Assembly (NCBI RefSeq): GCF_024734405.1
Contig: NZ_CP059556.1
Coordinates: 3,224,001-3,288,000 of the forward strand
Direction of reading: 5' to 3'
DNA from: Saccharopolyspora gregorii
GTDB taxonomy: Bacteria; Actinomycetota; Actinomycetes; Mycobacteriales; Pseudonocardiaceae
DNA length: 64,000 nucleotides
Below the pieces are notes generated by a model. The model made no database searches. It was given only the letters and a program-made list of their open reading frames with translations, and was not told the origin of the DNA. Positions within the stretch are counted from its first letter, which is position 1, and every line of letters begins with the position of its first letter. This document shows positions 1 to 64,000 of the stretch, one piece after another. The translations under genes were made by a program, and so were the position numbers.

Positions 1-154
1 TGCAGGCCACTTCGCAGGCCTTGCAGCCGATGCAGATGCTGGTGTCGGTGAAGAACCCGACGCGTTCGGGGTGCTCGGCGTAGCCGGCGTCGGCGGCGGG
101 GTCCTCCAGCGGTCCGCTGAGGCTGGTGCGATCGACCACGGCTGGCTCCCTCAT
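1..154 (-). CDS. fdhB: Formate dehydrogenase iron-sulfur (beta) subunit, 5' part only
   Basis: Electron-transfer subunit of a membrane or cytosolic formate dehydrogenase. Only the first 51 residues lie in the window; the gene runs off the left edge. Residues 39-51 carry a ferredoxin-type cluster motif, CIGCKACEVAC, preceded by GFFTDTSICIGC as in FdnH/FdoH-type proteins. The ATG at 154 overlaps the TGA of fdhA in an ATGA junction, so the two are translationally coupled and the alpha/beta pairing is secure. Length, further clusters and any membrane anchor cannot be judged from this fragment. Confidence 0.85.
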   Translation of the reverse strand, partial: MREPAVVDRTSLSGPLEDPAADAGYAEHPERVGFFTDTSICIGCKACEVAC

Positions 155-3100
155 CGTCCGGTGTCGCGGGGGTCGTCGGCGTGTTCGGTTCCGGTGCGCC
201 CGGTGATGCCCGCGCGCCTGCGGTGCTCGGCGACGAGCTCGGCGAGCGCGGGGCCCCTGGGGCGGCGGCCGGGGCGGATGTCGCAGGTCCCGGCCTTGGT
301 CTCCATGATGTGCACGTTCGGGTCCAGGGACACTCCGATCAGTTCGTTGGCGGCGTCGCCGGTGCTCAGCCCGTTCGGCCCCCAGTGCCAGGGCAGCCCG
401 ACCTGGTGCAGGGTGCGGTCGCCGAGGCGCAGCGGCCGCAGCCGGCGGGTGATCAGCACGCGGGCTTCGATGGCGCTGCGGGCGGTGATGATGGTGGCCC
501 AGCCCAGGTGCCGCAGGCCGCGTTCGGCGGCCAGTTCCGGGGAGACCTCGACGAACATGGCGGGGGCGAGTTCGGACAGGTGGTGCAGCCAGCGGCTCAT
601 GCCCCCGGCGGTGTGGTGCTCGGTGAGGCGGAACGTGGTGAACGCGTACGGGTAGACCTCGGCGCCGGGTTCGCGCCCGCTGGGCTGGTAGCGGTTCTCC
701 GGGCGGGAGAGGGTCTGGCGGGCGGGGTTGCGCTGCTGGCGGTCGTGCAGCGGGTTGGCCAGCGGTGATTCCTGCGGTTCGTAGTGGGCGGGCAGCGGCC
801 CGTCGACGAGCCCGGCGGGGACGTAGAGCCAGCCGCGGCCGTCGCTCTGCATGATGAACGGGTCGGTGCCCGCGAGCCCGGCGGGCCCGGTGGCGCCGTC
901 GGGGGGCCGGTAGCCGGGGTGCTTGTCGGTCTCGAAGTCGGGGACGTCGTGCCCGCGCCAGCGCCCGGCGTCCTCGTCCCACCACACGTAGGCCTTGCGG
1001 TCGCTCCACGGCCTGCCCTGCGGGTCGGCGGAGGCGCGGTTGTAGAGGGCGCGGCGGTTCGCCGGCCACGCCCAGCCCCAGTCGGGGGCGACCCAGTTCT
1101 GCTCGCGTCCGGGGGTGCGGCGGGCGGCCTGGTTGGTCTCCTCGGCGTGCACCCCGCTGTAGATCCAGCAGCCGCAGGAGGTGCTGCCGTCGGCGCGGAG
1201 TTCGGCGTAGCCGGACACGGTGGTGCCGTCGGGTCCGGTGCCGTTGATCTCGCGGAGCACGGCGTCGGCGCTGGGTTCGGCGATAGCGCCTTCGGTCGGG
1301 TAGTCCCAGGTGAGGTCGAGCAGGGGCCGGTCGTTCTCCTGCTGCTCGGGGGTGCGCCGGTCGCGGCGGGCGGTGAGCTCCTCCCGGAGCCTGCGGCCGA
1401 GGTGGTAGTAGAACCACAGGTCGCTGCGCCGGTCCCCGCGGGGTTCGACGGCCTTGTGGTGCCACTGCAGCAGCCGCTGGGTGTTGGTGAACGAGCCGTC
1501 CTTCTCGGTGTGGGCGGCGGCGGGCAGGAAGAACACCTCGGTTCCGATGTCCGGTGTGGACAGCTCGCCGTTCTGGACTTCGGGCCCGTCCTTCCAGAAC
1601 GTGGCGGTTTCGATCATGTTGAGGTCGCGGACGACGAGCCAGTCGAGGTTGGCCAGCCCGAGCCGCTGCTGCCGCGAGTTCGCGGTGCCCACCGCCGGGT
1701 TCTCCCCGATCACGAAGTAGCCCTTGACCTTGCCGTCGATCTGGTCGGCGACGGTCTGGAAGGTGCCGTGGTCACCGGTGAGCCGCGGCAGGTTCGCGAA
1801 GGCGAAGTCGTTGTCGGGGGTCGCCGCGTCCCCCCACCAGGCCTTGAGGAGGCTGACCACGTAGGAACGCATGTTCGCCCAGTAGCCGCGGGCGTGCTCG
1901 TCGGCGGCGACGAACGCGTCGAGGTCGTGGTCGGTCTGGGCCTGCGGCATCGGGATGTAGCCGGGCAGCAGGTTGAACAGCGTGGGGATGTCGGTGGAGC
2001 CCTGGATGCTGGCGTGCCCGCGCAGCGCGAGGATGCCCGCGCCGGGGCGGCCGATGTTGCCCAGCAGCAGCTGCAGGATGGAGGCGGCGCGGATGTACTG
2101 CACGCCGACGGTGTGATGGGTCCAGCCGACGGCGTAGGCGATGGTGGTGGTGCGGTCCCGCCCGGAGTTGCTGATCAGCGCGTCGGCGACCCGCTGGAAC
2201 TCGGCCCGCGGCACGCCGCAGGTCTGCTCGACCATCTCCGGGGTGTAGCGGGCGAAGTGCCGTTTGAGCAGCTGGAACACGCACCGCGGGTGCTGCAGCG
2301 TCGGGTCGGTCTCGGGGGTGCCGTGGTAGACGGGCCCGCCGGATCCGGCGCGTTCGGGCCGGCTGCCCGCGCGTTCCCGGCCGTGCGGGCTGGCGGGCCG
2401 GTCCTCGCGTGGTTTCTCCCAGGACACCGCGGAGAGCGCTTCGGCGCCCTCGTACTGCCAGCTGCTCGGGTCGTAGGCCCCTTCGTCGGGGTCGAACCCG
2501 GAGAACACGCCGTCGAGGTCCTCGGTGTCGGCGAACTCCTCCCCGATGATCATGGCGGCGTTGGTGTAGTTCACCACGTAGTCGTGGAAGTGGGCGTCGC
2601 GTTCGAGGACCTGGTGGATCAGCCCGCCGAGGAACGCGATGTCGCTGCCCGCGCGCAGCGGCACGTGCTGGTCGGCGACCGCGGAGGTGCGGGTGAAGCG
2701 CGGGTCGACGTGGATGACGGTGGCGCCGCGCGCTTGGGCCTCGGTCACCCACTGGAAGCCGACGGGGTGCGCTTCGGCCATGTTGGAACCCTGGATGAGG
2801 ATGCAGTCGGCGTTGGCCAGGTCTTGCAGGAAGGTCGTGGCCCCTCCCCGCCCGAAGGAGGTTCCCAGACCGGGAACCGTGGAGGAGTGTCAAATGCGCG
2901 CCTGGTTCTCCACCTGGATGGCGCCCATGGCGGTGTAGAGCTTCTTCATGAGGTAGTTCTCCTCGTTGTCGAGGGTCGCTCCTCCGAGGCTCGCGATGCC
3001 CGTGGTGCGCCGCAGCGGCCTGCCTTCCTCGTCGGCCTGCTGCCAGGTGGCGTCCCGCGTGGCCAGCACGCGGTCGGTGATCATGTCGAGTGCGGTGTCG

Positions 3101-3450
3101 AGGTCGAGGTCCTCCCACTCGGTGCCGTGCGGGCGCCGGTAGCGGACCCGGTCCTGCCGGGTGGGTGCGGTGACGAGTTCGCGGCTGGCGGAGCCCTTGG
3201 GGCAGAGCCTGCCGCGGCTGATCGGCGAGTCCGGGTCGCCTTCGATCTGGGTGATCTCGCCGTCGCGCACGAACACCTGCTGCCCGCAGCCGACGGCGCA
3301 GTACGGGCAGATCGAGCGCACGACCCGGTCGGCGTCCTGGGTGCGGGCGCGGAGCGCGTCGGTGCGGCGGGAGCGGGCGGCGGTGCCGCGCCCGAGCGGG
3401 TCGGGTCCGGTGAGCTGGCGGACCAGCGGCCAGTTCAGCCACTGCGGCAT
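151..3450 (-). CDS. fdhA: Selenocysteine-containing formate dehydrogenase, catalytic (alpha) subunit
   Basis: Oxidises formate to CO2 with a bis-molybdopterin guanine dinucleotide cofactor. A plain ORF search splits it into a 186-codon N-terminal part (3450-2893) and a long C-terminal part, but the frame is continuous across TGA at 2892-2890; read as Sec187 it gives about 1099 residues. The N-terminal [4Fe-4S] motif is ICPYCAVGCGQQ (about residue 48). The active-site context NQARI-U-HSSTVPGLGTSFGRG and the following GSNMAEAHPVGFQW match FdnG-type enzymes. The C-terminus has the molydopterin-dinucleotide-binding domain. The ATG at 3450 follows GGGAGGAGG. A SECIS-like hairpin lies 11 nt after the UGA. 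The genes for Sec synthesis and decoding lie just to the right (selD, selC, selA, selB), which supports readthrough rather than a pseudogene. Confidence 0.95.
2860..2878 (-). promoter_or_regulatory. Bacterial SECIS-like hairpin in fdhA
   Basis: On the coding strand a perfect 7-bp stem, GGTTCCC paired with GGGAACC, closes a five-base loop GGTCT, starting 11 nt after the UGA. The loop is the GGUCU found at the apex of the E. coli fdhF SECIS, which SelB domain IV recognises. Position and loop are as expected; the lower stem is not obvious. Confidence 0.85.
2890..2892 (-). other. In-frame UGA selenocysteine codon (Sec187 of fdhA)
   Basis: TGA on the minus strand between ATT (Ile186) and CAC (His188). 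The residue pattern around it, QARI-U-H, is the conserved active-site setting of selenocysteine or cysteine in formate dehydrogenases. The downstream frame stays open for another 912 codons. Confidence 0.93.
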
Positions 3451-3478
3451 CCGGCGACCTCCTCCCGCGAACGACGAC

Positions 3479-3511
3479 GGCGGGTGCCCGATTCCCCATC
3501 GGACACCCGCC
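3479..3511 (-). terminator. Hairpin between the MFS gene and fdhA
   Basis: An inverted repeat with 8-bp outer arms (GGCGGGTG/CACCCGCC) and a 5-bp inner stem separated by one G-T pair, with a short loop. It follows the MFS stop (3548) on the same strand and precedes fdhA, so it probably ends the MFS transcript. Its top also contains a GGGAAT that matches a SigR-type -35, spaced 18 nt from GTT (3472-3470) just upstream of fdhA; that promoter reading is speculative. Confidence 0.5.
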
Positions 3512-3547
3512 GCGGCGGTGGTGCAAGCCGGTCGTGCTCGCCGCTGG

Positions 3548-5272
3548 TCAGCCGCTGATGTTCTCGGCGGGCCGGTCGTCGTCGCGCTCGGCGGTGGCGC
3601 CCGCGGCCGGGTCGGGCTCGGTTCCGGCGTCGTCCGCGGCCTCGGGTGCCGGGGTGCCGGCCTGGGTGGCCGTGCGCGGCATCCAGATCCAGGCGATGAG
3701 CGCGGCGAGCAGGATCAGCGCGGCGCCGGCGAGGTTGGCGAAGCGCATCCCGCCCATCCAGGACACCACGACGTCGTGGGCCAGGGCGGCGCCCTGCTGC
3801 CCGAGGGACGCGGCGACCTGGAGGCCACCGGGCAGCGATTCCTTCGCCATCGCTTGGGCCTCGGGCGGCAATCCGGCCACGGCCGGGCCCAGCTGGGTGG
3901 AGTAGGCGCTGCCGAGGACGCTGCCCAGCACGGCGACGCCGAGGGAGGCGCCGACCTCGCGGGTGACGTCGTTGGTGGCCGAACCCATGCCGGCGCGGGC
4001 GCGCGGCACGTTCGCCATCAGCTGGTCGGTGGCCGGGGCCATCGCCAGCGACATGCCGCCGGAGGTCAGCGCCAGCGGCAGCAGCAGGTGCAGGTAGCCG
4101 GAGTCGGCGGTCAGGGTGCTGAGCCCGGCCATGCCGCAGGCGGCGAGCACCAGGCCGGCGGCGATGGTGGTGCGCGGGCCGAACCGGCCCACGATGCGCC
4201 CGACCTGCGGGGCGACCAGCACCATCATCACCGACATCGGCAGCATGGCCACCGAGGAGCCCAGCGGCGAGTACCCGAACACCAGGATCAGCGTCTGGCT
4301 CAGCGAGAAGAACACGCCGATCATCGCGAAGAACACCAGGGTCAGCGCGACCGCGGAGGCGGAGAACCCGGCGTTGCGGAACAGGTCCATGTCCAGCATC
4401 GGGTCCTTGACCCGCCGTTCCCAGGCGACGAACGCGCCGACGAGCAGCAGCCCGACCACGACCATGATCAGGGTGCGGGGTGCGGTCCAGCCGACGTGCT
4501 GGGCGTCGATGAGCCCGTAGACGACGACGGTGATGCCGACGGTGGACAGGATCGCGCCGCCGATGTCGATGCCGCCGTGCCCGCCTTCGACGGGCGCGTC
4601 GCTGCCCGCGTTCTTCGGCACGTAGCGGATGCTGGCGATGACGGCCACGACCACGACGGGCACGTTGATCGCGAACACCGCGTGCCAGGTGCTGACCTCC
4701 AGCAGCAGCCCGGCGATGACCGGGCCGAGGGCGGTGCCCGCACCGGAGACCGCGGCCCACACCCCGACCGCCTTGGTGCGCTCGGAGCTGGGGAACACGC
4801 TGGTGAGGATGGACAGCGTCACCGGCATGATCATCGATCCGCCGAGGCCGAGCAGCCCGCGGGCGGCGATCAGCTCGGCGCTGGAGCTGACGAAGAAGCA
4901 CACGTACAGCGACACCGCGCCGAACAGCACCAGCCCGGCCTGCAGCATGAGCTTGCGCCCGTAGCGGTCGGCGAGGGTGGAGGTGGTGAACAGCAGCCCC
5001 GCGAACACCAGGGCGTAGGCGTTGCTGAACCACTGCTGGTCCGACAGCGAGGAGCCGAGGTCCTGGGACAGGAACGGCAGGGCGACGCCGAGCGAGGTGT
5101 TCGCCAGCATCGTCGCCGACAGCGCCAGGCACAGCACCAGCAGCGTGGTCCAGCGGCGGCGATAGACCCCCAGGTCGATGCCGTCGGCGACGGCGCGGCG
5201 CTCGCCTTCGGTGTTCGGGCCTTCGGTGGGGTGCGCACCGCCCGAAGCCGACTCGGGGTGGGTACCGGACAC
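3548..5272 (-). CDS. MFS multidrug exporter, DHA2 (14-TMS) family
   Basis: A 574-residue proton-driven efflux permease of the cytoplasmic membrane. After a hydrophilic N-terminus of about 35 residues comes the first helix (LLVLCLALSATMLANTSLGVALP), then the DRYGRK loop between TM2 and TM3, and motif C in TM5 (VSGAGTALGPVIAGLL). Length and the number of hydrophobic segments fit the QacA/EmrB-like DHA2 family, with a polar, acidic C-terminal tail. It is divergent from a TetR gene, and tandem inverted repeats lie between the two, a standard repressor-controlled efflux arrangement. The substrate cannot be inferred. Confidence 0.88.
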   Translation of the reverse strand: MSGTHPESASGGAHPTEGPNTEGERRAVADGIDLGVYRRRWTTLLVLCLALSATMLANTSLGVALPFLSQDLGSSLSDQQWFSNAYALVFAGLLFTTSTLADRYGRKLMLQAGLVLFGAVSLYVCFFVSSSAELIAARGLLGLGGSMIMPVTLSILTSVFPSSERTKAVGVWAAVSGAGTALGPVIAGLLLEVSTWHAVFAINVPVVVVAVIASIRYVPKNAGSDAPVEGGHGGIDIGGAILSTVGITVVVYGLIDAQHVGWTAPRTLIMVVVGLLLVGAFVAWERRVKDPMLDMDLFRNAGFSASAVALTLVFFAMIGVFFSLSQTLILVFGYSPLGSSVAMLPMSVMMVLVAPQVGRIVGRFGPRTTIAAGLVLAACGMAGLSTLTADSGYLHLLLPLALTSGGMSLAMAPATDQLMANVPRARAGMGSATNDVTREVGASLGVAVLGSVLGSAYSTQLGPAVAGLPPEAQAMAKESLPGGLQVAASLGQQGAALAHDVVVSWMGGMRFANLAGAALILLAALIAWIWMPRTATQAGTPAPEAADDAGTEPDPAAGATAERDDDRPAENISG

Positions 5273-5332
5273 GAGGTCTCCTCATTTCGCGTGCGACAGG
5301 ATGCCCACCCACGTTATGTCACCACTGCCATT

Positions 5333-5361
5333 TGTCACTCATGACATCAGTCACCGTTGAC
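5333..5361. promoter_or_regulatory. Two tandem inverted repeats, probable TetR operator
   Basis: TGTCA-CTCA-TGACA at 5333-5346 and GTCA-CCGT-TGAC at 5350-5361 share the half-site GTCA and have centres 16 bp apart. They sit between the divergent MFS and tetR genes, where a TetR dimer pair would block both promoters. A further TGTCA lies at 5317-5321. Confidence 0.6.
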
Positions 5362-5392
5362 GGAACGTGCACACCGGGTGAACCTGGGTCGC

Positions 5393-6046
5393 ATGACCGC
5401 CGCACCCGTCGAACCCTCCGCCGAGCCCGTCGACCGCAGGCGGCGCCGCACCGCCCGCACCCGGGCGGGCATCGAGGAGGCGGCGCTGCGGCTGTTCACC
5501 GAGCGGGGCTTCGACAACACCACCGTCGAGCAGATCGCCGAGGCCGCCGACATCGCCCCGCGCACCTTCTTCCGCCACTTCCCCAGCAAGGACGCGGTGC
5601 TGTTCGGCGATTCGCTGCGCGAGCAGGAGCGGATGCACCAGGTGCTGGCCTCCCGGCCCGCCGACGAGCACCCGATGCGCAAGCTGGCCGCGGCCATGTT
5701 CGACACCGCCGAGCGGGTGCAGGCCGATCGGCGCCAGCACCTGATGCGCGCGCAGCTGCTGGATTCCCTGGAGGCCGGGGGCGACTACGAATCGCACCTG
5801 ATGCACCGGCGCTGGGTGCACGAGGTGGCGAGCAGCCTCGCCGAGCACTGCGGTGGCGGCGAACCCGATCCGCGGCTGTACACGTGGTCGATGCTGATGA
5901 TGACCTGCTTCGGTTCGGCGATGCGGTCGTGGCTGGTGCGCACCGACGGCGCGACGCTGCCCGACATCCTCGCGGAACTGCTCGCCGAGACCTCCGCGGG
6001 CCTGCGCGAGGTCACCGCGGACCCGATCGGCGGTCCCCTGCCCTGA
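5393..6046 (+). CDS. TetR/AcrR-family repressor, likely of the adjacent MFS gene
   Basis: A 217-residue one-component regulator. Residues 20-65 form the TetR DNA-binding domain (RAGIEEAALRLFTERGF, then TTVEQIAEAADIAPRTFFRHF with FPSKDAVLF). The C-terminal ligand domain is not recognisable. The ATG at 5393 is preferred over a TTG at 5357, because the TTG falls inside the second inverted repeat and would add residues with no family counterpart. It is divergent from the exporter at 3548-5272, so local autoregulation and efflux control are likely. Confidence 0.85.
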   Translation: MTAAPVEPSAEPVDRRRRRTARTRAGIEEAALRLFTERGFDNTTVEQIAEAADIAPRTFFRHFPSKDAVLFGDSLREQERMHQVLASRPADEHPMRKLAAAMFDTAERVQADRRQHLMRAQLLDSLEAGGDYESHLMHRRWVHEVASSLAEHCGGGEPDPRLYTWSMLMMTCFGSAMRSWLVRTDGATLPDILAELLAETSAGLREVTADPIGGPLP

Positions 6047-6157
6047 CCCGTTCCGGCCCGGACGGGTGCGGGCCGGGGTTCCTCGCGAACCTGGTCGCGC
6101 CGCCACACCACCCCGACCCGGTCGGGCGGCGGTGGGCACCCGCAGCCGCGTACCGGG

Positions 6158-7162
6158 TCAGCGCACGGTGATGAGGTGTTCGGTGCGGGGGACCAACTCG
6201 CCGATGACGGGGGCTCCGGGGATCTCACCAGCCACCAGCAGCCCGCCGGAGGTCTGGGCGTCGACCAGCAGCAGCGCCTCGCCTTCGCTGGTGGCGGCGA
6301 GGGAGCAGTGCGGGCGCACCCAGTCGAGGTTGCGGTGCGTGCCGCCGCTGACGTGCCCGTCGCGCAGCGCCTCCCGCGCCCCGTCCAGGTAGGGCACGGC
6401 GGCGGAGTCGAGGACGGCGGAGACCCCGCTGGCGCGCACGAGTTTCAGCAGGTGCCCGAGCAGCCCGAACCCGGTGACGTCGGTCGCGCAGCGCGCCCCG
6501 GCGGCCAGCGCGGCGGCCGAGGCCTCGGCGTTGAGCTCGGTCATGGCGGCCACGGCCTGCGGGAACACCTCACCGGTGGCCTTGTGCCGGGTGTTGAGCA
6601 CGCCGATGCCGAGGGGTTTGGTCAGCGACAGCGGTAGCCCGGCGCGCCCGGCGTCGTTGCGCAGCAGCGCGTCGGGGTCGGCGGTGCCGGTGGCGGCCAT
6701 GCCGTACTTGGGTTCGGGGTCGTCGACGCTGTGCCCGCCTGCGACGGGGCAGCCCGCGGCGCGGCCGACGTCGAGGCCACCGCGCAGCACCTCGCGGGCC
6801 AGTTCCAGCGGGAGCCGGTCGCGGGGCCAGCACAGCAGGTTGATCGCCAGCACCGGGCGAGCGCCCATCGCGTAGAGGTCGGACAGGGCGTTGGTGGCCG
6901 CGATCCGGCCCCAGTCGTAGGCGTCGTCGACGACGGGGGTGAAGAAGTCCGCGGTGCTGACCACCGCCTGCCCGGCCGGGTCGATGCGGACCGCGGCGGC
7001 GTCGTCGCCGTCGTCGAGGCCGACCAGCAGCGCCGGGTCGGGCACGCCGCGCAGGTCGGCGACGACCTCCTCCAGCTCTCCGGGCGGGATCTTGCAGGCG
7101 CAGCCGCCGCCGTGGGCGTACTGGGTGAGCCGGTACCGGGTGGGCACGTCGAGTTCCGTCAC
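6158..7162 (-). CDS. selD: Selenophosphate synthetase
   Basis: Makes monoselenophosphate, the selenium donor for SelA, from selenide and ATP. 334 residues, close to the usual 340-350. The N-terminal active-site loop HGGGCACKIPP carries Cys rather than Sec at the catalytic position. The AIRS-type ATP-binding motifs follow (DDAAAVR, STADFFTPVVDD, NALSDLYAMGARP, GGHSVDDPEPKYG, TDVTGFGLLGH). The GTG at 7162 begins MTELDVPT; a GTG at 7180 is an in-frame alternative. The gene is convergent with tetR and is separated from selC/selA/selB by an acyl-CoA-dehydrogenase/TetR pair. Confidence 0.95.
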   Translation of the reverse strand: MTELDVPTRYRLTQYAHGGGCACKIPPGELEEVVADLRGVPDPALLVGLDDGDDAAAVRIDPAGQAVVSTADFFTPVVDDAYDWGRIAATNALSDLYAMGARPVLAINLLCWPRDRLPLELAREVLRGGLDVGRAAGCPVAGGHSVDDPEPKYGMAATGTADPDALLRNDAGRAGLPLSLTKPLGIGVLNTRHKATGEVFPQAVAAMTELNAEASAAALAAGARCATDVTGFGLLGHLLKLVRASGVSAVLDSAAVPYLDGAREALRDGHVSGGTHRNLDWVRPHCSLAATSEGEALLLVDAQTSGGLLVAGEIPGAPVIGELVPRTEHLITVR

Positions 7163-7314
7163 GTCACCGACCGTATCCACCTCGTCGACCCGGTGCCCGG
7201 TTCCCGGGGCGGAGCGACCCGTTCGCGGCCCGTCGGGCGCGGCTCGGCGCAGTTGCGCACGTCGGTGGCCCCGGCGGCGGCGCGGGCGGGACCACCGGGC
7301 GCCGCCGGGTGCGG

Positions 7315-8487
7315 TCAGAACCGGATGACGCTGGACGGTTCGGCGACGGTGCCGGTGAGCTCGTGGCGGCCGATGTAGACGTTCTTGGCGTCGACGGGGT
7401 CGTGGGAGGCGAAGGTGCGGGCGTTGCGCCAGAACCGGTCGTAGCGGTGGGCGTGGGAGGTGCTGCGGGCGCCGGTGATCTCGTGGATCTCGGCGGCGGT
7501 CTCGAGGGAGGCCTCGACGGCGGCGACCTTGGCGCGGAAGCAGTCGACGGTGGTCTCGTCGGTGTCCTCGGCGCCGGTTTCGAGCCGGTCGGCGGCGGTG
7601 TGCAGCAGGGCGCGGGAGGCGGCGAGCCTGCTGGAGGTGGCGCCGATGCGGCGCAGCACCAGCGGGTCGTCGGCGGGTCCCGAGAAGCGGGGCAGCGAGC
7701 CGCGGGTCATGGTGCGGGCGTGCCCGAGCAGGGCATCGAGGGCGCCTTCGCCGATGCCTTGCAGCAGCGCCGCGTGCAGCAGCATCACCGCGCCGAGGAA
7801 CACCGGGGAGGGCGTGGCCGGGGCGGGCCGGTGGTGGCCGTCGGGGGCGAAGACGTCCCGGTAGGTGAGGGTGCGGCTGCGGGTGCCGCGCTGGCCCATG
7901 TTGTCCCAGTCGTCGTGGGCTTCGATCCGCGGGTCGTCGAGGTCGACCAGCGCTTGGTGCGGGGCACCGTCGAGCAGGCAGCGCACGAGCGCGGCCCCGC
8001 CACCGCCGCTGTTGGAGTTGAAGGTCTTGGTGCCGGTGACCAGCACTCCCCCGTCGACGCGGCGGGCGGTGACCGTGCCGGTGGTCCCGGTTTCGGCGAC
8101 GGAGGAGACGAACCGCAGCCCGTCGTGCAGCACCCGGTGCGCCAGCTCCTCCCGGGTGCCGCGCGGCAGTCCGTTGCCGGGGCCGAACAGTTCGCGGGCG
8201 ACCAGGGCGGTGGTGAGCCAGTTCTGCCCGGTGGGCCCGTCGCCGGCGCTGATCTCGCGGACGGCGCGGATGAGGGTGCCCCAGCCGCCGCGTTCGGTGC
8301 CGTCCCAGAGCCCGCCGTGGGCGGCGGGCACGACGAGCCGGGCGGTGCCGAGTTCGGCGAGCAGCGCGAGGTTGCCGGTGGGGTCGGCGTTGTCGCGGTC
8401 GGCGGCGAATCCGCCTTCGGCGAGCCGCGGGCGGTGCGCCCGGATGGCGTGCAGCAGCGCGGTGCCCTCGTCCTCGGGGGTCGGCAT
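7315..8487 (-). CDS. Acyl-CoA-dehydrogenase-fold flavoprotein (DszC/SfnC-like)
   Basis: A 390-residue protein of the acyl-CoA dehydrogenase superfamily. The middle beta-domain (RFVSSVAETGTTGTVTARR, VTGTKTFNSNSGGGG, WDNMGQRGTRSRTLTYRDV) and C-terminal helical bundle (DRFWRNARTFASHDP near the end) resemble flavin-dependent monooxygenases such as DszC or SfnC more than true acyl-CoA dehydrogenases. Its substrate is unknown. The ATG at 8487 follows GGAGG. A TetR gene is divergent, and a palindrome lies just upstream of this start, so it is probably repressed by that regulator. A related protein is encoded at 50637-51863 next to sfnG. Confidence 0.78.
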   Translation of the reverse strand: MPTPEDEGTALLHAIRAHRPRLAEGGFAADRDNADPTGNLALLAELGTARLVVPAAHGGLWDGTERGGWGTLIRAVREISAGDGPTGQNWLTTALVARELFGPGNGLPRGTREELAHRVLHDGLRFVSSVAETGTTGTVTARRVDGGVLVTGTKTFNSNSGGGGAALVRCLLDGAPHQALVDLDDPRIEAHDDWDNMGQRGTRSRTLTYRDVFAPDGHHRPAPATPSPVFLGAVMLLHAALLQGIGEGALDALLGHARTMTRGSLPRFSGPADDPLVLRRIGATSSRLAASRALLHTAADRLETGAEDTDETTVDCFRAKVAAVEASLETAAEIHEITGARSTSHAHRYDRFWRNARTFASHDPVDAKNVYIGRHELTGTVAEPSSVIRF

Positions 8488-8504
8488 GACGAACCTCCAA
8501 ATGC

Positions 8505-8522
8505 GAACGTGAATTCTCGTTC
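8505..8522. promoter_or_regulatory. Inverted repeat, probable TetR operator
   Basis: GAACG-N8-CGTTC with GAATTC in the centre, located 18 bp before the start of the acyl-CoA-dehydrogenase-like gene and about 75 bp before the divergent tetR. The surrounding bases are AT-richer than the flanks. Confidence 0.55.
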
Positions 8523-8582
8523 TCGAATATAGCGGGCGGTGGGCGCCACCCGTCAAGGACGAACCGGCCCGATCACCGCCGA

Positions 8583-8588
8583 TACGAT
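8583..8588 (+). promoter_or_regulatory. -10 element TACGAT of the tetR gene, leaderless
   Basis: TACGAT ends 7 nt before the ATG at 8596 and there is no Shine-Dalgarno sequence, the layout of a leaderless actinobacterial transcript. Confidence 0.5.
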
Positions 8589-8595
8589 GCGGGCC

Positions 8596-9234
8596 ATGAC
8601 CGACGAGCCGGACCCCCAGGCGCACTACCGGCAACCCCGCCAAGCCCGCAGCGCCGCCACCCTGGCCCGCGTCCTGGAAGCCGCCGAAGAACTCGCCTTC
8701 GACATCGGCCTCGAACAACTTACGATCACCGGCGTCGCCGAACGCGCCGGAGTGTCCGTCGGCTCCATCTACCGCCGCTTCGACGGCAAGGACCAACTCC
8801 TCGCCGCCCTCACCGACCGGATGCTGCACCAGCGCGAAACCGACCTCGCCGACGCGCTGCGCACCGCCGAACCCACCCTGCCCGGCGTCCTGCACGCCTA
8901 CACCGACGCGCTGCTGCGCTCGTTCACCTCGACCCGATCGCTGTTCCCCTACCTGCTGCGCGCCCACGAGATCGACGTCCTCGACCGCGGCGCCCGCACC
9001 ATCACCGAAGTGCACCGGCTGCTGATCGACGCCGCCACCCCGCACACCGGCGACATCCGCCGCGACGACCCCGGCGCCGCCCTCGACGCCGTCGCCCGCG
9101 CCCTGCTGGGCGCCTGCTTCCACAACTCGGTGCGCCCCGACCGGCCCGCCGACGAACCCACGATGCGCCGCTACGCCGACGAACTCGCCGAAATGGGACT
9201 CGCCTACCTGCGCACCCCCGACCGCGAACACTGA
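8596..9234 (+). CDS. TetR-family regulator
   Basis: 212 residues. The N-terminal helix-turn-helix domain is clear at residues 14-60 (SAATLARVLEAAEELAFDIG, TITGVAERAGVSVGSIYRRF, then DGKDQLLAAL). The C-terminal half is all-helical and unassigned. The ATG at 8596 sits 7 nt after a TACGAT -10 element, which favours it over upstream in-frame starts. It is divergent from the DszC/SfnC-like flavoprotein and probably controls it. From this gene rightward, GAA and C-ending codons become dominant, unlike the genes to its left. Confidence 0.85.
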   Translation: MTDEPDPQAHYRQPRQARSAATLARVLEAAEELAFDIGLEQLTITGVAERAGVSVGSIYRRFDGKDQLLAALTDRMLHQRETDLADALRTAEPTLPGVLHAYTDALLRSFTSTRSLFPYLLRAHEIDVLDRGARTITEVHRLLIDAATPHTGDIRRDDPGAALDAVARALLGACFHNSVRPDRPADEPTMRRYADELAEMGLAYLRTPDREH

Positions 9235-9327
9235 CCCCGCGCACCGACCCCACCCTGGGCAGCGGGCCCCGGGCAGCGCGCCCCACCCGCCCGGCGTAGG
9301 TTGGGCGCCGCCCGCACGACGGGCAGA

Positions 9328-9423
9328 GGAGGCGTCAGGGCGCCTGGTGGCCCCCGCGGTCTTCAACACCGACGTGGCCGAGCACCTCGGCCAGGCGGGT
9401 TCGATTCCCGTCCGCCTCCGCCA
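9328..9423 (+). tRNA. selC: Selenocysteine tRNA, anticodon UCA
   Basis: A 96-nt tRNA. Acceptor arms GGAGGCG (9328-9334) and CGCCTCC pair, followed by G and an encoded CCA (9421-9423). The anticodon loop is CTTCAAC with TCA at 9363-9365. A long variable arm, TGGCCGAG / CTCGGCCA (8 bp, loop CAC, 9375-9393), and a T loop TTCGATT mark it as the Ser/Sec class. The eighth acceptor pair typical of bacterial tRNA-Sec would be T-C here. It lies between selD and selA, as expected for a selenocysteine locus. Confidence 0.95.
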
Positions 9424-9474
9424 CCGGCCCAGCGCCCACCGGCCCAGCACCGCACGCCGACTACACTGCCCGCC

Positions 9475-9870
9475 GTGGCGATCGAGCGGCCCGGACCGGT
9501 GCGCTGGCTGTACTACCAGTACGGCGGCACGCTGCCCCCCACCTACCGCGACTGGGTGCTGCGCGACGCGACCTGCTCCACCTGGGTGCTGCGGGTCTGC
9601 CTGCGCGGCCTGCTGCACGTGCTCCCGCTGATCGCGCTGCTGTTCGGCGTGCTGTGGTGGGCCGGTGGATCCTGGCCGATCGCACTGGGCTCCGTGCTGC
9701 TCGGCGTGCTGGTGGTGCTGCGGATCGTGCTGACCAGCTCGGTGGAGAGCGTCGACGCCCGCCTCGCCCGCCACGGCTTCCCACCCGGCCACGCCTCCGC
9801 GGTGCGCTCCCAGCTGGACGCCGACGCCGCCGCCCGCTACCGCGCCACCTGGCGCGGCGAACACTCCTGA
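9475..9870 (+). CDS. Small membrane protein, DUF5313-like
   Basis: 131 residues of unknown function. The N-terminus ERPGPVRWLYYQYGGTLPP and the following YRDWVLRDATC are the conserved block of an actinobacterial family I recall as DUF5313. Two hydrophobic segments follow (about residues 42-60 and 63-80), so it is probably an integral membrane protein with cytosolic ends. A TACACT -10 hexamer (9462-9467) ends 7 nt before the GTG at 9475, suggesting a leaderless mRNA. It lies between selC and selA with no evident link to selenium. Confidence 0.72.
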   Translation: MAIERPGPVRWLYYQYGGTLPPTYRDWVLRDATCSTWVLRVCLRGLLHVLPLIALLFGVLWWAGGSWPIALGSVLLGVLVVLRIVLTSSVESVDARLARHGFPPGHASAVRSQLDADAAARYRATWRGEHS

Positions 9871-9921
9871 TCACGCGATCGCGCGCAGCACGACCCCCGC
9901 CGGGCTCCTAGGCTGCGCCGC

Positions 9922-11217
9922 ATGGACGCGCGCCGCCGGATCCCCGCCACGGACCGGGTGCTGGCCGACCCCCTGCTGCACGGCGCCGCCGACCGGCTCG
10001 GCCACGACGTGGTGCGCCGCGCCGTGCACGACGCCCAGCAGCAGGCCCGCCACGGCCACCTGCCACCCGAGCAGGTCGCCGCCGCCGCCCGCGCCGCACT
10101 CCCCGACACCGCCTGCGGCATGCGCCGGGTCATCAACGCCAGCGGAGTGCTGCTGCACACCAACCTCGGCCGCGCCCCCCTCTCCGACGCCGCCATCGAC
10201 GCGGTGCGCGCCACCGCGGGCACCAGCGACGTCGAACTCGACCTCACCACCGGACGACGTGGCCCCCGTGGCCGCGGCACGCGCGACGCCCTGATCGACG
10301 CCGTACCCGCCGCCGAAGACGCCCACGTCGTCAACAACGGAGCCGCCGCCCTCTCCCTCGCGGCCACCGCCCTCGCCGCGGGCCGCGAGATCGTGCTCGC
10401 CCGCGGCGAACTCGTCGAGATCGGCGACGGATTCCGCATCCCCGACCTGCTCACCGCCACCGGCGCGCGACTGCGCGAAGTCGGCACCACCAACCGGGTC
10501 CACCTCGCCGACTACCAGGACGCCCTCGGACCCGACACCGGCTTCGTGCTCAAGGTCCACCCCTCGAACTTCCGCATCACCGGCTTCACCTCCCACGTGA
10601 CCGTCGCCGAACTCCGCACCCTGCCCGCACCCGTCGTCGCCGACATCGGCTCCGGCCTGCTGCACCCGCACCCCAAGCTGCCCGCCGAACCCGACGCGCA
10701 ACGCACCCTCGCCGCCGGAGCCGACCTCGTCACCGCCAGCGGCGACAAACTCCTCGGCGGCCCCCAAGCCGGCCTGCTGCTCGGCACCACCGACCTGATC
10801 ACCCGGCTGCGACGGCACCCGCTGGCCCGTGCACTGCGCGTCGACAAGCTCACCCTCGCCGCCCTCGAAGCCACCGTCCGCGGTCCCGCCACCCCCACCG
10901 CCCGCGCCCTCGCCCGCACCCCCGCCGAACTCCTCGACCGCGCCCGCCGCATCGCCGCCGCCCTGCGCGACCGCGGCATCGACGCCGACGCCCACGACAG
11001 CACCGCCACCGTCGGCGGCGGCGGAGCCCCCGGCGTCGAACTGCCCAGCGCCGCGATCACCCTGCCCGCCCGGTTCGCCACCGCCCTGCGCACCGCCCCC
11101 ACCCCCGTGCTCGGACGCGTCGAACAGGACCGCTGCCTGCTCGACCTGCTCGCCGTCGCCCCCACCGACGACCACACCCTCATCGACACCACCGCGGCGG
11201 CCGACCGATGCACGTGA
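9922..11217 (+). CDS. selA: L-seryl-tRNA(Sec) selenium transferase
   Basis: A PLP enzyme converting seryl-tRNA(Sec) to selenocysteyl-tRNA(Sec) with selenophosphate. 431 residues, slightly shorter than the E. coli protein (463). Visible blocks are VINASGVLLHTNLGRAPLS, VVNNGAAALSLAATAL, EVGTTNRVHLADY, and the PLP lysine in SGDKLLGGPQAG (about residue 276). A TAGGCT -10 element (9909-9914) ends 7 nt before the ATG, so the transcript is probably leaderless. The 3' end overlaps selB by 10 nt, indicating coupling. Confidence 0.95.
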   Translation: MDARRRIPATDRVLADPLLHGAADRLGHDVVRRAVHDAQQQARHGHLPPEQVAAAARAALPDTACGMRRVINASGVLLHTNLGRAPLSDAAIDAVRATAGTSDVELDLTTGRRGPRGRGTRDALIDAVPAAEDAHVVNNGAAALSLAATALAAGREIVLARGELVEIGDGFRIPDLLTATGARLREVGTTNRVHLADYQDALGPDTGFVLKVHPSNFRITGFTSHVTVAELRTLPAPVVADIGSGLLHPHPKLPAEPDAQRTLAAGADLVTASGDKLLGGPQAGLLLGTTDLITRLRRHPLARALRVDKLTLAALEATVRGPATPTARALARTPAELLDRARRIAAALRDRGIDADAHDSTATVGGGGAPGVELPSAAITLPARFATALRTAPTPVLGRVEQDRCLLDLLAVAPTDDHTLIDTTAAADRCT

Positions 11218-12983
11218 TCGCCACCGCCGGGCACGTCGACCACGGCAAGACCACCCTGCTGCGGCAGCTCACCGGCATGGAACCCGACCGGTGGGAACAA
11301 GAACGCGACCGCGGCATGACCATCGACCTCGGCTTCGCCTGGACCACCCTCGGCACCCGCACGCTGGCGTTCATCGACGTACCCGGCCACGAACGGTTCG
11401 TGCCCAACATGCTCGCCGGCGCAGGCACCGCCCCCGCCGCCCTGTTCGTCGTCGCCGCCGACGAAGGCTGGCAACCGCAATCCGACGAACACCTCGCCGC
11501 GCTGCACGCCCTCGGCGTGCGCCACGCCCTGCTCGCCATCACCCGCACCGACCTCGCCGACCCCACCGACGCCGAAACCCGAGCCCTGCAGAACCTGGCC
11601 GCAACCACCCTCGCCGACCCACCGGTCGTGCAAGTCAGCGGCCGCACCGGCGCCGGCCTGCCCGCGCTGCGCACCGCCCTGGCCGAGCTCACCGACTCCC
11701 TGCCCACCCCCGACACCACCGGACCCGTGCGGCTGTGGATCGACCGGGCCTTCACCATCCGCGGCGCAGGCACCGTCGTCACCGGCACCCTCACCGCAGG
11801 CACCCTGCGCACCGGCGACCGGCTGCGCCTGCACCCCGCCGACCAGGACGTCGTGGTCCGCGGCCTGCACACCCTCGGCGAACCCCGCACCCACGTCACC
11901 GCCACCGCCCGGGTCGCGGTCAACCTGCGCGGCATCCCGCACCGGCAGGTCCGCCGCGGGCACGCCCTGCTCACCGAGCACGGCGGACACCGCAGCGACC
12001 TCGTCGACGTGCGCCTGCCCGAAACCACCGCCGCCGACCTGCCCCGCCACCTCGTGCTGCACCTCGGCTCCGCCGCCGTACCCGTCCGCATCCGCCCCCT
12101 CGGCACCCGCACCGCCCGGCTGTCCCTGGCCGCACCACTACCGGTGCGCATCGGCGACCGGGTGCTGCTGCGCGACCCCGGCGGCCACCACATCCACGGC
12201 GCCGACCTGCTCGACGTGCGCCCCCGCCCCCTGCACCGCCGCGGCGCCGCCCGCGACCGCGCCCGCGAACTCGACAGCATCCCCACCCGACCCGACGGCA
12301 CCACCGCACCCGACGGGGCCGCCGAACTCCGGCGCCGCAAGCTCATCCGCCACCACGAGCTGCGCGCCATGGGCGCCGAACCCCCCGCCGACGCACCCAC
12401 CGCCGCAGGCTGGCTGCTCGACCCGGCCCACCGCGACACCCTCGCCGCGCACCTCGTGCACCTGCTGCACGAACACCGCCACCAGCACCCGCTCGACGCC
12501 GGCATGAGCCTCGAAGCCGCCCGCCGCGCCCTCGACCTGCCCGACCCGGCACTGCTGGAACCACTCCTGCGCACCCCCACCGCCCGCGACGTGCACCGCG
12601 CCGACGGCAGGCTGCGCCTGGGCACCGCACCCTGGCCCCCCGAAGTCGCCGCCGCGCTGCACGCCCTGCACGACACCCTGCGCGCCGACCCGTTCACCGC
12701 CCCCACCGCCGACGAACTCCACGACCTCGGCCTCGGCCCCGCCGCCCTCGCCGCCGCCGCCCGCGCCGGAGAACTCCTGCGCCTGGCCCCCGGCATCGTG
12801 CTCGCCGCGGGCGCCGACCAGCACGCCTGCGACGTGCTCGCCACCCTGCCCCAGCCGTTCACCCCCGCCGACGCCCGCCGCGCCCTGCGCACCACCCGCC
12901 GCGTCGCCCTGCCCCTGCTGGAACTGCTCGCCCGCGACGGCCGCACCGAACGCCTCCCCGACGGCACCCACCGGCTGCGCTGA
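11208..12983 (+). CDS. selB: Selenocysteine-specific elongation factor SelB
   Basis: A GTPase that brings Sec-tRNA to UGA codons marked by a SECIS hairpin. 591 residues. GTPase motifs: AGHVDHGKTTL (G1), RDRGMTIDLGFAW (switch), DVPGHERF (G3) and an ITRTDL G4. EF-Tu-like domains II and III follow (VRLWIDRAFTIRGAGTVVTG). The C-terminal 250 residues hold winged-helix repeats that bind the SECIS, although this part is more diverged. The cognate SECIS is presumably the hairpin at 2860-2878 in fdhA. Its start overlaps the end of selA. Confidence 0.95.
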   Translation: MHVIATAGHVDHGKTTLLRQLTGMEPDRWEQERDRGMTIDLGFAWTTLGTRTLAFIDVPGHERFVPNMLAGAGTAPAALFVVAADEGWQPQSDEHLAALHALGVRHALLAITRTDLADPTDAETRALQNLAATTLADPPVVQVSGRTGAGLPALRTALAELTDSLPTPDTTGPVRLWIDRAFTIRGAGTVVTGTLTAGTLRTGDRLRLHPADQDVVVRGLHTLGEPRTHVTATARVAVNLRGIPHRQVRRGHALLTEHGGHRSDLVDVRLPETTAADLPRHLVLHLGSAAVPVRIRPLGTRTARLSLAAPLPVRIGDRVLLRDPGGHHIHGADLLDVRPRPLHRRGAARDRARELDSIPTRPDGTTAPDGAAELRRRKLIRHHELRAMGAEPPADAPTAAGWLLDPAHRDTLAAHLVHLLHEHRHQHPLDAGMSLEAARRALDLPDPALLEPLLRTPTARDVHRADGRLRLGTAPWPPEVAAALHALHDTLRADPFTAPTADELHDLGLGPAALAAAARAGELLRLAPGIVLAAGADQHACDVLATLPQPFTPADARRALRTTRRVALPLLELLARDGRTERLPDGTHRLR

Positions 12984-13069
12984 ACACCGCGGACCGTGCG
13001 ATCAGCCCAAGCGCGGCGCATCGTGGGGACATGACGGGCCGGGTCGCCCGGCAGCGAGGGAGGCACGTC

Positions 13070-14017
13070 ATGGCACGCAAGATCTGGACCGGCTCCATCA
13101 ACTTCGGCCTGGTGACCATCCCGGTCGGCCTCTACGCCGCCACCGAGGACCACAGCCCCTCCTTCCACCAGTACCAACGCGGCACCACCGACCGCGTCCG
13201 CTACAAGCGCGTCAACGAACGCACCGGCGACGAGGTCGACTACGGCGACATCGTCAAAGGCCGCGAAGTCGAGGGCACCCTGATCACCGTCGACCAGGAA
13301 GAGCTCGACGAGATCGCCCCCGGCCGCTCCCGCACCATCGACATCACCTCCTTCGTCGACCTCGACGAGATCGACCCGGTGCACTTCCAACGCACCTACT
13401 GGCTCGCACCCAACGCCAAGGAGAACCACCGGCCCTACGACCTGCTGCGCCGCGCCATGGAGCAGACCAACCAGGTCGGCATCGCCACCTTCGTGCTGCG
13501 CGGCAAGGAATACCTCACCGCCGTGCGCGCCGACGACGCCGCGCTCGCCCTCAACACGCTGTTCTTCGCCGACGAGATCCGCGACCCCGCCCAGATCATC
13601 GGCGACACCGCAGGCTCGGCACCCTCCGACAAGGAACTGGAAATGGCCGAGACCGTCATCGAATCCATGACCGGCGAATGGCACCCCGAGGACTACGAGG
13701 ACACCTACACCGACCGCGTCGAACAACTCCTCGCCGACAAGGCCCGCGGCGTCGAACCCGCCGCCGAGGCCGAACCCGCCGCCGACACCGACGTCATCGA
13801 CCTCACCGACGCGCTCCGCCGCAGCGTCGAACACGCCCGCGGCACCCGCAGCAGCAGCCGACGCGGCGGGCGCGGAGACGAACTCGGCGAACTCACCAAG
13901 GGCGAACTCGACAAGCGCGCCAAGGAACTCGGCGTCCGCGGCCGCTCCAAGATGAACCGCGCCGAACTCGAAGACGCCGTCCGCGACGCCACCCACGGCT
14001 CGCGCGCCGCGTCCTGA
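13070..14017 (+). CDS. ku: Non-homologous end-joining protein Ku
   Basis: A DNA-end-binding homodimer that recruits LigD. 315 residues. The Ku core starts at residue 1 (MARKIWTGSINFGLVTIPVGLY) and continues through VNERTGDEVDYGDIVKG and LAPNAKENHRPYDLLRRAM. A basic, low-complexity linker (SSSRRGGRG) leads to a C-terminal SAP/Rho-N-like module, LTKGELDKRAKELGVRGRSK. The ATG at 13070 follows GAGGGAGGCACGTC. The LigD polymerase gene starts 14 nt downstream, so the two form an NHEJ operon. The C-terminal module recurs in the small protein at 26610-26942. Confidence 0.95.
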   Translation: MARKIWTGSINFGLVTIPVGLYAATEDHSPSFHQYQRGTTDRVRYKRVNERTGDEVDYGDIVKGREVEGTLITVDQEELDEIAPGRSRTIDITSFVDLDEIDPVHFQRTYWLAPNAKENHRPYDLLRRAMEQTNQVGIATFVLRGKEYLTAVRADDAALALNTLFFADEIRDPAQIIGDTAGSAPSDKELEMAETVIESMTGEWHPEDYEDTYTDRVEQLLADKARGVEPAAEAEPAADTDVIDLTDALRRSVEHARGTRSSSRRGGRGDELGELTKGELDKRAKELGVRGRSKMNRAELEDAVRDATHGSRAAS

Positions 14018-14030
14018 CCGGAGCACCACC

Positions 14031-14933
14031 GTGGGACGCGTGACCGTGCGAGTGCAGGACCGCGAACTGACCCTGTCCAACCTGGACAAGGTGCTCTACC
14101 CCGCCTGCGGGTTCCGCAAACGCGACGTCATCGACTACTACCGGCGCATCGCCCCCGTGCTGCTGCCGCACCTGCGCGGCCGCGCCACCACCCTCATCCG
14201 CTACCCCGACGGCGTCGACTCCGGCTCGTTCTACGAGAAGGACGTCTCCCGCCACGCCCCCGACTGGGTCCCCACCGCCCGCCTGGTCAGCGGCGCCGAC
14301 GGCACCGGCCGCGCCGTCAACCACCACGTGCTCATCGACGCCCTGCCCACCCTGGTGTGGACCGCGAACCTCGCAGCCCTCGAACTCCACGTCCCCCAGT
14401 GGACCGTCGGCGAACACGACACCCGCAACACCCCCGACCTGCTCGTGTTCGACCTCGACCCAGGGCCACCCGCCACCATCGTCGAATGCTGCCGCGCCGC
14501 CGAAATCCTGCACGAACGGCTGCGCGCCGACGGACTGCGCGCCTACCCGAAGACCAGCGGCGCCAAAGGCATGCAGCTGTACTGCCCGGTGCGCACCGAA
14601 CGCCCCGACCGCACCTCCGCCTACGCCAAGCGGCTCGCCCACGAACTCGCCGCCGAACACCCCGACGCGCTGCTGGCGAAGATGAACCGCGCCGCCCGCA
14701 CCGGCAAGGTCTTCCTCGACTGGAGCCAGAACAACCCCGCCAAGACCACCATCGCCCCCTACTCGCTGCGCGCCCGCGACCACCCCACCGCCTCCACCCC
14801 CCTCACCTGGGACGAAGTCCGCGCCTGCCGCGAACCCGACCAGCTGCGCTACACCGCCGACGACGTCCTCGAACGCGTCGACGACCACGGCGACCTGCTC
14901 GCCGACCTGCACACCGACCCGCACCCGCTGTGA
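14031..14933 (+). CDS. ligD: NHEJ DNA polymerase (stand-alone LigD polymerase domain)
   Basis: An archaeo-eukaryotic-primase-type polymerase that fills ends during Ku-dependent repair. 300 residues, matching only the polymerase domain of multidomain LigD; no ligase or phosphoesterase domain follows. Motifs: LSNLDKVLYP, ATTLIRYPDGV, the metal-binding acidic pair in LLVFDLDPG, YPKTSGAKGMQLYCP, and KVFLDWSQNNPAKTTIAPYS. The GTG at 14031 lies 14 nt after ku. A separate ligase gene would have to lie elsewhere. Confidence 0.92.
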   Translation: MGRVTVRVQDRELTLSNLDKVLYPACGFRKRDVIDYYRRIAPVLLPHLRGRATTLIRYPDGVDSGSFYEKDVSRHAPDWVPTARLVSGADGTGRAVNHHVLIDALPTLVWTANLAALELHVPQWTVGEHDTRNTPDLLVFDLDPGPPATIVECCRAAEILHERLRADGLRAYPKTSGAKGMQLYCPVRTERPDRTSAYAKRLAHELAAEHPDALLAKMNRAARTGKVFLDWSQNNPAKTTIAPYSLRARDHPTASTPLTWDEVRACREPDQLRYTADDVLERVDDHGDLLADLHTDPHPL

Positions 14934-14975
14934 CCCCCACCCACCCCCGCCGCTCCGTGACGAGCCGCATACCGC

Positions 14976-15002
14976 GGAATGCCACCACCGCGCACGCGTG
15001 TT
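14976..15002 (+). promoter_or_regulatory. SigR/SigH-type promoter of clpC
   Basis: GGAAT (14976-14980), 19 nt, then GTT (15000-15002). This matches the GGAAT-N18/19-GTT consensus of actinobacterial disulfide/heat-stress sigma factors of the SigR/SigH group, and it would start transcription about 50 nt before the clpC ATG. Clp genes are known members of that regulon. It is a pattern match only. Confidence 0.5.
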
Positions 15003-15060
15003 TGAGCCGACGAGACCCGCGGGAAGACAACGAGGAGTTTCACGGACGAGAGAGGTGACC

Positions 15061-17583
15061 ATGACCGGCTTCTTCGGCTCCGGAGGGTTCGGTTCGAGCC
15101 CCTTCGACGACTTCCTGGCCCGCTACCTCTCCGGTGGCGACGGCCCGAACCAGCCCCAACGGGTCGACCTCACCCGCCTGATGAGCAGGCACGCCCAAGA
15201 CCTGGTGGCCAACGCCGCCCGCCTCACCGTCGAACACGGCGGCCGCGACCTCGACACCCACCACCTGCTGTGGGCGGCCACCCGCTCCGAAACCACCCGC
15301 GCCATGCTGGAACGCGCCGGAGCCGACCCCGACCCGCTCGCCCAGCGCATCGAACAGCAGCTGCCCACCGGCGACGCCGTCGAACAACCACCCGCGCTGA
15401 CCCCCGCGGCCAAGCGCACCCTGCTCGAATCGCACCAGATCGCCCGCGCCGTCGGCGCCTCCTACATCGGCCCCGACCACCTGCTGCTCGCGCTGGCCGC
15501 CAACCCCGAATCGCAGGCCGGGCGCATCCTCGCCGCGGCCCACGTCACCCTCGAATCGCTGCAGGCAGGCCCCGCCGATCCGGCGCAGCCGCGGCCCGAC
15601 ACCGCCGAGACCAGCAGCACCCCCACCCTGGAGCAGTTCGGCCAGGACCTCACCACCAAGGCCCGCGACGGCGGCCTCGACCCCGTCATCGGCCGCGACG
15701 AGGAGATCGAGCAGACCATTGAAGTGCTCTCCCGCCGCACCAAGAACAACCCGGTGCTCATCGGCGAAGCCGGCGTCGGCAAGACCTCCGTCGTCGAAGG
15801 CCTCGCCCAACGCGTCGTCGACGGCCAAGTGCCCGACGTGCTCCAGGACAAGCGCGTCGTGCAACTCGACCTCTCCGGCGTCGTCGCAGGCACCCGCTAC
15901 CGCGGCGACTTCGAAGAACGCATGAACAAACTCCTCGACGAGATCAGCAAGAACCGCGACCGGCTGATCATCTTCATCGACGAGCTGCACACCGTCGTCG
16001 GCGCAGGCGGCTCCGACGGCGCCGTCGACGCGGGCAACATGCTCAAACCCAAGCTCGCCCGCGGCGAACTGCACGTCGTCGGCGCCACCACCCTCGACGA
16101 ATACCGCACCAACATCGAGAAGGACGCCGCGCTGGAACGCCGCTTCCAGCCCATCACCGTCGACGAACCCAGCGTCGCCGACACCGAACGCATCCTCTGC
16201 GGCCTCCGAGACCGCTACGAAGCCCACCACCAGGTCCGGTTCCACGACGACGCCATCCGCGCCGCCGCCGAACTCGCCGACCGCTACATCACCGACCGGT
16301 TCCTGCCCGACAAGGCCATCGACCTCATCGACCAGGCAGGCGCCCGCAAACGGCTGCGCACCGGAACACCCGACACCGACCTGCGCGAACTCGAACAGCG
16401 CAACGACGAACTCAGCCGCGACAAGGCCCAAGCCATCGCCGAAGAGGACTACGAACGCGCCGCCAACCTCCGCGACGAGATCGTCGCGGTCCGCGAACGG
16501 ATCCGGTCCCAACGCCAAGGCGGCGGCGGCATCCCCGTCGTCGGCCGCGAAGAGATCGCCGACGTCGTCTCCCGCGCCACCGGCATCCCCGCCACCCAAC
16601 TCACCGAGCAGGAGAAGACCCGCCTGCTCAACCTCGAAGAACAACTGCACAAGCGCGTCGTCGGCCAGGACGAAGCCGTCCACGCCATCGCCCGCGCCGT
16701 CCGCCGCTCCCGCACCGGCATGGGCGACCCCAACCGGCCCGTCGGCACCTTCCTGTTCCTCGGACCCACCGGCGTCGGCAAGACCGAACTCGCCCGGGCG
16801 CTGGCCGAATCCCTCTTCGGCGACCAGGACCGCATGGTCCGCCTGGACATGAGCGAATTCCAAGAAGCCCACACCGCCAGCCGCATGGTCGGCTCCCCAC
16901 CCGGCTACGTCGGCTACGGCGAAGCCGGCCAGCTCACCGAAGCCGTCCGCCGCCGCCCCTACTCGGTCATCCTCCTCGACGAGATCGAGAAGGCCCACCC
17001 CGACGTGTTCAACACCCTGCTGCAAGTCCTCGACGACGGCCGCCTCACCGACGGCCAAGGCCGCACCGTCGACTTCAGCAACACCGTGCTGATCATGACC
17101 AGCAACCTCGGCTCCGACATCATCTCGCAACGCTCCGGAGTCCTCGGCTTCTCCAGCCGCGGCCAGGAACAAGCCGACGAACCCGCCCGCGACCGCCTCA
17201 TGGCACGACTCCGCGACGCGTTCCGGCCCGAATTTCTCAACCGCATCGACGAAGTCGTCATGTTCCGCAGGCTCGAAACCGACCAGCTGCACCGCATCAC
17301 CGAACTGCTGCTCGGCGACACCCGCGAACGCCTCGGCACCCAGGACATCGAAGTCGACTTCAGCAACGCCGCCGTCGACTGGATCACCGAACACGGCCAC
17401 CAACCCGACTACGGCGCCCGCCCGCTGCGGCGCACCATCCAACGCGAAGTCGACGACTCCATCTCCGAACTGCTCCTCGAAGGCAAGCTCGGCGAAGGAC
17501 AACGCGTCGAAGTCGACACCTCCGGCGACCAGCTCACCTTCCAGATCAGGCCCGCCCTCGAAACCGGCGCCGGAACCTCCTGA
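15061..17583 (+). CDS. clpC: ClpC-type AAA+ unfoldase (two AAA domains)
   Basis: An ATP-dependent unfoldase/chaperone working with ClpP or as a disaggregase. 840 residues. A short glycine-rich N-terminus ([20 protein letters not shown]) leads to a Clp-N repeat domain (about 35-170). AAA-1 has [11 protein letters not shown] and [15 protein letters not shown]. The middle region has the short UVR-like segment [17 protein letters not shown], as in ClpC rather than the long ClpB coiled coil. AAA-2 has [14 protein letters not shown] and [14 protein letters not shown], then the D2-small domain. No clear IGF/L-type ClpP loop was picked out. The ATG at 15061 follows GAGAGGTGACC and a SigR-like promoter. 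A bidirectional hairpin follows the gene. Confidence 0.9.
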
Positions 17584-17682
17584 CCCACCGGCACCCGAAA
17601 AAAGTCAGCACGGAGGGTGACCGAGCCGATGCGATGAGTTACGATGATGATCGCCGCCGCACCTCCCCCTCGTGCGGCGAAG

Positions 17683-17721
17683 GACGCCCAGGGCTTGGAC
17701 CCCCAGCAAGCCCTGGGCGTC
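17683..17721. terminator. Bidirectional terminator hairpin between clpC and PPOX gene
   Basis: A perfect 15-bp stem, GACGCCCAGGGCTTG paired with CAAGCCCTGGGCGTC, with a 9-nt loop, between two convergent genes. It lacks a U-run, as is common in this group. Confidence 0.75.
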
Positions 17722-17740
17722 ACTCACGTCCGGAACCGGC

Positions 17741-18205
17741 TCACTCCGCCAACCGCGCCGGAAAACCACCCGTCGCGATCGGACCCCACGACTCGATCGA
17801 CACCCGGATCAGCGACTTGCCCTGCTTGCGCATCGCCTCCCGGTACTCGTCCCAATCCGGATGCTCACCCGAGATGCACCGGAAGTACTCCACCAGCGGC
17901 TCCACGCTCTCCGGCGGATCCACCACCTCCGCCGAACCGTCCACCTGCACCCACGGACCGTTGAACTCATCCGAGAGCACGCACACCGACACCCGGCCCG
18001 ACCGGCGCACGTTCACCGCCTTCGCCCGCTCCGGATACGTCGACACCACGATCCGCCCCTGCCCGTCCACCCCGCACGTCACCGGCGAGATCTGCGGACG
18101 ACCCGACGCCCGCTCCGTCACCAGCAACGCACGATGACGCGGACGCACGAACTCCAACAGCTCCGGGAACTCGACCCGATCATTGGTGGCGATGCTGGGG
18201 GCCAC
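17741..18205 (-). CDS. PPOX-class F420-dependent oxidoreductase-like protein
   Basis: 154 residues of the pyridoxamine-5'-phosphate-oxidase-like split-barrel fold. Visible blocks are RALLVTERASGRPQISPVTC, VVSTYPERAKAVNVRRSGRV and PWVQVDGSAEVVD, typical of the small actinobacterial PPOX proteins that bind F420 or flavin. The reaction is unknown. The GTG at 18205 follows GGAAGG; a TAGGTT -10 element (18248-18243) would give a 5' leader of about 30 nt. It converges on clpC across a strong hairpin. Confidence 0.8.
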   Translation of the reverse strand: MAPSIATNDRVEFPELLEFVRPRHRALLVTERASGRPQISPVTCGVDGQGRIVVSTYPERAKAVNVRRSGRVSVCVLSDEFNGPWVQVDGSAEVVDPPESVEPLVEYFRCISGEHPDWDEYREAMRKQGKSLIRVSIESWGPIATGGFPARLAE

Positions 18206-18530
18206 AGCGGTCCTTCCGACGCACGACGAACTGACGGCCGAAAACCTACCCCAACCACCCGGCCACCACCCCGCACCACCACCGACCCGCGTGACGATAA
18301 CCGCCGCCCACACAGGTGTTTCCACCGATCACGCGCGCCATGTGAGTGACGAAAGACCCTGCGATCTGCGCACCCGCCCCCGTAGCCTCGCACCAAGGCC
18401 ACGCCCCGCCGCACCACCGCGGGAGCAGCACCGGCCACCGAACTGGGGACGCGGACACGGCCCACCGGCCACCCGCAGCACCACCGCACGCGCGCGCCAC
18501 CACACCGGCCCGCGGAACCGGGGGACGACC
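18206..18530. other. Divergent promoter region, no gene seen
   Basis: Separates the PPOX gene (left) from a hypothetical gene (right). It holds TAGGTT on the minus strand at 18248-18243 and TAGCCT on the plus strand at 18383-18388 as candidate -10 elements. The rest is C-rich; no convincing ORF, repeat or RNA was seen. Confidence 0.5.
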
Positions 18531-19175
18531 TTGCCGAGGATCGACGCGGTCGCACGAGAATTCCTGCGCTACCTCTACGCCGAAGACCACTTCCGCCCCG
18601 AGGTCGCCGCCTTCCTGCACAGCCCGCACGCCCGCACCCTCACCCCACCCCCCGACCACACCGAACTCGCCGAAGCCCTCGACTCCCTGCGCCACCACCA
18701 ACTCGTCGCCACCGGACGCGAACACACCGACGGACTCCCCCACCGAGCCGGCCTCACCGGCACCGGACTCATCTGCGTCAGCGAACACGACGGCGACCTG
18801 CCCGCCTGGCGCCGCACCCGCACCACCACCGTCCTCACCGCACCACCACCCCCACCCCACGTCATCAGCCCACGCCCCGCCGCCGAACCCACCACCGTCC
18901 CCACCGACTCCCTCCACGGCATCGCCCGCGTCGCCCGCATCTGCCTGCTCGCCCTCCCCACCGTCCACGCCCGCTACGGCGAACACGACCCCGTCCAACG
19001 CACCGCCCGGCAACTCTTCGACGCCACCCGCGGCCCCCACCCCGACCCCCGCCGCATCCGCAGCCTCACCACCGAACTCCGCAACCACCTCAGCACCGGC
19101 ACCATCGCCAACACCCTCGGCGTCGTCCTGCTCGACAGCCTCGACGAAGCCATCCGCGAAGCCCAACTCCCCTGA
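18531..19175 (+). CDS. Hypothetical protein, helical N-terminus
   Basis: 214 residues, not recognised. The TTG at 18531 gives MPRIDAVAREFLRYLYAEDHF, which reads as a natural amphipathic N-terminus; the upstream in-frame sequence is low-complexity Arg/Pro/Thr and unlikely to be coding. Two helical regions flank a proline-rich linker (TAPPPPPHVISPRPAAEP, about residues 104-121). The second half (HGIARVARICLLALPTVHAR) could be a regulator-like helical domain. No signal peptide or membrane segment was seen. The molybdoenzyme gene starts 35 nt downstream, so co-transcription is possible. Confidence 0.6.
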   Translation: MPRIDAVAREFLRYLYAEDHFRPEVAAFLHSPHARTLTPPPDHTELAEALDSLRHHQLVATGREHTDGLPHRAGLTGTGLICVSEHDGDLPAWRRTRTTTVLTAPPPPPHVISPRPAAEPTTVPTDSLHGIARVARICLLALPTVHARYGEHDPVQRTARQLFDATRGPHPDPRRIRSLTTELRNHLSTGTIANTLGVVLLDSLDEAIREAQLP

Positions 19176-19210
19176 CCAATCCCCCACGCCCACCGCTCCG
19201 AACCGGTCAC

Positions 19211-20806
19211 GTGCACCCGACCCGCCCACCCCGGCTCACCCCCACCGCGGCCACCTGGTGCGGCCTCGCAGCCGCCACCACTGCCATCGGCACCGGACAC
19301 CTCACCGCCGCACTCCTCGAACCCCGCTCCTCCCCCTTCCTCGCCATCGGCAACGCCGCCATCGACCGCACCCCCGAACCCGTCAAGCACTTCGCCATCA
19401 CCACCTTCGGCCAAGCCGACAAAACCGCCCTGCTCACCGGCATGGCCCTCGTCCTCGCACTCCTCGCCGCCACCGCCGGACTCCTCTCCCGCCGCGACCC
19501 CCGACCCGGCACCGCCCTCATCGCCGCCACCGGACTCCTCGCCACCGCCGCCGTGCTCTCCCGCCCCGACATCGGCACCGCAGGCCTCCTCGCGCCCCTC
19601 GTCGCCACCCTCACCGGCATCGCCGCCTTCCACGCCCTGCACCGCACCGCACCCACCACCACGACCCCACCACCGCCACCCGCCCACGACCCGCACGACA
19701 CCCTCGAAGAACCCCTCGACCCCGCACTCCCACCCGAAACCACCCACCCCGACCGGCGCCGCTTCCTCACCACCTCCGCCGCCGTCGCCACCACCGCAGG
19801 CCTCACCGCCACCACCGGCGCACTCCTGCCCGGCGGCCCCGACACCGACACCGCCCGCCGCACCATCGCCCGCGCACTCCCACCCGCCGGCCCCCCGACC
19901 CCCGGCACCGACTTCGCCGACGCGGGCACCCCCACCTTCATCACCCCGAACGACGACTTCTACCGAGTCGACACCGCGCTGAGCATCCCCCGCATCGACC
20001 TCGCCGACTGGCGACTGCGCGTGCACGGCATGGTCGAACGCGAACTCGACCTCGACTTCACCGCACTGCGCCGATTCCCCCAGACCACCCGCACCATCAC
20101 CATGACCTGCGTCTCCAACGAAATCGGCGGCCCCTACACCTCCACCGCCGAATTCACCGGCGTCCCCATCCGCGACGTCCTCCTCGCCGCCGGAATCCGC
20201 CCCGGAGCCGAACAGGTCTTCAGCACCAGCACCGACGGATTCACCGCCGGAACACCCACCGACGCACTCCTCGAACCCGAACGCGGCGCCCTGCTCGCCT
20301 ACGGCATGAACGGCCAACCCCTCCCCGCCGCCCACGGCTACCCCGTCCGCATGGTCACCCCCGGCCTCTACGGCTACGTCTCCGCCACCAAATGGCTCAC
20401 CGACCTCGAACTCACCACCTTCGACAAGCAGGCCTACTGGATCCAACGCGGCTGGGGACGCCTCGCCCCCATCAAGGTCCAATCCCGCATCGACACCCCC
20501 GGCGGATTCGGCCGCATCCCCGCCGGCCGCACCACCATCGCCGGCACCGCCTGGGCCCAACCCATCGGCATCGAACGCGTCGAAGTCCGCGCCGACGGCG
20601 GACCGTGGCACACCGCCCGACTGTCCACGGAGGTCAACCCCCACACCTGGCGGATGTGGCGCTGCGAACTCGACCTCCCACCCGGCGGCCACACCATCGA
20701 ATGCCGCGCCACCGACCACCACGGCACCACCCAAACCCCCCGCCGCGCCCCCGTCCTCCCCGACGGCGCCACCGGCTGGCACTCCGTCTTCTGCACCACC
20801 CGCTGA
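19211..20806 (+). CDS. Membrane-anchored sulfite-oxidase-family molybdoenzyme
   Basis: 531 residues. The first 150 carry about four or five hydrophobic helices (for example TAATWCGLAAATTAIGTGHL, LLTGMALVLALLAATAGLL). A twin-arginine-like segment, DRRRFLTTSAAVATTAGL, follows near residue 180. The extracytoplasmic domain from about residue 230 is of the oxidoreductase molybdopterin-binding type: the Mo-ligand cysteine is in TMTCVSNEIGG (about residue 299), then LYGYVSATKWLTDLELT. The C-terminal dimerisation domain (IERVEVRADGGPW) is as in sulfite oxidases. The electron acceptor and substrate (sulfite, sulfoxide, other) are not determinable. GTG start at 19211. Confidence 0.87.
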   Translation: MHPTRPPRLTPTAATWCGLAAATTAIGTGHLTAALLEPRSSPFLAIGNAAIDRTPEPVKHFAITTFGQADKTALLTGMALVLALLAATAGLLSRRDPRPGTALIAATGLLATAAVLSRPDIGTAGLLAPLVATLTGIAAFHALHRTAPTTTTPPPPPAHDPHDTLEEPLDPALPPETTHPDRRRFLTTSAAVATTAGLTATTGALLPGGPDTDTARRTIARALPPAGPPTPGTDFADAGTPTFITPNDDFYRVDTALSIPRIDLADWRLRVHGMVERELDLDFTALRRFPQTTRTITMTCVSNEIGGPYTSTAEFTGVPIRDVLLAAGIRPGAEQVFSTSTDGFTAGTPTDALLEPERGALLAYGMNGQPLPAAHGYPVRMVTPGLYGYVSATKWLTDLELTTFDKQAYWIQRGWGRLAPIKVQSRIDTPGGFGRIPAGRTTIAGTAWAQPIGIERVEVRADGGPWHTARLSTEVNPHTWRMWRCELDLPPGGHTIECRATDHHGTTQTPRRAPVLPDGATGWHSVFCTTR

Positions 20807-20918
20807 CCACCCCAAGAAAAAAATCACCAACCGACCAATCCGGACCCGACCCAGCACCGAACACCCCACGACGACAACGGAAAACGCCCCAGGGCGAAAC
20901 CCGAGAGGAACACCTCAC

Positions 20919-21575
20919 ATGACGATCCGCCGCCGCGCCGCAGCGATCACCGGCACCACCGCCGCCCTCGCCCTCGCCCTCACCGCCTGCGGACAAGGCC
21001 AGCAGAACGACACCCCCGCCGCGCAGGAACCCGCCCCCGCACCCGCACCGGCCCCCACCGCCGACGGCGTCACCACCGCCGACGACGTCTTCGGCCCCGC
21101 CTGCTCCCAGGTCCCCAGCGACCCCAACGACCCCGGCTCCGTCCAGGGCATGATCGACGACACGGTCGGCACCGCCGCGAGCAACAACCCCCTGCTCACC
21201 AAGCTCACCGCCGCCGTCCAGGCCGCCGGGCTCGGCGACACCCTCAACAAGGGCGACGCCAACTACACCGTCTTCGCCCCCGCCGACCCCGCCTTCGACG
21301 CCGTCCCCGCCGACACCCTCAACGCCCTGCTCACCGACCCCGCCCAGAAGCAGCAGCTCACCGACCTGCTCACCTACCACGTCGTCCCCCAGCGGATGGA
21401 CGCCGACGGCATCGCCCAGGCCGGCAAGCTCCCCACCGCCCAAGGCGGCGAACTCACCGTCGAAGGAAGCGGCGACAACCTCAAGATCAACGGCGCCTCC
21501 GTGCTGTGCGGCAACGTCCCCACCGCCAACGCCACCGTCTTCGTCGTCGACAAGGTCCTCATGCCCGGCAAGTGA
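20919..21575 (+). CDS. Fasciclin-domain lipoprotein
   Basis: 218 residues. A lipoprotein signal peptide (RRRAAAITGTTAALALALTAC) has a lipobox LTAC with the acylated cysteine near residue 24. An Ala/Pro-rich spacer (QEPAPAPAPAPTADG) follows, then one FAS1 domain (about 85-218) with the H1 motif NYTVFAPADPAFDAVP and H2-like ATVFVVDKVLMP. It resembles MPT70/MPT83-type surface proteins. Like many actinobacterial homologues it lies directly after a molybdopterin oxidoreductase gene, which suggests a functional pairing at the cell surface. The start follows a GAGAGGAACACCTCAC ribosome site. Confidence 0.9.
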   Translation: MTIRRRAAAITGTTAALALALTACGQGQQNDTPAAQEPAPAPAPAPTADGVTTADDVFGPACSQVPSDPNDPGSVQGMIDDTVGTAASNNPLLTKLTAAVQAAGLGDTLNKGDANYTVFAPADPAFDAVPADTLNALLTDPAQKQQLTDLLTYHVVPQRMDADGIAQAGKLPTAQGGELTVEGSGDNLKINGASVLCGNVPTANATVFVVDKVLMPGK

Positions 21576-21622
21576 CCCGAACCGGGTGCCACACCACCCG
21601 ACCGGGGTGGCCCGGCCCACGT

Positions 21623-21650
21623 GCGGGCGGCGCTGACGAGCGCCGCCCGC
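21623..21650. terminator. Terminator hairpin after the fasciclin gene
   Basis: A perfect 12-bp stem GCGGGCGGCGCT / AGCGCCGCCCGC with loop GACG, between the fasciclin lipoprotein and crtB. Confidence 0.7.
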
Positions 21651-21674
21651 GACCCGTGTGCTTCGATCTCCACC

Positions 21675-22661
21675 GTGGACGTGCCGAACCGAGAACTCCG
21701 GCGCCCCGCCCGAGAAACCTCACCAGCGGCGCGGCGCGAACTCGACGCCGCAGGCATCCACGACCCCGCCCTCCGCGCCGCCTACACCCGCTGCCGCGCC
21801 CTCAACGCCGAACACGGCCGCACCTACTTCCTCGCCACCCGGCTCCTCCCCACCGCCGACCGCCCCGCCGTGCACGCCCTCTACGGATTCGCCCGCTGGG
21901 CCGACGACATCGTCGACGACACCACCACCCCCACCGACACCCGCGAACGCGAACTCCACCACCTCGACGCCGCCCTGCACCGCGCCCTCCACCACGGCAG
22001 CACCGACCACCCCGCCCTCGCCGCCGTCGCCGACACCGCCCACCGCTACCGGCTCCCCACCACCCTGTTCACCGACTTCATGCGCTCCATGCGAATGGAC
22101 CTGCGCATCACCGAATACCCCACCCGAGCCGCACTCGACGACTACGTCCACGGCTCCGCCGGAGTCATCGGCCTGCAAGTCCTCCCCGTCCTCGGCACCA
22201 CCGGCCCCCGCGAACACGCCGCGCCCCACGCCGCCGCACTCGGATTCGCCTTCCAGCTCACCAACTTCCTCCGCGACGTCGGTGAAGACCTCGACCGCGG
22301 CCGCGTCTACCTCCCCGCCGACGAACTCGCCGCCTTCGGCGTCGACACCGACCGGCTGCACTGGTGCCGCCGAAACGGACGCCCCGACGCACCCGTCCGC
22401 CGCGCCCTCAGCGACCAGGTCGCCCGCACCCGCGCCCTCTACCGCAGCGCCGAACCCGGCATCGCCCTCCTGCACCCCGCAGCCCGCCCCTGCGTGCGCA
22501 CCGCACACCTGCTCTACGGCGAAATCCTCGACCTCATCGTCGAATCCGGCTACCAGGTCTTCGGCCACCGCCTCGCCGTACCCACCAGCCGACGCCTCGG
22601 CGTCGCCGCACCCCGCATGCTCACCGCACTCACCACCCGAGCCCTGCGGAGCCGCCGATGA
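21675..22661 (+). CDS. crtB: Phytoene (squalene/phytoene) synthase
   Basis: Condenses two geranylgeranyl diphosphates to phytoene, the first committed step to C40 carotenoids. 328 residues, a normal length. The first aspartate-rich motif lies in ALYGFARWADDIVDD (about residue 75) and the second in LTNFLRDVGEDLDRGRVYLP. The RTYFLATRLLP segment is also typical. GTG at 21675. The last bases overlap the next gene in ATGA, and a third gene follows by overlap, forming a three-gene operon with methyltransferase and FAD-enzyme genes. Squalene synthase is an alternative, but the neighbours favour carotenoids. Confidence 0.88.
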   Translation: MDVPNRELRRPARETSPAARRELDAAGIHDPALRAAYTRCRALNAEHGRTYFLATRLLPTADRPAVHALYGFARWADDIVDDTTTPTDTRERELHHLDAALHRALHHGSTDHPALAAVADTAHRYRLPTTLFTDFMRSMRMDLRITEYPTRAALDDYVHGSAGVIGLQVLPVLGTTGPREHAAPHAAALGFAFQLTNFLRDVGEDLDRGRVYLPADELAAFGVDTDRLHWCRRNGRPDAPVRRALSDQVARTRALYRSAEPGIALLHPAARPCVRTAHLLYGEILDLIVESGYQVFGHRLAVPTSRRLGVAAPRMLTALTTRALRSRR

Positions 22662-23362
22662 ACCCCCGGGTCACCACCCTGTTCGACCGCGGCGGCCGCG
22701 ACTACGACGCCCTCGTCGCCGCCAACCCCGGCTACCACCGCGACCTGCACCGCTCCGCCCGACGCCTCCGCATCCCCGGCGACGGCCACGGCCTCCACCT
22801 GCTCGACCTCGGCTGCGGCACCGGCGCCTCCACCCGCGCCCTGCACCGAGCGCTGCCCGCCGCCACCATCACCGCCGTCGACGGATCCGCCCGCATGCTC
22901 GCCCGCGCCCGCGAGAAGCCCTGGCCCACCACCGTCCGCTTCGTCCACGCCGACGCCCACGACCTCCCCGACGCCGGCGTGCACGGCCCGTTCGACGGCA
23001 TCCTCGCCGCCTACCTGCTGCGCAACCTCCCCGACCCGGACGCCGGACTCCGCCTGCTGCACGACCTGCTCCGGCCCGGAGCACCGCTGGCCGTGCACGA
23101 CTACTCGCTGCCCCGGCGCCGCGCCGACCGGCTGCTGTGGCACGCCGTGTGCTGGAGCGTGATCATCCCCGCCGGGCGGTGGGTCACCGGCGACACCGCG
23201 CTCTACCGCTACCTGTGGCGCAGCGCCCTCGACTTCGACTCCCCACCGGAACTCACCGCGCGGATGCGCCGCACCGGGTTCACCGGCGTGCGCGTCGAAC
23301 CCATGTCCGGCTGGCAGCGCACCCTCACCCACACCTTCCTCGGGAGGAGACCCGTTGCGTGA
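22658..23362 (+). CDS. crtT: SAM-dependent methyltransferase, CrtT-like
   Basis: 234 residues. Class I methyltransferase: motif I LLDLGCGTGASTRALH (about residue 48), then ITAVDGSARML and FDGILAAYLLRNLPDPDAGLRLLHDLLRPGA, close to the UbiE/Coq5 style. The position between crtB and crtU-like genes matches the crtT slot of isorenieratene clusters (crtY-crtT-crtU in streptomycetes); the symbol is by context. Its start overlaps the crtB stop, and its end overlaps the next gene by 8 nt. Codon usage shifts from C/GAA-rich to mixed within this gene. Confidence 0.75.
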   Translation: MNPRVTTLFDRGGRDYDALVAANPGYHRDLHRSARRLRIPGDGHGLHLLDLGCGTGASTRALHRALPAATITAVDGSARMLARAREKPWPTTVRFVHADAHDLPDAGVHGPFDGILAAYLLRNLPDPDAGLRLLHDLLRPGAPLAVHDYSLPRRRADRLLWHAVCWSVIIPAGRWVTGDTALYRYLWRSALDFDSPPELTARMRRTGFTGVRVEPMSGWQRTLTHTFLGRRPVA

Positions 23363-24872
23363 CCCGCGCGCCGTCCGCCACCCCGCCCACCCCGGCGCCG
23401 ACCGAGCAGGCACCGGCGGACCCCGCGTCGCCGTCGTCGGCGGCGGCATCGCCGGGCTCACCGCCGCCGCCTGCCTGAGCGACCGCGGCGCCGACGTGCT
23501 GCTGCTGGAACGCGAACCGCACCTCGGCGGACGCGTCGGCGGCTGGAGCACCACTCTCGCCGACGGCTCCGAGGTCGCGATGAACCGCGGCTTCCACGCC
23601 TTCTTCCGGCAGTACTACAACCTGCGCCGCCTGCTGCGCCGCGCCGACCCCGACCTCGCCGGGCTCGTCGCCCTCCCCGAGTACCCGCTGCTGAGCGCGG
23701 GCGGCAGCACCGACACCTTCGCCGGGCTCCCGCAATCACCGCCGTGGAACGCGCTCGGCTTCGTCTCCCGCAGCCCCACCTTCCGCTGGCGCGACGTGCC
23801 CGGCATGGACCTGCGCGCCGCCGCCACCCTCGCCGACGTGCGGGTGCCCGGCGTCTACGCCCGGCTGGACGGGACCAACGCCGCCGACTACCTGCGCGAC
23901 ATCGGGTTCCCGCCCGCCGCGCGGCACCTGGCGTTCGAGGTGTTCTCCCGCAGCTTCTTCGCCCCGCCCACCGACCTGTCCGCCGCCGAGCTGGCGCTGA
24001 TGTTCCACCTGTACTTCCTCGGCTCCAGCGAGGGACTGCTGTTCGACGTCGCCGCCGACTCGTTCCCCACCGCGCTGTGGGAACCGCTGCGGACGCACCT
24101 CGCAGCCCGGGGCGTGCGGTTCCGGCTCGGCACCGAGGTCGCCGAGATCTCGCACCGCGGCCCGCGCGAGTTCGCCGTGCACCCGGCGGACGGCGAGCCG
24201 GTGGCGGCCGACGCCGTGGTGCTGGCCACCGAACTCGGCGGAGCGCAGCGCGTTCTCGCCGACTCCCCCGAACTGGCGCACCGCGCGTGGCGGGAGCGGG
24301 TCGGTGCGCTGCGCAGCGCACCACCGTTCCTGGTGTCCCGGTTCTGGCTGGACCGGCCGGTGCGCGCCGACCGGCACGCGTTCCTCGGCACCAGCGGGTT
24401 CGGCCCGGTGGACAACATCAGCGTGCTGGAGCGCTACGAGCACGACGCCGCCGAGTGGACCCGCGCGCACGGCGGATCCGTCGTCGAGGTGCACTGCTAC
24501 GCCCTGGCGCCCGACGCGACCGTCCCGGGAATGCGGTCCCGGGTGCTCGACGAGCTGCACCGGGTCTACCCGGAGACCACCACGGCCGGGATCGTCGACG
24601 AACGCCACGAGCTGCGCGCGGACTGCCCGCTGTTCCCGCCCGGCGGGTTCGCCGCGCGGCCGACGATCACCACCCCCGAACCGGGACTGGTGCTGGCCGG
24701 GGACCACGTGCGGGTCGACCTGCCGGTGGCGCTGATGGAACGGGCCGCCACCAGCGGGATGCTGGCGGCGAACCGGCTGCTGCGGCTGTGGGGGCTGCTC
24801 GGGCACGACGTGTGGAGCGTGCCGGTCGCAGGGCGTTCACCGCTGCTGCGGCTGGCCGCGCGGTTCGCCTGA
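23355..24872 (+). CDS. crtU: FAD-dependent carotenoid desaturase/methylase, CrtU-like
   Basis: 505 residues. An N-terminal Rossmann FAD motif VAVVGGGIAGLTAAACL (about residue 25) with LLLEREPHLGGRVGGW is shared with phytoene-desaturase-type oxidoreductases. The block AMNRGFHAFFRQYYNLRRLL is what I recall of CrtU, which aromatises beta-ionone rings to give isorenieratene; the C-terminal FAD contact is GLVLAGDHVRVDLPVALMERA. TTG start at 23355 inside the end of crtT. The genes for CrtE, CrtI and CrtY are not in the window, so substrate supply must come from elsewhere. A hydroxysqualene/squalene desaturase-like role cannot be excluded. Confidence 0.72.
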   Translation: MRDPRAVRHPAHPGADRAGTGGPRVAVVGGGIAGLTAAACLSDRGADVLLLEREPHLGGRVGGWSTTLADGSEVAMNRGFHAFFRQYYNLRRLLRRADPDLAGLVALPEYPLLSAGGSTDTFAGLPQSPPWNALGFVSRSPTFRWRDVPGMDLRAAATLADVRVPGVYARLDGTNAADYLRDIGFPPAARHLAFEVFSRSFFAPPTDLSAAELALMFHLYFLGSSEGLLFDVAADSFPTALWEPLRTHLAARGVRFRLGTEVAEISHRGPREFAVHPADGEPVAADAVVLATELGGAQRVLADSPELAHRAWRERVGALRSAPPFLVSRFWLDRPVRADRHAFLGTSGFGPVDNISVLERYEHDAAEWTRAHGGSVVEVHCYALAPDATVPGMRSRVLDELHRVYPETTTAGIVDERHELRADCPLFPPGGFAARPTITTPEPGLVLAGDHVRVDLPVALMERAATSGMLAANRLLRLWGLLGHDVWSVPVAGRSPLLRLAARFA

Positions 24873-24958
24873 GGCTCGTCGTCGTTGCGGGGGTTGTTCT
24901 TCGTGCTCGTCGAACATTGATTTCGGTCGACACTGAAACCATCGTGCTTAGAAAGATA

Positions 24959-24987
24959 CGTCGGCCGGGCGGGCCGCCCGGCCGACG
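24959..24987. terminator. Long GC palindrome after crtU
   Basis: 14-bp arms CGTCGGCCGGGCGG / CCGCCCGGCCGACG around one central G. It would terminate crtU and, on the other strand, the vanished short-chain dehydrogenase gene. The 60 bases before it are AT-richer than anything nearby. Confidence 0.6.
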
Positions 24988-24996
24988 ATCCAGGGC

Positions 24997-25053
24997 TCAG
25001 GCGCCGCTGCCGCCGTCGACCGGGACGCTCGCGCCGGTCACCATCGAGGCCCG
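24997..25053 (-). pseudogene. C-terminal remnant of a short-chain dehydrogenase
   Basis: The last residues before a TGA at 24999-24997 read ASMVTGASVPVDGGSGA, the standard C-terminal end of SDR enzymes. Nothing upstream on this strand is SDR-like, so the rest of the gene is deleted. It abuts, head to head, the MmyB-like regulator remnant. Confidence 0.6.
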
Positions 25054-25082
25054 TGCGGATCCGGACCGCGGCGCCGGACACC

Positions 25083-25490
25083 GGGACTCCGCCGCGCTGC
25101 GGCTCACCGACGGCGAATCCGACCACCTGCACGTCGGCCCCGCGCCCAACCGGACCCGGCGGCACCGGCGCGACGCCCGGCCCGGCATCCGCACGCTGCT
25201 CGAACGACTACCGCTGACGGCGGGCATCGTGGTGTCGGCCAGGTTCGACGTGCTCGCGTGGCATCCCGTCGTCGGGGAGGTCACGGTCGACTGCGACTCG
25301 CTCGCGCTCAGCGACCGCAACCAGCACCTCGTGTTCCACACCGCGCAGCCCGGCTCCCCCCCCCGACGCCGAAGCGCTGGCGCTGCTGGACGTGCTGGGC
25401 ACCGAGCGGTTCGACGCGGGCGAAGCCTCGCGACCGGATGACCTTCAGCCCCCGGACCGGCCGCGGAGCTCGCAGCGGCGCTCCGCGTAG
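25083..25490 (+). pseudogene. Decayed MmyB-like XRE regulator
   Basis: Fragments of the MmyB ligand-binding region: LRLTDGESDHLHVGPAP, then RPGIRTLLERLPL and SARFDVLAWHP, then directly GEVTVDCDSLALSDRNQH with VFHTAQPGSP. The helix-turn-helix N-terminus is missing, about 80 residues expected between DVLAW and GEVTVD are missing, and a run of nine C (25356-25364) shifts the frame, after which DAEALALLDVLGTERFDAGE continues. No start codon or ribosome site was found. It overlaps the 3' end of the Rieske gene. Confidence 0.6.
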
Positions 25491-26431
25491 GCCAGGTCGT
25501 CGCGCCACAACCGCAACGCCGCCCACCGCATCACCGGCCGCAACCCGCCCGCCGCCGCGCGGGCCAGCCGGAAACCCGGCCGCGTCGAATGCGCCACCAC
25601 CGCTTCGACCACCGCCGTCGTCGGGCGCCCGGCCGAGTTCCGGCCCAGCGGCGTCGCGTGCGTCTCGACGACGCTGCCCAGGCCCTCCCCCGCCACGATG
25701 TGCATCACCACGGTGCGCGGCTCCGGGGCGGTGAAGGTCGCGCGCACCGGCACCCCTACTCCCCCGGTCAGCCGGAACGACACCGCGACCTCGAACTCGT
25801 CCCGCTCCGCGTCCGGCTCGCGCAGCACCTCCAGGTTCGCGAACGAGTACGGGTGGAACCACGAGCCGTGCCACGGGTCCAACCGGTTCGCCACCACGTC
25901 CCGCGGCTCGCACACCCCCACCGCGGTGGCCACCGCGTCGACGCTGCCCGCCGGCGGCGGCCGGGTCGGCAGCACGGGCGCGGGCAGCGGTGCCTCCCCG
26001 CCGGCCGCGTCCAAGCGGACCCAGGCGAGCACCCCGTCGTCGTGCGCGGGGAAGGTGCGCCAGCCCGCAGTCCCCTCCCCCAGGCACATCCCGTGCCAGC
26101 GGCACACCAGCCGTCCCTCGTGCAGCCGCGCCTCCCGCAGCGGGGCGCCCAGGTGCGGGCAGGCGCCGGGACCGACGTGCAACTCCCCTGATCCGTCGCG
26201 CCACGCCACCAGTTCCACACCGGCCACCGTGCGCCCGAACGGCCGCGACGCGGAGATCTCCCGGCTCCCGGCCAGCACGAACCAGTTCCCCGACGGCCGG
26301 GCCTGCGCGCGCCGCAGCGCGGCCGCGATCAGCTCCGGCCGCGCCTGCCGCCAGGTGCCCGGCTGCTCCGCCCAGCGCGGCGAGCGGATCCGCCGGAGCG
26401 GAAACCGCACTCCCTGCTCACCCATGCGCAC
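25445..26431 (-). CDS. Rieske [2Fe-2S] protein, carotenoid-cluster type
   Basis: 328 residues. Rieske ligands are Cys91/His93 in CPHLGAPL and Cys110/His113 in CRWHGMCLG. The C-terminal 190 residues (DVVANRLDPWHGSWFHPYSFANLEVL, VMHIVAGEGLGSVVETHATPLG) look like a divergent oxygenase domain; an HxxxxH-type metal site (HGSWFHPYS) is visible. I recall this architecture as DUF5914 proteins, often near carotenoid genes, which would suit crtB-T-U next door, but that is recollection. GTG at 26431 or ATG at 26425. It is convergent with crtU across the decayed regulator. Confidence 0.78.
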   Translation of the reverse strand: MRMGEQGVRFPLRRIRSPRWAEQPGTWRQARPELIAAALRRAQARPSGNWFVLAGSREISASRPFGRTVAGVELVAWRDGSGELHVGPGACPHLGAPLREARLHEGRLVCRWHGMCLGEGTAGWRTFPAHDDGVLAWVRLDAAGGEAPLPAPVLPTRPPPAGSVDAVATAVGVCEPRDVVANRLDPWHGSWFHPYSFANLEVLREPDAERDEFEVAVSFRLTGGVGVPVRATFTAPEPRTVVMHIVAGEGLGSVVETHATPLGRNSAGRPTTAVVEAVVAHSTRPGFRLARAAAGGLRPVMRWAALRLWRDDLAYAERRCELRGRSGG

Positions 26432-26543
26432 TCCCGTTCGTCAGCGGTGCAGCGTAGTCCCGAGCGGCGCCGCCGGCCCGCTCCCCGCGCGGTCGCGGAA
26501 CGGATTCCGCCGAACGCGCAAGGGAATTCCGTCCCCCTCCGGA

Positions 26544-26570
26544 GGTGTACCGCCGTCACTGCGCGGGTAG
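26544..26570 (+). promoter_or_regulatory. SigB-type stress promoter candidate
   Basis: GGTGTAC followed after 14 nt by GGGTAG (26565-26570), resembling the G(T)TT-N14/16-GGGTA pattern of actinobacterial general-stress sigma factors, 40 nt before the small gene at 26610. Confidence 0.35.
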
Positions 26571-26609
26571 AGCGGAACCGGAACACCGCCTCGTCGGAGG
26601 AGGAGCACC

Positions 26610-26942
26610 ATGCCCGCCGGAGCGAACCGCAAGCAGGAACGCCAGTACGAGCACATCAAGCACGGCGCCGAACGGCGCGGCAGCAGCGAAGGCCGGGCCG
26701 AGGAGATCGCCGCCCGCACCGTGAACAAGGAACGCGCGCAGCAGGGCCAGGCCAAGCGGCGCAGCAAGACCTCGGTGCAGGACATCTCACCGGAGCGCCG
26801 CGGCGGACTGCGCTCCGGGAACCGCACCGGGCCGCTCGGCCGCACCAAGGCGCAGCTCTACCAGGACGCGCGCCGGGCCGGGATCGGCGGCCGTTCGAAG
26901 ATGAGCAAGGCCGAGCTGGAGAAGGCGTTGTCCCGCGGCTGA
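26610..26942 (+). CDS. Small basic protein with C-terminal SAP/Rho-N-like module
   Basis: 110 residues, strongly basic and hydrophilic. The N-terminal half (AGANRKQERQYEHIKHGAER, then NKERAQQGQAKRRSK) is of the type often annotated as plasmid-stabilisation or Rho-N-domain protein. The C-terminus, RTKAQLYQDARRAGIGGRSK then MSKAELEKAL, is a helix-extended-loop-helix module nearly the same as the tail of Ku at 13070-14017. Nucleic acid binding is likely; the role is unknown. The ATG at 26610 follows CGGAGGAGGAGCACC. A SigB-like promoter lies upstream. Confidence 0.75.
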   Translation: MPAGANRKQERQYEHIKHGAERRGSSEGRAEEIAARTVNKERAQQGQAKRRSKTSVQDISPERRGGLRSGNRTGPLGRTKAQLYQDARRAGIGGRSKMSKAELEKALSRG

Positions 26943-26968
26943 CTCCGAGCAGCACGGCGGCGGGGCGT

Positions 26969-27370
26969 TCACCGCTCCGCGTCGTGCTGCTCGGCGATGG
27001 CGGCGGCCGCGGCCTGGACGCAGTTGCCGAGGTCCTCCGCGGCCGCCGCGGCCTGGTCGAGGGCCACGTGCGCGTCGGTGGGCCGCGCGGTTCCCGGCGT
27101 GGCGTAACGACGGGCGAGACCGTCCAGCAGCAGCGCCAGCCGGTGCCCGCGGACAGCCACGTCGAGCAGCGCGTCCCGCGCGGACAGCGCGCCCGGCTCG
27201 CCGCCGGGTTCGGTGCGGGCGTCGGGGATCGACGCGGGTTCCACCGCGCGGTCGGCGCCGTCCAGCGCCGCCCCCATCTCCTCGCGCGCGCGGACCGCTT
27301 CGTCGACCGCCGCCGCCCGGTCCGGTTCTCGACCGGTCCGGCCACCGCCGGTTGCGTCGCCTGTGCTCAT
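26969..27370 (-). CDS. Hypothetical helical protein
   Basis: 133 residues, unrecognised. Alanine-rich and acidic, mostly predicted helix (AAAVDEAVRAREEMGAALDG; ALDQAAAAAEDLGNCVQAAA), without signal peptide or membrane segment. The ATG at 27370 follows GGACGGAG. It lies downstream of, and on the same strand as, the subtilisin-like protease gene, separated by 175 nt. A four-helix ferritin-like fold is conceivable but unsupported. Confidence 0.5.
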   Translation of the reverse strand: MSTGDATGGGRTGREPDRAAAVDEAVRAREEMGAALDGADRAVEPASIPDARTEPGGEPGALSARDALLDVAVRGHRLALLLDGLARRYATPGTARPTDAHVALDQAAAAAEDLGNCVQAAAAAIAEQHDAER

Positions 27371-27545
27371 CTCCGTCCCCCCGGCCGATCGCCTGCCGGA
27401 AGATCCGCCGCCGGCGCCCCGCGGGACAGCGGGGGCGGCGGACCTGACCGGCTGCGCGCGGACTACCCGGAACGGGGGACGGGCACACCTGGCAGCGCGG
27501 GTGGCGGGCGCGCGCGAAGCGCACCCGCCACCCGCGGAACCGGGC

Positions 27546-28715
27546 TCAGGGTGCCTGGACGATGCCCGCGCCGATGTCGGTGGACGGCAGCGGCAGGCGC
27601 TTGGCGTTCTGCGCGAGGCGAGCCCAGAGGCCCCACGCCCGTTCCGGGTACTGCTGGGCGAGCAGCGCGGCGACGCCCGCGACGTGCGGGGTGGCCATGC
27701 TGGTGCCGCTGAGCTTCCGGTAGCGCTCCTGACCCGGCCAGCTGGAGTACACGTCCACCCCCGGCCCGACCACGTCGACCTGGCCGATCTGGTCCACCGT
27801 GCCGGAGGAGAAGTCGGCGACCGCGCCCTGCTCGTCCACCGCGCCGACGGCGAGGATCGACGGGCAGTTCGCCGGGTGCCCGACCGGCGCGATCGCTCCC
27901 GCCGACCGCTGACTCTCGTTGCCCGCGGCGGCCACGATGAGCGTGCCGCGCTCGATGGCGCGCCGCGCCACGCGTTCGAACGCTTCGGAGAACGGCTGCC
28001 CCGGTTCGGTCGGCGCGCCCAGCGACATCGACACCACCGAGCAGCCGTTGGAGATCGCCCACTGGATGCCGGACAGGATCCCGCTGTCCCCGCCGGATCC
28101 CTCGTCGCTGAGCACCTTGCCCGCGTAGATCGACGCCTCGGACGCGATGCCGTAGCCCGGGCCGGACTGGGTGCTGCGCGGCCCGCAGGCGGTGCCGATG
28201 CAGTGCGTGCCGTGGCCGTGCCCGTCGTGGGCGTCCTGCCCCTCCACGAAGGACCCGGTGACGACGTCCCGGCCGGCGAAGTCGGGGTGCTGCTCGTCGA
28301 AGCCGGTGTCGAGCACGGCGACCCGGATGCCCTTGCCGGTGGGCGTGCTCTGGTCGGCCCGGACGGCGCGCAGGCCCCAGGTGACTTCGGCGTCGGCGGC
28401 GGGTTGCGGGGATCCGATGGCGAAGACCCGGCGCTCTGCTTCGATCGCCGCCAGCGGGGTGCCGCGTTCGCGCACCGAGTTCTGCAGCGCGGTGAACTGC
28501 TCCGGGTCGGCGTCGACGAGCGCGACGCCGAGTTCGTGCAGCACGACGCCGCCTGCGCCGCTGAACAGCGCTCCGGGCGCGGCGCCCGCGGCGTCGGCGG
28601 TGCTGGCGGTGCGGATACCGGCGAGCCGGTTGAGCTCCCGGGCACCGAGCACCGTCGCGTCGTCCTCCAGCAGGACCAGGTAGCGGCCGGTGGTTCCACT
28701 CTCGGCTGCGGTCAT
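27546..28715 (-). CDS. Subtilisin-like serine protease (S8)
   Basis: 389 residues with an intact catalytic set: Asp136 (VAVLDTGFDEQHPD), His168 (HGHGTHCIG), oxyanion Asn266 (AAAGNES) and Ser339 (SGTSMATPHVAGVAA). Residues 1-115 look like an inhibitor-type propeptide or N-domain rather than a Sec signal peptide (MTAAESGTTGRYLVLLEDDA), so the enzyme may be cytosolic or leave by an unusual route. The ATG at 28715 is preceded by AAGGGGGC. Length and simple architecture fit the S8 family of intracellular or single-domain actinobacterial proteases. Substrate unknown. Confidence 0.9.
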   Translation of the reverse strand: MTAAESGTTGRYLVLLEDDATVLGARELNRLAGIRTASTADAAGAAPGALFSGAGGVVLHELGVALVDADPEQFTALQNSVRERGTPLAAIEAERRVFAIGSPQPAADAEVTWGLRAVRADQSTPTGKGIRVAVLDTGFDEQHPDFAGRDVVTGSFVEGQDAHDGHGHGTHCIGTACGPRSTQSGPGYGIASEASIYAGKVLSDEGSGGDSGILSGIQWAISNGCSVVSMSLGAPTEPGQPFSEAFERVARRAIERGTLIVAAAGNESQRSAGAIAPVGHPANCPSILAVGAVDEQGAVADFSSGTVDQIGQVDVVGPGVDVYSSWPGQERYRKLSGTSMATPHVAGVAALLAQQYPERAWGLWARLAQNAKRLPLPSTDIGAGIVQAP

Positions 28716-29028
28716 GATCGCCCCCTTGCTCTCGGTGAAACGTGCCCCTTGAGGTAACTCCCGTCCCACCCGTCCCGGCAAGACGCCGGTCGTGTGCGGA
28801 TGATCCCCCGTTTTTCCCTTGCACAGCGGGAAATTCACCCTCACCCACCGTGCCGGGTGACCCCTGATCGGCGAGCACGACACGGAGAGTTCCGTTCCGA
28901 ACCGGAGGAGTTCCGCTCGACCGGAGGCGCCGGGGTTCCGGCGGCCCGCCCGTTCGTCGCACACTGGGGGCCGCGGAGCGCGAGTCCCTCCGCCGCCGGG
29001 GCGGCGGACCACACCAACGAGGTGGCGC
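28716..29028. other. Divergent intergenic region (protease / universal stress protein)
   Basis: No gene seen. It contains GTTT-N14-GGGAAA at 28810-28833, an imperfect SigB-type promoter pattern toward the stress-protein gene, and three loosely repeated GGAGTTCCG-like stretches between about 28880 and 28940 of unknown meaning. Confidence 0.4.
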
Positions 29029-29454
29029 ATGGACAGCACGACCGAGAACGTGATCATCGTGGGTGTCGACGGGTCCGAACCGTCCCGCGCGGCGCTGCGC
29101 TGGGCGATGCGGCAGGCCGAGCACACCGGCGCCGCGGTGCGCGCCGTGGTCGCCTGGGAATACCCGGCGTTCTACAGCTGGGAGGGCGGGCCGATGCCGC
29201 CGGACGACTTCCAGCAGGCCGCCGAGCGGAACATGCACGACGCGGTGGACGCGGTGACCGGACCGGGCAGCGCGGTGGAGCGCGTGGTGGTGCACGGGCA
29301 CTCCGCGCAGGCGCTGCTGGAGGCCGCCGACGGCGCGGAGCTGCTGGTGGTCGGCAGCCGCGGCCACGGCGGCTTCTACCGCACGCTGCTGGGCTCGGTG
29401 AGCCAGCGCTGCGCGGTGCACGCGAAGTGCCCGGTGGTCATCGTCCGCGAATGA
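29029..29454 (+). CDS. Universal stress protein (UspA family)
   Basis: 141 residues, a single Usp domain. Starts with IIVGVDGSEPSRAALRWAM and ends with the ATP-binding loop VVGSRGHGGFYRTLLGSVS, matching G-2x-G-9x-G-S/T, so it belongs to the ATP-binding subgroup. In actinobacteria such proteins are often controlled by DevR or stress sigma factors; a DevS/DevR pair is encoded at 47.5-50 kb, but no clear DevR box was seen upstream. The ATG follows CGAGGTGGCGC. Confidence 0.92.
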   Translation: MDSTTENVIIVGVDGSEPSRAALRWAMRQAEHTGAAVRAVVAWEYPAFYSWEGGPMPPDDFQQAAERNMHDAVDAVTGPGSAVERVVVHGHSAQALLEAADGAELLVVGSRGHGGFYRTLLGSVSQRCAVHAKCPVVIVRE

Positions 29455-29519
29455 GGGCTCCGGCCCGCGCCGCGAAAACCGCTTTCCCCGCGCGACGCGG
29501 ACCCGTAGCGTCGGCCCGC

Positions 29520-30506
29520 GTGAACGACGAGAAGATCCTGGTCACCGGCAGTGCAGGCCACCTCGGGGAGGCGCTGGTGCGCGGCCTGCGCGCCGAAGGC
29601 CGCGACGTGGTGGGGCTGGACCTGCTGCCGTCCCGGTTCACCACGGCCACCGGCTCGATCACCGATCGGGAGCTGCTGCGCCGCTGCCTGGACGGAGTCA
29701 CCGGCGTGCTGCACGCGGCGACGCTGCACAAGCCGCACGTCGGCTCGCACGACCGGCAGGCGTTCGTGGACACCAACGTCAGCGGGACGCTCGCGCTGCT
29801 GGAGGAATCCGTGGCCGCGGGGGTGCGGAGCTTCGTGTTCACCAGCAGCACCAGCGCGTTCGGCCGCGCGCTGACCCCGGCACCGGGCGAGCCCGCGACG
29901 TGGATCACCGAGGACGTGGTGCCGGTGCCGCGCAACGTCTACGGCGTCACCAAGATCGCCGCCGAGCAGGTCTGCGAACTGGTGCACCGCGACCACGGGC
30001 TGCCGGTGGTGGTGCTGCGCACCTCCCGCTTCTTCCCGGAGGACGACGACCGCGAGGACGTCCGCACCGCCTACGACGGGCTCAACGCGAAGGTCAACGA
30101 GCACCTGTACCGGCGGGTGGAGCTGCAGGACGCGGTGGACGCGCACCGGCTGGCGCTGGCGCGGGCCCCGCAGCTCGGGTTCGGCCGCTACATCATCAGC
30201 GCCACTCCCCCGTTCTCCCCGCAGGACGCGGCGCTGCTGCGGACCGACGCCCCCGAGGTGGTGCGGCGGCTGTTCCCCGACCAGGAGGCGGAGTACGCGC
30301 GGCGCGGCTGGCGGATGTTCCCCTCGCTGGACCGGGTGTACGCCAACGACCGGGCCCGTGCGGACCTCGGCTGGACGCCGCGGTGGGACTTCCGGCACGT
30401 GCTGGACCTGCTGCGCGCGGACGAGGACGTGCGCAGCCCGCTGACCAGGGCGGTCGGTGCGAAGGGCTACCACCCGTACCCGCACGGGGTCTACACCCGG
30501 CCCTGA
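29520..30506 (+). CDS. NAD(P)-dependent epimerase/dehydratase-like protein
   Basis: 328 residues, extended short-chain dehydrogenase fold. N-terminal nucleotide motif ILVTGSAGHLGEALVRGL; catalytic Tyr/Lys in NVYGVTKIAAEQV, with the upstream serine in FVFTSSTSAFG. The C-terminal substrate region (TRAVGAKGYHPYPHGVYTR) is distinctive and typical of a subfamily that acts on sugar nucleotides or related compounds; the exact substrate is unknown. A TAGCGT -10 element (29506-29511) ends 8 nt before the GTG at 29520, suggesting leaderless transcription. Confidence 0.82.
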   Translation: MNDEKILVTGSAGHLGEALVRGLRAEGRDVVGLDLLPSRFTTATGSITDRELLRRCLDGVTGVLHAATLHKPHVGSHDRQAFVDTNVSGTLALLEESVAAGVRSFVFTSSTSAFGRALTPAPGEPATWITEDVVPVPRNVYGVTKIAAEQVCELVHRDHGLPVVVLRTSRFFPEDDDREDVRTAYDGLNAKVNEHLYRRVELQDAVDAHRLALARAPQLGFGRYIISATPPFSPQDAALLRTDAPEVVRRLFPDQEAEYARRGWRMFPSLDRVYANDRARADLGWTPRWDFRHVLDLLRADEDVRSPLTRAVGAKGYHPYPHGVYTRP

Positions 30507-30527
30507 CGGGGCGCGGTTCCCCGGCGG

Positions 30528-31633
30528 TCAGAGCCCCTTGAAGGGGTGGGCGGTGGCGACGAGGACGGCGGTCTCGCCCGGCGCGATGCGGCCGGATCCG
30601 TGCAGCCGGTGCAGCGCGGGGAGCACCAGGGCGCTGGCCCCTTCGAGCAGGATCCCGTGCCGCGCCAGCCGTTCCGCGGCCGCTGCGGCCCTGTCGGCGA
30701 CGACCGGATCTCCCCCGGATTCCGCCAGCACCCGCTGCGCTTGCACCGTGGTGGAGCCGCCGCCGATCGACGGGGCACCGGTGGCCGTCCCCGGGAAGGA
30801 GTCGTGCACGCCCGCGCCCGCGCGGACCGCGCTCAGCCGCGGGAACGGTTCGACCAGGTGCACCCGGGGGCCGGGCCGGTCGTGCCGCCGCGCCGCCTCC
30901 CGCAACCCGAGGTGCGCGCCGAAGGCGAGGTCGCCGCGCGCGGTCGGCAGCAGCACGTGCTCCGGGACGCGGCCGAGGCCGTCCACCACCTCCCAGCCGA
31001 GCGGTCGCATCGCGTCCACGCCGAACGGGCTGCTGCCCACGGCGGGCCGCACGTAGTTCGTCACCGCGAGCCGACCCGGATCGGCGGCGCGGTCGCGGAC
31101 GAAGTCCCAGCGCTGCTCGGCGTCCTCGAACACGTGCAGCCGCGCGCCGGTGGCGCGCACCGCGTCGACGATCGGGGCGGGCACGGCGGTGGTGACGGCG
31201 AGGTCGCACTCCAGCCCGTAGAGCGCGGCGTAGGCGGCCAGCGACACCGCGGCGTTGCCGGAGGACGCGGCCACGACCCCCGCGCAGCCCGCCGCGGCGG
31301 CCCGGCCGACCGCGCCCCAGCTGAACCGGTCCTTGTGCGAACCGGTCGGGTTCGCGGCCTCGTTCTTCACCCACACCTCGACGCCGTCCGGGCGAGCTCG
31401 GCGGGCAGCGGGAACAGCGGGGTGCCGCCTTCGCCGAGGGTGCGGGCGCCGCGCAGCGGCAGCTGCCCGAACGGGTCCCCGTCGTAGCGGCAGCGCAGGT
31501 TCGCCGGGGTGCCGCGCACCAGGCAGTCCGGGCAGCCGGCGGTCAGGTCGCCGACGGGGTGCGAGCGCCCGCAGCCGAGGCAGTCGAGCGCGACGAGGCG
31601 TTCGTTCGTGGTGACCTGCGGGGCGTGCGGCAT
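30528..31633 (-). pseudogene. Threonine-synthase-like PLP enzyme, single-base frameshift
   Basis: A Fold-II PLP enzyme split between two frames. Residues 1-85 (start ATG 31633) include a zinc-ribbon-like CLGCGRSHPVGDLTAGCPDC and LGEGGTPLFPLPAELAR. At 31386-31394 the frame changes, and translation continues as DGVEVWVKNEAANPTGSHKD, with the PLP lysine in SHKDRF, to a normal end. Adding one base in the CCCGG there restores about 368 residues. No other lesion is seen, so this is either a recent mutation or a sequencing error. The family includes threonine synthase and cysteate synthase; GSHKDRF differs from the usual GSFKDRG. It is convergent with the epimerase gene. Confidence 0.75.
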
Positions 31634-31713
31634 GGGCGTGCTCACGATCGTGCGAACCGGACGGAGGACCACCGCGCACCCTAGCTTCCCGGTTCGCCGC
31701 GCGGACCGGTCCC

Positions 31714-31747
31714 GAACGGCCCGGTCGAGCGGTCGACCGGGCCGTTC
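31714..31747 (-). terminator. Terminator of the sulfuryl-transfer operon
   Basis: A perfect 15-bp stem (GAACGGCCCGGTCGA / TCGACCGGGCCGTTC) with a 4-nt loop, placed 12 nt after the arylsulfotransferase stop. It separates that operon from the frameshifted PLP gene. Confidence 0.75.
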
Positions 31748-31758
31748 ACCTGGCGCGA

Positions 31759-33285
31759 TCAGGCGACTTCGGCCGCCGGGGAGTCGCCGAGGACCTCGCC
31801 CCGGGCGTCGAGCGCCTGCACGCCGACGAAGGCGGCGGCGCCGGGCACGTCCACCCGGGTCTCGAAACCGGTGCGCGGCACGTCCTGCACGGGCGCGAGG
31901 TTCGCCTCGTCCGGCCCGGTCAGCACCCGCCACGCGGCGACCTCGGTGGCCCCGTTCCAGCTGGCGTACACGCTGGTGACGCCGTCCCCGGCCTGCCCGG
32001 CCACGGCGGGCCGGTCGAGCGGTCTGCCGACCCACGGGGACCGGAACGCGCGGTAGGAGGTGATGGAGTCGACGAAGTTGCCGTGGAACAGCACCTCGCC
32101 GTCCGCGTCGAACTCGGTGAAGTACGGCTCCCCGCCCCAGCCGACGAACAGGTGGTCCTCGTCGAGCAGCTGGGTGTTGCCCTGGTTCGGCGCGAGCAGC
32201 CCCTCCGGGCTCTCGTGGCTGCGCCGCACGGTCGCGGTGCGCGCCTGCTCGTCGACGTCGAGCACGAGCGCCCGGGAGCGCCCGCGGCCAGGTGCGGCGG
32301 CGGCGTTGTCGAACAGGGTGATCGTGCCGTCCTCGCGGCGCCTGCAGTCGTGCTGCCAGGCGAACGCGGCGTCCGGCCCCATCTCGAAGTCGCTCTTCTT
32401 GCCGTTGAGCCGCCAGGTGACCTCGCCGGTGCCGCGGTCGATGCGGTAGACGGCGTGCGTGCAGCGGGCGGAGACGAGCAGCGCGTCGCCGTCCTCGCAG
32501 ACCGCGTTGAGGTGGATGTAGTCGAACCACTCCTCCGGATCCGCGGGTACCGGGTAGAAGGATTCCTCGATGGCGACGTGCTCCAGGCTGCGCCACTCGA
32601 ACAGCAGCTCGCCGCCGGCGATGTCGATCTCCTGCACGACGCCTTCGAGCACCTTCGCGTTCGCCGCGCCGCCGACGGGCGTGGTGTCGGCGCGGACCTC
32701 GGTGTAGACGATGATCAGCGCGGTGCCGCGCGGGGTGATCACGAACTCGTGCATGTCGCCTTCGAGGCCGTTGGCGGGCCGCACGGTCGCGATGCGCTGG
32801 TAGCTCTCGTCGACGATCGCGAACTGCCCGGTGCCGAAGCCCGGCGGGACGTGGATGGCGCCTTCCCAGAAGGTCAGCACCGGTTTCTCCTGGTACTGCT
32901 GCACCTGCATGTCGGCGATGACGCCCTCGGCGGGGTGCGAGAACCACACCGGTTGCCCCAGGTCGTCCATGATCAGCGCGCCGGGCTGGAAGTCGGCGCG
33001 CGGGGCGGCGGCCGCGGGGTCGAGCTTGTTCGCCCCGGCCGGGGTGAGCAGCACGTGGCCGGGCCGGACGCCGGCGGCGGGGGTGCTGATGGCGACCTGC
33101 GGCGGGTTCAGGTCGGGGCGGCTCACGAAGGTGTGGCCGGCGCGCGTCCCGGCGCGGGGCGCGGGTGCGGCCGCTGCGGCGGCGGTCGCGGCGGTGCCGG
33201 TGCTCACCAGGGCGGGGACGGCGGAGGCGGCGGCGAGCATCCGCAGCACGCTGCGGCGGCCTAACTCGCGCGGGTGGGGCGTCAT
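31759..33285 (-). CDS. Tat-exported arylsulfotransferase-family protein
   Basis: 508 residues. A twin-arginine signal (ELGRRSVLRMLAAASAVPAL) and Ala-rich h-region lead to an export site near residue 40. The body is a beta-propeller of the Arylsulfotran_2 type: PGHVLLTPAGANKLDP, GDMHEFVITPRGTALI, DYIHLNAVCEDGDALLVSAR, FAWQHDCRRREDGTITLFDN, HESPEGLLAPNQGNTQLLDE, and FVGWGGEPYFTEFD. ASST enzymes move sulfate between phenolic compounds without PAPS, through a histidine. It is the last gene of a PAPS-making operon, so it may use a sulfated product of the upstream sulfotransferase, but a non-enzymatic binding role is possible. The ATG at 33285 follows GAGGAGCCGACCG. Confidence 0.82.
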   Translation of the reverse strand: MTPHPRELGRRSVLRMLAAASAVPALVSTGTAATAAAAAAPAPRAGTRAGHTFVSRPDLNPPQVAISTPAAGVRPGHVLLTPAGANKLDPAAAAPRADFQPGALIMDDLGQPVWFSHPAEGVIADMQVQQYQEKPVLTFWEGAIHVPPGFGTGQFAIVDESYQRIATVRPANGLEGDMHEFVITPRGTALIIVYTEVRADTTPVGGAANAKVLEGVVQEIDIAGGELLFEWRSLEHVAIEESFYPVPADPEEWFDYIHLNAVCEDGDALLVSARCTHAVYRIDRGTGEVTWRLNGKKSDFEMGPDAAFAWQHDCRRREDGTITLFDNAAAAPGRGRSRALVLDVDEQARTATVRRSHESPEGLLAPNQGNTQLLDEDHLFVGWGGEPYFTEFDADGEVLFHGNFVDSITSYRAFRSPWVGRPLDRPAVAGQAGDGVTSVYASWNGATEVAAWRVLTGPDEANLAPVQDVPRTGFETRVDVPGAAAFVGVQALDARGEVLGDSPAAEVA

Positions 33286-33347
33286 CGGTCGGCTCCTCGG
33301 AGTGGTTCGGGGGACGCGGGCGCGGTGCCGCGGCACCGCGGGCCGGG

Positions 33348-34010
33348 TCAGGCGTTGCTGAACGGGGAGGGGAACTTCCCTTCGCTCCGGACCTGCTCGG
33401 CGAGGTCGCGGATGGAGGCGCTGTCGTTGACGTGCGGGAAGTCCTCGGCCGGGACCGGCACGTCGAGGAACTCGCACAGCGGCTCCCAGCCCTGGCCGGG
33501 CTGGTACTCCAGCAGCCGGTCGGCGGGGACGGTGGCGCGGACTTCGGCGTTGTGCCGCTCGAACACCTCGATGGCGTGCGCGCGGTCCTCGAAGCGGCCG
33601 TCGAAGGTGCCGTTCCAGATCATCCGCTCGATGGTGGGGCGCAGCTTCGTGGTGAACGGGTCGTCCGAGTCGCCCGGCGGGTCCTGCACGAACTGGTAGA
33701 TGGTGTCGTAGGTGCTGTCGTACCAGCGCTGCGGGTCGCGGGTGGTGAGCAGGACCTTCGCGTCCGGGTAGGCCTCCACCAGCTCGCGCCAGAACGTGCA
33801 GCCCGGCCAGTCCACAGTGGACCGGTACCCGCCGAGGACCTGGTCCCAGTCCACCGGACCGTCCAGCGCGCGAGCCCAGTCCCGCATCCGCTCGGGCTCC
33901 GCGATGACCTCGAACATGTGGTAGCACGGCCCGAAGCCGAGGTGTTCCAGCGCCGCCTTCATCGACGCGGTCCCGGTGCGGCCGAAACCGGCTCCGATGA
34001 TCTTGACCAT
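33348..34010 (-). CDS. PAPS-dependent sulfotransferase
   Basis: 220 residues, cytosolic. The 5'-phosphosulfate-binding loop is at the N-terminus (GAGFGRTGTASMKAAL) and the 3'-phosphate segment is LLTTRDPQRWYDSTYDT; the rest (FNGTFDGRFEDRAHAIEVFE-like helices, LLEYQPGQGWEPLCEFLDVP) matches the P-loop sulfotransferase family seen in bacteria and many eukaryotes. The acceptor is unknown. It lies 56 nt after cysN and 62 nt before the exported arylsulfotransferase, in the same operon as all enzymes needed to make PAPS and remove PAP. Confidence 0.9.
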   Translation of the reverse strand: MVKIIGAGFGRTGTASMKAALEHLGFGPCYHMFEVIAEPERMRDWARALDGPVDWDQVLGGYRSTVDWPGCTFWRELVEAYPDAKVLLTTRDPQRWYDSTYDTIYQFVQDPPGDSDDPFTTKLRPTIERMIWNGTFDGRFEDRAHAIEVFERHNAEVRATVPADRLLEYQPGQGWEPLCEFLDVPVPAEDFPHVNDSASIRDLAEQVRSEGKFPSPFSNA

Positions 34011-34066
34011 GGTGTTGCTCCTAGTCGTGCTCGCTCTTCCCGGTGGCGCCTGGAGGCGCCGGGTCC

Positions 34067-35353
34067 TCACCGCGCTTCGGTGATCATCACGGCGCCGACG
34101 GTGGCGTGCGTGGCCTCGTCGACCAGCAGGCCGCCGCCGGTGAGCCGGTTGCGCTCGTAGGGATCGCAGAACACCGGCTGCGCCAGCCGCAGGCCGACCT
34201 CGCCGATGTCGTTGAGGCCCAGCTTCGCGGCCGGTTCGCGGTGCAGCGTCGTCACGTCCACCCGGTGGTGCACCGCGGTGACCAGGGCCTTGACCGTGCG
34301 CGTGGTGTGCTTGAGCAGCAGCCGAGTTCCGGGCCGCAGCACCGGGTTCGCCGCCATCCAGCACACCCGGGCGGTCAGCTCGGTCGCCGCTGCCGGCGGG
34401 GCGTCCGGGGCGCACAGCAGGTCGCCGCGCCCCACGTCGATCTCGTCGGCCAGCCGCACCGACACCGACTGCGGCGCCCTGGCCTCGGCGAGCGCGCCGT
34501 CCGCGGTGTCCACCGCGGTCACCCGGGTGCGCAGGCCCGAGGGCAGGTGCAGCACCTCGGCGTCCTCGTGCACCGAGCCACCGCTGATCTGGCCCGCGTA
34601 GCCCCGGTAGTCCCGCTCGGGGGCGCGGATCACGTACTGCACCGGCAGCCGGAAGTCCCCGGCCGCCCGGTCGTCCTCGATGTGCACCCGCTCCAAGTGC
34701 TCCAGTAGCGACGGGCCCTCGTACCACGGCATCCGGTCCGAGCGGTGCACCACGTTGTCGCCGCGCAGCGCCGAGATCGGGATCGCGGTGACCTCGGGCA
34801 GCTCCAGCTCCGCGGTGAACCGGGCGAACTCCGCGGTGATCGCCGCGAACACCTCGTGGTCGTGGTCGACCAGGTCCATCTTGTTCACCGCCAGCACCAG
34901 CCGCGGCACCCGCAGCAGCCCGGCCAGCACCGCGTGCCTACGGCTCTGCTCGGTGAGCCCGTTGCGGGCGTCGACCAGCACGATCGCCAGGTCCGCGGTG
35001 GAGGCGCCGGTGACCATGTTCCGGGTGTACTGGGCGTGCCCGGGCGTGTCGGCGATGATGAACGCGCGGTGCGCGGTCTCGAAGTACCGGTGCGCCACGT
35101 CGATCGTGATGCCCTGCTCGCGCTCCGCGCGCAGGCCGTCGGTGACCATCGCCAGGTCCAGCCCGTCGTCGCCGCGCTCGCGGCCGACCAGCTCCAGCAT
35201 CTCCAGCTGGTCGGCCAGCAGCGAGCGGGAGTCGTGCAGCAGCCTGCCGATCAACGTGCTCTTGCCGTCGTCGACGGCCCCGGCGGTGGCGAACCGCAGC
35301 AGGCTGTCGGCGGGGGCGAAGCTCCGTTCCTCCGCATCGGTGGGCAGGCTCAT
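34067..35353 (-). CDS. cysN: Sulfate adenylyltransferase subunit 1 (GTPase)
   Basis: The GTPase partner of CysD; couples GTP hydrolysis to APS formation. 428 residues. G1 is AGAVDDGKSTLIGRLL, the switch region has EREQGITIDVAHRYF, G3 DTPGHAQYTRNMVTGAS and G4 NKMDLVDHD, all intact. EF-Tu-like domain II and III regions follow. It carries no fused APS kinase domain (bifunctional CysNC proteins are longer); the kinase is a separate gene at the operon start. Start ATG overlaps the cysD stop by one base. Confidence 0.95.
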   Translation of the reverse strand: MSLPTDAEERSFAPADSLLRFATAGAVDDGKSTLIGRLLHDSRSLLADQLEMLELVGRERGDDGLDLAMVTDGLRAEREQGITIDVAHRYFETAHRAFIIADTPGHAQYTRNMVTGASTADLAIVLVDARNGLTEQSRRHAVLAGLLRVPRLVLAVNKMDLVDHDHEVFAAITAEFARFTAELELPEVTAIPISALRGDNVVHRSDRMPWYEGPSLLEHLERVHIEDDRAAGDFRLPVQYVIRAPERDYRGYAGQISGGSVHEDAEVLHLPSGLRTRVTAVDTADGALAEARAPQSVSVRLADEIDVGRGDLLCAPDAPPAAATELTARVCWMAANPVLRPGTRLLLKHTTRTVKALVTAVHHRVDVTTLHREPAAKLGLNDIGEVGLRLAQPVFCDPYERNRLTGGGLLVDEATHATVGAVMITEAR

Positions 35354-36264
35354 CAGAAGTACCCCTCTCGCTTGCGGTCCTCCATGGACGCCGCGCTCGC
35401 GCGGTCGTCGGCACGGGTCTGGCCGCGTTCGGTGACCTTCGTGGCGGCGATCTCGGCGATCACCTCGGCGACCGTGGACGCGGTGGACGGCACCGCCCCG
35501 GTGCAGGTCATGTCGCCGATGGTGCGGAACCGCACGGACTTCTCGGTGAGCACCTCGTCCGGATCGCGGTGCACGAACGGGTTGTCGGCGAGGTACATGC
35601 CGTCGCGTTCGAAGACCTTCCGCCGGTGCGCGAAGTACAGCGCGGGCAGCTCCACGCCGTCCTGGTCGACGTAGGTCCAGATGTCGCGCTCGGTCCAGTT
35701 CGACAGCGGGAACGCGCGCACGTTCTCCCCCGGGCCGATCAGCCCGTTGTAGAGGTTCCACAGCTCGGGGCGCTGGTTGCGCGGGTCCCACTGGCCGAAG
35801 GCGTCGCGGAAGGACAGCATCCGCTCCTTCGCACGCGCACGTTCCTCGTCGCGGCGGGCGCCGCCGAACAGCGAGTCGAACCGGTGCTCGGCGATGGCGT
35901 CGAGCAGCGTCACCGTCTGCGCCCGGTTGCGGCTGGCACCGCGGCCCTCCTGCTCGACGACGCGGCCCGCGTCGATGGAGTCCTGCACGGACGCGACCAC
36001 CAGCCGCACGCCGAGCTCGGCGGCGCGGCGGTCCCGGAACTCCAGCACCTCCTCGAAGTTGTGGCCGGTGTCCACGTGCAGCACCGGGAACGGGATCGGG
36101 GCGGGCCAGAACGCCTTCTCGGCCAGGCGCAGCAGCACCGCGGAGTCCTTGCCGCCGGAGAACAGCAGCGCGGGCCGGTCGAACTCGGCGGCGACCTCGC
36201 GGATCAGGTGCAGCGCCTCGGATTCGAGGACGTCCAGGCGGGACAGGGCGCGTCGGGCGGGCAT
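35353..36264 (-). CDS. cysD: Sulfate adenylyltransferase subunit 2
   Basis: A PP-loop ATP pyrophosphatase forming APS from ATP and sulfate with CysN. 303 residues. PP-loop ALLFSGGKDSAVLLRLA (about residue 35); family blocks PFPVLHVDTGHNFEEVLEFRD, SLFGGARRDEERARAKER and FPLSNWTERDIWTYV. The C-terminal GYF end is as in characterised CysD. Start ATG at 36264 overlaps the cysQ stop, and its own stop overlaps cysN, so translation is coupled through the operon. Confidence 0.95.
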   Translation of the reverse strand: MPARRALSRLDVLESEALHLIREVAAEFDRPALLFSGGKDSAVLLRLAEKAFWPAPIPFPVLHVDTGHNFEEVLEFRDRRAAELGVRLVVASVQDSIDAGRVVEQEGRGASRNRAQTVTLLDAIAEHRFDSLFGGARRDEERARAKERMLSFRDAFGQWDPRNQRPELWNLYNGLIGPGENVRAFPLSNWTERDIWTYVDQDGVELPALYFAHRRKVFERDGMYLADNPFVHRDPDEVLTEKSVRFRTIGDMTCTGAVPSTASTVAEVIAEIAATKVTERGQTRADDRASAASMEDRKREGYF

Positions 36265-37037
36265 CAACTGCTCCCCTCGGGAGGTGTTCCAGGTGCGGCG
36301 GCCACCGCCGCCAGCAGCGGTTCGGCCAGTTCGGGGCGGCAGACCAGCAGGTCCGGCAGCCACGGGTCGGGTCGGTCGTAGACGAGCGGCGAGCCGTCGA
36401 GGCGGCTGGTGTGCAGCCCGGCGGCCCGGGCCACGCCGATCGGGGCGGCGCTGTCCCACTCGTACTGGCCGCCCGCGTGCAAGTAGGCGTCGACCTCGCC
36501 GCGGACCACCGCGCTGATCTTGGCGCCTGCCGAGCCCATCGGGACGGTCTCGGCACCGAGCGCGGCGGCGACGGCGGCGACGAACTCCGGCGGGCGGCTG
36601 CGGCTCACCGCGATGCGCGGCGGCCCGCCGTGCGCGGCCGGGACCCGCGGCGGGCTGCCGGTGCCGAGCACCAGGCCCGCGGCGGGCAGCGCCACGGCGG
36701 CCGCCCGCACCTGGTGCTCCGCGGCGAGCGCCACGTGCACGGCCCAGTCGGGGCGGTCCGGTTCGGAGAACTCCCTGGTGCCGTCGAGGGGATCCACGAT
36801 CCACACCCGGCCGCCGCCGGAGCGCTTGGGACCCGCGGTGCCGTGCTCGGAGAGCACCGCGTCCTGCGGGCGCTGCTCGGCGAGCGCGGCCAGCAGCAGT
36901 TCGTGCGCGGCGGCGTCGCCCTCGTCACCGAGCACCTTGCCGTCCACTTCGGACCGGCGACGCGCGCGCAGCTCCAGCAGGCACCGCCCGGCCTCGTCCG
37001 CCAGCCGCGCGGCCAGCTCGTGATCGTCCGCCTTCAC
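36264..37037 (-). CDS. cysQ: 3'(2'),5'-bisphosphate nucleotidase (PAP phosphatase)
   Basis: Removes 3'-phosphoadenosine 5'-phosphate, the inhibitory by-product of PAPS-dependent sulfotransferases. 257 residues, inositol-monophosphatase fold. Metal-binding motif VWIVDPLDGTREF (about residue 90) and C-terminal YEWDSAAPIGVARAAG. GTG at 37037 overlaps the transporter stop in GTGA, and its own stop overlaps cysD. Its position among cysD, cysN and a sulfotransferase identifies PAP as the likely substrate over inositol phosphate. Confidence 0.9.
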   Translation of the reverse strand: MKADDHELAARLADEAGRCLLELRARRRSEVDGKVLGDEGDAAAHELLLAALAEQRPQDAVLSEHGTAGPKRSGGGRVWIVDPLDGTREFSEPDRPDWAVHVALAAEHQVRAAAVALPAAGLVLGTGSPPRVPAAHGGPPRIAVSRSRPPEFVAAVAAALGAETVPMGSAGAKISAVVRGEVDAYLHAGGQYEWDSAAPIGVARAAGLHTSRLDGSPLVYDRPDPWLPDLLVCRPELAEPLLAAVAAAPGTPPEGSS

Positions 37038-37930
37038 CCGGTTCCTCCTTCGGCGCCGGCATCGATCCGCTCCCCCGCCGGGGCCGACGCCCGACCGCGG
37101 GAGAACCATCCGGACGACACCGCCGCGGCGGCGAGCGCGACCAGCACGCCGAGCGCCGCCGCCACCGCCGCCCCCGTTCCGGCCAGCATCGCCCCGCTGG
37201 CGGCGAGCATGCCGCCCAGCAGCACCCGGACGGGCCGGTCCGGGATGCGCGCCGACAGCAGTGATCCGGCGAGCACCCCGGGTAGCGAACCGGCCAGCAG
37301 CGAGCCCACCAACCCGAGGTCGACCTGGCCGTGCAGCAGATGTCCCAGCGCGGCGACCAGCACCAGCGGCACGGCCTGCACCAGGTCGGTGCCGACCAGC
37401 CGCGCCGAGCTCATCGCCCGGTCCAGCAGCAGCAGGCACACGATGACGATGGACCCGGAACCGACCGAGGTGGTGCCGACGACGAACCCGGCGGCCGCGC
37501 CCAGCAGCACGGCGGGGACCGGGCGGATCCGCGGTGCCGCGCCGGACGCCGGACGTCCGCGGTCCAGGCGCATCCGCACCACCAGGGTCACCGCGGCGAG
37601 CAGCACCGCGGCCGCGCTCACCCCCTTGAGCACCGCGCCGGTGCCCGCGCCGAGCCGGCCCGCGAGCAGCGAGCCGAGCAGCGCGCACGGCAGCGAGCCC
37701 AGGCACAGCAGGCCCACCGTCGGCAGGTGAGCGGTGCGCCGCCGCAGGTGCACGGCCGCGCCCACCGGTTTCATCACCGCGCCCGCCACCAGGTCGGTGG
37801 ACACCGCGGCCAGCGGCGGCACGCCGAACACGACGGTCAGCAGCGGCATCGTGAGGGCACCGCCGCCCATCCCGGTCAGGCCGACCAGCGATCCGGTCAG
37901 CAGACCGGTCAGGGTCACTCCGAGGTCCAC
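37034..37930 (-). CDS. TauE/SafE (TSUP) family anion transporter
   Basis: 298 residues, eight or nine hydrophobic helices. The N-terminal repeat starts [20 protein letters not shown], the glycine-rich signature of the family; the second repeat has [20 protein letters not shown]. Members move sulfite, sulfoacetate or other organosulfur anions, and some take up sulfate. In this operon sulfate or sulfite import, or export of a sulfonated product, are all possible. GTG at 37930 lies inside the end of the upstream kinase gene (16-nt overlap). Confidence 0.85.
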
Positions 37931-39402
37931 GAGCGCACCCAGCCCCGTTCCCGCAGCAGCGCCACGACCCGGGCGACGGCTTCGCCCTGGGACAGCCCGG
38001 AGGTGTCCAGCGCCAGGTCGGCGTCGGTGGGCGGCTCGTAGGGCGCGGACACGCCGGTGAACTCGGGCAGCGCCCCGGCCCGCGCCTTGCGGTACAGGCC
38101 CTTGCGGTCGCGGCGTTCGCACTCGCCGAGCGGGGTGGCGACGTGCACCAGCAGGAACCCGCCGCAGTCGGACACCATGCGGCGCACCGCGTCCCGGTCG
38201 GCCGCGTAGGGCGCGATGGGCGCGCAGATCGCCGCGCCGCCGTGCCGGGTGACCTCGGAGGCGACGAACCCGATGCGGCGCACGTTGCGGCTGCGGTCGG
38301 CGGCGGAGAACCCGAGGCCTTCGCAGAGGGTCCGGCGCACCACGTCCCCGTCCAGCAGCGTCACCGCCCGGTGGTCGTGCTGGCTGAGCTCGTCGCGCAG
38401 CGCGCGGGCCAGGGTGGACTTGCCCGCCCCGGACAGGCCGGTGAACAGCACGGTGAAGCCGCGTTCGGCCAGCGGCGGGTGCAGCCTGCGCTGGTGTTCG
38501 GCGATCGCCGGAGTGGTGAACCAGGACGGCAACGGGGCGCCCTCGTCGAGGCGGGCGCGCAGCTCCTCGGCGCCCAGGCCGCCACGCCCGCAGCCGGGTT
38601 CGACCCGCTCGGCGCGGATCCAGGCGTCGGCGGAGTCGCGGACCAGTTCGGGCGGAGCGACCACGGTGATCGGCGAGTCCTCGACCGGGTCCGCGGTGAC
38701 CAGGTGGGTCGCGCCGTAGGCGGCGGCGACCTGCGCGGCCAGCGCCGCGTCGGCCTTCGGGTCGGGCCGGCGGGCCAGCGGGACCGGCACGACCGCGGTG
38801 CCCGCGGGCAGGTGCGGGCGGGCGGCGAGCAGGGCCTGCACCAGCAGTTCCGGGCGCGGCCCGGTCATCCGGGGCAGCAGCAGCACGTGCCCGTCGAACT
38901 CGGCGGCGAGTTCGCGCAGCTGCGCGAGTTCGCGGTGGTGCAGCGGGGCGTCGGCGACGACGCCGAGCACCGGTCCGGCGGGCAGGTCCGCGCGGACCTC
39001 GGCGGCGGGCGGGCGCATCCGGCGCAGCGCTCCGGCGGGGTCCGCCGCGGCGCGCAGCACTCCGGCGGCGAAGCAGGTGGTGCCGTCGGACCAGGGATCG
39101 TCGTTGCGCAGCACCGCGACCGGGGCGCCTTCGGCGTCGCGCAGCTCGATCCGGGGCGCGTCGGCGAGGTCGGCGGGCACCGGCAGCACGATCGGCGCGG
39201 GCCACGGGGTGCCGTCCAGCAACCGGCGCCGGGTGCGCACCGAGTCGACGTCGGCGGCGCCGAGGAATCCGGTCAACGGACCGAAGGCACCGTCCAGCAG
39301 CAATTCCACATCGGACAGTTCAGCGGGTTCGGGGGTCCAGCCCGGGATCGTCCCGTCAGGGCCGGGACATTCAGGCTCCGCTCTGCTCGCGCTCACACGC
39401 AC
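37915..39402 (-). CDS. cysC: APS kinase fused to a degenerate ATP-sulfurylase domain
   Basis: 495 residues in two parts. The C-terminal 180 form APS kinase (makes PAPS): P-loop [56 protein letters not shown] and [10 protein letters not shown]. The N-terminal 300 resemble ATP sulfurylase: PUA-like [20 protein letters not shown] and a central nucleotidyltransferase-like domain. But the catalytic QxRNPxHxxH is reduced to [12 protein letters not shown], and the GRDHAG motif to TADPVEDS, so this half is probably inactive; CysDN supplies the activity. The start is uncertain: GTG 39402 or 39396 (AGAGGT before the latter) are preferred over ATG 39435. First gene of the operon. Confidence 0.87.
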
Positions 39403-39560
39403 CTCTGTCCGCTGGTCGGGGCCGACTTGATGCATACCGTGCCGAAGTGGGATCGACGGGTGAACCCCGGTGTCCACTTCTCGCCACATCGCATTTTTCC
39501 CACCGCACCGGCACATTTCCAGCCTTGACGAATCGCCGATTCCGGCATTGTTCGCGAACT

Positions 39561-42512
39561 TCACCGGTCGTTTCGGGACTCCGCGCGGGGCAGCGTCGAG
39601 CGGAACGTGCGCTCCCCCGGCCCCAGCTCGAACACGCCGTGCCCGTCGCGGACCAGGTCCGCTCCGGCGGTGCGGCCGGGCACGTGCACCTCGGCGGTGG
39701 TGTTCGGCGGGATCCGCACGGTGAGGGTGAACTCGCGCCCGTCGCGGCACCAGCGGGACTCGACCCGGCCCGCGGGGGTGGTGTGGTGGCCCTCGACCCG
39801 GCGCAGGTCGCCCACGACCTTGGGCCGGATGCGCAGCCGCCGGAAGCCGGTGGAGCCCGGCGCCTGGTCGAGGCCGGCGAGTCCGGTGTGGAACCACTCG
39901 TCGAGCTGGGTCAAGATCATGTGGTTCAGCGAGTTGCGCAGGTCCCACTGCTCCGGAACCGTGCTGAGCCCGCCCGGGTTCGCCGGGGTGTCCCGGAAGA
40001 ACGCGCCGTAACCGGCGTCCTGGTGCAGCGCCTCCCACAGCAGCTCGTCGCGGTCGGCGTCGCGCAGCACCCGCACCACCGGCCCGAGTCCAAGGTGCCC
40101 GGCGCGCAGCAGCGGGCCGCTGGACGCGCGGACGCGTTCGACCAGCGCGGCCAGCACCCGCGGGCGTTCCGGCACGGGCACGATCCCGGCGTCCAGCGGC
40201 ATCGCCTGCGCCGCCTGCGTCGCGCCCCGCTCGGTCCCGTCGCCGCTGTAGCAGCCGAGGTCGGGCAGGTAGAACCGCTCGTGGAAGGCGCGGGCGATGT
40301 CCTCGGCCAGCGCGCCGTACTCGCGCGCGTCCGCGGGGTTCCCCAGTGCCGCGGCCACGTCCGCCACGGCGCGGGCGGTGGCGTGGTAGCCCCAGGTTCC
40401 GGTGAGCTCTCCCGCGGTCTCCTCCGCCGCCACCCAGTCGCCGAGCTCGCCGACGACCAGGTGCCGGTGCGCCTTGCGGCGCCGCAGGTAGTCCAGGTAG
40501 GCCGTCATGGCCGGGTAGTGCCGCGCCATCGTCTCGGCGTCGTCGTAGAGCCGGTGCAGCAGCCACGGCACCAGCACGATCGCGTTGCCCCAGTTGACCT
40601 CGTCGCCGAACCGGTCCCGGTAGCCCCAGTCGTAGACGGGCGCCTTCAGCGCCACGTTGCCCACGTCGGGCCCGCGCCCGGACTGCCCTTCGGCGAGGTG
40701 CCGCTGCATCGTCGGCAGGTAGGCCGCGAGGTCGAAGTGCCGGGACAGCACGCCCATCGGGTGCGTGTAGTCGGCGCCGTAGGCCAGCTTCTCCCGGCCG
40801 GGGCAGTCGGTGAGCACCGACATCAGGTTCGAGGCGACGGAGAAGTGCGCCATCCGGTGCAGCCGGTCCACCCGCTCGTCGGAGGTGCGCACCGACCCGG
40901 CGCGCGGCGCGTCGGCCCGCAGTTGCAGCCCGACGACCTCGGGACGCACCTCGGGTGGCGCGGTGACCTCCACGAAGCGCATCGCGAAGTACTGGAAGGC
41001 GGGCTGCCAGGTCTCCCCGCCGGGCAGGCCCGCGGCGGTGTAGGTGTGCAGCACGTCGGTGCCACGCCGGTCGTTGCGGATCGAGGTCTGGTCGACGGAG
41101 CCGTCCGGCGCCAGCGATTCACCGGGCCGCAGGGCCACGACGGTGCCCGCGGGCACTTCGGGCAGCCGCAGCCGCGGCCAGCCCGCGAGGTTCTGCCCCA
41201 GGTCGAACACCCGGCGTCCCGGTTCGAGCTCGCGCACCCGCACCGGCCGCCACTCGCGCACGATCCGCACCGGCTGCGCCCGGCGCCACACGAGTTCGGT
41301 GCCGCCGTTCGGCGGCGTGGTGCGGATCGCGTCGACCCACCCGGCCGGCTCGCCGTCGCGGCGGGTCGCGGCCGCGGTGTGGTCGGCGCCGGGCTCGTCC
41401 CAGCCGGGCTGGGCGCGGCGGGCGTCGTGGTCGGTGCCGGAGAACCAGTTGTCGGTGATCGCGGGCCCCAGCGCGGTGCGCCAGTCCGGTCCGCTGACGA
41501 TGTCGCGCCGCCCGTCGGGCCCGGTCAGCTCCAGGCGGGCGATCAGCCGCGGGGACACCGCGGCGCCGGCGGTCGGTTCCCACTGCGCCACCGGGTCTCC
41601 GGAGCCTTCGACGGGTGCGCCCGCGGGGTGCCGGTGCTCCAGCGGCGGGGCGATGATCAGCCCGTGCTCGTCGGCGGCGACGACCTGCCTGCTCTCCCAA
41701 CGATCGCGGGTGCCGATGGTGACGGTCCCGCCGATGGGGTGGCCACCCGGATCCGGGACGCGGATGCGGTCGGCGCCGGGGTGCGCGGGCACCAGCAGCT
41801 CGCCGCGCGCCGGTTCGGTGCTGGTCCACCACGAGTAGGGGTCGCGCGCGCCGCCGCGGGTGCCGTGCCGGTGCACGTGCGCGGTGCCGTGGCCGAGCGC
41901 CACGCCGAGCACGTTCGCCCCGGGCAGCAGGAGTTCCCGCACGTCGTGCACCCGGTGTTCGGCGGAGCGCTGGTAGTTCGAGTTCCCGGGGGCCAGCACC
42001 TCGTCGGTCACCGGCCGCCCGTTGAGGGTCGCGGCGTGCACGCCCAGCCCGCACAGGTGCAGCCGGGCGGCGCTGATCGGCCCGCACGTGGTGAACGCCT
42101 TCGCGAAGATCGGCAGCGGATCGCCGGGTCCGCGGTCCGGGTGCGCGATCCAGCTCGCCGTTCCCCAGTCCCGGCGGGTGAGCAGCCCGAGCTCCCACTC
42201 GCAGCGCCCGCTCCACGGGGACCAGCGCTCGTGCTCGTCGCGGACCCGCACTCGCCAGCGCAACCGCTGCCGCGCGGCGGGTTCCGGTCCGCCGCAGCGC
42301 ACCCGCGCGCGCCCGGACTCGACCACGCCGCTGTCCCACCAGGTCCGGCCGTCCGGATCGGTGACCTCGACCTGGAAGGCGGTCTGCAGGCCGCCGGGTT
42401 CCGCGTCCTCCGCGGCGAACCCCCAGCTGAGCACCGGGTGCCGGTCGTCGACGCCGAGCAGCGGCCCGGTGCGGCCGTCGATGCGGAGGCGTTCCGGGCG
42501 GATTCCGGTCAT
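39561..42512 (-). CDS. Alpha-L-rhamnosidase (GH78 family)
   Basis: 983 residues, the normal multi-domain GH78 size. N-terminal beta domain ([27 protein letters not shown]), two further beta-sandwich domains ([28 protein letters not shown]), the catalytic alpha/alpha barrel from about residue 520 ([16 protein letters not shown], the general-acid loop region; [30 protein letters not shown]), and a C-terminal beta domain. No signal peptide is visible from ATG 42512, so it is probably intracellular and acts on imported rhamnosides. It ends 160 nt before the sulfuryl-transfer operon and is divergent from an MFS gene. Confidence 0.9.
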
Positions 42513-42657
42513 CGGCTGCTCCAGCGCGGTCGTCTGCCGCTCTCGTTCTACGCACCGCGGCACCGGCCGTCAACACTCCACAGTGGACGGATGCCCGGGG
42601 TGGCGCGGCCGCCTATCCTCGGTGCGTCGGCCGGACGACGGCCGCGGAGAGGACCGC

Positions 42658-44130
42658 ATGACCAGCACCGACGGCAATCCCACCGCCACCATCCCGCTGG
42701 CGAGCCGCACCGGCCGGTGGATCATCGCGGGCACCATCCTCGGCTCGGGCGTGGCGTTCCTGGACGGGTCGGTGGTGAACGTGGCGCTGCCCGCCATCGG
42801 CCGAGACACCGGCGGCGGGTTCGCGGTGCTGCAGTGGGTGCTGGACGCGTACCTGCTCACGCTGAGCGCGCTGCTGCTGCTCGGCGGGGCGCTCGGCGAC
42901 CGCTACGGGCGGCGGCGGGTGTTCCAGATCGGGCTCGTGGTGTTCACCCTCGCCTCCCTAGGCTGCGGGCTCGCGCCCAGCGGGGAGCTGCTGATCGTGG
43001 CACGGCTGCTGCAGGGCGTCGGCGGGGCGCTGCTCGTGCCGGGCAGCCTCGCGCTGATCAACTCCACCATCCGGTCCGAGGACCGCGGCCGGGCGGTGGG
43101 CACCTGGGCCGGCCTGACCGGGGTGTCCTCCGCGCTCGGGCCGTTCATCGGCGGGTGGCTGGTGGACGCGGCGTCCTGGCGCTGGGTGTTCTTCATCAAC
43201 GTGCCGCTGGCCGCGCTCGCCCTGCACGTCACCGCCCGGCACGTGCCGGAGACCCGCAGCGGGCGGCCCGGCTCGCCCGACCTCGCCGGGGCCGCAACGA
43301 TCACGCTCGGCCTGGCCGGGGCGATCTACGCGCTGATCGAGCTGCCCGCGCGCGGCTGGAACCCGGTCACCACCGCCGCGCTGGTCGTCGGGGTCGCCGG
43401 GCTGGTCGCGTTCCCGCTGCTCGAACACCGCGGGCGGAACCCGATCCTGCCGCTGAACCTGTTCGCCTCCCGCCAGTTCACCGGGGCGAACCTCACCACG
43501 TTCACCGTGTACGCGGCGCTCAGCGGCGCGCTGTTCCTGCTGTCGTTGCAGCTGCAGCAGACCCTCGGCTACTCGGCGCTGCGCGCGGGGGTGGCGACGC
43601 TGCCGATCACCGTGATCATGCTGCTGATCTCCGGGCGGATGGGTGCGCTGGCGCAGCGCACCGGGCCGCGGCTGCCGATGACGATCGGGCCGTTCGGATG
43701 CGCGGCGGGGCTGGCGCTGCTGACCTGGGCGGAGCCGGGCTCGACCTACCTCACCGGGGTGCTGCCCGGGGTGCTCGTGTTCGGGCTGGGCCTGTCGGTG
43801 ACGGTGGCGCCGCTGACCTCGGCGGTGCTCGCCTCGGTGACCGCCGATCGTGCCGGGGTGGCCTCCGGGGTGAACAACGCGATCTCCCGCCTCGCCGGGC
43901 TGGTCGCGGTGGCGGTGCTGCCGCTGGTCGCGGGGATGACCGGGCCCGGGGACACCGTCGCCGACGGGTTCGGGTTCGCCATGCTGGTCTCGGCCGGGGC
44001 GTGCGCGCTCGGCGGCGTGCTGTCCTGGTGCACGGTCGGCGGCCGCCGCCTCGCGGTCGAGCCGATGCCGCTGCCCGGGGTGCAGCAGGCCTGCCAGGAC
44101 CCGTGCACCTGCACCGACGCCCACCGCTGA
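42658..44130 (+). CDS. MFS exporter, DHA2 (14-TMS) family
   Basis: 490 residues, proton-driven permease. First helix WIIAGTILGSGVAFLDGSVVNVALPAIG with the family motif D1; GDRYGRRRVFQIG between TM2 and TM3; motif C GLTGVSSALGPFIGGWL in TM5. A cysteine-containing tail (QACQDPCTCTDAHR) closes the protein and is unusual. A TATCCT -10 element lies at 42614-42619, 39 nt upstream of the ATG. It is divergent from the rhamnosidase (146 bp gap holding a TCCACAGTGGA palindrome), but exporters of this type are seldom sugar importers, so linkage is unproven. Confidence 0.88.
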   Translation: MTSTDGNPTATIPLASRTGRWIIAGTILGSGVAFLDGSVVNVALPAIGRDTGGGFAVLQWVLDAYLLTLSALLLLGGALGDRYGRRRVFQIGLVVFTLASLGCGLAPSGELLIVARLLQGVGGALLVPGSLALINSTIRSEDRGRAVGTWAGLTGVSSALGPFIGGWLVDAASWRWVFFINVPLAALALHVTARHVPETRSGRPGSPDLAGAATITLGLAGAIYALIELPARGWNPVTTAALVVGVAGLVAFPLLEHRGRNPILPLNLFASRQFTGANLTTFTVYAALSGALFLLSLQLQQTLGYSALRAGVATLPITVIMLLISGRMGALAQRTGPRLPMTIGPFGCAAGLALLTWAEPGSTYLTGVLPGVLVFGLGLSVTVAPLTSAVLASVTADRAGVASGVNNAISRLAGLVAVAVLPLVAGMTGPGDTVADGFGFAMLVSAGACALGGVLSWCTVGGRRLAVEPMPLPGVQQACQDPCTCTDAHR

Positions 44131-44135
44131 CCCGC

Positions 44136-44162
44136 CCCGCCCGACCTACTCGGCCGGGCGGG
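44136..44162. terminator. Terminator hairpin between convergent genes
   Basis: 8-bp arms CCCGCCCG / CGGGCGGG, extended inward by CC/GG, between the MFS gene and the decarboxylase operon that ends at 44173. Confidence 0.6.
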
Positions 44163-44172
44163 CGCCGGAAGG

Positions 44173-44412
44173 TCAGCTGACCCGGTCGAAGGTCCACTGG
44201 TGCGGTGGTCGCGCGACCAGGTGCGGCGGCGGGGTCGGCAGCCGCGGCGGGTCCGCGTCGTGGTGCGCGATGAGCACGACGCGGTCCTCGGCCGAGCGGT
44301 ACAGCTCGACCGCACCGCAGCGGGGCACCGCGTGCTCCCGGACCCACGCCAGCAGCTCCGGCTGCGCGCCCGGCGCGGCCCGCACCTCCCACATCAGCGC
44401 CCGGCCGCTCAC
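44173..44412 (-). CDS. Small protein of the hydroxyarylic acid decarboxylase operon
   Basis: 79 residues from GTG 44412 (73 from ATG 44394). Reads MWEVRAAPGAQPELLAWVRE, then VELYRSAEDRVVLIAHHD, a pattern like half of a dimeric alpha/beta-barrel (ABM/EthD-type) monomer; the C-terminus PHQWTFDRVS is polar. Function unknown. Its start overlaps the vdcD stop (GTGA), so it is the fourth cistron of vdcB-C-D. Characterised three-gene decarboxylase clusters do not include it. Confidence 0.7.
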   Translation of the reverse strand: MSGRALMWEVRAAPGAQPELLAWVREHAVPRCGAVELYRSAEDRVVLIAHHDADPPRLPTPPPHLVARPPHQWTFDRVS

Positions 44413-44636
44413 GGCGCACCCCGCAGCGGCGGGACGGCGGGCATCTCGGTCGCCGATTCGACGTCCTGGCGGGTCATCCGGAACGCCTCCGGGTAGGACT
44501 CGCGGCGGGTGCGGCGCTCCGGTTCGGTGCTGCGCCAGAAGTAGTGGCAGCACTCGCAGCGGCGCACCTCCCACACCCCGGCGACCGGCGACACGGCCTG
44601 CAGCGTCACCTCGGTCGCGGCACAACGCGGGCACAT
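44409..44636 (-). CDS. vdcD: Hydroxyarylic acid decarboxylase subunit D
   Basis: 75 residues. A compact zinc-ribbon-like protein: CPRCAATEVTLQAVSPVAGV, then VRRCECCHYFWRSTEPERRT and YPEAFRMTRQDVE, which is the VdcD/ShdD signature. Needed with subunits B and C for non-oxidative decarboxylation of vanillate or 4-hydroxybenzoate in characterised systems. ATG 44636, 23 nt after vdcC, preceded by GAGAGGAGAG. Confidence 0.92.
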   Translation of the reverse strand: MCPRCAATEVTLQAVSPVAGVWEVRRCECCHYFWRSTEPERRTRRESYPEAFRMTRQDVESATEMPAVPPLRGAP

Positions 44637-44659
44637 CGCGCTCTCCTCTCGTCGTCGGT

Positions 44660-46084
44660 TCAGTTCTCGCGCAGCAGGGCGCGCAGCTTCTCCACCCAGC
44701 GCCCGGTCTCGGGCAGGTCCCGCACCGGCTGGCCGTAGTGCCCGCGCGCGTCCGGCGCCACCGGCGTCGTCGCGTCGATCACCAGCTTGTCGCTGATGCC
44801 CGCGGGCTGCGACCCCGGATCGAGGCCCACCACCGACATGTTCGGCAGCACCACCAGGTCCCCGGCCGGGTTGACCTTCGTGGACAGCGCCCACATCACC
44901 TGCGGCAGGTCGAACGGGTCCACGTCCTCGTCGACGACGATCACGACCTTGGTGTAGCCGAGGCCGTGCGGCGTCGTCATCGCCCGCAGCCCCACCGCGC
45001 GGGCGAAACCGCCGTAGCGCTTCTTGGTGGACACGATCGCCAGCAGCCCGTGCGTGTACATCGCGTTGACCGCCTGCACCTCGGGGAACTCCGCGCGCAG
45101 CTGCTGGTAGAGCGGCACGCAGGTGGCCGGGCCGATCAGGTAGTCGATCTCGGTCCACGGCTTGCCCAGGTACAGCGATTCGAAGATCGGGTCGGTGCGG
45201 AAGGAGATGCGGTCGATGCGCACCACCGGCATGTTCCGGCCGCCGGAGTAGTGCCCGGTGAACTCGCCGAACGGCCCCTCGACCTCGCGGCGCCGCCCGA
45301 CGACCACGCCTTCGAGCAGCACCTCGCAGCCCCACGGCACGTCGAACCCGGTCAGCGGCCCGGTGGCGATCGGCGCCGGGGCCCCGCGCAGCGCGCCCGC
45401 CATCTCGTACTCGGACTGCTCGTAGCCGAGCGGGGTGCCGCCGACGATGGTGATCATCGGGTCGTTGCCGAGCGCGATCGCGACCGGCAGGTCCTCGCCG
45501 CGCTCCTCGGCCTTGCCCAGGTGCAGCGCGATGTCGTGCATCGGCACCGGTTGCAGGCCGAGTTCGTTCCGGCCCTTGACCTCCATCCGGTAGACGCCGA
45601 CGTTCTGCTTGGCGAAGTTCTCCGGATCGTCCGGGTCGCGGGAGACGACGGCGGCCTTGTCCAGGTAGAAGCCGCCGTCGCCGTCGTTGAGCCGGAACAG
45701 CGGCAGCACCTCGAACAGGTCGACCTCGGCGCCTTCGCGGGAGTTCGCCAGGAACGGCGGGTCGGCGCGGCGCTCGGGGGCGACCGGGAAGTCCTCCCAG
45801 CGCCGGATGAACTCCTGCACCTGCTCGCGGGTGGAGGTCTCCGGCGGCATCCCCATCGCGATGGCGTGGTTGGGCCAGGACCCGTGCGCGTTGAGCACGA
45901 TGCGCGGGTCGGTGAACCCGGTGACGTCGTCGAACCGCAGCGCGGGCGCGCCCTCGCCGAGCCGGGACACGGCGTTGGCGGCGGCGCCGAGGTCCGGTTC
46001 CGGATCGACCTGTTCGGTGATCCGCAGCAGCTGTCCCGCCTCGTCGAGCGCATCCAGGTAGGACCGCAGGTCGTCGTGGGCCAC
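44660..46084 (-). CDS. vdcC: UbiD-type hydroxyarylic acid decarboxylase subunit C
   Basis: Prenylated-FMN-dependent reversible decarboxylase of 4-hydroxybenzoate/vanillate type. 474 residues, equal to characterised VdcC. The GTG at 46084 gives MAHDDLRSYLDALDEAGQLL and sits 4 nt after AAGGAGG; an in-frame ATG at 46105 is less likely. Family blocks: NAHGSWPNHAIAMGMP, PLFRLNDGDGGFYLDKAAVV, EGPFGEFTGHYSGGR (the active-site Arg/Glu region), AMYTHGLLAIVSTKKRYGG and PQVMWALSTKVNP. It lies between vdcB and vdcD in a MarR-controlled operon. Confidence 0.95.
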   Translation of the reverse strand: MAHDDLRSYLDALDEAGQLLRITEQVDPEPDLGAAANAVSRLGEGAPALRFDDVTGFTDPRIVLNAHGSWPNHAIAMGMPPETSTREQVQEFIRRWEDFPVAPERRADPPFLANSREGAEVDLFEVLPLFRLNDGDGGFYLDKAAVVSRDPDDPENFAKQNVGVYRMEVKGRNELGLQPVPMHDIALHLGKAEERGEDLPVAIALGNDPMITIVGGTPLGYEQSEYEMAGALRGAPAPIATGPLTGFDVPWGCEVLLEGVVVGRRREVEGPFGEFTGHYSGGRNMPVVRIDRISFRTDPIFESLYLGKPWTEIDYLIGPATCVPLYQQLRAEFPEVQAVNAMYTHGLLAIVSTKKRYGGFARAVGLRAMTTPHGLGYTKVVIVVDEDVDPFDLPQVMWALSTKVNPAGDLVVLPNMSVVGLDPGSQPAGISDKLVIDATTPVAPDARGHYGQPVRDLPETGRWVEKLRALLREN

Positions 46085-46101
46085 TTCTCCTCCTTCACTG
46101 G

Positions 46102-46698
46102 TCATCGGTCGGCCGATGCGTCCCGGGCCGCGCGGAGACCGCCCCAGCGAGGGGTGTCCGGCGCGGGCAGGTCGAACTGGTCGAGGACCCGCATCACGAC
46201 GTGGTCGAGCAGATCGGTCACCGACTGCGGGTGGTCGTAGAAGGCGGGCATCGGCGGGACCAGCACGGCGCCCATCCGGGAGAGCGCGAGCATGTTCTCC
46301 AGGTGGATCTCGCTCAGCGGCGTCTCCCGCGGGACGAGCACGAGCTTGCGCCGCTCCTTGAGCACCACGTCGGCGGCACGTCCGATGAGCCCGTCGGCGT
46401 AGCCGGTGCGGATGCCGGCGAGGGTCTTCATGCTGCACGGCACGACGATCATGCCGTCGGTGCGGAACGAGCCGGACGAGATGGACGCGCCCTGTTCGGC
46501 GGGCCCGTGCACCACGTCGGCGAGCTCGGCGACCTCGCGGGTGCTGCGGCCGGTTTCGAGCTCGACGGTGGTGCGGGCCCAGCGGCTCAGCACCAGGTGC
46601 GTCTCGACCTCGGGCAGGCCGCGCAGCGCTTCGAGCAGGCGCACGCCCAGCGGCGCCCCGGTGGCTCCGGTCATCCCGACGATCAGGCGCACCGCCAC
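46102..46698 (-). CDS. vdcB: UbiX-like flavin prenyltransferase, decarboxylase subunit B
   Basis: Makes prenylated FMN for VdcC. 198 residues, typical of UbiX/Pad1. N-terminal LIVGMTGATGAPLGVRLLEA (FMN phosphate loop), then FRTDGMIVVPCSMKTLAGIR, RRKLVLVPRETPLSEIHLENML and AVLVPPMPAFYDHPQ, all conserved in the family. ATG 46698 follows AAAGGAGGCGGGTG. First gene of the operon; the divergent MarR gene and its palindromic operator lie just upstream. Confidence 0.93.
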   Translation of the reverse strand: MAVRLIVGMTGATGAPLGVRLLEALRGLPEVETHLVLSRWARTTVELETGRSTREVAELADVVHGPAEQGASISSGSFRTDGMIVVPCSMKTLAGIRTGYADGLIGRAADVVLKERRKLVLVPRETPLSEIHLENMLALSRMGAVLVPPMPAFYDHPQSVTDLLDHVVMRVLDQFDLPAPDTPRWGGLRAARDASADR

Positions 46699-46710
46699 CC
46701 GCCTCCTTTA

Positions 46711-46730
46711 GTTCGTAGACGAACGTTCGT
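46711..46730. promoter_or_regulatory. Overlapping palindromes, probable MarR operator
   Basis: GTTCGT-AG-ACGAAC (46711-46724) overlaps the perfect 12-bp palindrome ACGAACGTTCGT (46719-46730), 13 nt before the vdcB ATG. Three regular GTTCGT/ACGAAC half-sites in an AT-richer spot suggest one or two MarR dimers controlling vdcBCD and marR. Confidence 0.7.
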
Positions 46731-46841
46731 ACACACACTACCACTCCCGCAGCCGCGGTCACCGCGGCGACGGCTCCGGCCCCACCGCCCGAACCGATCT
46801 CGTAGGATGCGAGCCCACCGGACCGGCAAGAGGAGTGCGTC

Positions 46842-47291
46842 GTGCAGCTGGAAAGCGCCGTCTTCCACCTGATGCGCCGGGTCCTGCAGGACCACGGCGC
46901 CCGCTGGCAGGCGCGATCCCCGCAGCTGACCAAGCCGCAGTACGCCGCGCTCACCGCCATCGACGAGGCCCCCGGCATCGAACAGGCCGCGCTGGGCAGG
47001 CGCGCCGCGATCGACAAGGCGACGCTCGCCGCGATGCTCGCCCGCCTCGAACAGCGCGGGCTCGTCGCGCGCACCGTCGACCGCTACGACCGCAGGCGCC
47101 GCGTGCTGGAGCTGACCGACGAGGGCAGGCGGGTGCTGCGCGAGACCACCGCGCTCGCCGACGAGATCAACAGCACCGCGCTGGACCGGCTCAGCGCCGA
47201 GGAATCGGACCGGCTCCGGCAGCTGCTCACCAAGCTCGCCGCCGACGAGACCGGCGAGCTCGCCCCGCCCCCGGAAACCCCCGGCACCTGA
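46842..47291 (+). CDS. MarR-family regulator of the vdc operon
   Basis: 149 residues. Winged helix-turn-helix: LTKPQYAALTAIDEAPGIEQ, AALGRRAAIDKATLAAMLAR, then the wing LVARTVDRYDRRRRVLELT. MarR proteins of this kind sense phenolic acids and control aromatic decarboxylase or degradation genes (as PadR/HcaR-like systems do). It is divergent from vdcBCD with an operator in between. TAGGAT at 46803-46808 is a good -10. GTG at 46842 follows AAGAGGAG. Confidence 0.9.
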   Translation: MQLESAVFHLMRRVLQDHGARWQARSPQLTKPQYAALTAIDEAPGIEQAALGRRAAIDKATLAAMLARLEQRGLVARTVDRYDRRRRVLELTDEGRRVLRETTALADEINSTALDRLSAEESDRLRQLLTKLAADETGELAPPPETPGT

Positions 47292-49310
<2,019 letters not shown>

Positions 49311-49350
49311 CCGGAAGCGCCCGCCGAACGCCGGGCCGTGCACCCCGAGG

Positions 49351-50040
49351 TCAACCGGAGGAAGGACGAGAGCGGAGTTCGGTGGCCAGGACCGCCGCTT
49401 GGGTGCGGCGTTGCATCCCGAGCTTCGAGAGCAGCTGCGAGACGTAGTTCTTCACGGTCTTCTCGGCGAGGAACATCCGCTCGGCGATCTGCCGGTTGGT
49501 CATCCCGGCGCCGATCAGCTCCAGCACGGCCCGTTCCTGTTCGGTGAGCCGCCGCAGCGGGTCCTCCCGGGAGTGCTTGCGCCGCTGCCGTTCGAGCACG
49601 GCGGAGGTGGTGGCCGCGTCGAGCAGCGAACGACCGGCGGCGACCTGCCGGATCGCGGAGCGCAGGTCGGATCCGAGGACCTGCTTGAGCACGTACCCGG
49701 ACGCCCCGGCCATGATCGCGTCCAGCAGGGCTTCGTCGTCGGAGAACGAGGTGAGCACCAGGCAGCGCACTCCGGGCAGCAGGGAGAGCAGTTCGCGGCA
49801 CAGCTCGATGCCGTTGCCGTCGGGCAGCCGCACGTCGAGCACCGCCACGTCGGGCCGGGCCGGTGGCAGCCGCACCAGGGCCTCCTGCACGGTGCCGACC
49901 TCGGCGACGATGGTGAAGTCGTCCTCGTCCTCCAGGAGGTCGGCGATCCCGCGGCGCACCACCTCGTGGTCGTCGACGAGGGCGATGCGGGTCGCGCCGC
50001 CCGCGTCGGGGCCGGTGCCCGCCTCGTCCGGTTGTGCCAT
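49351..50040 (-). CDS. devR: NarL/LuxR-family response regulator, DevR/DosR-like
   Basis: 229 residues. Receiver domain with phospho-acceptor Asp69 ([13 protein letters not shown]), [10 protein letters not shown] at the start, and [14 protein letters not shown] near the switch residues. C-terminal LuxR helix-turn-helix: [20 protein letters not shown], then [20 protein letters not shown]. The pairing with the DevS-like kinase is by adjacency, and both are close to mycobacterial DevR/DevS in style. They are convergent, so they are not in one transcript. Confidence 0.9.
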
Positions 50041-50413
50041 CTCGCAGCCCCCGCTTCCGCCCGCGGCGTGCGGGCGCGCCAGAAACCGTCGCTCCCAGGC
50101 TAAGGGCGGTGCGGCGGGCGGCGCAGGGCCGGCGGCGGTGCCCGCTGATCCGGACTCCGGCGGTGGCTGGTGGTGGCCGCATGTCGGTCCGGCTCCGTCC
50201 TGGCGTCGTGCGCCGGGTGCCCCCAGCTGTTCTCACCTGTTCGACGGTACGAACCGGATACGGCGGGTCACACGGTCGAAGGTCCCGCCCCCGGCCGGAT
50301 GACCACGGCCGGGAACTGTTCCGCACCGGTGGCGCGCTGTGGTGTCATCGGTGCTGATCATCGCCGTGGCCCGCGAGGCCGCGGCGCGCGGCGAGCGGGG
50401 AAGGGACGGCGGG

Positions 50414-50587
50414 ATGCGGCGAGGACGGCGGGGTCACCCGTGCGAGCCGGACGCGAGCAGGCTGGGACCGTGGTTCTGCCCGGAGTGCGGCCAGGAGTGG
50501 GAGATCCACGGCGTGGCGGGCGGCAGGCCGAAGGTCCGGCGGGTCAGCCGGGTCGCGAAGTTCGTCGCCACCTGGCTCGGCGGCTGA
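50414..50587 (+). CDS. Small zinc-ribbon-like protein
   Basis: 57 residues from ATG 50414. One CxxC pair is seen in PWFCPECGQEWEIHG, and a single Cys lies at residue 10; the C-terminus is basic (RPKVRRVSRVAKFVATWLGG) and may be amphipathic. An upstream in-frame GTG at 50351 is possible. No family recognised. A strong bidirectional terminator follows directly, which supports a real transcription unit. Confidence 0.45.
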   Translation: MRRGRRGHPCEPDASRLGPWFCPECGQEWEIHGVAGGRPKVRRVSRVAKFVATWLGG

Positions 50588-50593
50588 CGCGCG

Positions 50594-50628
50594 GCGCGAC
50601 CCGCCCGGTGGCGCCGGGCGGGTCGCGC
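50594..50628. terminator. Bidirectional terminator hairpin
   Basis: A perfect 15-bp stem GCGCGACCCGCCCGG / CCGGGCGGGTCGCGC with a 5-nt loop, between the zinc-ribbon gene and the convergent flavoprotein gene. Confidence 0.8.
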
Positions 50629-50636
50629 GCACCGGA

Positions 50637-51863
50637 TCACGTGTACCAGGTCGGTTCCGGGATCTCGCCGAGCAGCGCGTAGCGGCCCACCTCGACCCGC
50701 TTGTACGCGATCGGGTCGTGCAGCGTGTGGGTGCGCAGGTTGCGCCAGAAGATGTCCAGGCCGGCGGAGTTCGCGGTCGCCCGGGCCCCGGTCACCTCGT
50801 AGATCCGGGTGGCGATCTCCAGTCCGGTCTGCACGATCCGCTCCTTGGCGGCGGCGATGAGCACGGCGGCCTGCCCGCGCTGCGCGGCGGTCACCGAGTC
50901 CCGTTCGGCGTGCAGCAACCCGTCGATGCGCTGCCCGGCGCGGTCCACGAGCGCTTCCGCGGCCCACAGCTTCGCCTGCAGGTCGCCGTAGGTGTCGAGG
51001 ACGTAGAACTCCTCGGTGGCGCTGTCCTTGTCGTCCCCGCCGTAGGGCCACGGCCGGGTCTTCTCCCGGGTGTAGGCGGTCGCGGCGTCCAGGGCGCCCT
51101 GCGCGATGCCGAGGTAGAAGTTGGTGAACACCAGCTGGATGGTGGGCGTGTTCAGCGTGTTGTAGACCAGCGGCTGGAACCGCTTGTCCACGTAGCCCGC
51201 CGCCGACTCCCACGGCACCCGCACGCCGCGGATCTCGACGCTGCCGGATTCGGTGAGCCGCTGGCCGAGGTTGTCCCAGTCGTCGCCGTAGACGATGGCC
51301 TCCTGGTCGGAGGGCACGATGGCGAAGATGTGGTCGTCGGTGCCGTCGAGGACGCCCTCCAGCACGGTGAGGTCGGAGACCTTGCTGCCGGTGGAGAAGG
51401 ACTTTCGCCCAGTGTAGACGATCTCATCGCCCTCGTCGGTGATGACCACGTCGGAGTCGCGCGGGTTCACCGCCCCGCCGAAGAACAGGTCGTTCTCGGT
51501 GTAGAGCTGCTCGACGGCGTCGATCTGCGCGTCGGTGCCGACCAGCCGCACCGCCCACGCCCACAGGTAGTGGTAGCCGAGCAGCTGGCCGATGGACCCG
51601 TCGCCCTTGGCGACCTCGCGGATCACCCGGTAGGCGGTGTCCCAGCGCTGACCGCCCCCGCCGTGCTCGACGGGCCCGAGCAGCCGGACCAGGCCGGATT
51701 CCTTGAGCAGCCGGACTTCGGCGTGCGGGGTGGCGCCGGCGCGGTCGCGCTCGACGGCGTCGACGGCCAGCAGCGCGGCCACGTCGCGGGCGCGTTCGAG
51801 CCAGCCCTCGGGGGTGTCGGGTCGTCGTTCCCAGCGGGTGGTGGTCGGTTCGGTGGTGCTCAC
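50637..51863 (-). CDS. SfnC/DszC-like flavin-dependent monooxygenase (acyl-CoA dehydrogenase fold)
   Basis: 408 residues. N-terminal helical domain (LLAVDAVERDRAGATPHAEV, LLGPVEHGGGGQRWDTAYRV), the middle beta-domain (VYTGRKSFSTGSKVSDLTVL, YGDDWDNLGQRLTESGSVEI), and C-terminal ITGAR-like motif (YEVTGARATANSAGLDIFWR) as in DszC, SfnC and related enzymes acting on organosulfur compounds. It follows sfnG (34-nt gap) on the same strand, so a role in sulfur scavenging from sulfones or sulfonates is likely. A second family member is encoded at 7315-8487. Confidence 0.83.
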   Translation of the reverse strand: MSTTEPTTTRWERRPDTPEGWLERARDVAALLAVDAVERDRAGATPHAEVRLLKESGLVRLLGPVEHGGGGQRWDTAYRVIREVAKGDGSIGQLLGYHYLWAWAVRLVGTDAQIDAVEQLYTENDLFFGGAVNPRDSDVVITDEGDEIVYTGRKSFSTGSKVSDLTVLEGVLDGTDDHIFAIVPSDQEAIVYGDDWDNLGQRLTESGSVEIRGVRVPWESAAGYVDKRFQPLVYNTLNTPTIQLVFTNFYLGIAQGALDAATAYTREKTRPWPYGGDDKDSATEEFYVLDTYGDLQAKLWAAEALVDRAGQRIDGLLHAERDSVTAAQRGQAAVLIAAAKERIVQTGLEIATRIYEVTGARATANSAGLDIFWRNLRTHTLHDPIAYKRVEVGRYALLGEIPEPTWYT

Positions 51864-51897
51864 AGCGGTTCTCCTCGGGTTGCGGTGGTGCGGGTGG

Positions 51898-53025
51898 TCA
51901 CCGGGTGGCGCCGATGGGGTCGCCGGTGCGGTCGAGGTCCGCTTCGAGTTCGCGGACGATGGGCAGCACGTGGGTGCCGAAGTGCTCGACGTCTTCGAGG
52001 TAGTGCAGGAATCCGAGCAGGATCAGGTCCGCGCCGCGCTTCTTGTACTCGATGATGCGGTGCGCGATCTGCTCCGGAGTGCCGATGAGGCCGGTGCGGA
52101 AGCCGTCGTTGTACTGGACGAGGTCGGCGAATTCGGAGTCCGCCCACATGCCCTTGCCGTCCGATGTGGACTTCCCGGCCTGCTGCACGGACTTGCGGAA
52201 CCCTTCGACGGCGGCCACGTCAGCCTTGTCCACGATCTCCTTGAGCACGGCCCTCGCCTCGGCCTCGGTGTCGCGGGCGATGTGGAAGCCGTTGAGGCCG
52301 AAGCGGACGGTGCGGCCGTGGGCGGCGGCCTGGGCGCGGACGTCGGCGACCTGCTCGCTGAACCCGTCGAAGTCCTTGCCGTTGCTGAAGTACCAGTCCG
52401 AGACGCGTCCGGCGAGGGTGCGCGCCGCGGAGGAGTTGCCGCCCTGGAAGATCTCCGGGTGCGGGCGCCCGGGCACCTCGAACGGTTGCGGGCGCAGGCT
52501 GAAGTCGCGGATGCGGTAGAAGTCGCCGGCCAGCTCGAAGTTCGGCTGCGTCCACAGCCCGCGCAGCACGCGGATGAACTCCTCGGTGCGCCGGTAGCGC
52601 TCGTCGTGCTCCAGCCAGGGTTCGCCGAGGCCGGTGAACTCCTCCTTGAACCAGCCGCTGACGATGTTCACCGCGAACCGGCCCTGGGACAGGATGTCGG
52701 CGGTGATGCCGAACTTCGCGAGGATCGCCGGGTGCCACAGGCCGGGGTGGGCGGCGACGATGAGCTTGAGCCGTTCGGTGGCCAGCAGCAGGCCGAGGCT
52801 GAACGCGGCCGGGTCGTGCTGCTGCGCGGCACCGTAGCTGGAGGCGTAGCGGACCTGGCTGAGCGCGTACTCGAACCCGCTGCGCTCGGCGAGCACCGCG
52901 AGTTCCTTGTTGTACTCGAACCCGAAGTCGGTGCGCTGTTCGATGGTGCTGGTGACCAGGCCGCCGCTGACGTTGGGCACCCAGTAGGCGAACTTCAGCG
53001 GTGCGGCGGGGATGTCGGTGGACAC
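51898..53025 (-). CDS. sfnG: FMNH2-dependent dimethylsulfone monooxygenase-like protein
   Basis: 375 residues, bacterial luciferase-like TIM barrel. SfnG/SsuD-type blocks: FAYWVPNVSGGLVTSTIEQR, GFEYALSQVRYASSYGA, AAHPGLWHPAILAKFG, FAVNIVSGWFKEEFTGLGEP and HPEIFQGGNSSAARTLAGR. SfnG converts dimethylsulfone to methanesulfinate in sulfur starvation; the N-terminal VPNVSGGLV is typical of SfnG rather than SsuD. GTG at 53025 follows GGGAGACGACC. Upstream lie a leader peptide with LTRRRHVD and a strong hairpin, suggesting cysteine/sulfur-responsive control. Confidence 0.88.
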   Translation of the reverse strand: MSTDIPAAPLKFAYWVPNVSGGLVTSTIEQRTDFGFEYNKELAVLAERSGFEYALSQVRYASSYGAAQQHDPAAFSLGLLLATERLKLIVAAHPGLWHPAILAKFGITADILSQGRFAVNIVSGWFKEEFTGLGEPWLEHDERYRRTEEFIRVLRGLWTQPNFELAGDFYRIRDFSLRPQPFEVPGRPHPEIFQGGNSSAARTLAGRVSDWYFSNGKDFDGFSEQVADVRAQAAAHGRTVRFGLNGFHIARDTEAEARAVLKEIVDKADVAAVEGFRKSVQQAGKSTSDGKGMWADSEFADLVQYNDGFRTGLIGTPEQIAHRIIEYKKRGADLILLGFLHYLEDVEHFGTHVLPIVRELEADLDRTGDPIGATR

Positions 53026-53050
53026 GGTCGTCTCCCGTGGACAGGTCGTG

Positions 53051-53086
53051 CCGGCGGTGCGCGCGCAGGACGGCGCGCACCGCCGG
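53051..53086 (-). promoter_or_regulatory. Hairpin between leader peptide and sfnG, possible attenuator
   Basis: A perfect 14-bp GC-rich stem (CCGGCGGTGCGCGC / GCGCGCACCGCCGG on the coding strand) with an 8-nt loop, ending 25 nt before the sfnG GTG and about 120 nt after the leader-peptide stop. No U-run follows, so it could act as an attenuator, a pause site or a translational switch. Confidence 0.6.
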
Positions 53087-53204
53087 GTGCGGGGGAAGGT
53101 GCCGGTGGCCGCGGTGCGGCGCGAACCGGGTGCGCGGTGGGCGCGACCGGGACGATCACCGGGAGGAGTGCTGATGCCGCCGGAGTCGCGGCGAGGACAT
53201 CAGG

Positions 53205-53282
53205 TCAGCGACGACAACCCTGCGCACCGACGCGGACGAAGTCCACGTGGCGGCGGCGGGTCAGGCTGGTCGCGATGAGCAC
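53205..53282 (-). CDS. Actinobacterial sulfur-gene leader peptide
   Basis: A 25-residue ORF from GTG 53282: MLIATSLTRRRHVDFVRVG, then AQGCRR and TGA. The LTxRRHVD core followed by a C-terminal cysteine matches the short leader peptides found upstream of sulfur-assimilation genes in many actinobacteria. A TTGACA / CACGAT promoter ends 6 nt before the GTG, so the ORF begins almost at the transcript 5' end. sfnG begins 179 nt after its stop. Slow decoding of the Cys codon near the end could signal cysteine shortage. Confidence 0.72.
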   Translation of the reverse strand: MLIATSLTRRRHVDFVRVGAQGCRR

Positions 53283-53288
53283 GGGATC

Positions 53289-53318
53289 ATCGTGACCGCA
53301 TCGGCTGAACGGTGTCAA
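53289..53318 (-). promoter_or_regulatory. Promoter of the leader-sfnG transcript
   Basis: Minus-strand TTGACA at 53318-53313, 18 nt, then CACGAT at 53294-53289, followed by six bases and the leader GTG. The -35 is a perfect consensus. Confidence 0.6.
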
Positions 53319-53493
53319 CGGAATGCCGCCACCGTTCCACCAGCCGGGCATCGTCCACAGTGGATGATCGTAACCGGATCGGGCGCCCGTGCGGATCTCC
53401 GCGCGGCGGAGCGGGACTCCGCGGGCCCCGCGCGGTAACGTGATCGGTTCGACCGCGCGGCGCCCGACGCCGGGGCAGGAAGGGGATTCAGCC

Positions 53494-53979
53494 ATGGCCA
53501 AGTTCACCTGGCACACCCGCGCCGTGCCCGGAGGCCTACCGGTCCGCCAGGTCTACGGGTTCCTGTTCGCCCCGGACGGGCGCGTGCTGATCAGGGTGGA
53601 CGGCGCGAAGCACTCGCTGCCCGGCGGGCGACCGGAGCCCGGCGAGTCCGCCTACGTGGACATCTTGCGGCGCGAGACCTACGAGGAGGTCACGCTCGAC
53701 ATCGCCGAGCCGCACTACCTCGGCTACCAGTGCGTCGACGACGGGCACTCGCCGTACGCGCAGGTGCGGATGGTCGCCGAGATCAGCCGGGTGCACCCGC
53801 CGGAACCGGACCCGGACAACGGGCGCACCTACCTGCGGCTGCTGGTGCACCCGGGCAAGGCGGGCGACCTGCTCAACTGGGGCGAGACGGGCCACCAGCA
53901 GGCCGCGGCCGCGGCGAACGCCGCGATCGCCGTGCTCGGCCTCCCGCACCAGGGCCTGCCGGACAGCGGCTACCTCTGA
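53494..53979 (+). CDS. NUDIX hydrolase
   Basis: 161 residues, hydrolyses a nucleoside-diphosphate-linked substrate of unknown identity. The Nudix box is complete: GGRPEPGESAYVDILRRETY then EEVTLDI, fitting Gx5Ex7REUxEExGU except for a final T/L instead of G/U. The C-terminal part (YAQVRMVAEISRVHPPEPDP, GETGHQQAAAAANAAIAVLG) is characteristic of an uncharacterised actinobacterial group. The ATG at 53494 follows AGGAAGGGG. It is divergent from the sfnG leader and stands alone. Confidence 0.88.
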   Translation: MAKFTWHTRAVPGGLPVRQVYGFLFAPDGRVLIRVDGAKHSLPGGRPEPGESAYVDILRRETYEEVTLDIAEPHYLGYQCVDDGHSPYAQVRMVAEISRVHPPEPDPDNGRTYLRLLVHPGKAGDLLNWGETGHQQAAAAANAAIAVLGLPHQGLPDSGYL

Positions 53980-54373
53980 CCCTCGGGCGCCCCGCGCGGT
54001 CCAGCCGGTGCTCGGCCCGGTGCGGAGCCGGCCGCGGCGCCTCGATCGGCGGCCTGGGCCGCCCGGCCACCGGGACCGGCGCCGCGACCGCCACCCAGGA
54101 CGTCGCGATCCCCAGCGGGCGCTCCAGCGGCACCAGGCCGACGAGCCCGGCGGGGACCCGGCGCCGAGGTGGCACGCGAGGTACGGCGCCCCGGTGATCG
54201 CCCCGCGGCACGACCTCCTCCACGGCGGCCGTCGCCCCCGCCGTAGGCCGGCCCGTGCCCGGCCCCCGCGACGACCGCCGCCGGCGGCACCAGGCTCGCC
54301 GGCAACGACCCGGCCACCGTCCAGGCCAGGAACCCGGACCGCGACCACGACCCGCCGCCCCCTCGGCTTCGGA
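53980..54373. other. Gene-free stretch with possible decayed coding sequence
   Basis: No intact gene. On the minus strand, hydrophobic pieces such as GFLAWTVAGSLPASLVPPAA and PLGIATSWVAVAAPVPVAGR appear in two different frames, which could be the ruins of a small membrane protein. Nothing else was seen. Confidence 0.3.
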
Positions 54374-54420
54374 GTGAACGGACCGTTCGCCTCATCTCGT
54401 TGGTCGAACGGTCCGTTCAC
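54374..54420. repeat. Long inverted repeat made of two palindromes
   Basis: GTGAACGGACCGTTCG (54374-54389) and CGAACGGTCCGTTCAC (54405-54420) are perfect inverted complements 15 nt apart. Each contains its own palindrome, GAACGG-N-CCGTTC, with centres 30 bp apart. It can be read as a terminator hairpin or as twin operator sites upstream of the pca operon. Confidence 0.7.
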
Positions 54421-54466
54421 CACTGCTCCGCGCGGTGCTTGACCGCGTCGTCGCGGCGGCACTACT

Positions 54467-54489
54467 GTTCGCTCAAAGAACACATGTTC
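54467..54489 (+). promoter_or_regulatory. Probable PcaR (IclR) operator of the pca operon
   Basis: Three half-sites in a row: GTTC (54467), GAAC (54478) and GTTC (54486), giving GTTC-N7-GAAC and the palindrome GAAC-ACAT-GTTC. It lies 27 nt before the pcaI start in an AT-richer patch with a CACTATG -10-like hexamer. IclR-type PcaR sites are of similar layout. Confidence 0.55.
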
Positions 54490-54515
54490 ACTATGCGCAC
54501 GATCGGAGCGGATCG

Positions 54516-55334
54516 GTGGCACGCATCCTCGCCCTCGACGAGGCGATCGCCGAGTTGGTCGCCGACGGCGACGTGATCGCACTCGAAGGCTTCACCCACC
54601 TCATCCCGGTCGCCGCCGGGCACGAGATCATCCGGCAGCGCAAGCGCGACCTGGTGCTGTGCCGGATGACGCCGGACATCGTCTACGACCAGCTCATCGG
54701 CGCCGGGTGCGCGCGCAAGCTGGTGTTCTCCTGGGGCGGCAACCCCGGAGTCGGTTCGCTGCACCGGTTCCGGGACGCCGTGCAGCACTCCTGGCCGGTG
54801 CCGCTGGAGATCGAGGAGCACAGCCACGCCGGCATGGCCAACCGCTACGCCGCGGGCGCCTCCGGGCTGCCGTTCGCGATCCTGCGCGGCTACACCGGCA
54901 CCGACCTGCCCGCGCACACCGACTCCATCAAGACCGTCACCTGCCCGTTCACCGGCGAGGAGCTGGCCGCGGTACCCGCGCTGAACCCGGACGTCGGCAT
55001 CGTGCACGCGCAGCAGGCCGACCGGCAGGGCAACGTGCAGCTGTGGGGCATCACCGGGGTGCAGAAGGAGACCGTGCTCGCCGCGAAGCGCTCCCTGGTG
55101 ACCGTCGAGGAGGTCGTCGACGAGCTCACCCCGCGGCCCGGCGCCGTGGTGCTGCCGACGTGGGCCGTCACCGCCGTCGCCGAGGTCCCCGGCGGCGCCC
55201 ACCCGTCCTACGCGCAGGGCTACTCGGAACGGGACAACGACCACTACCGGCGCTGGGACGCGATCTCTCGCGACCGCGCCGAGTTCGAGGCGTGGCTGGA
55301 CCGCGAGGGCCTGGTCGAGAGGAGCGCGCGATGA
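54516..55334 (+). CDS. pcaI: 3-oxoadipate CoA-transferase, subunit alpha
   Basis: Transfers CoA from succinyl-CoA to 3-oxoadipate with PcaJ. 272 residues. Blocks: LALDEAIAELVADGDVIALE, LCRMTPDIVYDQLIGAGCAR, KLVFSWGGNPGVGSLHRFRD and EEHSHAGMANRYAAGASGLP; of the actinobacterial type that differs from the short enterobacterial/pseudomonad AtoD-like subunit. GTG 54516 follows GGAGCGGATCG. First gene of an eight-gene operon on the plus strand in which most cistrons overlap by 1-4 nt. Confidence 0.9.
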   Translation: MARILALDEAIAELVADGDVIALEGFTHLIPVAAGHEIIRQRKRDLVLCRMTPDIVYDQLIGAGCARKLVFSWGGNPGVGSLHRFRDAVQHSWPVPLEIEEHSHAGMANRYAAGASGLPFAILRGYTGTDLPAHTDSIKTVTCPFTGEELAAVPALNPDVGIVHAQQADRQGNVQLWGITGVQKETVLAAKRSLVTVEEVVDELTPRPGAVVLPTWAVTAVAEVPGGAHPSYAQGYSERDNDHYRRWDAISRDRAEFEAWLDREGLVERSAR

Positions 55335-56092
55335 CGTTCACCGCCGACGAGATGATGAGCGTCGCGGCCGCGCGCTCGCTCACCGACGGTGCCGCCTGCT
55401 TCGTCGGCATCGGGCTGCCCAGCACCGCCGCGAACCTGGCCCGCCGCACCCACGCCCCCGACCTGGTGCTGATCTACGAATCGGGCACGCTCGGGGCGAA
55501 ACCGGACCGGCTGCCGCTGTCCATCGGCGACGGGGTGCTCGCCGACACGGCCGACTCGGTGGTGAGCGTGCCGGAGATCTTCAACTACTGGTTGCAGCCG
55601 GGCCGCATCGACTTCGGGTTCCTCGGCGGCGCGCAGATCGACCGGTTCGGCAACATCAACTCGACCGTGATCGGGGACGACTACGCGGACCCGAAGGTGC
55701 GGCTGCCCGGCGCGGGCGGTGCCCCGGAGATCGCCGCCTCCTGCAAGGAGGTGCTGGTGGTGATGCGCCAGAGCACCCGCAGCTTCGTGGAGTCCGTCGA
55801 CTTCATCAGTTCCGTCGGCTACGGCCGCGGCGCGGGCGACCGGGAGCGGCTGGGGCTGCGCGGGCGCGGCCCGGTGAAGGTGATCACCGACCTGGGCGTG
55901 CTCGAACCCGATCCGCGGACCTGCGAGCTGACCCTCACCCGGCTGAGCCCCGGCGTGTCCGTCGAGCAGGTGCGGGCCGCCACCGGCTGGAACCTCGAAG
56001 TCGCCGACCCGCCCACCGTGCAGGAACCCCCGACCGACACCGAACTGCGGGTGCTGCGGGAACTGAAGGCCACGATCGGAGCAGAAGCATGA
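55331..56092 (+). CDS. pcaJ: 3-oxoadipate CoA-transferase, subunit beta
   Basis: 253 residues. The catalytic glutamate is in VLIYESGTLGAKP; other blocks are ACFVGIGLPSTAANLARRTH, DFGFLGGAQIDRFGNINSTV and GRGPVKVITDLGVLEPDP. Works as a complex with PcaI. ATG at 55331 overlaps the pcaI stop, and its stop overlaps pcaF, by ATGA-type junctions. Confidence 0.93.
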   Translation: MTFTADEMMSVAAARSLTDGAACFVGIGLPSTAANLARRTHAPDLVLIYESGTLGAKPDRLPLSIGDGVLADTADSVVSVPEIFNYWLQPGRIDFGFLGGAQIDRFGNINSTVIGDDYADPKVRLPGAGGAPEIAASCKEVLVVMRQSTRSFVESVDFISSVGYGRGAGDRERLGLRGRGPVKVITDLGVLEPDPRTCELTLTRLSPGVSVEQVRAATGWNLEVADPPTVQEPPTDTELRVLRELKATIGAEA

Positions 56093-57270
56093 GCAACGGC
56101 GCTCACATCCTGGACGCGGTGCGCACGCCCTTCGGCCGCTACGGCAAGGGCCTCGCCGAGGTGCGCCCGGACGACCTGGCCGCGCACGTGGTGCGCACCC
56201 TCGTGGACCGCTCCCCCGGGCTGGATCCGGCGCGCATCGAGGACGTCGCGTTCGGCGACGCCAACGGCGCCGGGGAGGACAACCGCAACGTCGCGCGGAT
56301 GGCGGCGCTGCTGGCGGGCCTGCCGACCGGCGTCCCGGGCGCCACGGTGAACCGGCTGTGCGGATCCGGGCTGGAGGCCGCCATCGGCGCCAGCCGGGCC
56401 GTGGAGACCGGCGACCACGAACTGACCATCGCCGGCGGCGTCGAGTCGATGAGCCGCGCGCCGTGGGTGCTGCAGAAACCAGCGGGCGGTTTCCCGCGCG
56501 GGCACGAGACGCTGCACTCGACCACTCTCGGCTGGCGGATGACGAACCCGGCGATGCCGGAGCGCTGGACCATCGGGCTCGGTTCCTCCGCCGAACTGCT
56601 CGCCGAACGCTACGGCATCGGCCGCGAGGCCCAGGACGAGTTCGCGGTGCGCAGCCACCGCCGCGCCGCCGCCGCGTGGGAGGCCGGGGCGTTCGAGCGC
56701 GAAGTGGTCCCCGTGCCGGGCACCGAGCTGACCGCGGACGAGGGCGTGCGGGCGGACAGCTCGGTGGCGAAGCTGGCGAAGCTCAAGCCCGCGTTCCGCG
56801 ACGGCGGCACCGTCACCGCGGGCAACTCCTCCCCGCTCAACGACGGCGCCGCCGCGCTGCTCATCGGTTCCGAAGCGGTCGCCGCCGACCTGGGCGTCAC
56901 CCCGCTGGCCCGGATCGCCGGGCGCGGCGTCGCCGGGGTGGATCCGGACGTGTTCGGCATCGGCCCGGTGGCGGCGGCGGAGACCGCGCTGCGCCGCGCG
57001 GGCATCGGCTGGGGCGACCTGACCGCGGTGGAGCTCAACGAGGCGTTCGCCGCGCAGTCGCTGGCCTGCCTCGCCGAATGGCCGGACCTGGACCCGGAGA
57101 TCGTGAACGTGCAGGGCGGCGCCATCGCCCTCGGCCACCCGCTGGGCGCGTCGGGCGCGCGCATCCTGGGAACCCTGGCGCACCAGCTGCGGGCCGCGGG
57201 TGGCGGCTGGGGGCTGGCGGCGATCTGCATCGGGGTGGGGCAGGGCCTGGCCGTGGTCCTGCAGGCGTGA
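56089..57270 (+). CDS. pcaF: 3-oxoadipyl-CoA thiolase
   Basis: Cleaves 3-oxoadipyl-CoA to succinyl-CoA and acetyl-CoA. 393 residues, thiolase fold. Nucleophile cysteine in NRLCGSGLEAAIGASRAVE (about residue 90), GNSSPLNDGAAALLI, LNEAFAAQSLACLA, and the C-terminal GHPLGASGARILGTLAHQLR with the general-base cysteine in AAICIGVGQG. Context in the pca operon assigns it over a fatty acid thiolase. Confidence 0.93.
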   Translation: MSNGAHILDAVRTPFGRYGKGLAEVRPDDLAAHVVRTLVDRSPGLDPARIEDVAFGDANGAGEDNRNVARMAALLAGLPTGVPGATVNRLCGSGLEAAIGASRAVETGDHELTIAGGVESMSRAPWVLQKPAGGFPRGHETLHSTTLGWRMTNPAMPERWTIGLGSSAELLAERYGIGREAQDEFAVRSHRRAAAAWEAGAFEREVVPVPGTELTADEGVRADSSVAKLAKLKPAFRDGGTVTAGNSSPLNDGAAALLIGSEAVAADLGVTPLARIAGRGVAGVDPDVFGIGPVAAAETALRRAGIGWGDLTAVELNEAFAAQSLACLAEWPDLDPEIVNVQGGAIALGHPLGASGARILGTLAHQLRAAGGGWGLAAICIGVGQGLAVVLQA

Positions 57271-57284
57271 AGGAGGAGCCGACG

Positions 57285-58007
57285 ATGAGCATGCTGCTGC
57301 CGCACTACCCGCCCGACACCGCCTCGCACCCGCCGCTGGACAGCGCCGAGTACCGCTCCTCGGCGCTGCGGTACCCGAAGCAGCCGCTGCGGCTGCTGCC
57401 GCAGTACCTCACCGAGGTCACCGGCCCGCTGCTGGGCCACGACCGGGTGGGCGAGCACGACCACGACCTGACCGCCGGGCACGCGGGCGAACCGATGGGC
57501 GAGCGGATCGTCGTCAGCGGCCGGGTACTCGACTCCGGCGGGAAACCGGTGCCGCACACGCTGCTGGAGCTGTGGCAGGCGAACTCGGCGGGCCGCTACC
57601 TGCACTCCGGCGACCGGCACCCGGCACCGCTGGACCCGAACTTCACCGGCGTGGGGCGGGCGATGACGGACGCGGACGGCCACTACCGGTTCGTGACGAT
57701 CAAGCCGGGCGCCTACCCGTGGCGCAACCACGACAACGCGTGGCGGCCGGCGCACCTGCACTTCTCGCTGTTCGGGCAGGCGTTCACCCAGCGGTTGATC
57801 ACCCAGATGTACTTCCCGGGCGATCCGCTGTTCGGCCAGGACCCGATCTTCAACTCGGTGCGCGACCCGGCGGCGCGGGACCGCATGATCAGCCGGTTCG
57901 ACCTGGCGAGCACCGTGCCGGAGTGGGCGCTGAGCTACAAGTTCGACATCGTGCTGCGCGGCGCGCACGCCACCCCGTTCGAGGACGACGAGGAGGACGA
58001 CGACTGA
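57285..58007 (+). CDS. pcaH: Protocatechuate 3,4-dioxygenase, beta subunit
   Basis: Intradiol ring cleavage of protocatechuate with non-heme Fe(III). 240 residues. Holds the iron ligands: a Tyr in ANSAGRYLHSGD and in GAYPWRNHD, and two His in RPAHLHFSLFG. The N-terminal PLRLLPQYLTEVTGP is typical of the beta subunit. ATG 57285 follows AAGGAGGAGCC. Stop overlaps pcaG. A Glu/Asp-rich tail (EDDEEDDD) ends it. Confidence 0.94.
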   Translation: MSMLLPHYPPDTASHPPLDSAEYRSSALRYPKQPLRLLPQYLTEVTGPLLGHDRVGEHDHDLTAGHAGEPMGERIVVSGRVLDSGGKPVPHTLLELWQANSAGRYLHSGDRHPAPLDPNFTGVGRAMTDADGHYRFVTIKPGAYPWRNHDNAWRPAHLHFSLFGQAFTQRLITQMYFPGDPLFGQDPIFNSVRDPAARDRMISRFDLASTVPEWALSYKFDIVLRGAHATPFEDDEEDDD

Positions 58008-58576
58008 TGCCGGAGCAGGGTGCGCTCACCACGCCGTCGCAGACGGTCGGACCGTTCTACGCGCTGCCGGACGGGTTGCTGTGGCCGGACGGCCCCGAGG
58101 TCGTCGCGCCCGGCGCGCCCGGCGCGATCCTGCTGCGCGGAACGGTGTTCGACGGAGCGGGCGAGCCGGTGCCGGACGCGGTGCTGGAGATCTGGCAGGC
58201 CGATGAGCGGGGCCGGTTCGCCCACCACGCCGATCCGCGCGGCGCGGCGGGCTCGTTCCAGGGATTCGGGCGCTGCGGCACCGATCCGCGTGGCGGTTTC
58301 TGGTTCCGCACGGTCAAACCCGGCCCGCTGCCGACGCCCGACGGGCGCACCGAAGCACCGCACCTGGACGTGACGGTGCTGGCGCGCGGCATGCTGCAGC
58401 GGCTGGTGACCCGGGTGTACTTCCCCGACGAGGCCGCCGCGAACGCCGCCGACCCCGTGCTGTCCACCGTGGAGGAGGAACGCCGGGGCACGCTGGTCGC
58501 GGTCGCCGAACCGGACGGGCTGCGCTTCGACGTCCGCCTCCAGGGCGACGGCGAGACCGTCTTCTTCGAGCTCTGA
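58007..58576 (+). CDS. pcaG: Protocatechuate 3,4-dioxygenase, alpha subunit
   Basis: 189 residues. N-terminal TPSQTVGPFYALPDGLLWPD, the core VLEIWQADERGRFAHHADPR and HLDVTVLARGMLQRLVTRVY. It shares the beta-subunit fold but lacks the iron ligands, as in known alpha subunits. ATG overlaps the pcaH stop by one base; the two form the (alpha-beta)n enzyme. Confidence 0.93.
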   Translation: MPEQGALTTPSQTVGPFYALPDGLLWPDGPEVVAPGAPGAILLRGTVFDGAGEPVPDAVLEIWQADERGRFAHHADPRGAAGSFQGFGRCGTDPRGGFWFRTVKPGPLPTPDGRTEAPHLDVTVLARGMLQRLVTRVYFPDEAAANAADPVLSTVEEERRGTLVAVAEPDGLRFDVRLQGDGETVFFEL

Positions 58577-58583
58577 GGCCGCG

Positions 58584-59909
58584 ATGTTCACCCCGATGTT
58601 CAGCACGCCGGACGCCGAACGGCGCACCGGCGCGGCGGCGTGGGCGCAGGCGATGCTCGACTTCGAGGCGGCCCTGGTCCGCGCGCAGGCCCGCGCCGGG
58701 GTGGTCCCGCCGGACGCGGCCGAGCGGATCGCGGCGCACTGCCGGGCCGAGGAGTTCGACCTGGAGTCGATCGCGCGCCGCGCCGTCGGCTCGGCGACCC
58801 CGGTGATCGCGCTGGTCGCGGACTTGACCGCCCTGGTGGAGCCCGCGGACCGCCCGCACGTGCACGTGGGCGCCACCAGCCAGGACGTGCTGGACACGGC
58901 CGCGATGCTGGTGGCCCGCCGCGCGCTGCGCGGGGTGCTAGCCGACCTGCGCGGCGCCGCCGACCGCTGCGCCGAGCTGGCGCGGGACCACCGCGGCACG
59001 CTCATGATCGGACGCTCGCTGCTGCAGCAGGCGTTGCCGACGACGTTCGGCCGCCGCTGCGCGAGCTGGCTGACCGCGCTGGACGAGTCAGCGGACGCGC
59101 TGGACCGGGTGGTCGCCGAGCGGCTCGCGGTGCAGCTGGGCGGCCCCGCCGGAACGCTCGGTTCCCTCGGCGACCGCGGCACGGCCGTGCTCGGGCACCT
59201 CGCCGCCGAGCTGGGACTGGCCGAACCGGTGCTGCCGTGGCACACCGACCGCACCCGCGTCGCCGAGCTGGCGGGCGCGCTGGGCACCGCGGCGGGCGCA
59301 CTCGGCAAGATCGCGCTGGACGTGGAGCTGCACGCGCAGACCGAGGTCGGCGAGCTCGCCGAGGGCAGCTCCGGCGGTTCCTCGGCGATGCCGCACAAGC
59401 AGAACCCGGCGGGTTCGGTGCTGATCACCGCCGCCGCGCACCGGGTGCCCGGCCTGGTGGCGACGCTGCTGGCGGCGATGCCGCAGCCGCACGAGCGCGC
59501 CGCCGGGACCTGGCAGGCCGAATGGGAACCGCTGACCGAACTGCTGCGCCTGGTCGCCGCCGCCTCCTCCGGCGCGGAGCGGCTGCTGGCCGGGCTGCGG
59601 GTGCGCACCGATCGGATGGCGGCGAACGTGGAGCTCACCGCCGGGCTGGTGATGGCCGAGAGCGCGTCCGCCGCGCTGCGCGGCGCGCTGGGCGGCACCG
59701 AGGCGCGGCAGCTGGTCGCCGAGCTGTGCGGGCGGGTCGCCGAGCGCGGCGGCACGTTGCGCTCCGCGCTGCTCGCCGACGAGCGGGTGCGGGCGGTGCT
59801 GTCCGAACCGGAGGTCGTCGCGGCGACCGAGCCCGCCGACCACCTCGGATCGGCCGGGGCGTTCGTGGACCGCGCCCTGGCCCGGCACGACCTCGGAGGG
59901 AACCGATGA
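58584..59909 (+). CDS. pcaB: 3-carboxy-cis,cis-muconate cycloisomerase
   Basis: 441 residues, fumarase/aspartase superfamily. Signature loop GSSGGSSAMPHKQNP (about residue 265), with HVHVGATSQDVLDTA and the GRSLLQQALPTTFG block. Acts after PcaHG to form the muconolactone. It is not fused to pcaD. Starts 7 nt after pcaG and overlaps pcaD by 4 nt. Confidence 0.93.
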   Translation: MFTPMFSTPDAERRTGAAAWAQAMLDFEAALVRAQARAGVVPPDAAERIAAHCRAEEFDLESIARRAVGSATPVIALVADLTALVEPADRPHVHVGATSQDVLDTAAMLVARRALRGVLADLRGAADRCAELARDHRGTLMIGRSLLQQALPTTFGRRCASWLTALDESADALDRVVAERLAVQLGGPAGTLGSLGDRGTAVLGHLAAELGLAEPVLPWHTDRTRVAELAGALGTAAGALGKIALDVELHAQTEVGELAEGSSGGSSAMPHKQNPAGSVLITAAAHRVPGLVATLLAAMPQPHERAAGTWQAEWEPLTELLRLVAAASSGAERLLAGLRVRTDRMAANVELTAGLVMAESASAALRGALGGTEARQLVAELCGRVAERGGTLRSALLADERVRAVLSEPEVVAATEPADHLGSAGAFVDRALARHDLGGNR

Positions 59910-60667
59910 TCCCGCACCACGACCTGACCGGACCGGACGGCGCCGAGGTGCTGGTGCTGTCCAATTCGCTGGGCACCGCCCTGGGGCTCTGGGACGGGCA
60001 GCTGCCGGTGCTCGCCGAGCACTTCCGGGTGCTGCGCTACGACCAGCGCGGGCACGGGGGCACCGCCGCACCACCCGGCCCGTACCGGCTCGGCGAGCTC
60101 GGCACGGACGTGCTGGAGCTGCTGGACCGGCTCGGCGTGGCCCGCGCGCACTTCGCGGGGGTGTCGCTGGGCGGCATGACCGGCATGTGGCTGGCCCAGC
60201 ACGCGCCGGAGCGGATCGGGCGGCTCGCGCTGATCTGCACCTCCGCCGAGCTCACCCCGCGCCAGGCGTGGCGGGACCGCGCCGCGCAGGCCCGGCGGGA
60301 GGGCACCACGTCGATGGTCGCGAGCTCCCTGGAGCGCTGGTTCACGCCCGCGTTCGCCGGCGGGGACGGGGTGGTGCCGTTCGCCGCCGCGCTCAGCGCC
60401 TGCGACGACGAGGGCTACGCGAGCTGCGCGGAGGCGATCGCCGAGCTGGACCTGGTGGACGGCCTGCCGCGGATCACCGCGCCGACGCTGGTGCTCGCCG
60501 GCCGCGAGGACCCGGCCACTCCCCCGCCGCACGCCGAACGCATCGCCGCCGCGGTGCCCGGTGCGCGCCTGGAGATCCTCGATGACGCCTCGCACCTGGC
60601 CGTCGCGGAACGGCCGGACGCGGTGAACGCCCTGCTGCTGGACCACTTCACGAGGAGCGCGCGATGA
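59906..60667 (+). CDS. pcaD: 3-oxoadipate enol-lactonase
   Basis: 253 residues, alpha/beta hydrolase. Nucleophile serine in HFAGVSLGGMTGMWLAQHAP, oxyanion turn LSNSLGTALGLWDGQLPVL, acid in LVLAGREDPATPP, His in LEILDDASHLAVAER. Stand-alone enzyme, unlike the fused PcaL (PcaD-PcaC) found in many actinobacteria; pcaC follows separately with a 4-nt overlap. Confidence 0.92.
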   Translation: MIPHHDLTGPDGAEVLVLSNSLGTALGLWDGQLPVLAEHFRVLRYDQRGHGGTAAPPGPYRLGELGTDVLELLDRLGVARAHFAGVSLGGMTGMWLAQHAPERIGRLALICTSAELTPRQAWRDRAAQARREGTTSMVASSLERWFTPAFAGGDGVVPFAAALSACDDEGYASCAEAIAELDLVDGLPRITAPTLVLAGREDPATPPPHAERIAAAVPGARLEILDDASHLAVAERPDAVNALLLDHFTRSAR

Positions 60668-61047
60668 CCGACGACACGACCCGGCACGCCGAGGGCATGG
60701 CGGTGCGCCGCGCGGTGCTCGGCGACGCGCACGTGGACCGCGCCGTCGCGGCGACGACCGAGTTCACCGCCGGATTCCAGGACTTCATCACCCGCTACGC
60801 GTGGGGCGAGCTGTGGGCCGGGGACGGGGTGCCGCGCCCGACCCGCAGTTGCCTGACGCTGGCGATCCTCGCCGCGACCGGCTGCGAGGAGGAGTTCGCG
60901 ATGCACGTGCGCGCCGCCCGCCGCAACGGCGTCAGCCCCGAGGAGATCCGCGAGGTGCTGATGCACGTCGCGATCTACGCCGGGGTGCCGAAGGCGAACC
61001 GCGCCTTCGCCCTCGCCCGGGACGTGCTCGCCGCCGAGGACGGCTGA
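60664..61047 (+). CDS. pcaC: 4-carboxymuconolactone decarboxylase
   Basis: 127 residues, carboxymuconolactone decarboxylase (AhpD-like) fold. Core: VDRAVAATTEFTAGFQDFIT, YAWGELWAGDGVPRPTRSCL, CEEEFAMHVRAARRNGVSPE and VLMHVAIYAGVPKANRAF. Works between PcaB and PcaD; last structural gene of the operon. Confidence 0.93.
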   Translation: MTDDTTRHAEGMAVRRAVLGDAHVDRAVAATTEFTAGFQDFITRYAWGELWAGDGVPRPTRSCLTLAILAATGCEEEFAMHVRAARRNGVSPEEIREVLMHVAIYAGVPKANRAFALARDVLAAEDG

Positions 61048-61131
61048 CGGGTGCCGCGGGCGGCCCGGGTGTCGCATGTGGAACGGTAGGTGCCCGGGGG
61101 CGAGGGCCGCTCCGGACGAGCGAGGAGAGCG

Positions 61132-61929
61132 ATGGAACCGGCTTCGGAATCCGGCGGGTACGTGCAGTCGCTGGCGCGCGGCCTCGCGGTGATCCGCGCG
61201 TTCGACGAGACGCGGCCGGAGATGACGCTCAGCGACGTCGCGCGGGCCACCGACCTGTCCCGCGCCGCCGCCCGCCGGTTCCTGCACACCCTGGTGCAGC
61301 TGGGCTACGTGTGGACGGACGGCAGGCGGTTCGCGCTGACGCCGCGGGTGCTGGAGCTGGGCTTCGCCTACCTGTCCAGCATGTCGCTGCCGGAGATCGC
61401 TCAGCCGCACCTGGAACGCCTGGTGTCGCGGGTGCACGAATCGGCGTCGGTGTCGGTGCTCGACGGCGACGACATCGTCTACATCGCCCGGGTGCCCACC
61501 AGCCGCATCATGACCGTGTCGATCAACATCGGCACCCGGTTCCCCGCGTACGCGACCTCGATGGGCCGGGTGCTGCTGGCGAACCTGCCGGACGAGCGGC
61601 TGGACGACTTCCTCGCGCGGGTGCGGCTGGACCCGCTGGGCCCGCACACCGTGGGCAGCGCCGCGGAGCTGCGCGCCGAGCTGGCGCGGATCCGGGAGCA
61701 GGGCTGGTCGCTGGTGGACCAGGAGCTGGAGGCGGGGCTGCGGTCGATCGCCGCGCCGATCCGGGACCGCGCGGACCGGGTGGTGGCGGCGGCGAACATC
61801 TCCTCGCACGCCAGCCGCACCACGGCCGAACAGGCGCGGGAGAACCTGCTGCCGCCGCTGCTGGAGACGACCGGGGCGATCGGCGCGGACCTGCGCTCGG
61901 CGCCCGGTTCGGCGGCCACCGCGCGGTGA
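61132..61929 (+). CDS. pcaR: IclR-family regulator of protocatechuate catabolism
   Basis: 265 residues. N-terminal winged helix-turn-helix (QSLARGLAVIRAFDETRPEM, SDVARATDLSRAAARRFLHT) and a C-terminal IclR effector domain with ISSHASRTT-type end. The sequence matches PcaR/PcaU-type IclR proteins. It lies 84 nt downstream of pcaC on the same strand, with the inferred operator at 54467-54489 upstream of pcaI. ATG 61132 follows CGAGGAGAGCG. Confidence 0.9.
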   Translation: MEPASESGGYVQSLARGLAVIRAFDETRPEMTLSDVARATDLSRAAARRFLHTLVQLGYVWTDGRRFALTPRVLELGFAYLSSMSLPEIAQPHLERLVSRVHESASVSVLDGDDIVYIARVPTSRIMTVSINIGTRFPAYATSMGRVLLANLPDERLDDFLARVRLDPLGPHTVGSAAELRAELARIREQGWSLVDQELEAGLRSIAAPIRDRADRVVAAANISSHASRTTAEQARENLLPPLLETTGAIGADLRSAPGSAATAR

Positions 61930-61986
61930 TCGGCTGAGGACCGGGGGCTCCCGAACGGCCCTGCCCGGCATCCCTCGCCCCGATAT

Positions 61987-61999
61987 CGGTATCGTACCG
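61987..61999. promoter_or_regulatory. Palindrome, probable MarR operator
   Basis: CGGTA-TCG-TACCG, within a larger run of GATATCGG/GGTATCG repeats (61981-62004), 32 nt before the MarR gene start. Likely autoregulatory. Confidence 0.5.
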
Positions 62000-62031
62000 G
62001 TATCGCCGGAACGCCGAGGAGGGACGAGACC

Positions 62032-62574
62032 GTGACCGACGCGCAGCACCCCCGCGCCGCGGCCGGCACCGAGCTCCCCGAGCCGGGCCCACCGAGCGAA
62101 CCGGACGGCACCACCTGCGACGCGATCGACACCGTCGAGTTCCAGACCGCGGTGCTGATGCGCAACCTGGAGATGCTGTGCCGCCGCGGCGAACTCCACC
62201 AGGAGGTGGACCGCGCCGGGTACCTGCTGCTGCGCACCTTGATCGCGCGCGGCCCGTCCGACATCGGCGGGCTCGCCGCCGCGCTCGGCCTGGACCCGTC
62301 CACGACCGGCAGGCAGGTGCTCGCCGCGGAACGCGCCGGGCACCTCACCCGCAGCCCCGACGGCGCCGACCGCCGCCGCAGCGTCCTGGCGATCACCGGT
62401 TCCGGTGCGGCGGCGGTGCGCGCGGTGTGCGAACGCCGCCGCGAACGCACCGCGGCCCTGCTCTCCGGCTGGAGCGAGCAGGACCTGCGGCTGCTGTCCG
62501 AGATGGTCAGCCGCTACAACCGGGCCATCGCCGAGGAATTCCTGGAAACCGACCCGCCCGGAGGGGCTTCGTGA
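62032..62574 (+). CDS. MarR-family regulator
   Basis: 180 residues. A hydrophilic N-terminal arm of about 40 residues, then winged helix-turn-helix: DRAGYLLLRTLIARGPSDIG, GLAAALGLDPSTTGRQVLAA, then DGADRRRSVLAITGSG wing. GTG 62032. Stop overlaps the next gene in GTGA, so the two form an operon; the partner flavoenzyme is the obvious target. Palindromic repeats lie upstream. Confidence 0.87.
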   Translation: MTDAQHPRAAAGTELPEPGPPSEPDGTTCDAIDTVEFQTAVLMRNLEMLCRRGELHQEVDRAGYLLLRTLIARGPSDIGGLAAALGLDPSTTGRQVLAAERAGHLTRSPDGADRRRSVLAITGSGAAAVRAVCERRRERTAALLSGWSEQDLRLLSEMVSRYNRAIAEEFLETDPPGGAS

Positions 62575-63572
62575 CCGCACCGCACGTTCCGCTCGACGTC
62601 CTCGACCTCGTCTCCGTCAGCGAGGGCTCCACCATCGCCGACGCGATCGCCTCCTCGATGGCGGCCGCCGAACTCGCCGACGAGCTCGGCTACTCGCGGG
62701 TGTGGTACGCCGAGCACCACAACACCCCGTACCTCGGCGCCACCGCGACCGCGCTGCTCATCGCGCAGGCCGCCGACCGCACCGAGCGGATCCGCGTCGG
62801 CTCCGGCGGCATCATGCTGCCCAACCACGCGCCGCTGCAGGTGGCGGAGTCGTTCGGCACCCTGGCCCAGTTGCACCCCGGGCGGATCGACCTCGGGCTG
62901 GGCCGCGCGCCCGGCACCGACCAGCTCACCGCCCAGCTGCTGAGCCGGTCCGGGGCGGACGCGCAGAGCTTCGCGAACTCGATCTACGACCTCACCGGCT
63001 GGTTCGGCGACGAAGGCCGCGGGCACAGCGCACCGGTCACCGCGGGGCCGGCGACCGGGACGCACGTCCCGCTGTGGGTGCTGGGATCCACGGTGAACGG
63101 CGCGTCCATCGCGGGGCAGCTGGGCCTGCCGTTCGCGGTCGCCTCGCACTTCGCGCCCGCCGACCTGGACGAGATCGTCGAGGTGTACCGCTCCGCGTTC
63201 TCCACCGAGGCACCGACCGCGCAGCTCACCGAGCCGCGCCTGATGATCGGCGTGAACGTCCTGGTCGCTCCTTCCGACGAGGAGGCGGCACGGCTGTGGA
63301 CGACGGTGCAGCGCATGTTCGTCAACGTGCGCAGCGGAAACCGGCGCGCCCTCGAAGCACCGGTGGACCCCGACGCGGTCGACGCCCGGGAACGCCACTT
63401 CGCCGACGCGATGCTCGGCATCAACGCCGTCGGCTCCCCGGAGACCGCGGTGCGCCGGCTGGAGGAGCTGGTGACCCGCACCGGCGCCGACGAGCTCATC
63501 ACCGTCACCTACTGCCACGACCCCGCCGACCGCCTCCGCTCCCTGAAGCTCCTCGCCGAAGCCTGGTTCTGA
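62571..63572 (+). CDS. LLM-class flavin-dependent oxidoreductase (MsnO8-like)
   Basis: 333 residues, luciferase-like TIM barrel. Blocks: LDLVSVSEGSTIADAIASSM, YSRVWYAEHHNTPYLGATAT, RIRVGSGGIMLPNHAPLQVA and LHPGRIDLGLGRAPGTDQLT, typical of the MsnO8-type single-component-like group. Substrate unknown. GTG 62571 overlaps the MarR stop. Ends 7 nt before the convergent DUF3616 gene. Confidence 0.88.
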   Translation: MTAPHVPLDVLDLVSVSEGSTIADAIASSMAAAELADELGYSRVWYAEHHNTPYLGATATALLIAQAADRTERIRVGSGGIMLPNHAPLQVAESFGTLAQLHPGRIDLGLGRAPGTDQLTAQLLSRSGADAQSFANSIYDLTGWFGDEGRGHSAPVTAGPATGTHVPLWVLGSTVNGASIAGQLGLPFAVASHFAPADLDEIVEVYRSAFSTEAPTAQLTEPRLMIGVNVLVAPSDEEAARLWTTVQRMFVNVRSGNRRALEAPVDPDAVDARERHFADAMLGINAVGSPETAVRRLEELVTRTGADELITVTYCHDPADRLRSLKLLAEAWF

Positions 63573-63579
63573 GGCCCGG

Positions 63580-64000
63580 TCAGTCCGGGGCGAGGACGTC
63601 GGCGAGGACGGTGCCGGGTTCGGGCAGGCGCGCCGGGGCGGGGCTGTCGTGGACGACGAGGAGGTCGCCGCCGGGCAGCACGGTGATGCCCTCGGCGTGG
63701 TCGCGGCCTTCGCCGTGCGGCAGGTCGGCCACCCGGACCAGTTCGTCGCGGCGCACGACCTCCGGCAGGTCGGCGCGGGCGGCGCCGGGCCAGCGGTACA
63801 GCCGCACCGGGCCGGACAGCGCCATCGACGGCCCGGCGAGCACCAGCAGGTCGTCGCCGTGCGGGCACAGGTCGCGGACGCCGAGGCCGTCGAGGTCCAG
63901 GAAGTGCTTGGCGTAGCGCCGGTGCCCGTCGACCTTGCGCAGCACCAGCTCGCCGTCCTCCTCGCGGGGCGCCAGCCGCAGCACCACCGCCCAGCCGCGC
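63580..64000 (-). CDS. DUF3616-like protein, 3' part only
   Basis: The C-terminal 139 residues or so of a protein whose 5' end lies outside the window. Blocks: KHFLDLDGLGVRDLCPHGDD, DLPHGEGRDHAEGITVLPGG and LLVVHDSPAPARL fit DUF3616, a predicted beta-propeller-like family of unknown role. An internal ATG/GTG is not a likely real start, because the frame stays open to the edge. Confidence 0.75.
   Translation of the reverse strand, partial: RGWAVVLRLAPREEDGELVLRKVDGHRRYAKHFLDLDGLGVRDLCPHGDDLLVLAGPSMALSGPVRLYRWPGAARADLPEVVRRDELVRVADLPHGEGRDHAEGITVLPGGDLLVVHDSPAPARLPEPGTVLADVLAPD

Follow-up and report, generated by a model that had tools for sequence, protein, structure and literature searches.

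The operon at the centre of this stretch of DNA from the soil actinomycete Saccharopolyspora gregorii (64,000 nucleotides, hereafter the window) raises the question of whether its sulfur genes serve sulfate assimilation or the sulfation of other molecules and, if the latter, by what route. Seven minus-strand genes lie between positions 31759 and 39402, and a hairpin lies past the last of them:

37915..39402, minus strand: two-domain APS kinase (Pfam APS_kinase, 187 bits; PUA_2, 65 bits)
37034..37930, minus strand: TauE/SafE (TSUP) family transporter (PF01925, 134 bits)
36264..37037, minus strand: CysQ-like 3'(2'),5'-bisphosphate nucleotidase (PF00459, 104 bits)
35353..36264, minus strand: CysD, sulfate adenylyltransferase small subunit (TIGR02039, 436 bits, over cut-off)
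34067..35353, minus strand: CysN, sulfate adenylyltransferase GTPase subunit (TIGR02034, 540 bits, over cut-off)
33348..34010, minus strand: Cpz8-type sulfotransferase (ST; Sulfotransfer_4, PF17784, 244 bits)
31759..33285, minus strand: Cpz4-type aryl sulfotransferase (ASST; Arylsulfotran_2, PF14269, 190 bits; twin-arginine pattern GRRSVLRML)
31714..31747, minus strand: hairpin with a 15-bp stem past the ASST gene, no T-run

Gene content and layout

Open reading frames and Pfam and NCBIfam matches bear out the gene identities given in a preliminary description of this DNA. That description also called the seven genes coupled, which fits the first five (overlaps of 16, 4, 1, and 1 bp) and is slightly strong for the rest, with gaps of 56 bp between CysN and ST and 62 bp between ST and ASST. 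The start of the APS kinase gene is ambiguous (GTG at 39402 or GTG at 39396). The stem described as a 15-bp terminator is indeed perfect over 15 bp (loop CCGC), and the 76-nt stretch containing it folds at −46.6 kcal/mol (z, −3.21; 0/200 shuffles equally stable); because no T-run follows the stem, the hairpin resembles a terminator without being a canonical intrinsic one.

Sulfation versus assimilation

The operon was first read as serving sulfation and not assimilation, and the wider genome agrees: no APS kinase was found outside this operon, and the assimilation genes (sulfite reductase, an APS-type CysH, and a second CysD/CysN) occupy a separate locus 1.8 Mb away. The CysH of that locus has a CC...CxxC motif, characteristic of APS reductases, so assimilation should not need PAPS. 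Reductase genes were likewise missing where the preliminary description had reported none, and no linked cysH and sulfite reductase, the pair expected of a sulfate assimilation operon, was found in the window or in 34 loci of relatives (about 10 kb or less per side); the linkage in relatives that the preliminary description named as grounds for refuting its reading thus did not appear. Sir had no match there at E ≤ 1e−5, with the positive control (L082) found, and the only CysH matches, at 26 to 29%, fell at CysD positions.

PAPS supply

The N-terminal part of the APS kinase gene encodes an ATP-sulfurylase-like domain that scores below the cut-off of the Pfam ATP-sulfurylase model and looks degenerate, and the P-loop of the kinase domain is intact (GLSGAGKS at residue 322); both domains were judged by their catalytic motifs. 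The best solved match is the two-domain APS kinase of Thiobacillus denitrificans (3cr8). The window protein appears to share the 3cr8-type build, an inactive sulfurylase-like domain fused to a kinase (PMC13213808, in the text available), and differs from 3cr8 in adjoining CysD/CysN in a sulfation operon. Operon CysD and CysN are 65% and 56% identical, respectively, to the second CysD and CysN of the genome. The CysQ-like phosphatase, whose best NCBIfam match is CysQ (TIGR01331; 97 bits, under the model cut-off of 229), would remove PAP.

Function in the TSUP family is described as not predictable from sequence (PMC5840216, in part). The TauE-family gene was present in 18/18 loci with CysD/CysN, and the loci that have it include 5 that lack a linked ASST; it was not found in 4/4 loci with an APS kinase but without CysD/CysN, nor at the G013, G123, G119, and G078 loci, all of which have ASST. 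Since its occurrence tracks CysD/CysN and not ASST, sulfate uptake is the preferred and probable role, and the protein was set aside as an exporter of a sulfated carrier.

Two sulfotransferases

The structure model of ST (pLDDT, 88.6) has Cpz8 with PAP (9kf2) as its top fold match (TM, 0.85/0.88), and the fold family takes in drug-binding sulfotransferases of Schistosoma. Residues RTGT (11 to 14), R91, and S99 are invariant in 24/24 aligned sequences, that of the window included, and no export signal was seen in the ST sequence. By homology and modelled fold, ST is predicted to be a PAPS-dependent enzyme of the Cpz8 kind.

The ASST model (pLDDT, 87.1) best matches Cpz4 (9kf4; TM, 0.85/0.93). 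Residues H179, H258, N260, R274, and H312 are invariant in 23/23 aligned sequences, again with the window's among them, and align to H252, H356, N358, R374, and H436 of the exported arylsulfate sulfotransferase of Escherichia coli CFT073, which also matches in fold, at 17% identity. Sequence and model suggest that ASST is, like Cpz4, independent of PAPS, and its catalytic residues are conserved. The E. coli gene is not known to lie beside PAPS genes or to have a partner ST. Five of the six E. coli active-site residues named in the available text of PMC13426309 are aligned and conserved in the window ASST; the same text states that the natural acceptors of the majority of such enzymes in bacteria have not been identified.

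Proposed relay

The best solved matches of ST and ASST are thus the two halves of one known relay. We consider it rather more probable than otherwise that the operon encodes a free-standing relay of sulfuryl groups that makes its own PAPS, and we infer its reactions and their order as follows. Sulfate would be imported through the TauE-family protein, converted to APS by CysD/CysN, and phosphorylated to PAPS by the two-domain kinase. In the cytoplasm, ST would pass the sulfuryl group from PAPS to a small phenolic or alcoholic carrier, and the CysQ-like phosphatase would clear PAP. The sulfated carrier would then leave the cell, and the Tat-exported ASST would accept the sulfuryl group at H312, the active-site histidine, and deliver it to a final acceptor outside. 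The basis for this is the families of the genes, the finding of a single APS kinase, the conserved catalytic residues, both fold matches, the export pattern, and conserved linkage. Counting against the relay, the carrier must cross the membrane, and no exporter or linked carrier gene was identified. The preliminary description's "self-contained" is accurate for the supply and use of PAPS; it does not extend to the sulfated product, as the operon has no gene for making a carrier or an acceptor.

Distribution and linkage

The conserved synteny that the preliminary description proposed as a check was found: the order of six operon genes is kept in 18 genomes, more than chance would give, although some of these genomes nearly duplicate one another (G079 and HNM0986). 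The operon is kept in 6/6 genus genomes examined and sits in different neighbourhoods in a second Saccharopolyspora group. Operon genomes beyond the genus sample were found via ST, so Saccharopolyspora species without ST would be missed. ASST occurs somewhere in all 18 operon genomes, linked in 13 and unlinked in the other 5, which form one clade; ST is therefore kept in the operon without ASST (at one locus, L036, ASST was not found within 10 kb after ST). Species lacking the linked ASST include S. hirsuta and S. kobensis. Where genes were called by base composition, the calling is crude and misses genes.

Across 150 genomes of the family, ASST was found in 40, ST in 27, and both in 19, with the two genes adjacent in the window and in 15 of the 19. 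At the threshold used, 21/40 ASST genomes lacked ST, and 8/27 ST genomes lacked ASST. A class sample of 394 genomes (thresholds there differed, at 1e−60 and 1e−30, and about three ASST candidates were scored per genome) gave 10 others with ASST, 54 others with ST, and none of these with both, so each enzyme exists elsewhere without the other.

These counts bear on the foremost alternative, in which two independent sulfations share one PAPS operon: ST would make a finished sulfated metabolite, and ASST would use aryl sulfates from the environment, such as phenolic sulfates of soil or plants met outside the cell. The five operon genomes with ST and no linked ASST, and the ASST genomes of the family without ST, speak for it, as do suggestions that substrates of the E. 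coli ASST are present in urine (PMC13426309, in part). Those two groups of genomes, the family's ST genomes without ASST, and the class counts also weigh against the relay. Adjacency in 15/19 genomes, the presence of an ASST in all 18 operon genomes, the recurring gene sets, and the parallel main split of the ST and ASST trees described below favour the relay, as does the fact that the closest solved matches of both enzymes belong to one relay, and we regard the alternative as rather unlikely.

Trees and natural-product clusters

Sets of APS kinase, CysQ, ST, and ASST recur in four arrangements (Saccharopolyspora, G013, G119/G078, and G123). The G123 set adjoins a type III polyketide synthase (PKS), and the G119/G078 set lies between type I PKS-like genes, recognised by eye and not by Pfam scan. 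Cpz8 and Cpz4 group with the G123, G119, and G078 proteins (ST tree, 99/96; ASST tree, 99/98), with the window proteins outside, and the main split agrees between the two trees, which comprise chosen rows only; the first ASST tree gave its deep forks weak support (62/61).

Another possibility is that the operon serves as the sulfation arm for a natural product with its core genes at another site in the genome; the final acceptor would then, as with Cpz4, be an antibiotic-like compound that the cell secretes. Such an arm would suit the relay too and differs in the acceptor. The related sets within these probable biosynthetic clusters lend it support, but in both trees the Saccharopolyspora proteins form a lineage apart from the cluster-embedded one, and retention in every genus genome examined, together with the varied neighbourhoods of the second group, looks more like a core function. 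We therefore find a natural-product arm doubtful.

Carrier, exporter, and neighbours

No PF00195 (type III PKS) match over cut-off was found in the genome, the one match present being below it at 21.8 bits, and a type III polyketide pyrone of the caprazamycin sort is therefore an improbable carrier. Among the 16 linked-pair genomes outside the Cpz-type clade, a type III PKS over cut-off was absent in 11 and unlinked (at least one copy) in 5, and this enzyme was discarded as the carrier source. No natural-product cluster genes were seen among the 20 window proteins scanned, nor a biosynthetic core gene for the acceptor among the seven operon genes or three neighbours scanned.

A VdcB/UbiD-type decarboxylase pair lies at 44.7 to 46.7 kb of the window, which also holds pca genes. 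The decarboxylase was kept in 5/5 same-genus genomes examined, as were other neighbours, and was not found in the loci examined from other groups; this is general synteny of the genus, and as a phenol source the pair is only a lead. The rhamnosidase and threonine-synthase-like genes that neighbour the operon in the window do not adjoin it in the second Saccharopolyspora group.

In that second group, a major facilitator superfamily (MFS) transporter gene follows ASST on the same strand at six loci (L037 to L040, L042, and L043); its product is 30 to 32% alike to an MFS transporter of the window. It is a possible carrier exporter.

Phenol detoxification, in which ST would sulfate toxic phenols for export, draws on the Schistosoma enzymes of the ST fold family and on the decarboxylase pair, which could form phenols, with the pca genes. 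It leaves the exported ASST unexplained and leans on a block that is general synteny of the genus, which makes it very improbable. A duplicated sulfate-assimilation operon, suggested by the second copies of CysD and CysN (65% and 56% identical to the others), is scarcely credible given the gene content, with cysH and sir unlinked in the loci examined and an assimilation locus equipped with a separate CysD/CysN and with a CysH of the APS type.

Comparison with known systems

The preliminary description knew of no pathway with this exact set, a claim that comparison does not support for the core of the set. That core, the ST/ASST pair, is of a known kind, as in the two-step sulfation relay of caprazamycin (Streptomyces sp. 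MK730-62F2), already in print (PMC6731281, PMC4257720, and PMC13426309, in the text available), whose Cpz8 and Cpz4 are the top solved matches of both window proteins. PAPS genes clustered with a sulfotransferase are also described (PMC12135136 and PMC7081687, in part). Literature searches aimed at the set yielded no paper on it among the matches listed. The window departs from caprazamycin, whose pyrone carrier is made by a type III PKS, in that its genome has no such synthase over cut-off, its ST/ASST pair shares an operon with a complete set of genes for supplying PAPS, and its proteins fall outside the Cpz-type clade in both trees.

Like the window operon, the adp cassette of Streptomyces davaonensis combines ST with a dedicated APS kinase, CysD, and CysN in a single operon; it includes its own type III PKS and one ST as the sole sulfating enzyme, and two further PAPS gene sets are described in that genome (PMC12135136, in the text available), against the single APS kinase found here.

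Significance

In this operon an exported ASST stands together with the enzyme that probably makes its donor and with the sole APS kinase detected in the genome, so single-gene deletions could reveal donor, carrier, and acceptor. The distribution suggests that two-step sulfation reaches beyond liponucleoside antibiotics, as a self-supplied module in 18 genomes (13 with linked ASST), and in most of these genomes the carrier need not be a type III polyketide. Tentatively, and as a possibility more than an expectation, the operon may be a general extracellular sulfation system of Saccharopolyspora, in which a carrier from ordinary metabolism, sulfated from PAPS, shuttles across the membrane for the exported enzyme. 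If so, that enzyme would sulfate cell-surface or secreted molecules without PAPS outside the cell, and the caprazamycin pair would represent a specialised offshoot of a more widespread mechanism, one that also occurs outside natural-product clusters.

The operon occupies 31759-39402 of the window (3.224-3.288 Mb within a one-contig, 6.34-Mb genome) on the minus strand, and all seven genes, namely APS kinase, a TauE/SafE (TSUP) family transporter (TauE), CysQ, CysD, CysN, a Cpz8-type sulfotransferase (ST) and a Cpz4-type arylsulfotransferase (ASST), were recovered as open reading frames with Pfam/NCBIfam matches at the coordinates claimed in the preliminary description. Its account of the genes as coupled holds for the first five, among which there are overlaps, and is somewhat too strong for ST and ASST, which follow gaps of 56 and 62 bp and are each preceded by their own ribosome-binding-like sequence. 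A 15-bp hairpin does follow the operon, and the proposed terminator lacks a T-run.

Other features of the window (coordinates; strand; feature)
151-2781 and 2890-3450; minus; formate-dehydrogenase-like gene, two open reading frames (by eye)
6158-7180; minus; SelD
9328-9423; tRNA-Sec
9922-11217; plus; SelA-like open reading frame (by eye)
11208-12983; plus; SelB
44660-46698; minus; VdcB-type UbiX (298 bits; VdcB cut-off, 290) and UbiD-like open reading frame (by eye)
50637-53025; minus; dimethylsulfone monooxygenase SfnG (591 bits) and SfnB/DszC-like oxidoreductase (under the SfnB/DszC cut-offs)
56089-61047; plus; protocatechuate (pca) catabolic genes for a PcaF-like thiolase (under the PcaF cut-off), PcaB and PcaC

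Positions 151-12983 hold a selenocysteine system, and the formate-dehydrogenase-like product is perhaps a selenoprotein. The UbiX/UbiD-like pair, kept in 5 same-genus genomes, is a probable non-oxidative hydroxyarylic acid decarboxylase; SfnG and the SfnB/DszC-like gene form a sulfur-scavenging pair.

A role in sulfation, not assimilation, had been proposed and is borne out: no APS kinase was found in the genome beyond the one in the operon, and the assimilation genes (sulfite reductase, CysH, CysD, and CysN) lie at a separate 5.05-Mb locus. The CysH there contains CC and CxxC, which we take to be the cysteine motif of APS reductases, so assimilation would be able to run on APS. The operon carries second, diverged copies of CysD (65% identical to the genome's other one) and of CysN (56%). 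Across the window and 34 relatives' loci (E ≤ 1e-5), sulfite reductase had no match and weak CysH matches coincided with CysD; linkage of cysH/sir in relatives, which would have refuted the sulfation role, was thus not seen.

The first gene has an intact kinase P-loop (GLSGAGKS, shared by 20 of the 21 relatives, whereas the relative's locus L107 reads GLPASGKS) and an ATP sulfurylase-like N-terminal domain, whose catalytic part falls under the Pfam cut-off. The catalytic motifs of ATP sulfurylase presumably lie around PLHHRE and at a GRDH-like site; the stretch around PLHHRE deviates from the active-enzyme motif, the window reads 14 letters (not shown) at the GRDH-like site, and a GRDH-like motif was found in none of 18 relatives' loci bearing the domain. 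Among solved structures it best matched 3cr8, a two-domain APS kinase described as lacking sulfurylase activity (excerpt and reference title in PMC13213808). Given this match and the degenerate-looking domain, APS should come from CysD/CysN.

ST best matched Cpz8 (9kf1/9kf2), then SgdX2, and its presumably functional residues RTGT (11-14), R91, and S99 were unchanged in 24/24 aligned sequences. ASST best matched Cpz4 (9kf4/9kf6), then E. coli ASST. Profile alignment, leaning on a weak E. coli match (19 bits), equated H179, H258, N260, R274, and H312 (unchanged in 23/23 aligned sequences) with E. coli H252, H356, N358, R374, and H436, and assigned no position to T501; excerpts of PMC13426309 place all six E. 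coli residues in the active site, H436 being transiently sulfated. By simple N-terminal patterns (n = 28; twin-arginine, 18; lipobox, 3; hydrophobic segment, the remaining 7), the ASST proteins look exported.

Saccharopolyspora accounted for 13 of 29 named loci with ST relatives, and these were the most similar. Six core genes occur in an unchanged order in 18 genomes (L034 to L046, which are 13 named genomes, L034 being G137 and L035 being G046; G120, G101, G079, G129, and the window), with ASST after ST in 13. The five without linked ASST (oryzae, hirsuta, kobensis, indica, and G129) form a single ST-tree group (97/93), which a single loss would explain most simply; all five have an unlinked ASST. 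At L109 and L110, an unlinked paralogue lies in a neighborhood common to S. hirsuta and S. indica, both without operon ASST. All six sampled genomes of the window's genus had ST and the seven-gene set. The family sample (n = 150) gave 40 with ASST, 27 with ST, 19 with both (apart in G012, G031, G052, and G129), and 15 with the two adjacent; the class sample (n = 394), with differing ASST and ST thresholds and ~3 ASST candidates scored per genome, gave 11 with ASST, 55 with ST, and both in the window genome only. The pair is thus rare outside the family, and each enzyme also occurs alone.

Arrangements in other genomes of the comparison samples
G013; APS kinase-CysQ-ST-ASST; CysD, CysN, and TauE not found at the locus
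G119, G078; ASST-APS kinase-CysQ-ST; flanked by large type I PKS-like genes
G123; ASST-ST-membrane mannosyltransferase-like-APS kinase-luciferase-like-CysQ; type III PKS divergent
G116, G037; ST-ASST; PAPS genes absent from the stretch examined

That the set recurs speaks for PAPS supply, ST, PAP removal, and ASST working together. L113 and L114 (~4-17 kb), where ASST-APS kinase-CysQ-ST lies amid genes resembling type I PKS, may hold a cluster for a sulfated polyketide. L107 (~9-18 kb), from the window's own family, holds a Cpz-like set with type III PKS divergent from ASST-ST and with PMT_2 membrane protein, luciferase-like, and ABC genes. TauE was present at 18/18 loci with CysD/CysN and not found at 4/4 without, independently of ASST, which favors sulfate uptake as its role; TSUP function is unreadable from sequence, as stated in part of PMC5840216.

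In caprazamycin sulfation, PAPS-dependent Cpz8 sulfates a triketide pyrone and PAPS-independent Cpz4 then transfers the sulfuryl group onto aminoribose (excerpts of PMC6731281 and PMC4257720); a type III PKS is needed (title of Tang 2013), and Cpz4 prefers sugar to phenolic hydroxyls (excerpt of PMC13426309). The operon likewise holds a Cpz8-type ST and a Cpz4-type ASST. However, in trees built from chosen rows, Cpz8 and Cpz4 clustered with G123, G119, and G078 (ST, 99/96; ASST, 99/98), and the window, other Saccharopolyspora, G013, and G116 fell outside. The latter formed their own ASST group (91/86; deep forks were weak, 62/61, in a first tree with fewer cluster-embedded rows), with unlinked ASSTs in two additional groups, and in the ST tree were intermixed with G012, Halopolyspora, and Phytoactinopolyspora, which are free of linked ASST. 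Among 16 linked-pair genomes outside the Cpz-type clade, 5 had at least one unlinked type III PKS and 11, the window genome included, had none over the cut-off. Because it fails on both carrier synthase and clade, the operon is not part of the caprazamycin system, though it looks as if it works as a putative Cpz8/Cpz4-like relay. The earlier statement that no described pathway has this set cannot stand for the ST/ASST pair, which matches the enzymes of published Cpz8/Cpz4 two-step sulfation; for the full set, no publication was among the matches listed, in a search with most subscription journals outside its scope. In a single stand-alone unit, the operon joins a dedicated PAPS cassette with a putative two-step relay, both of them ideas already known.
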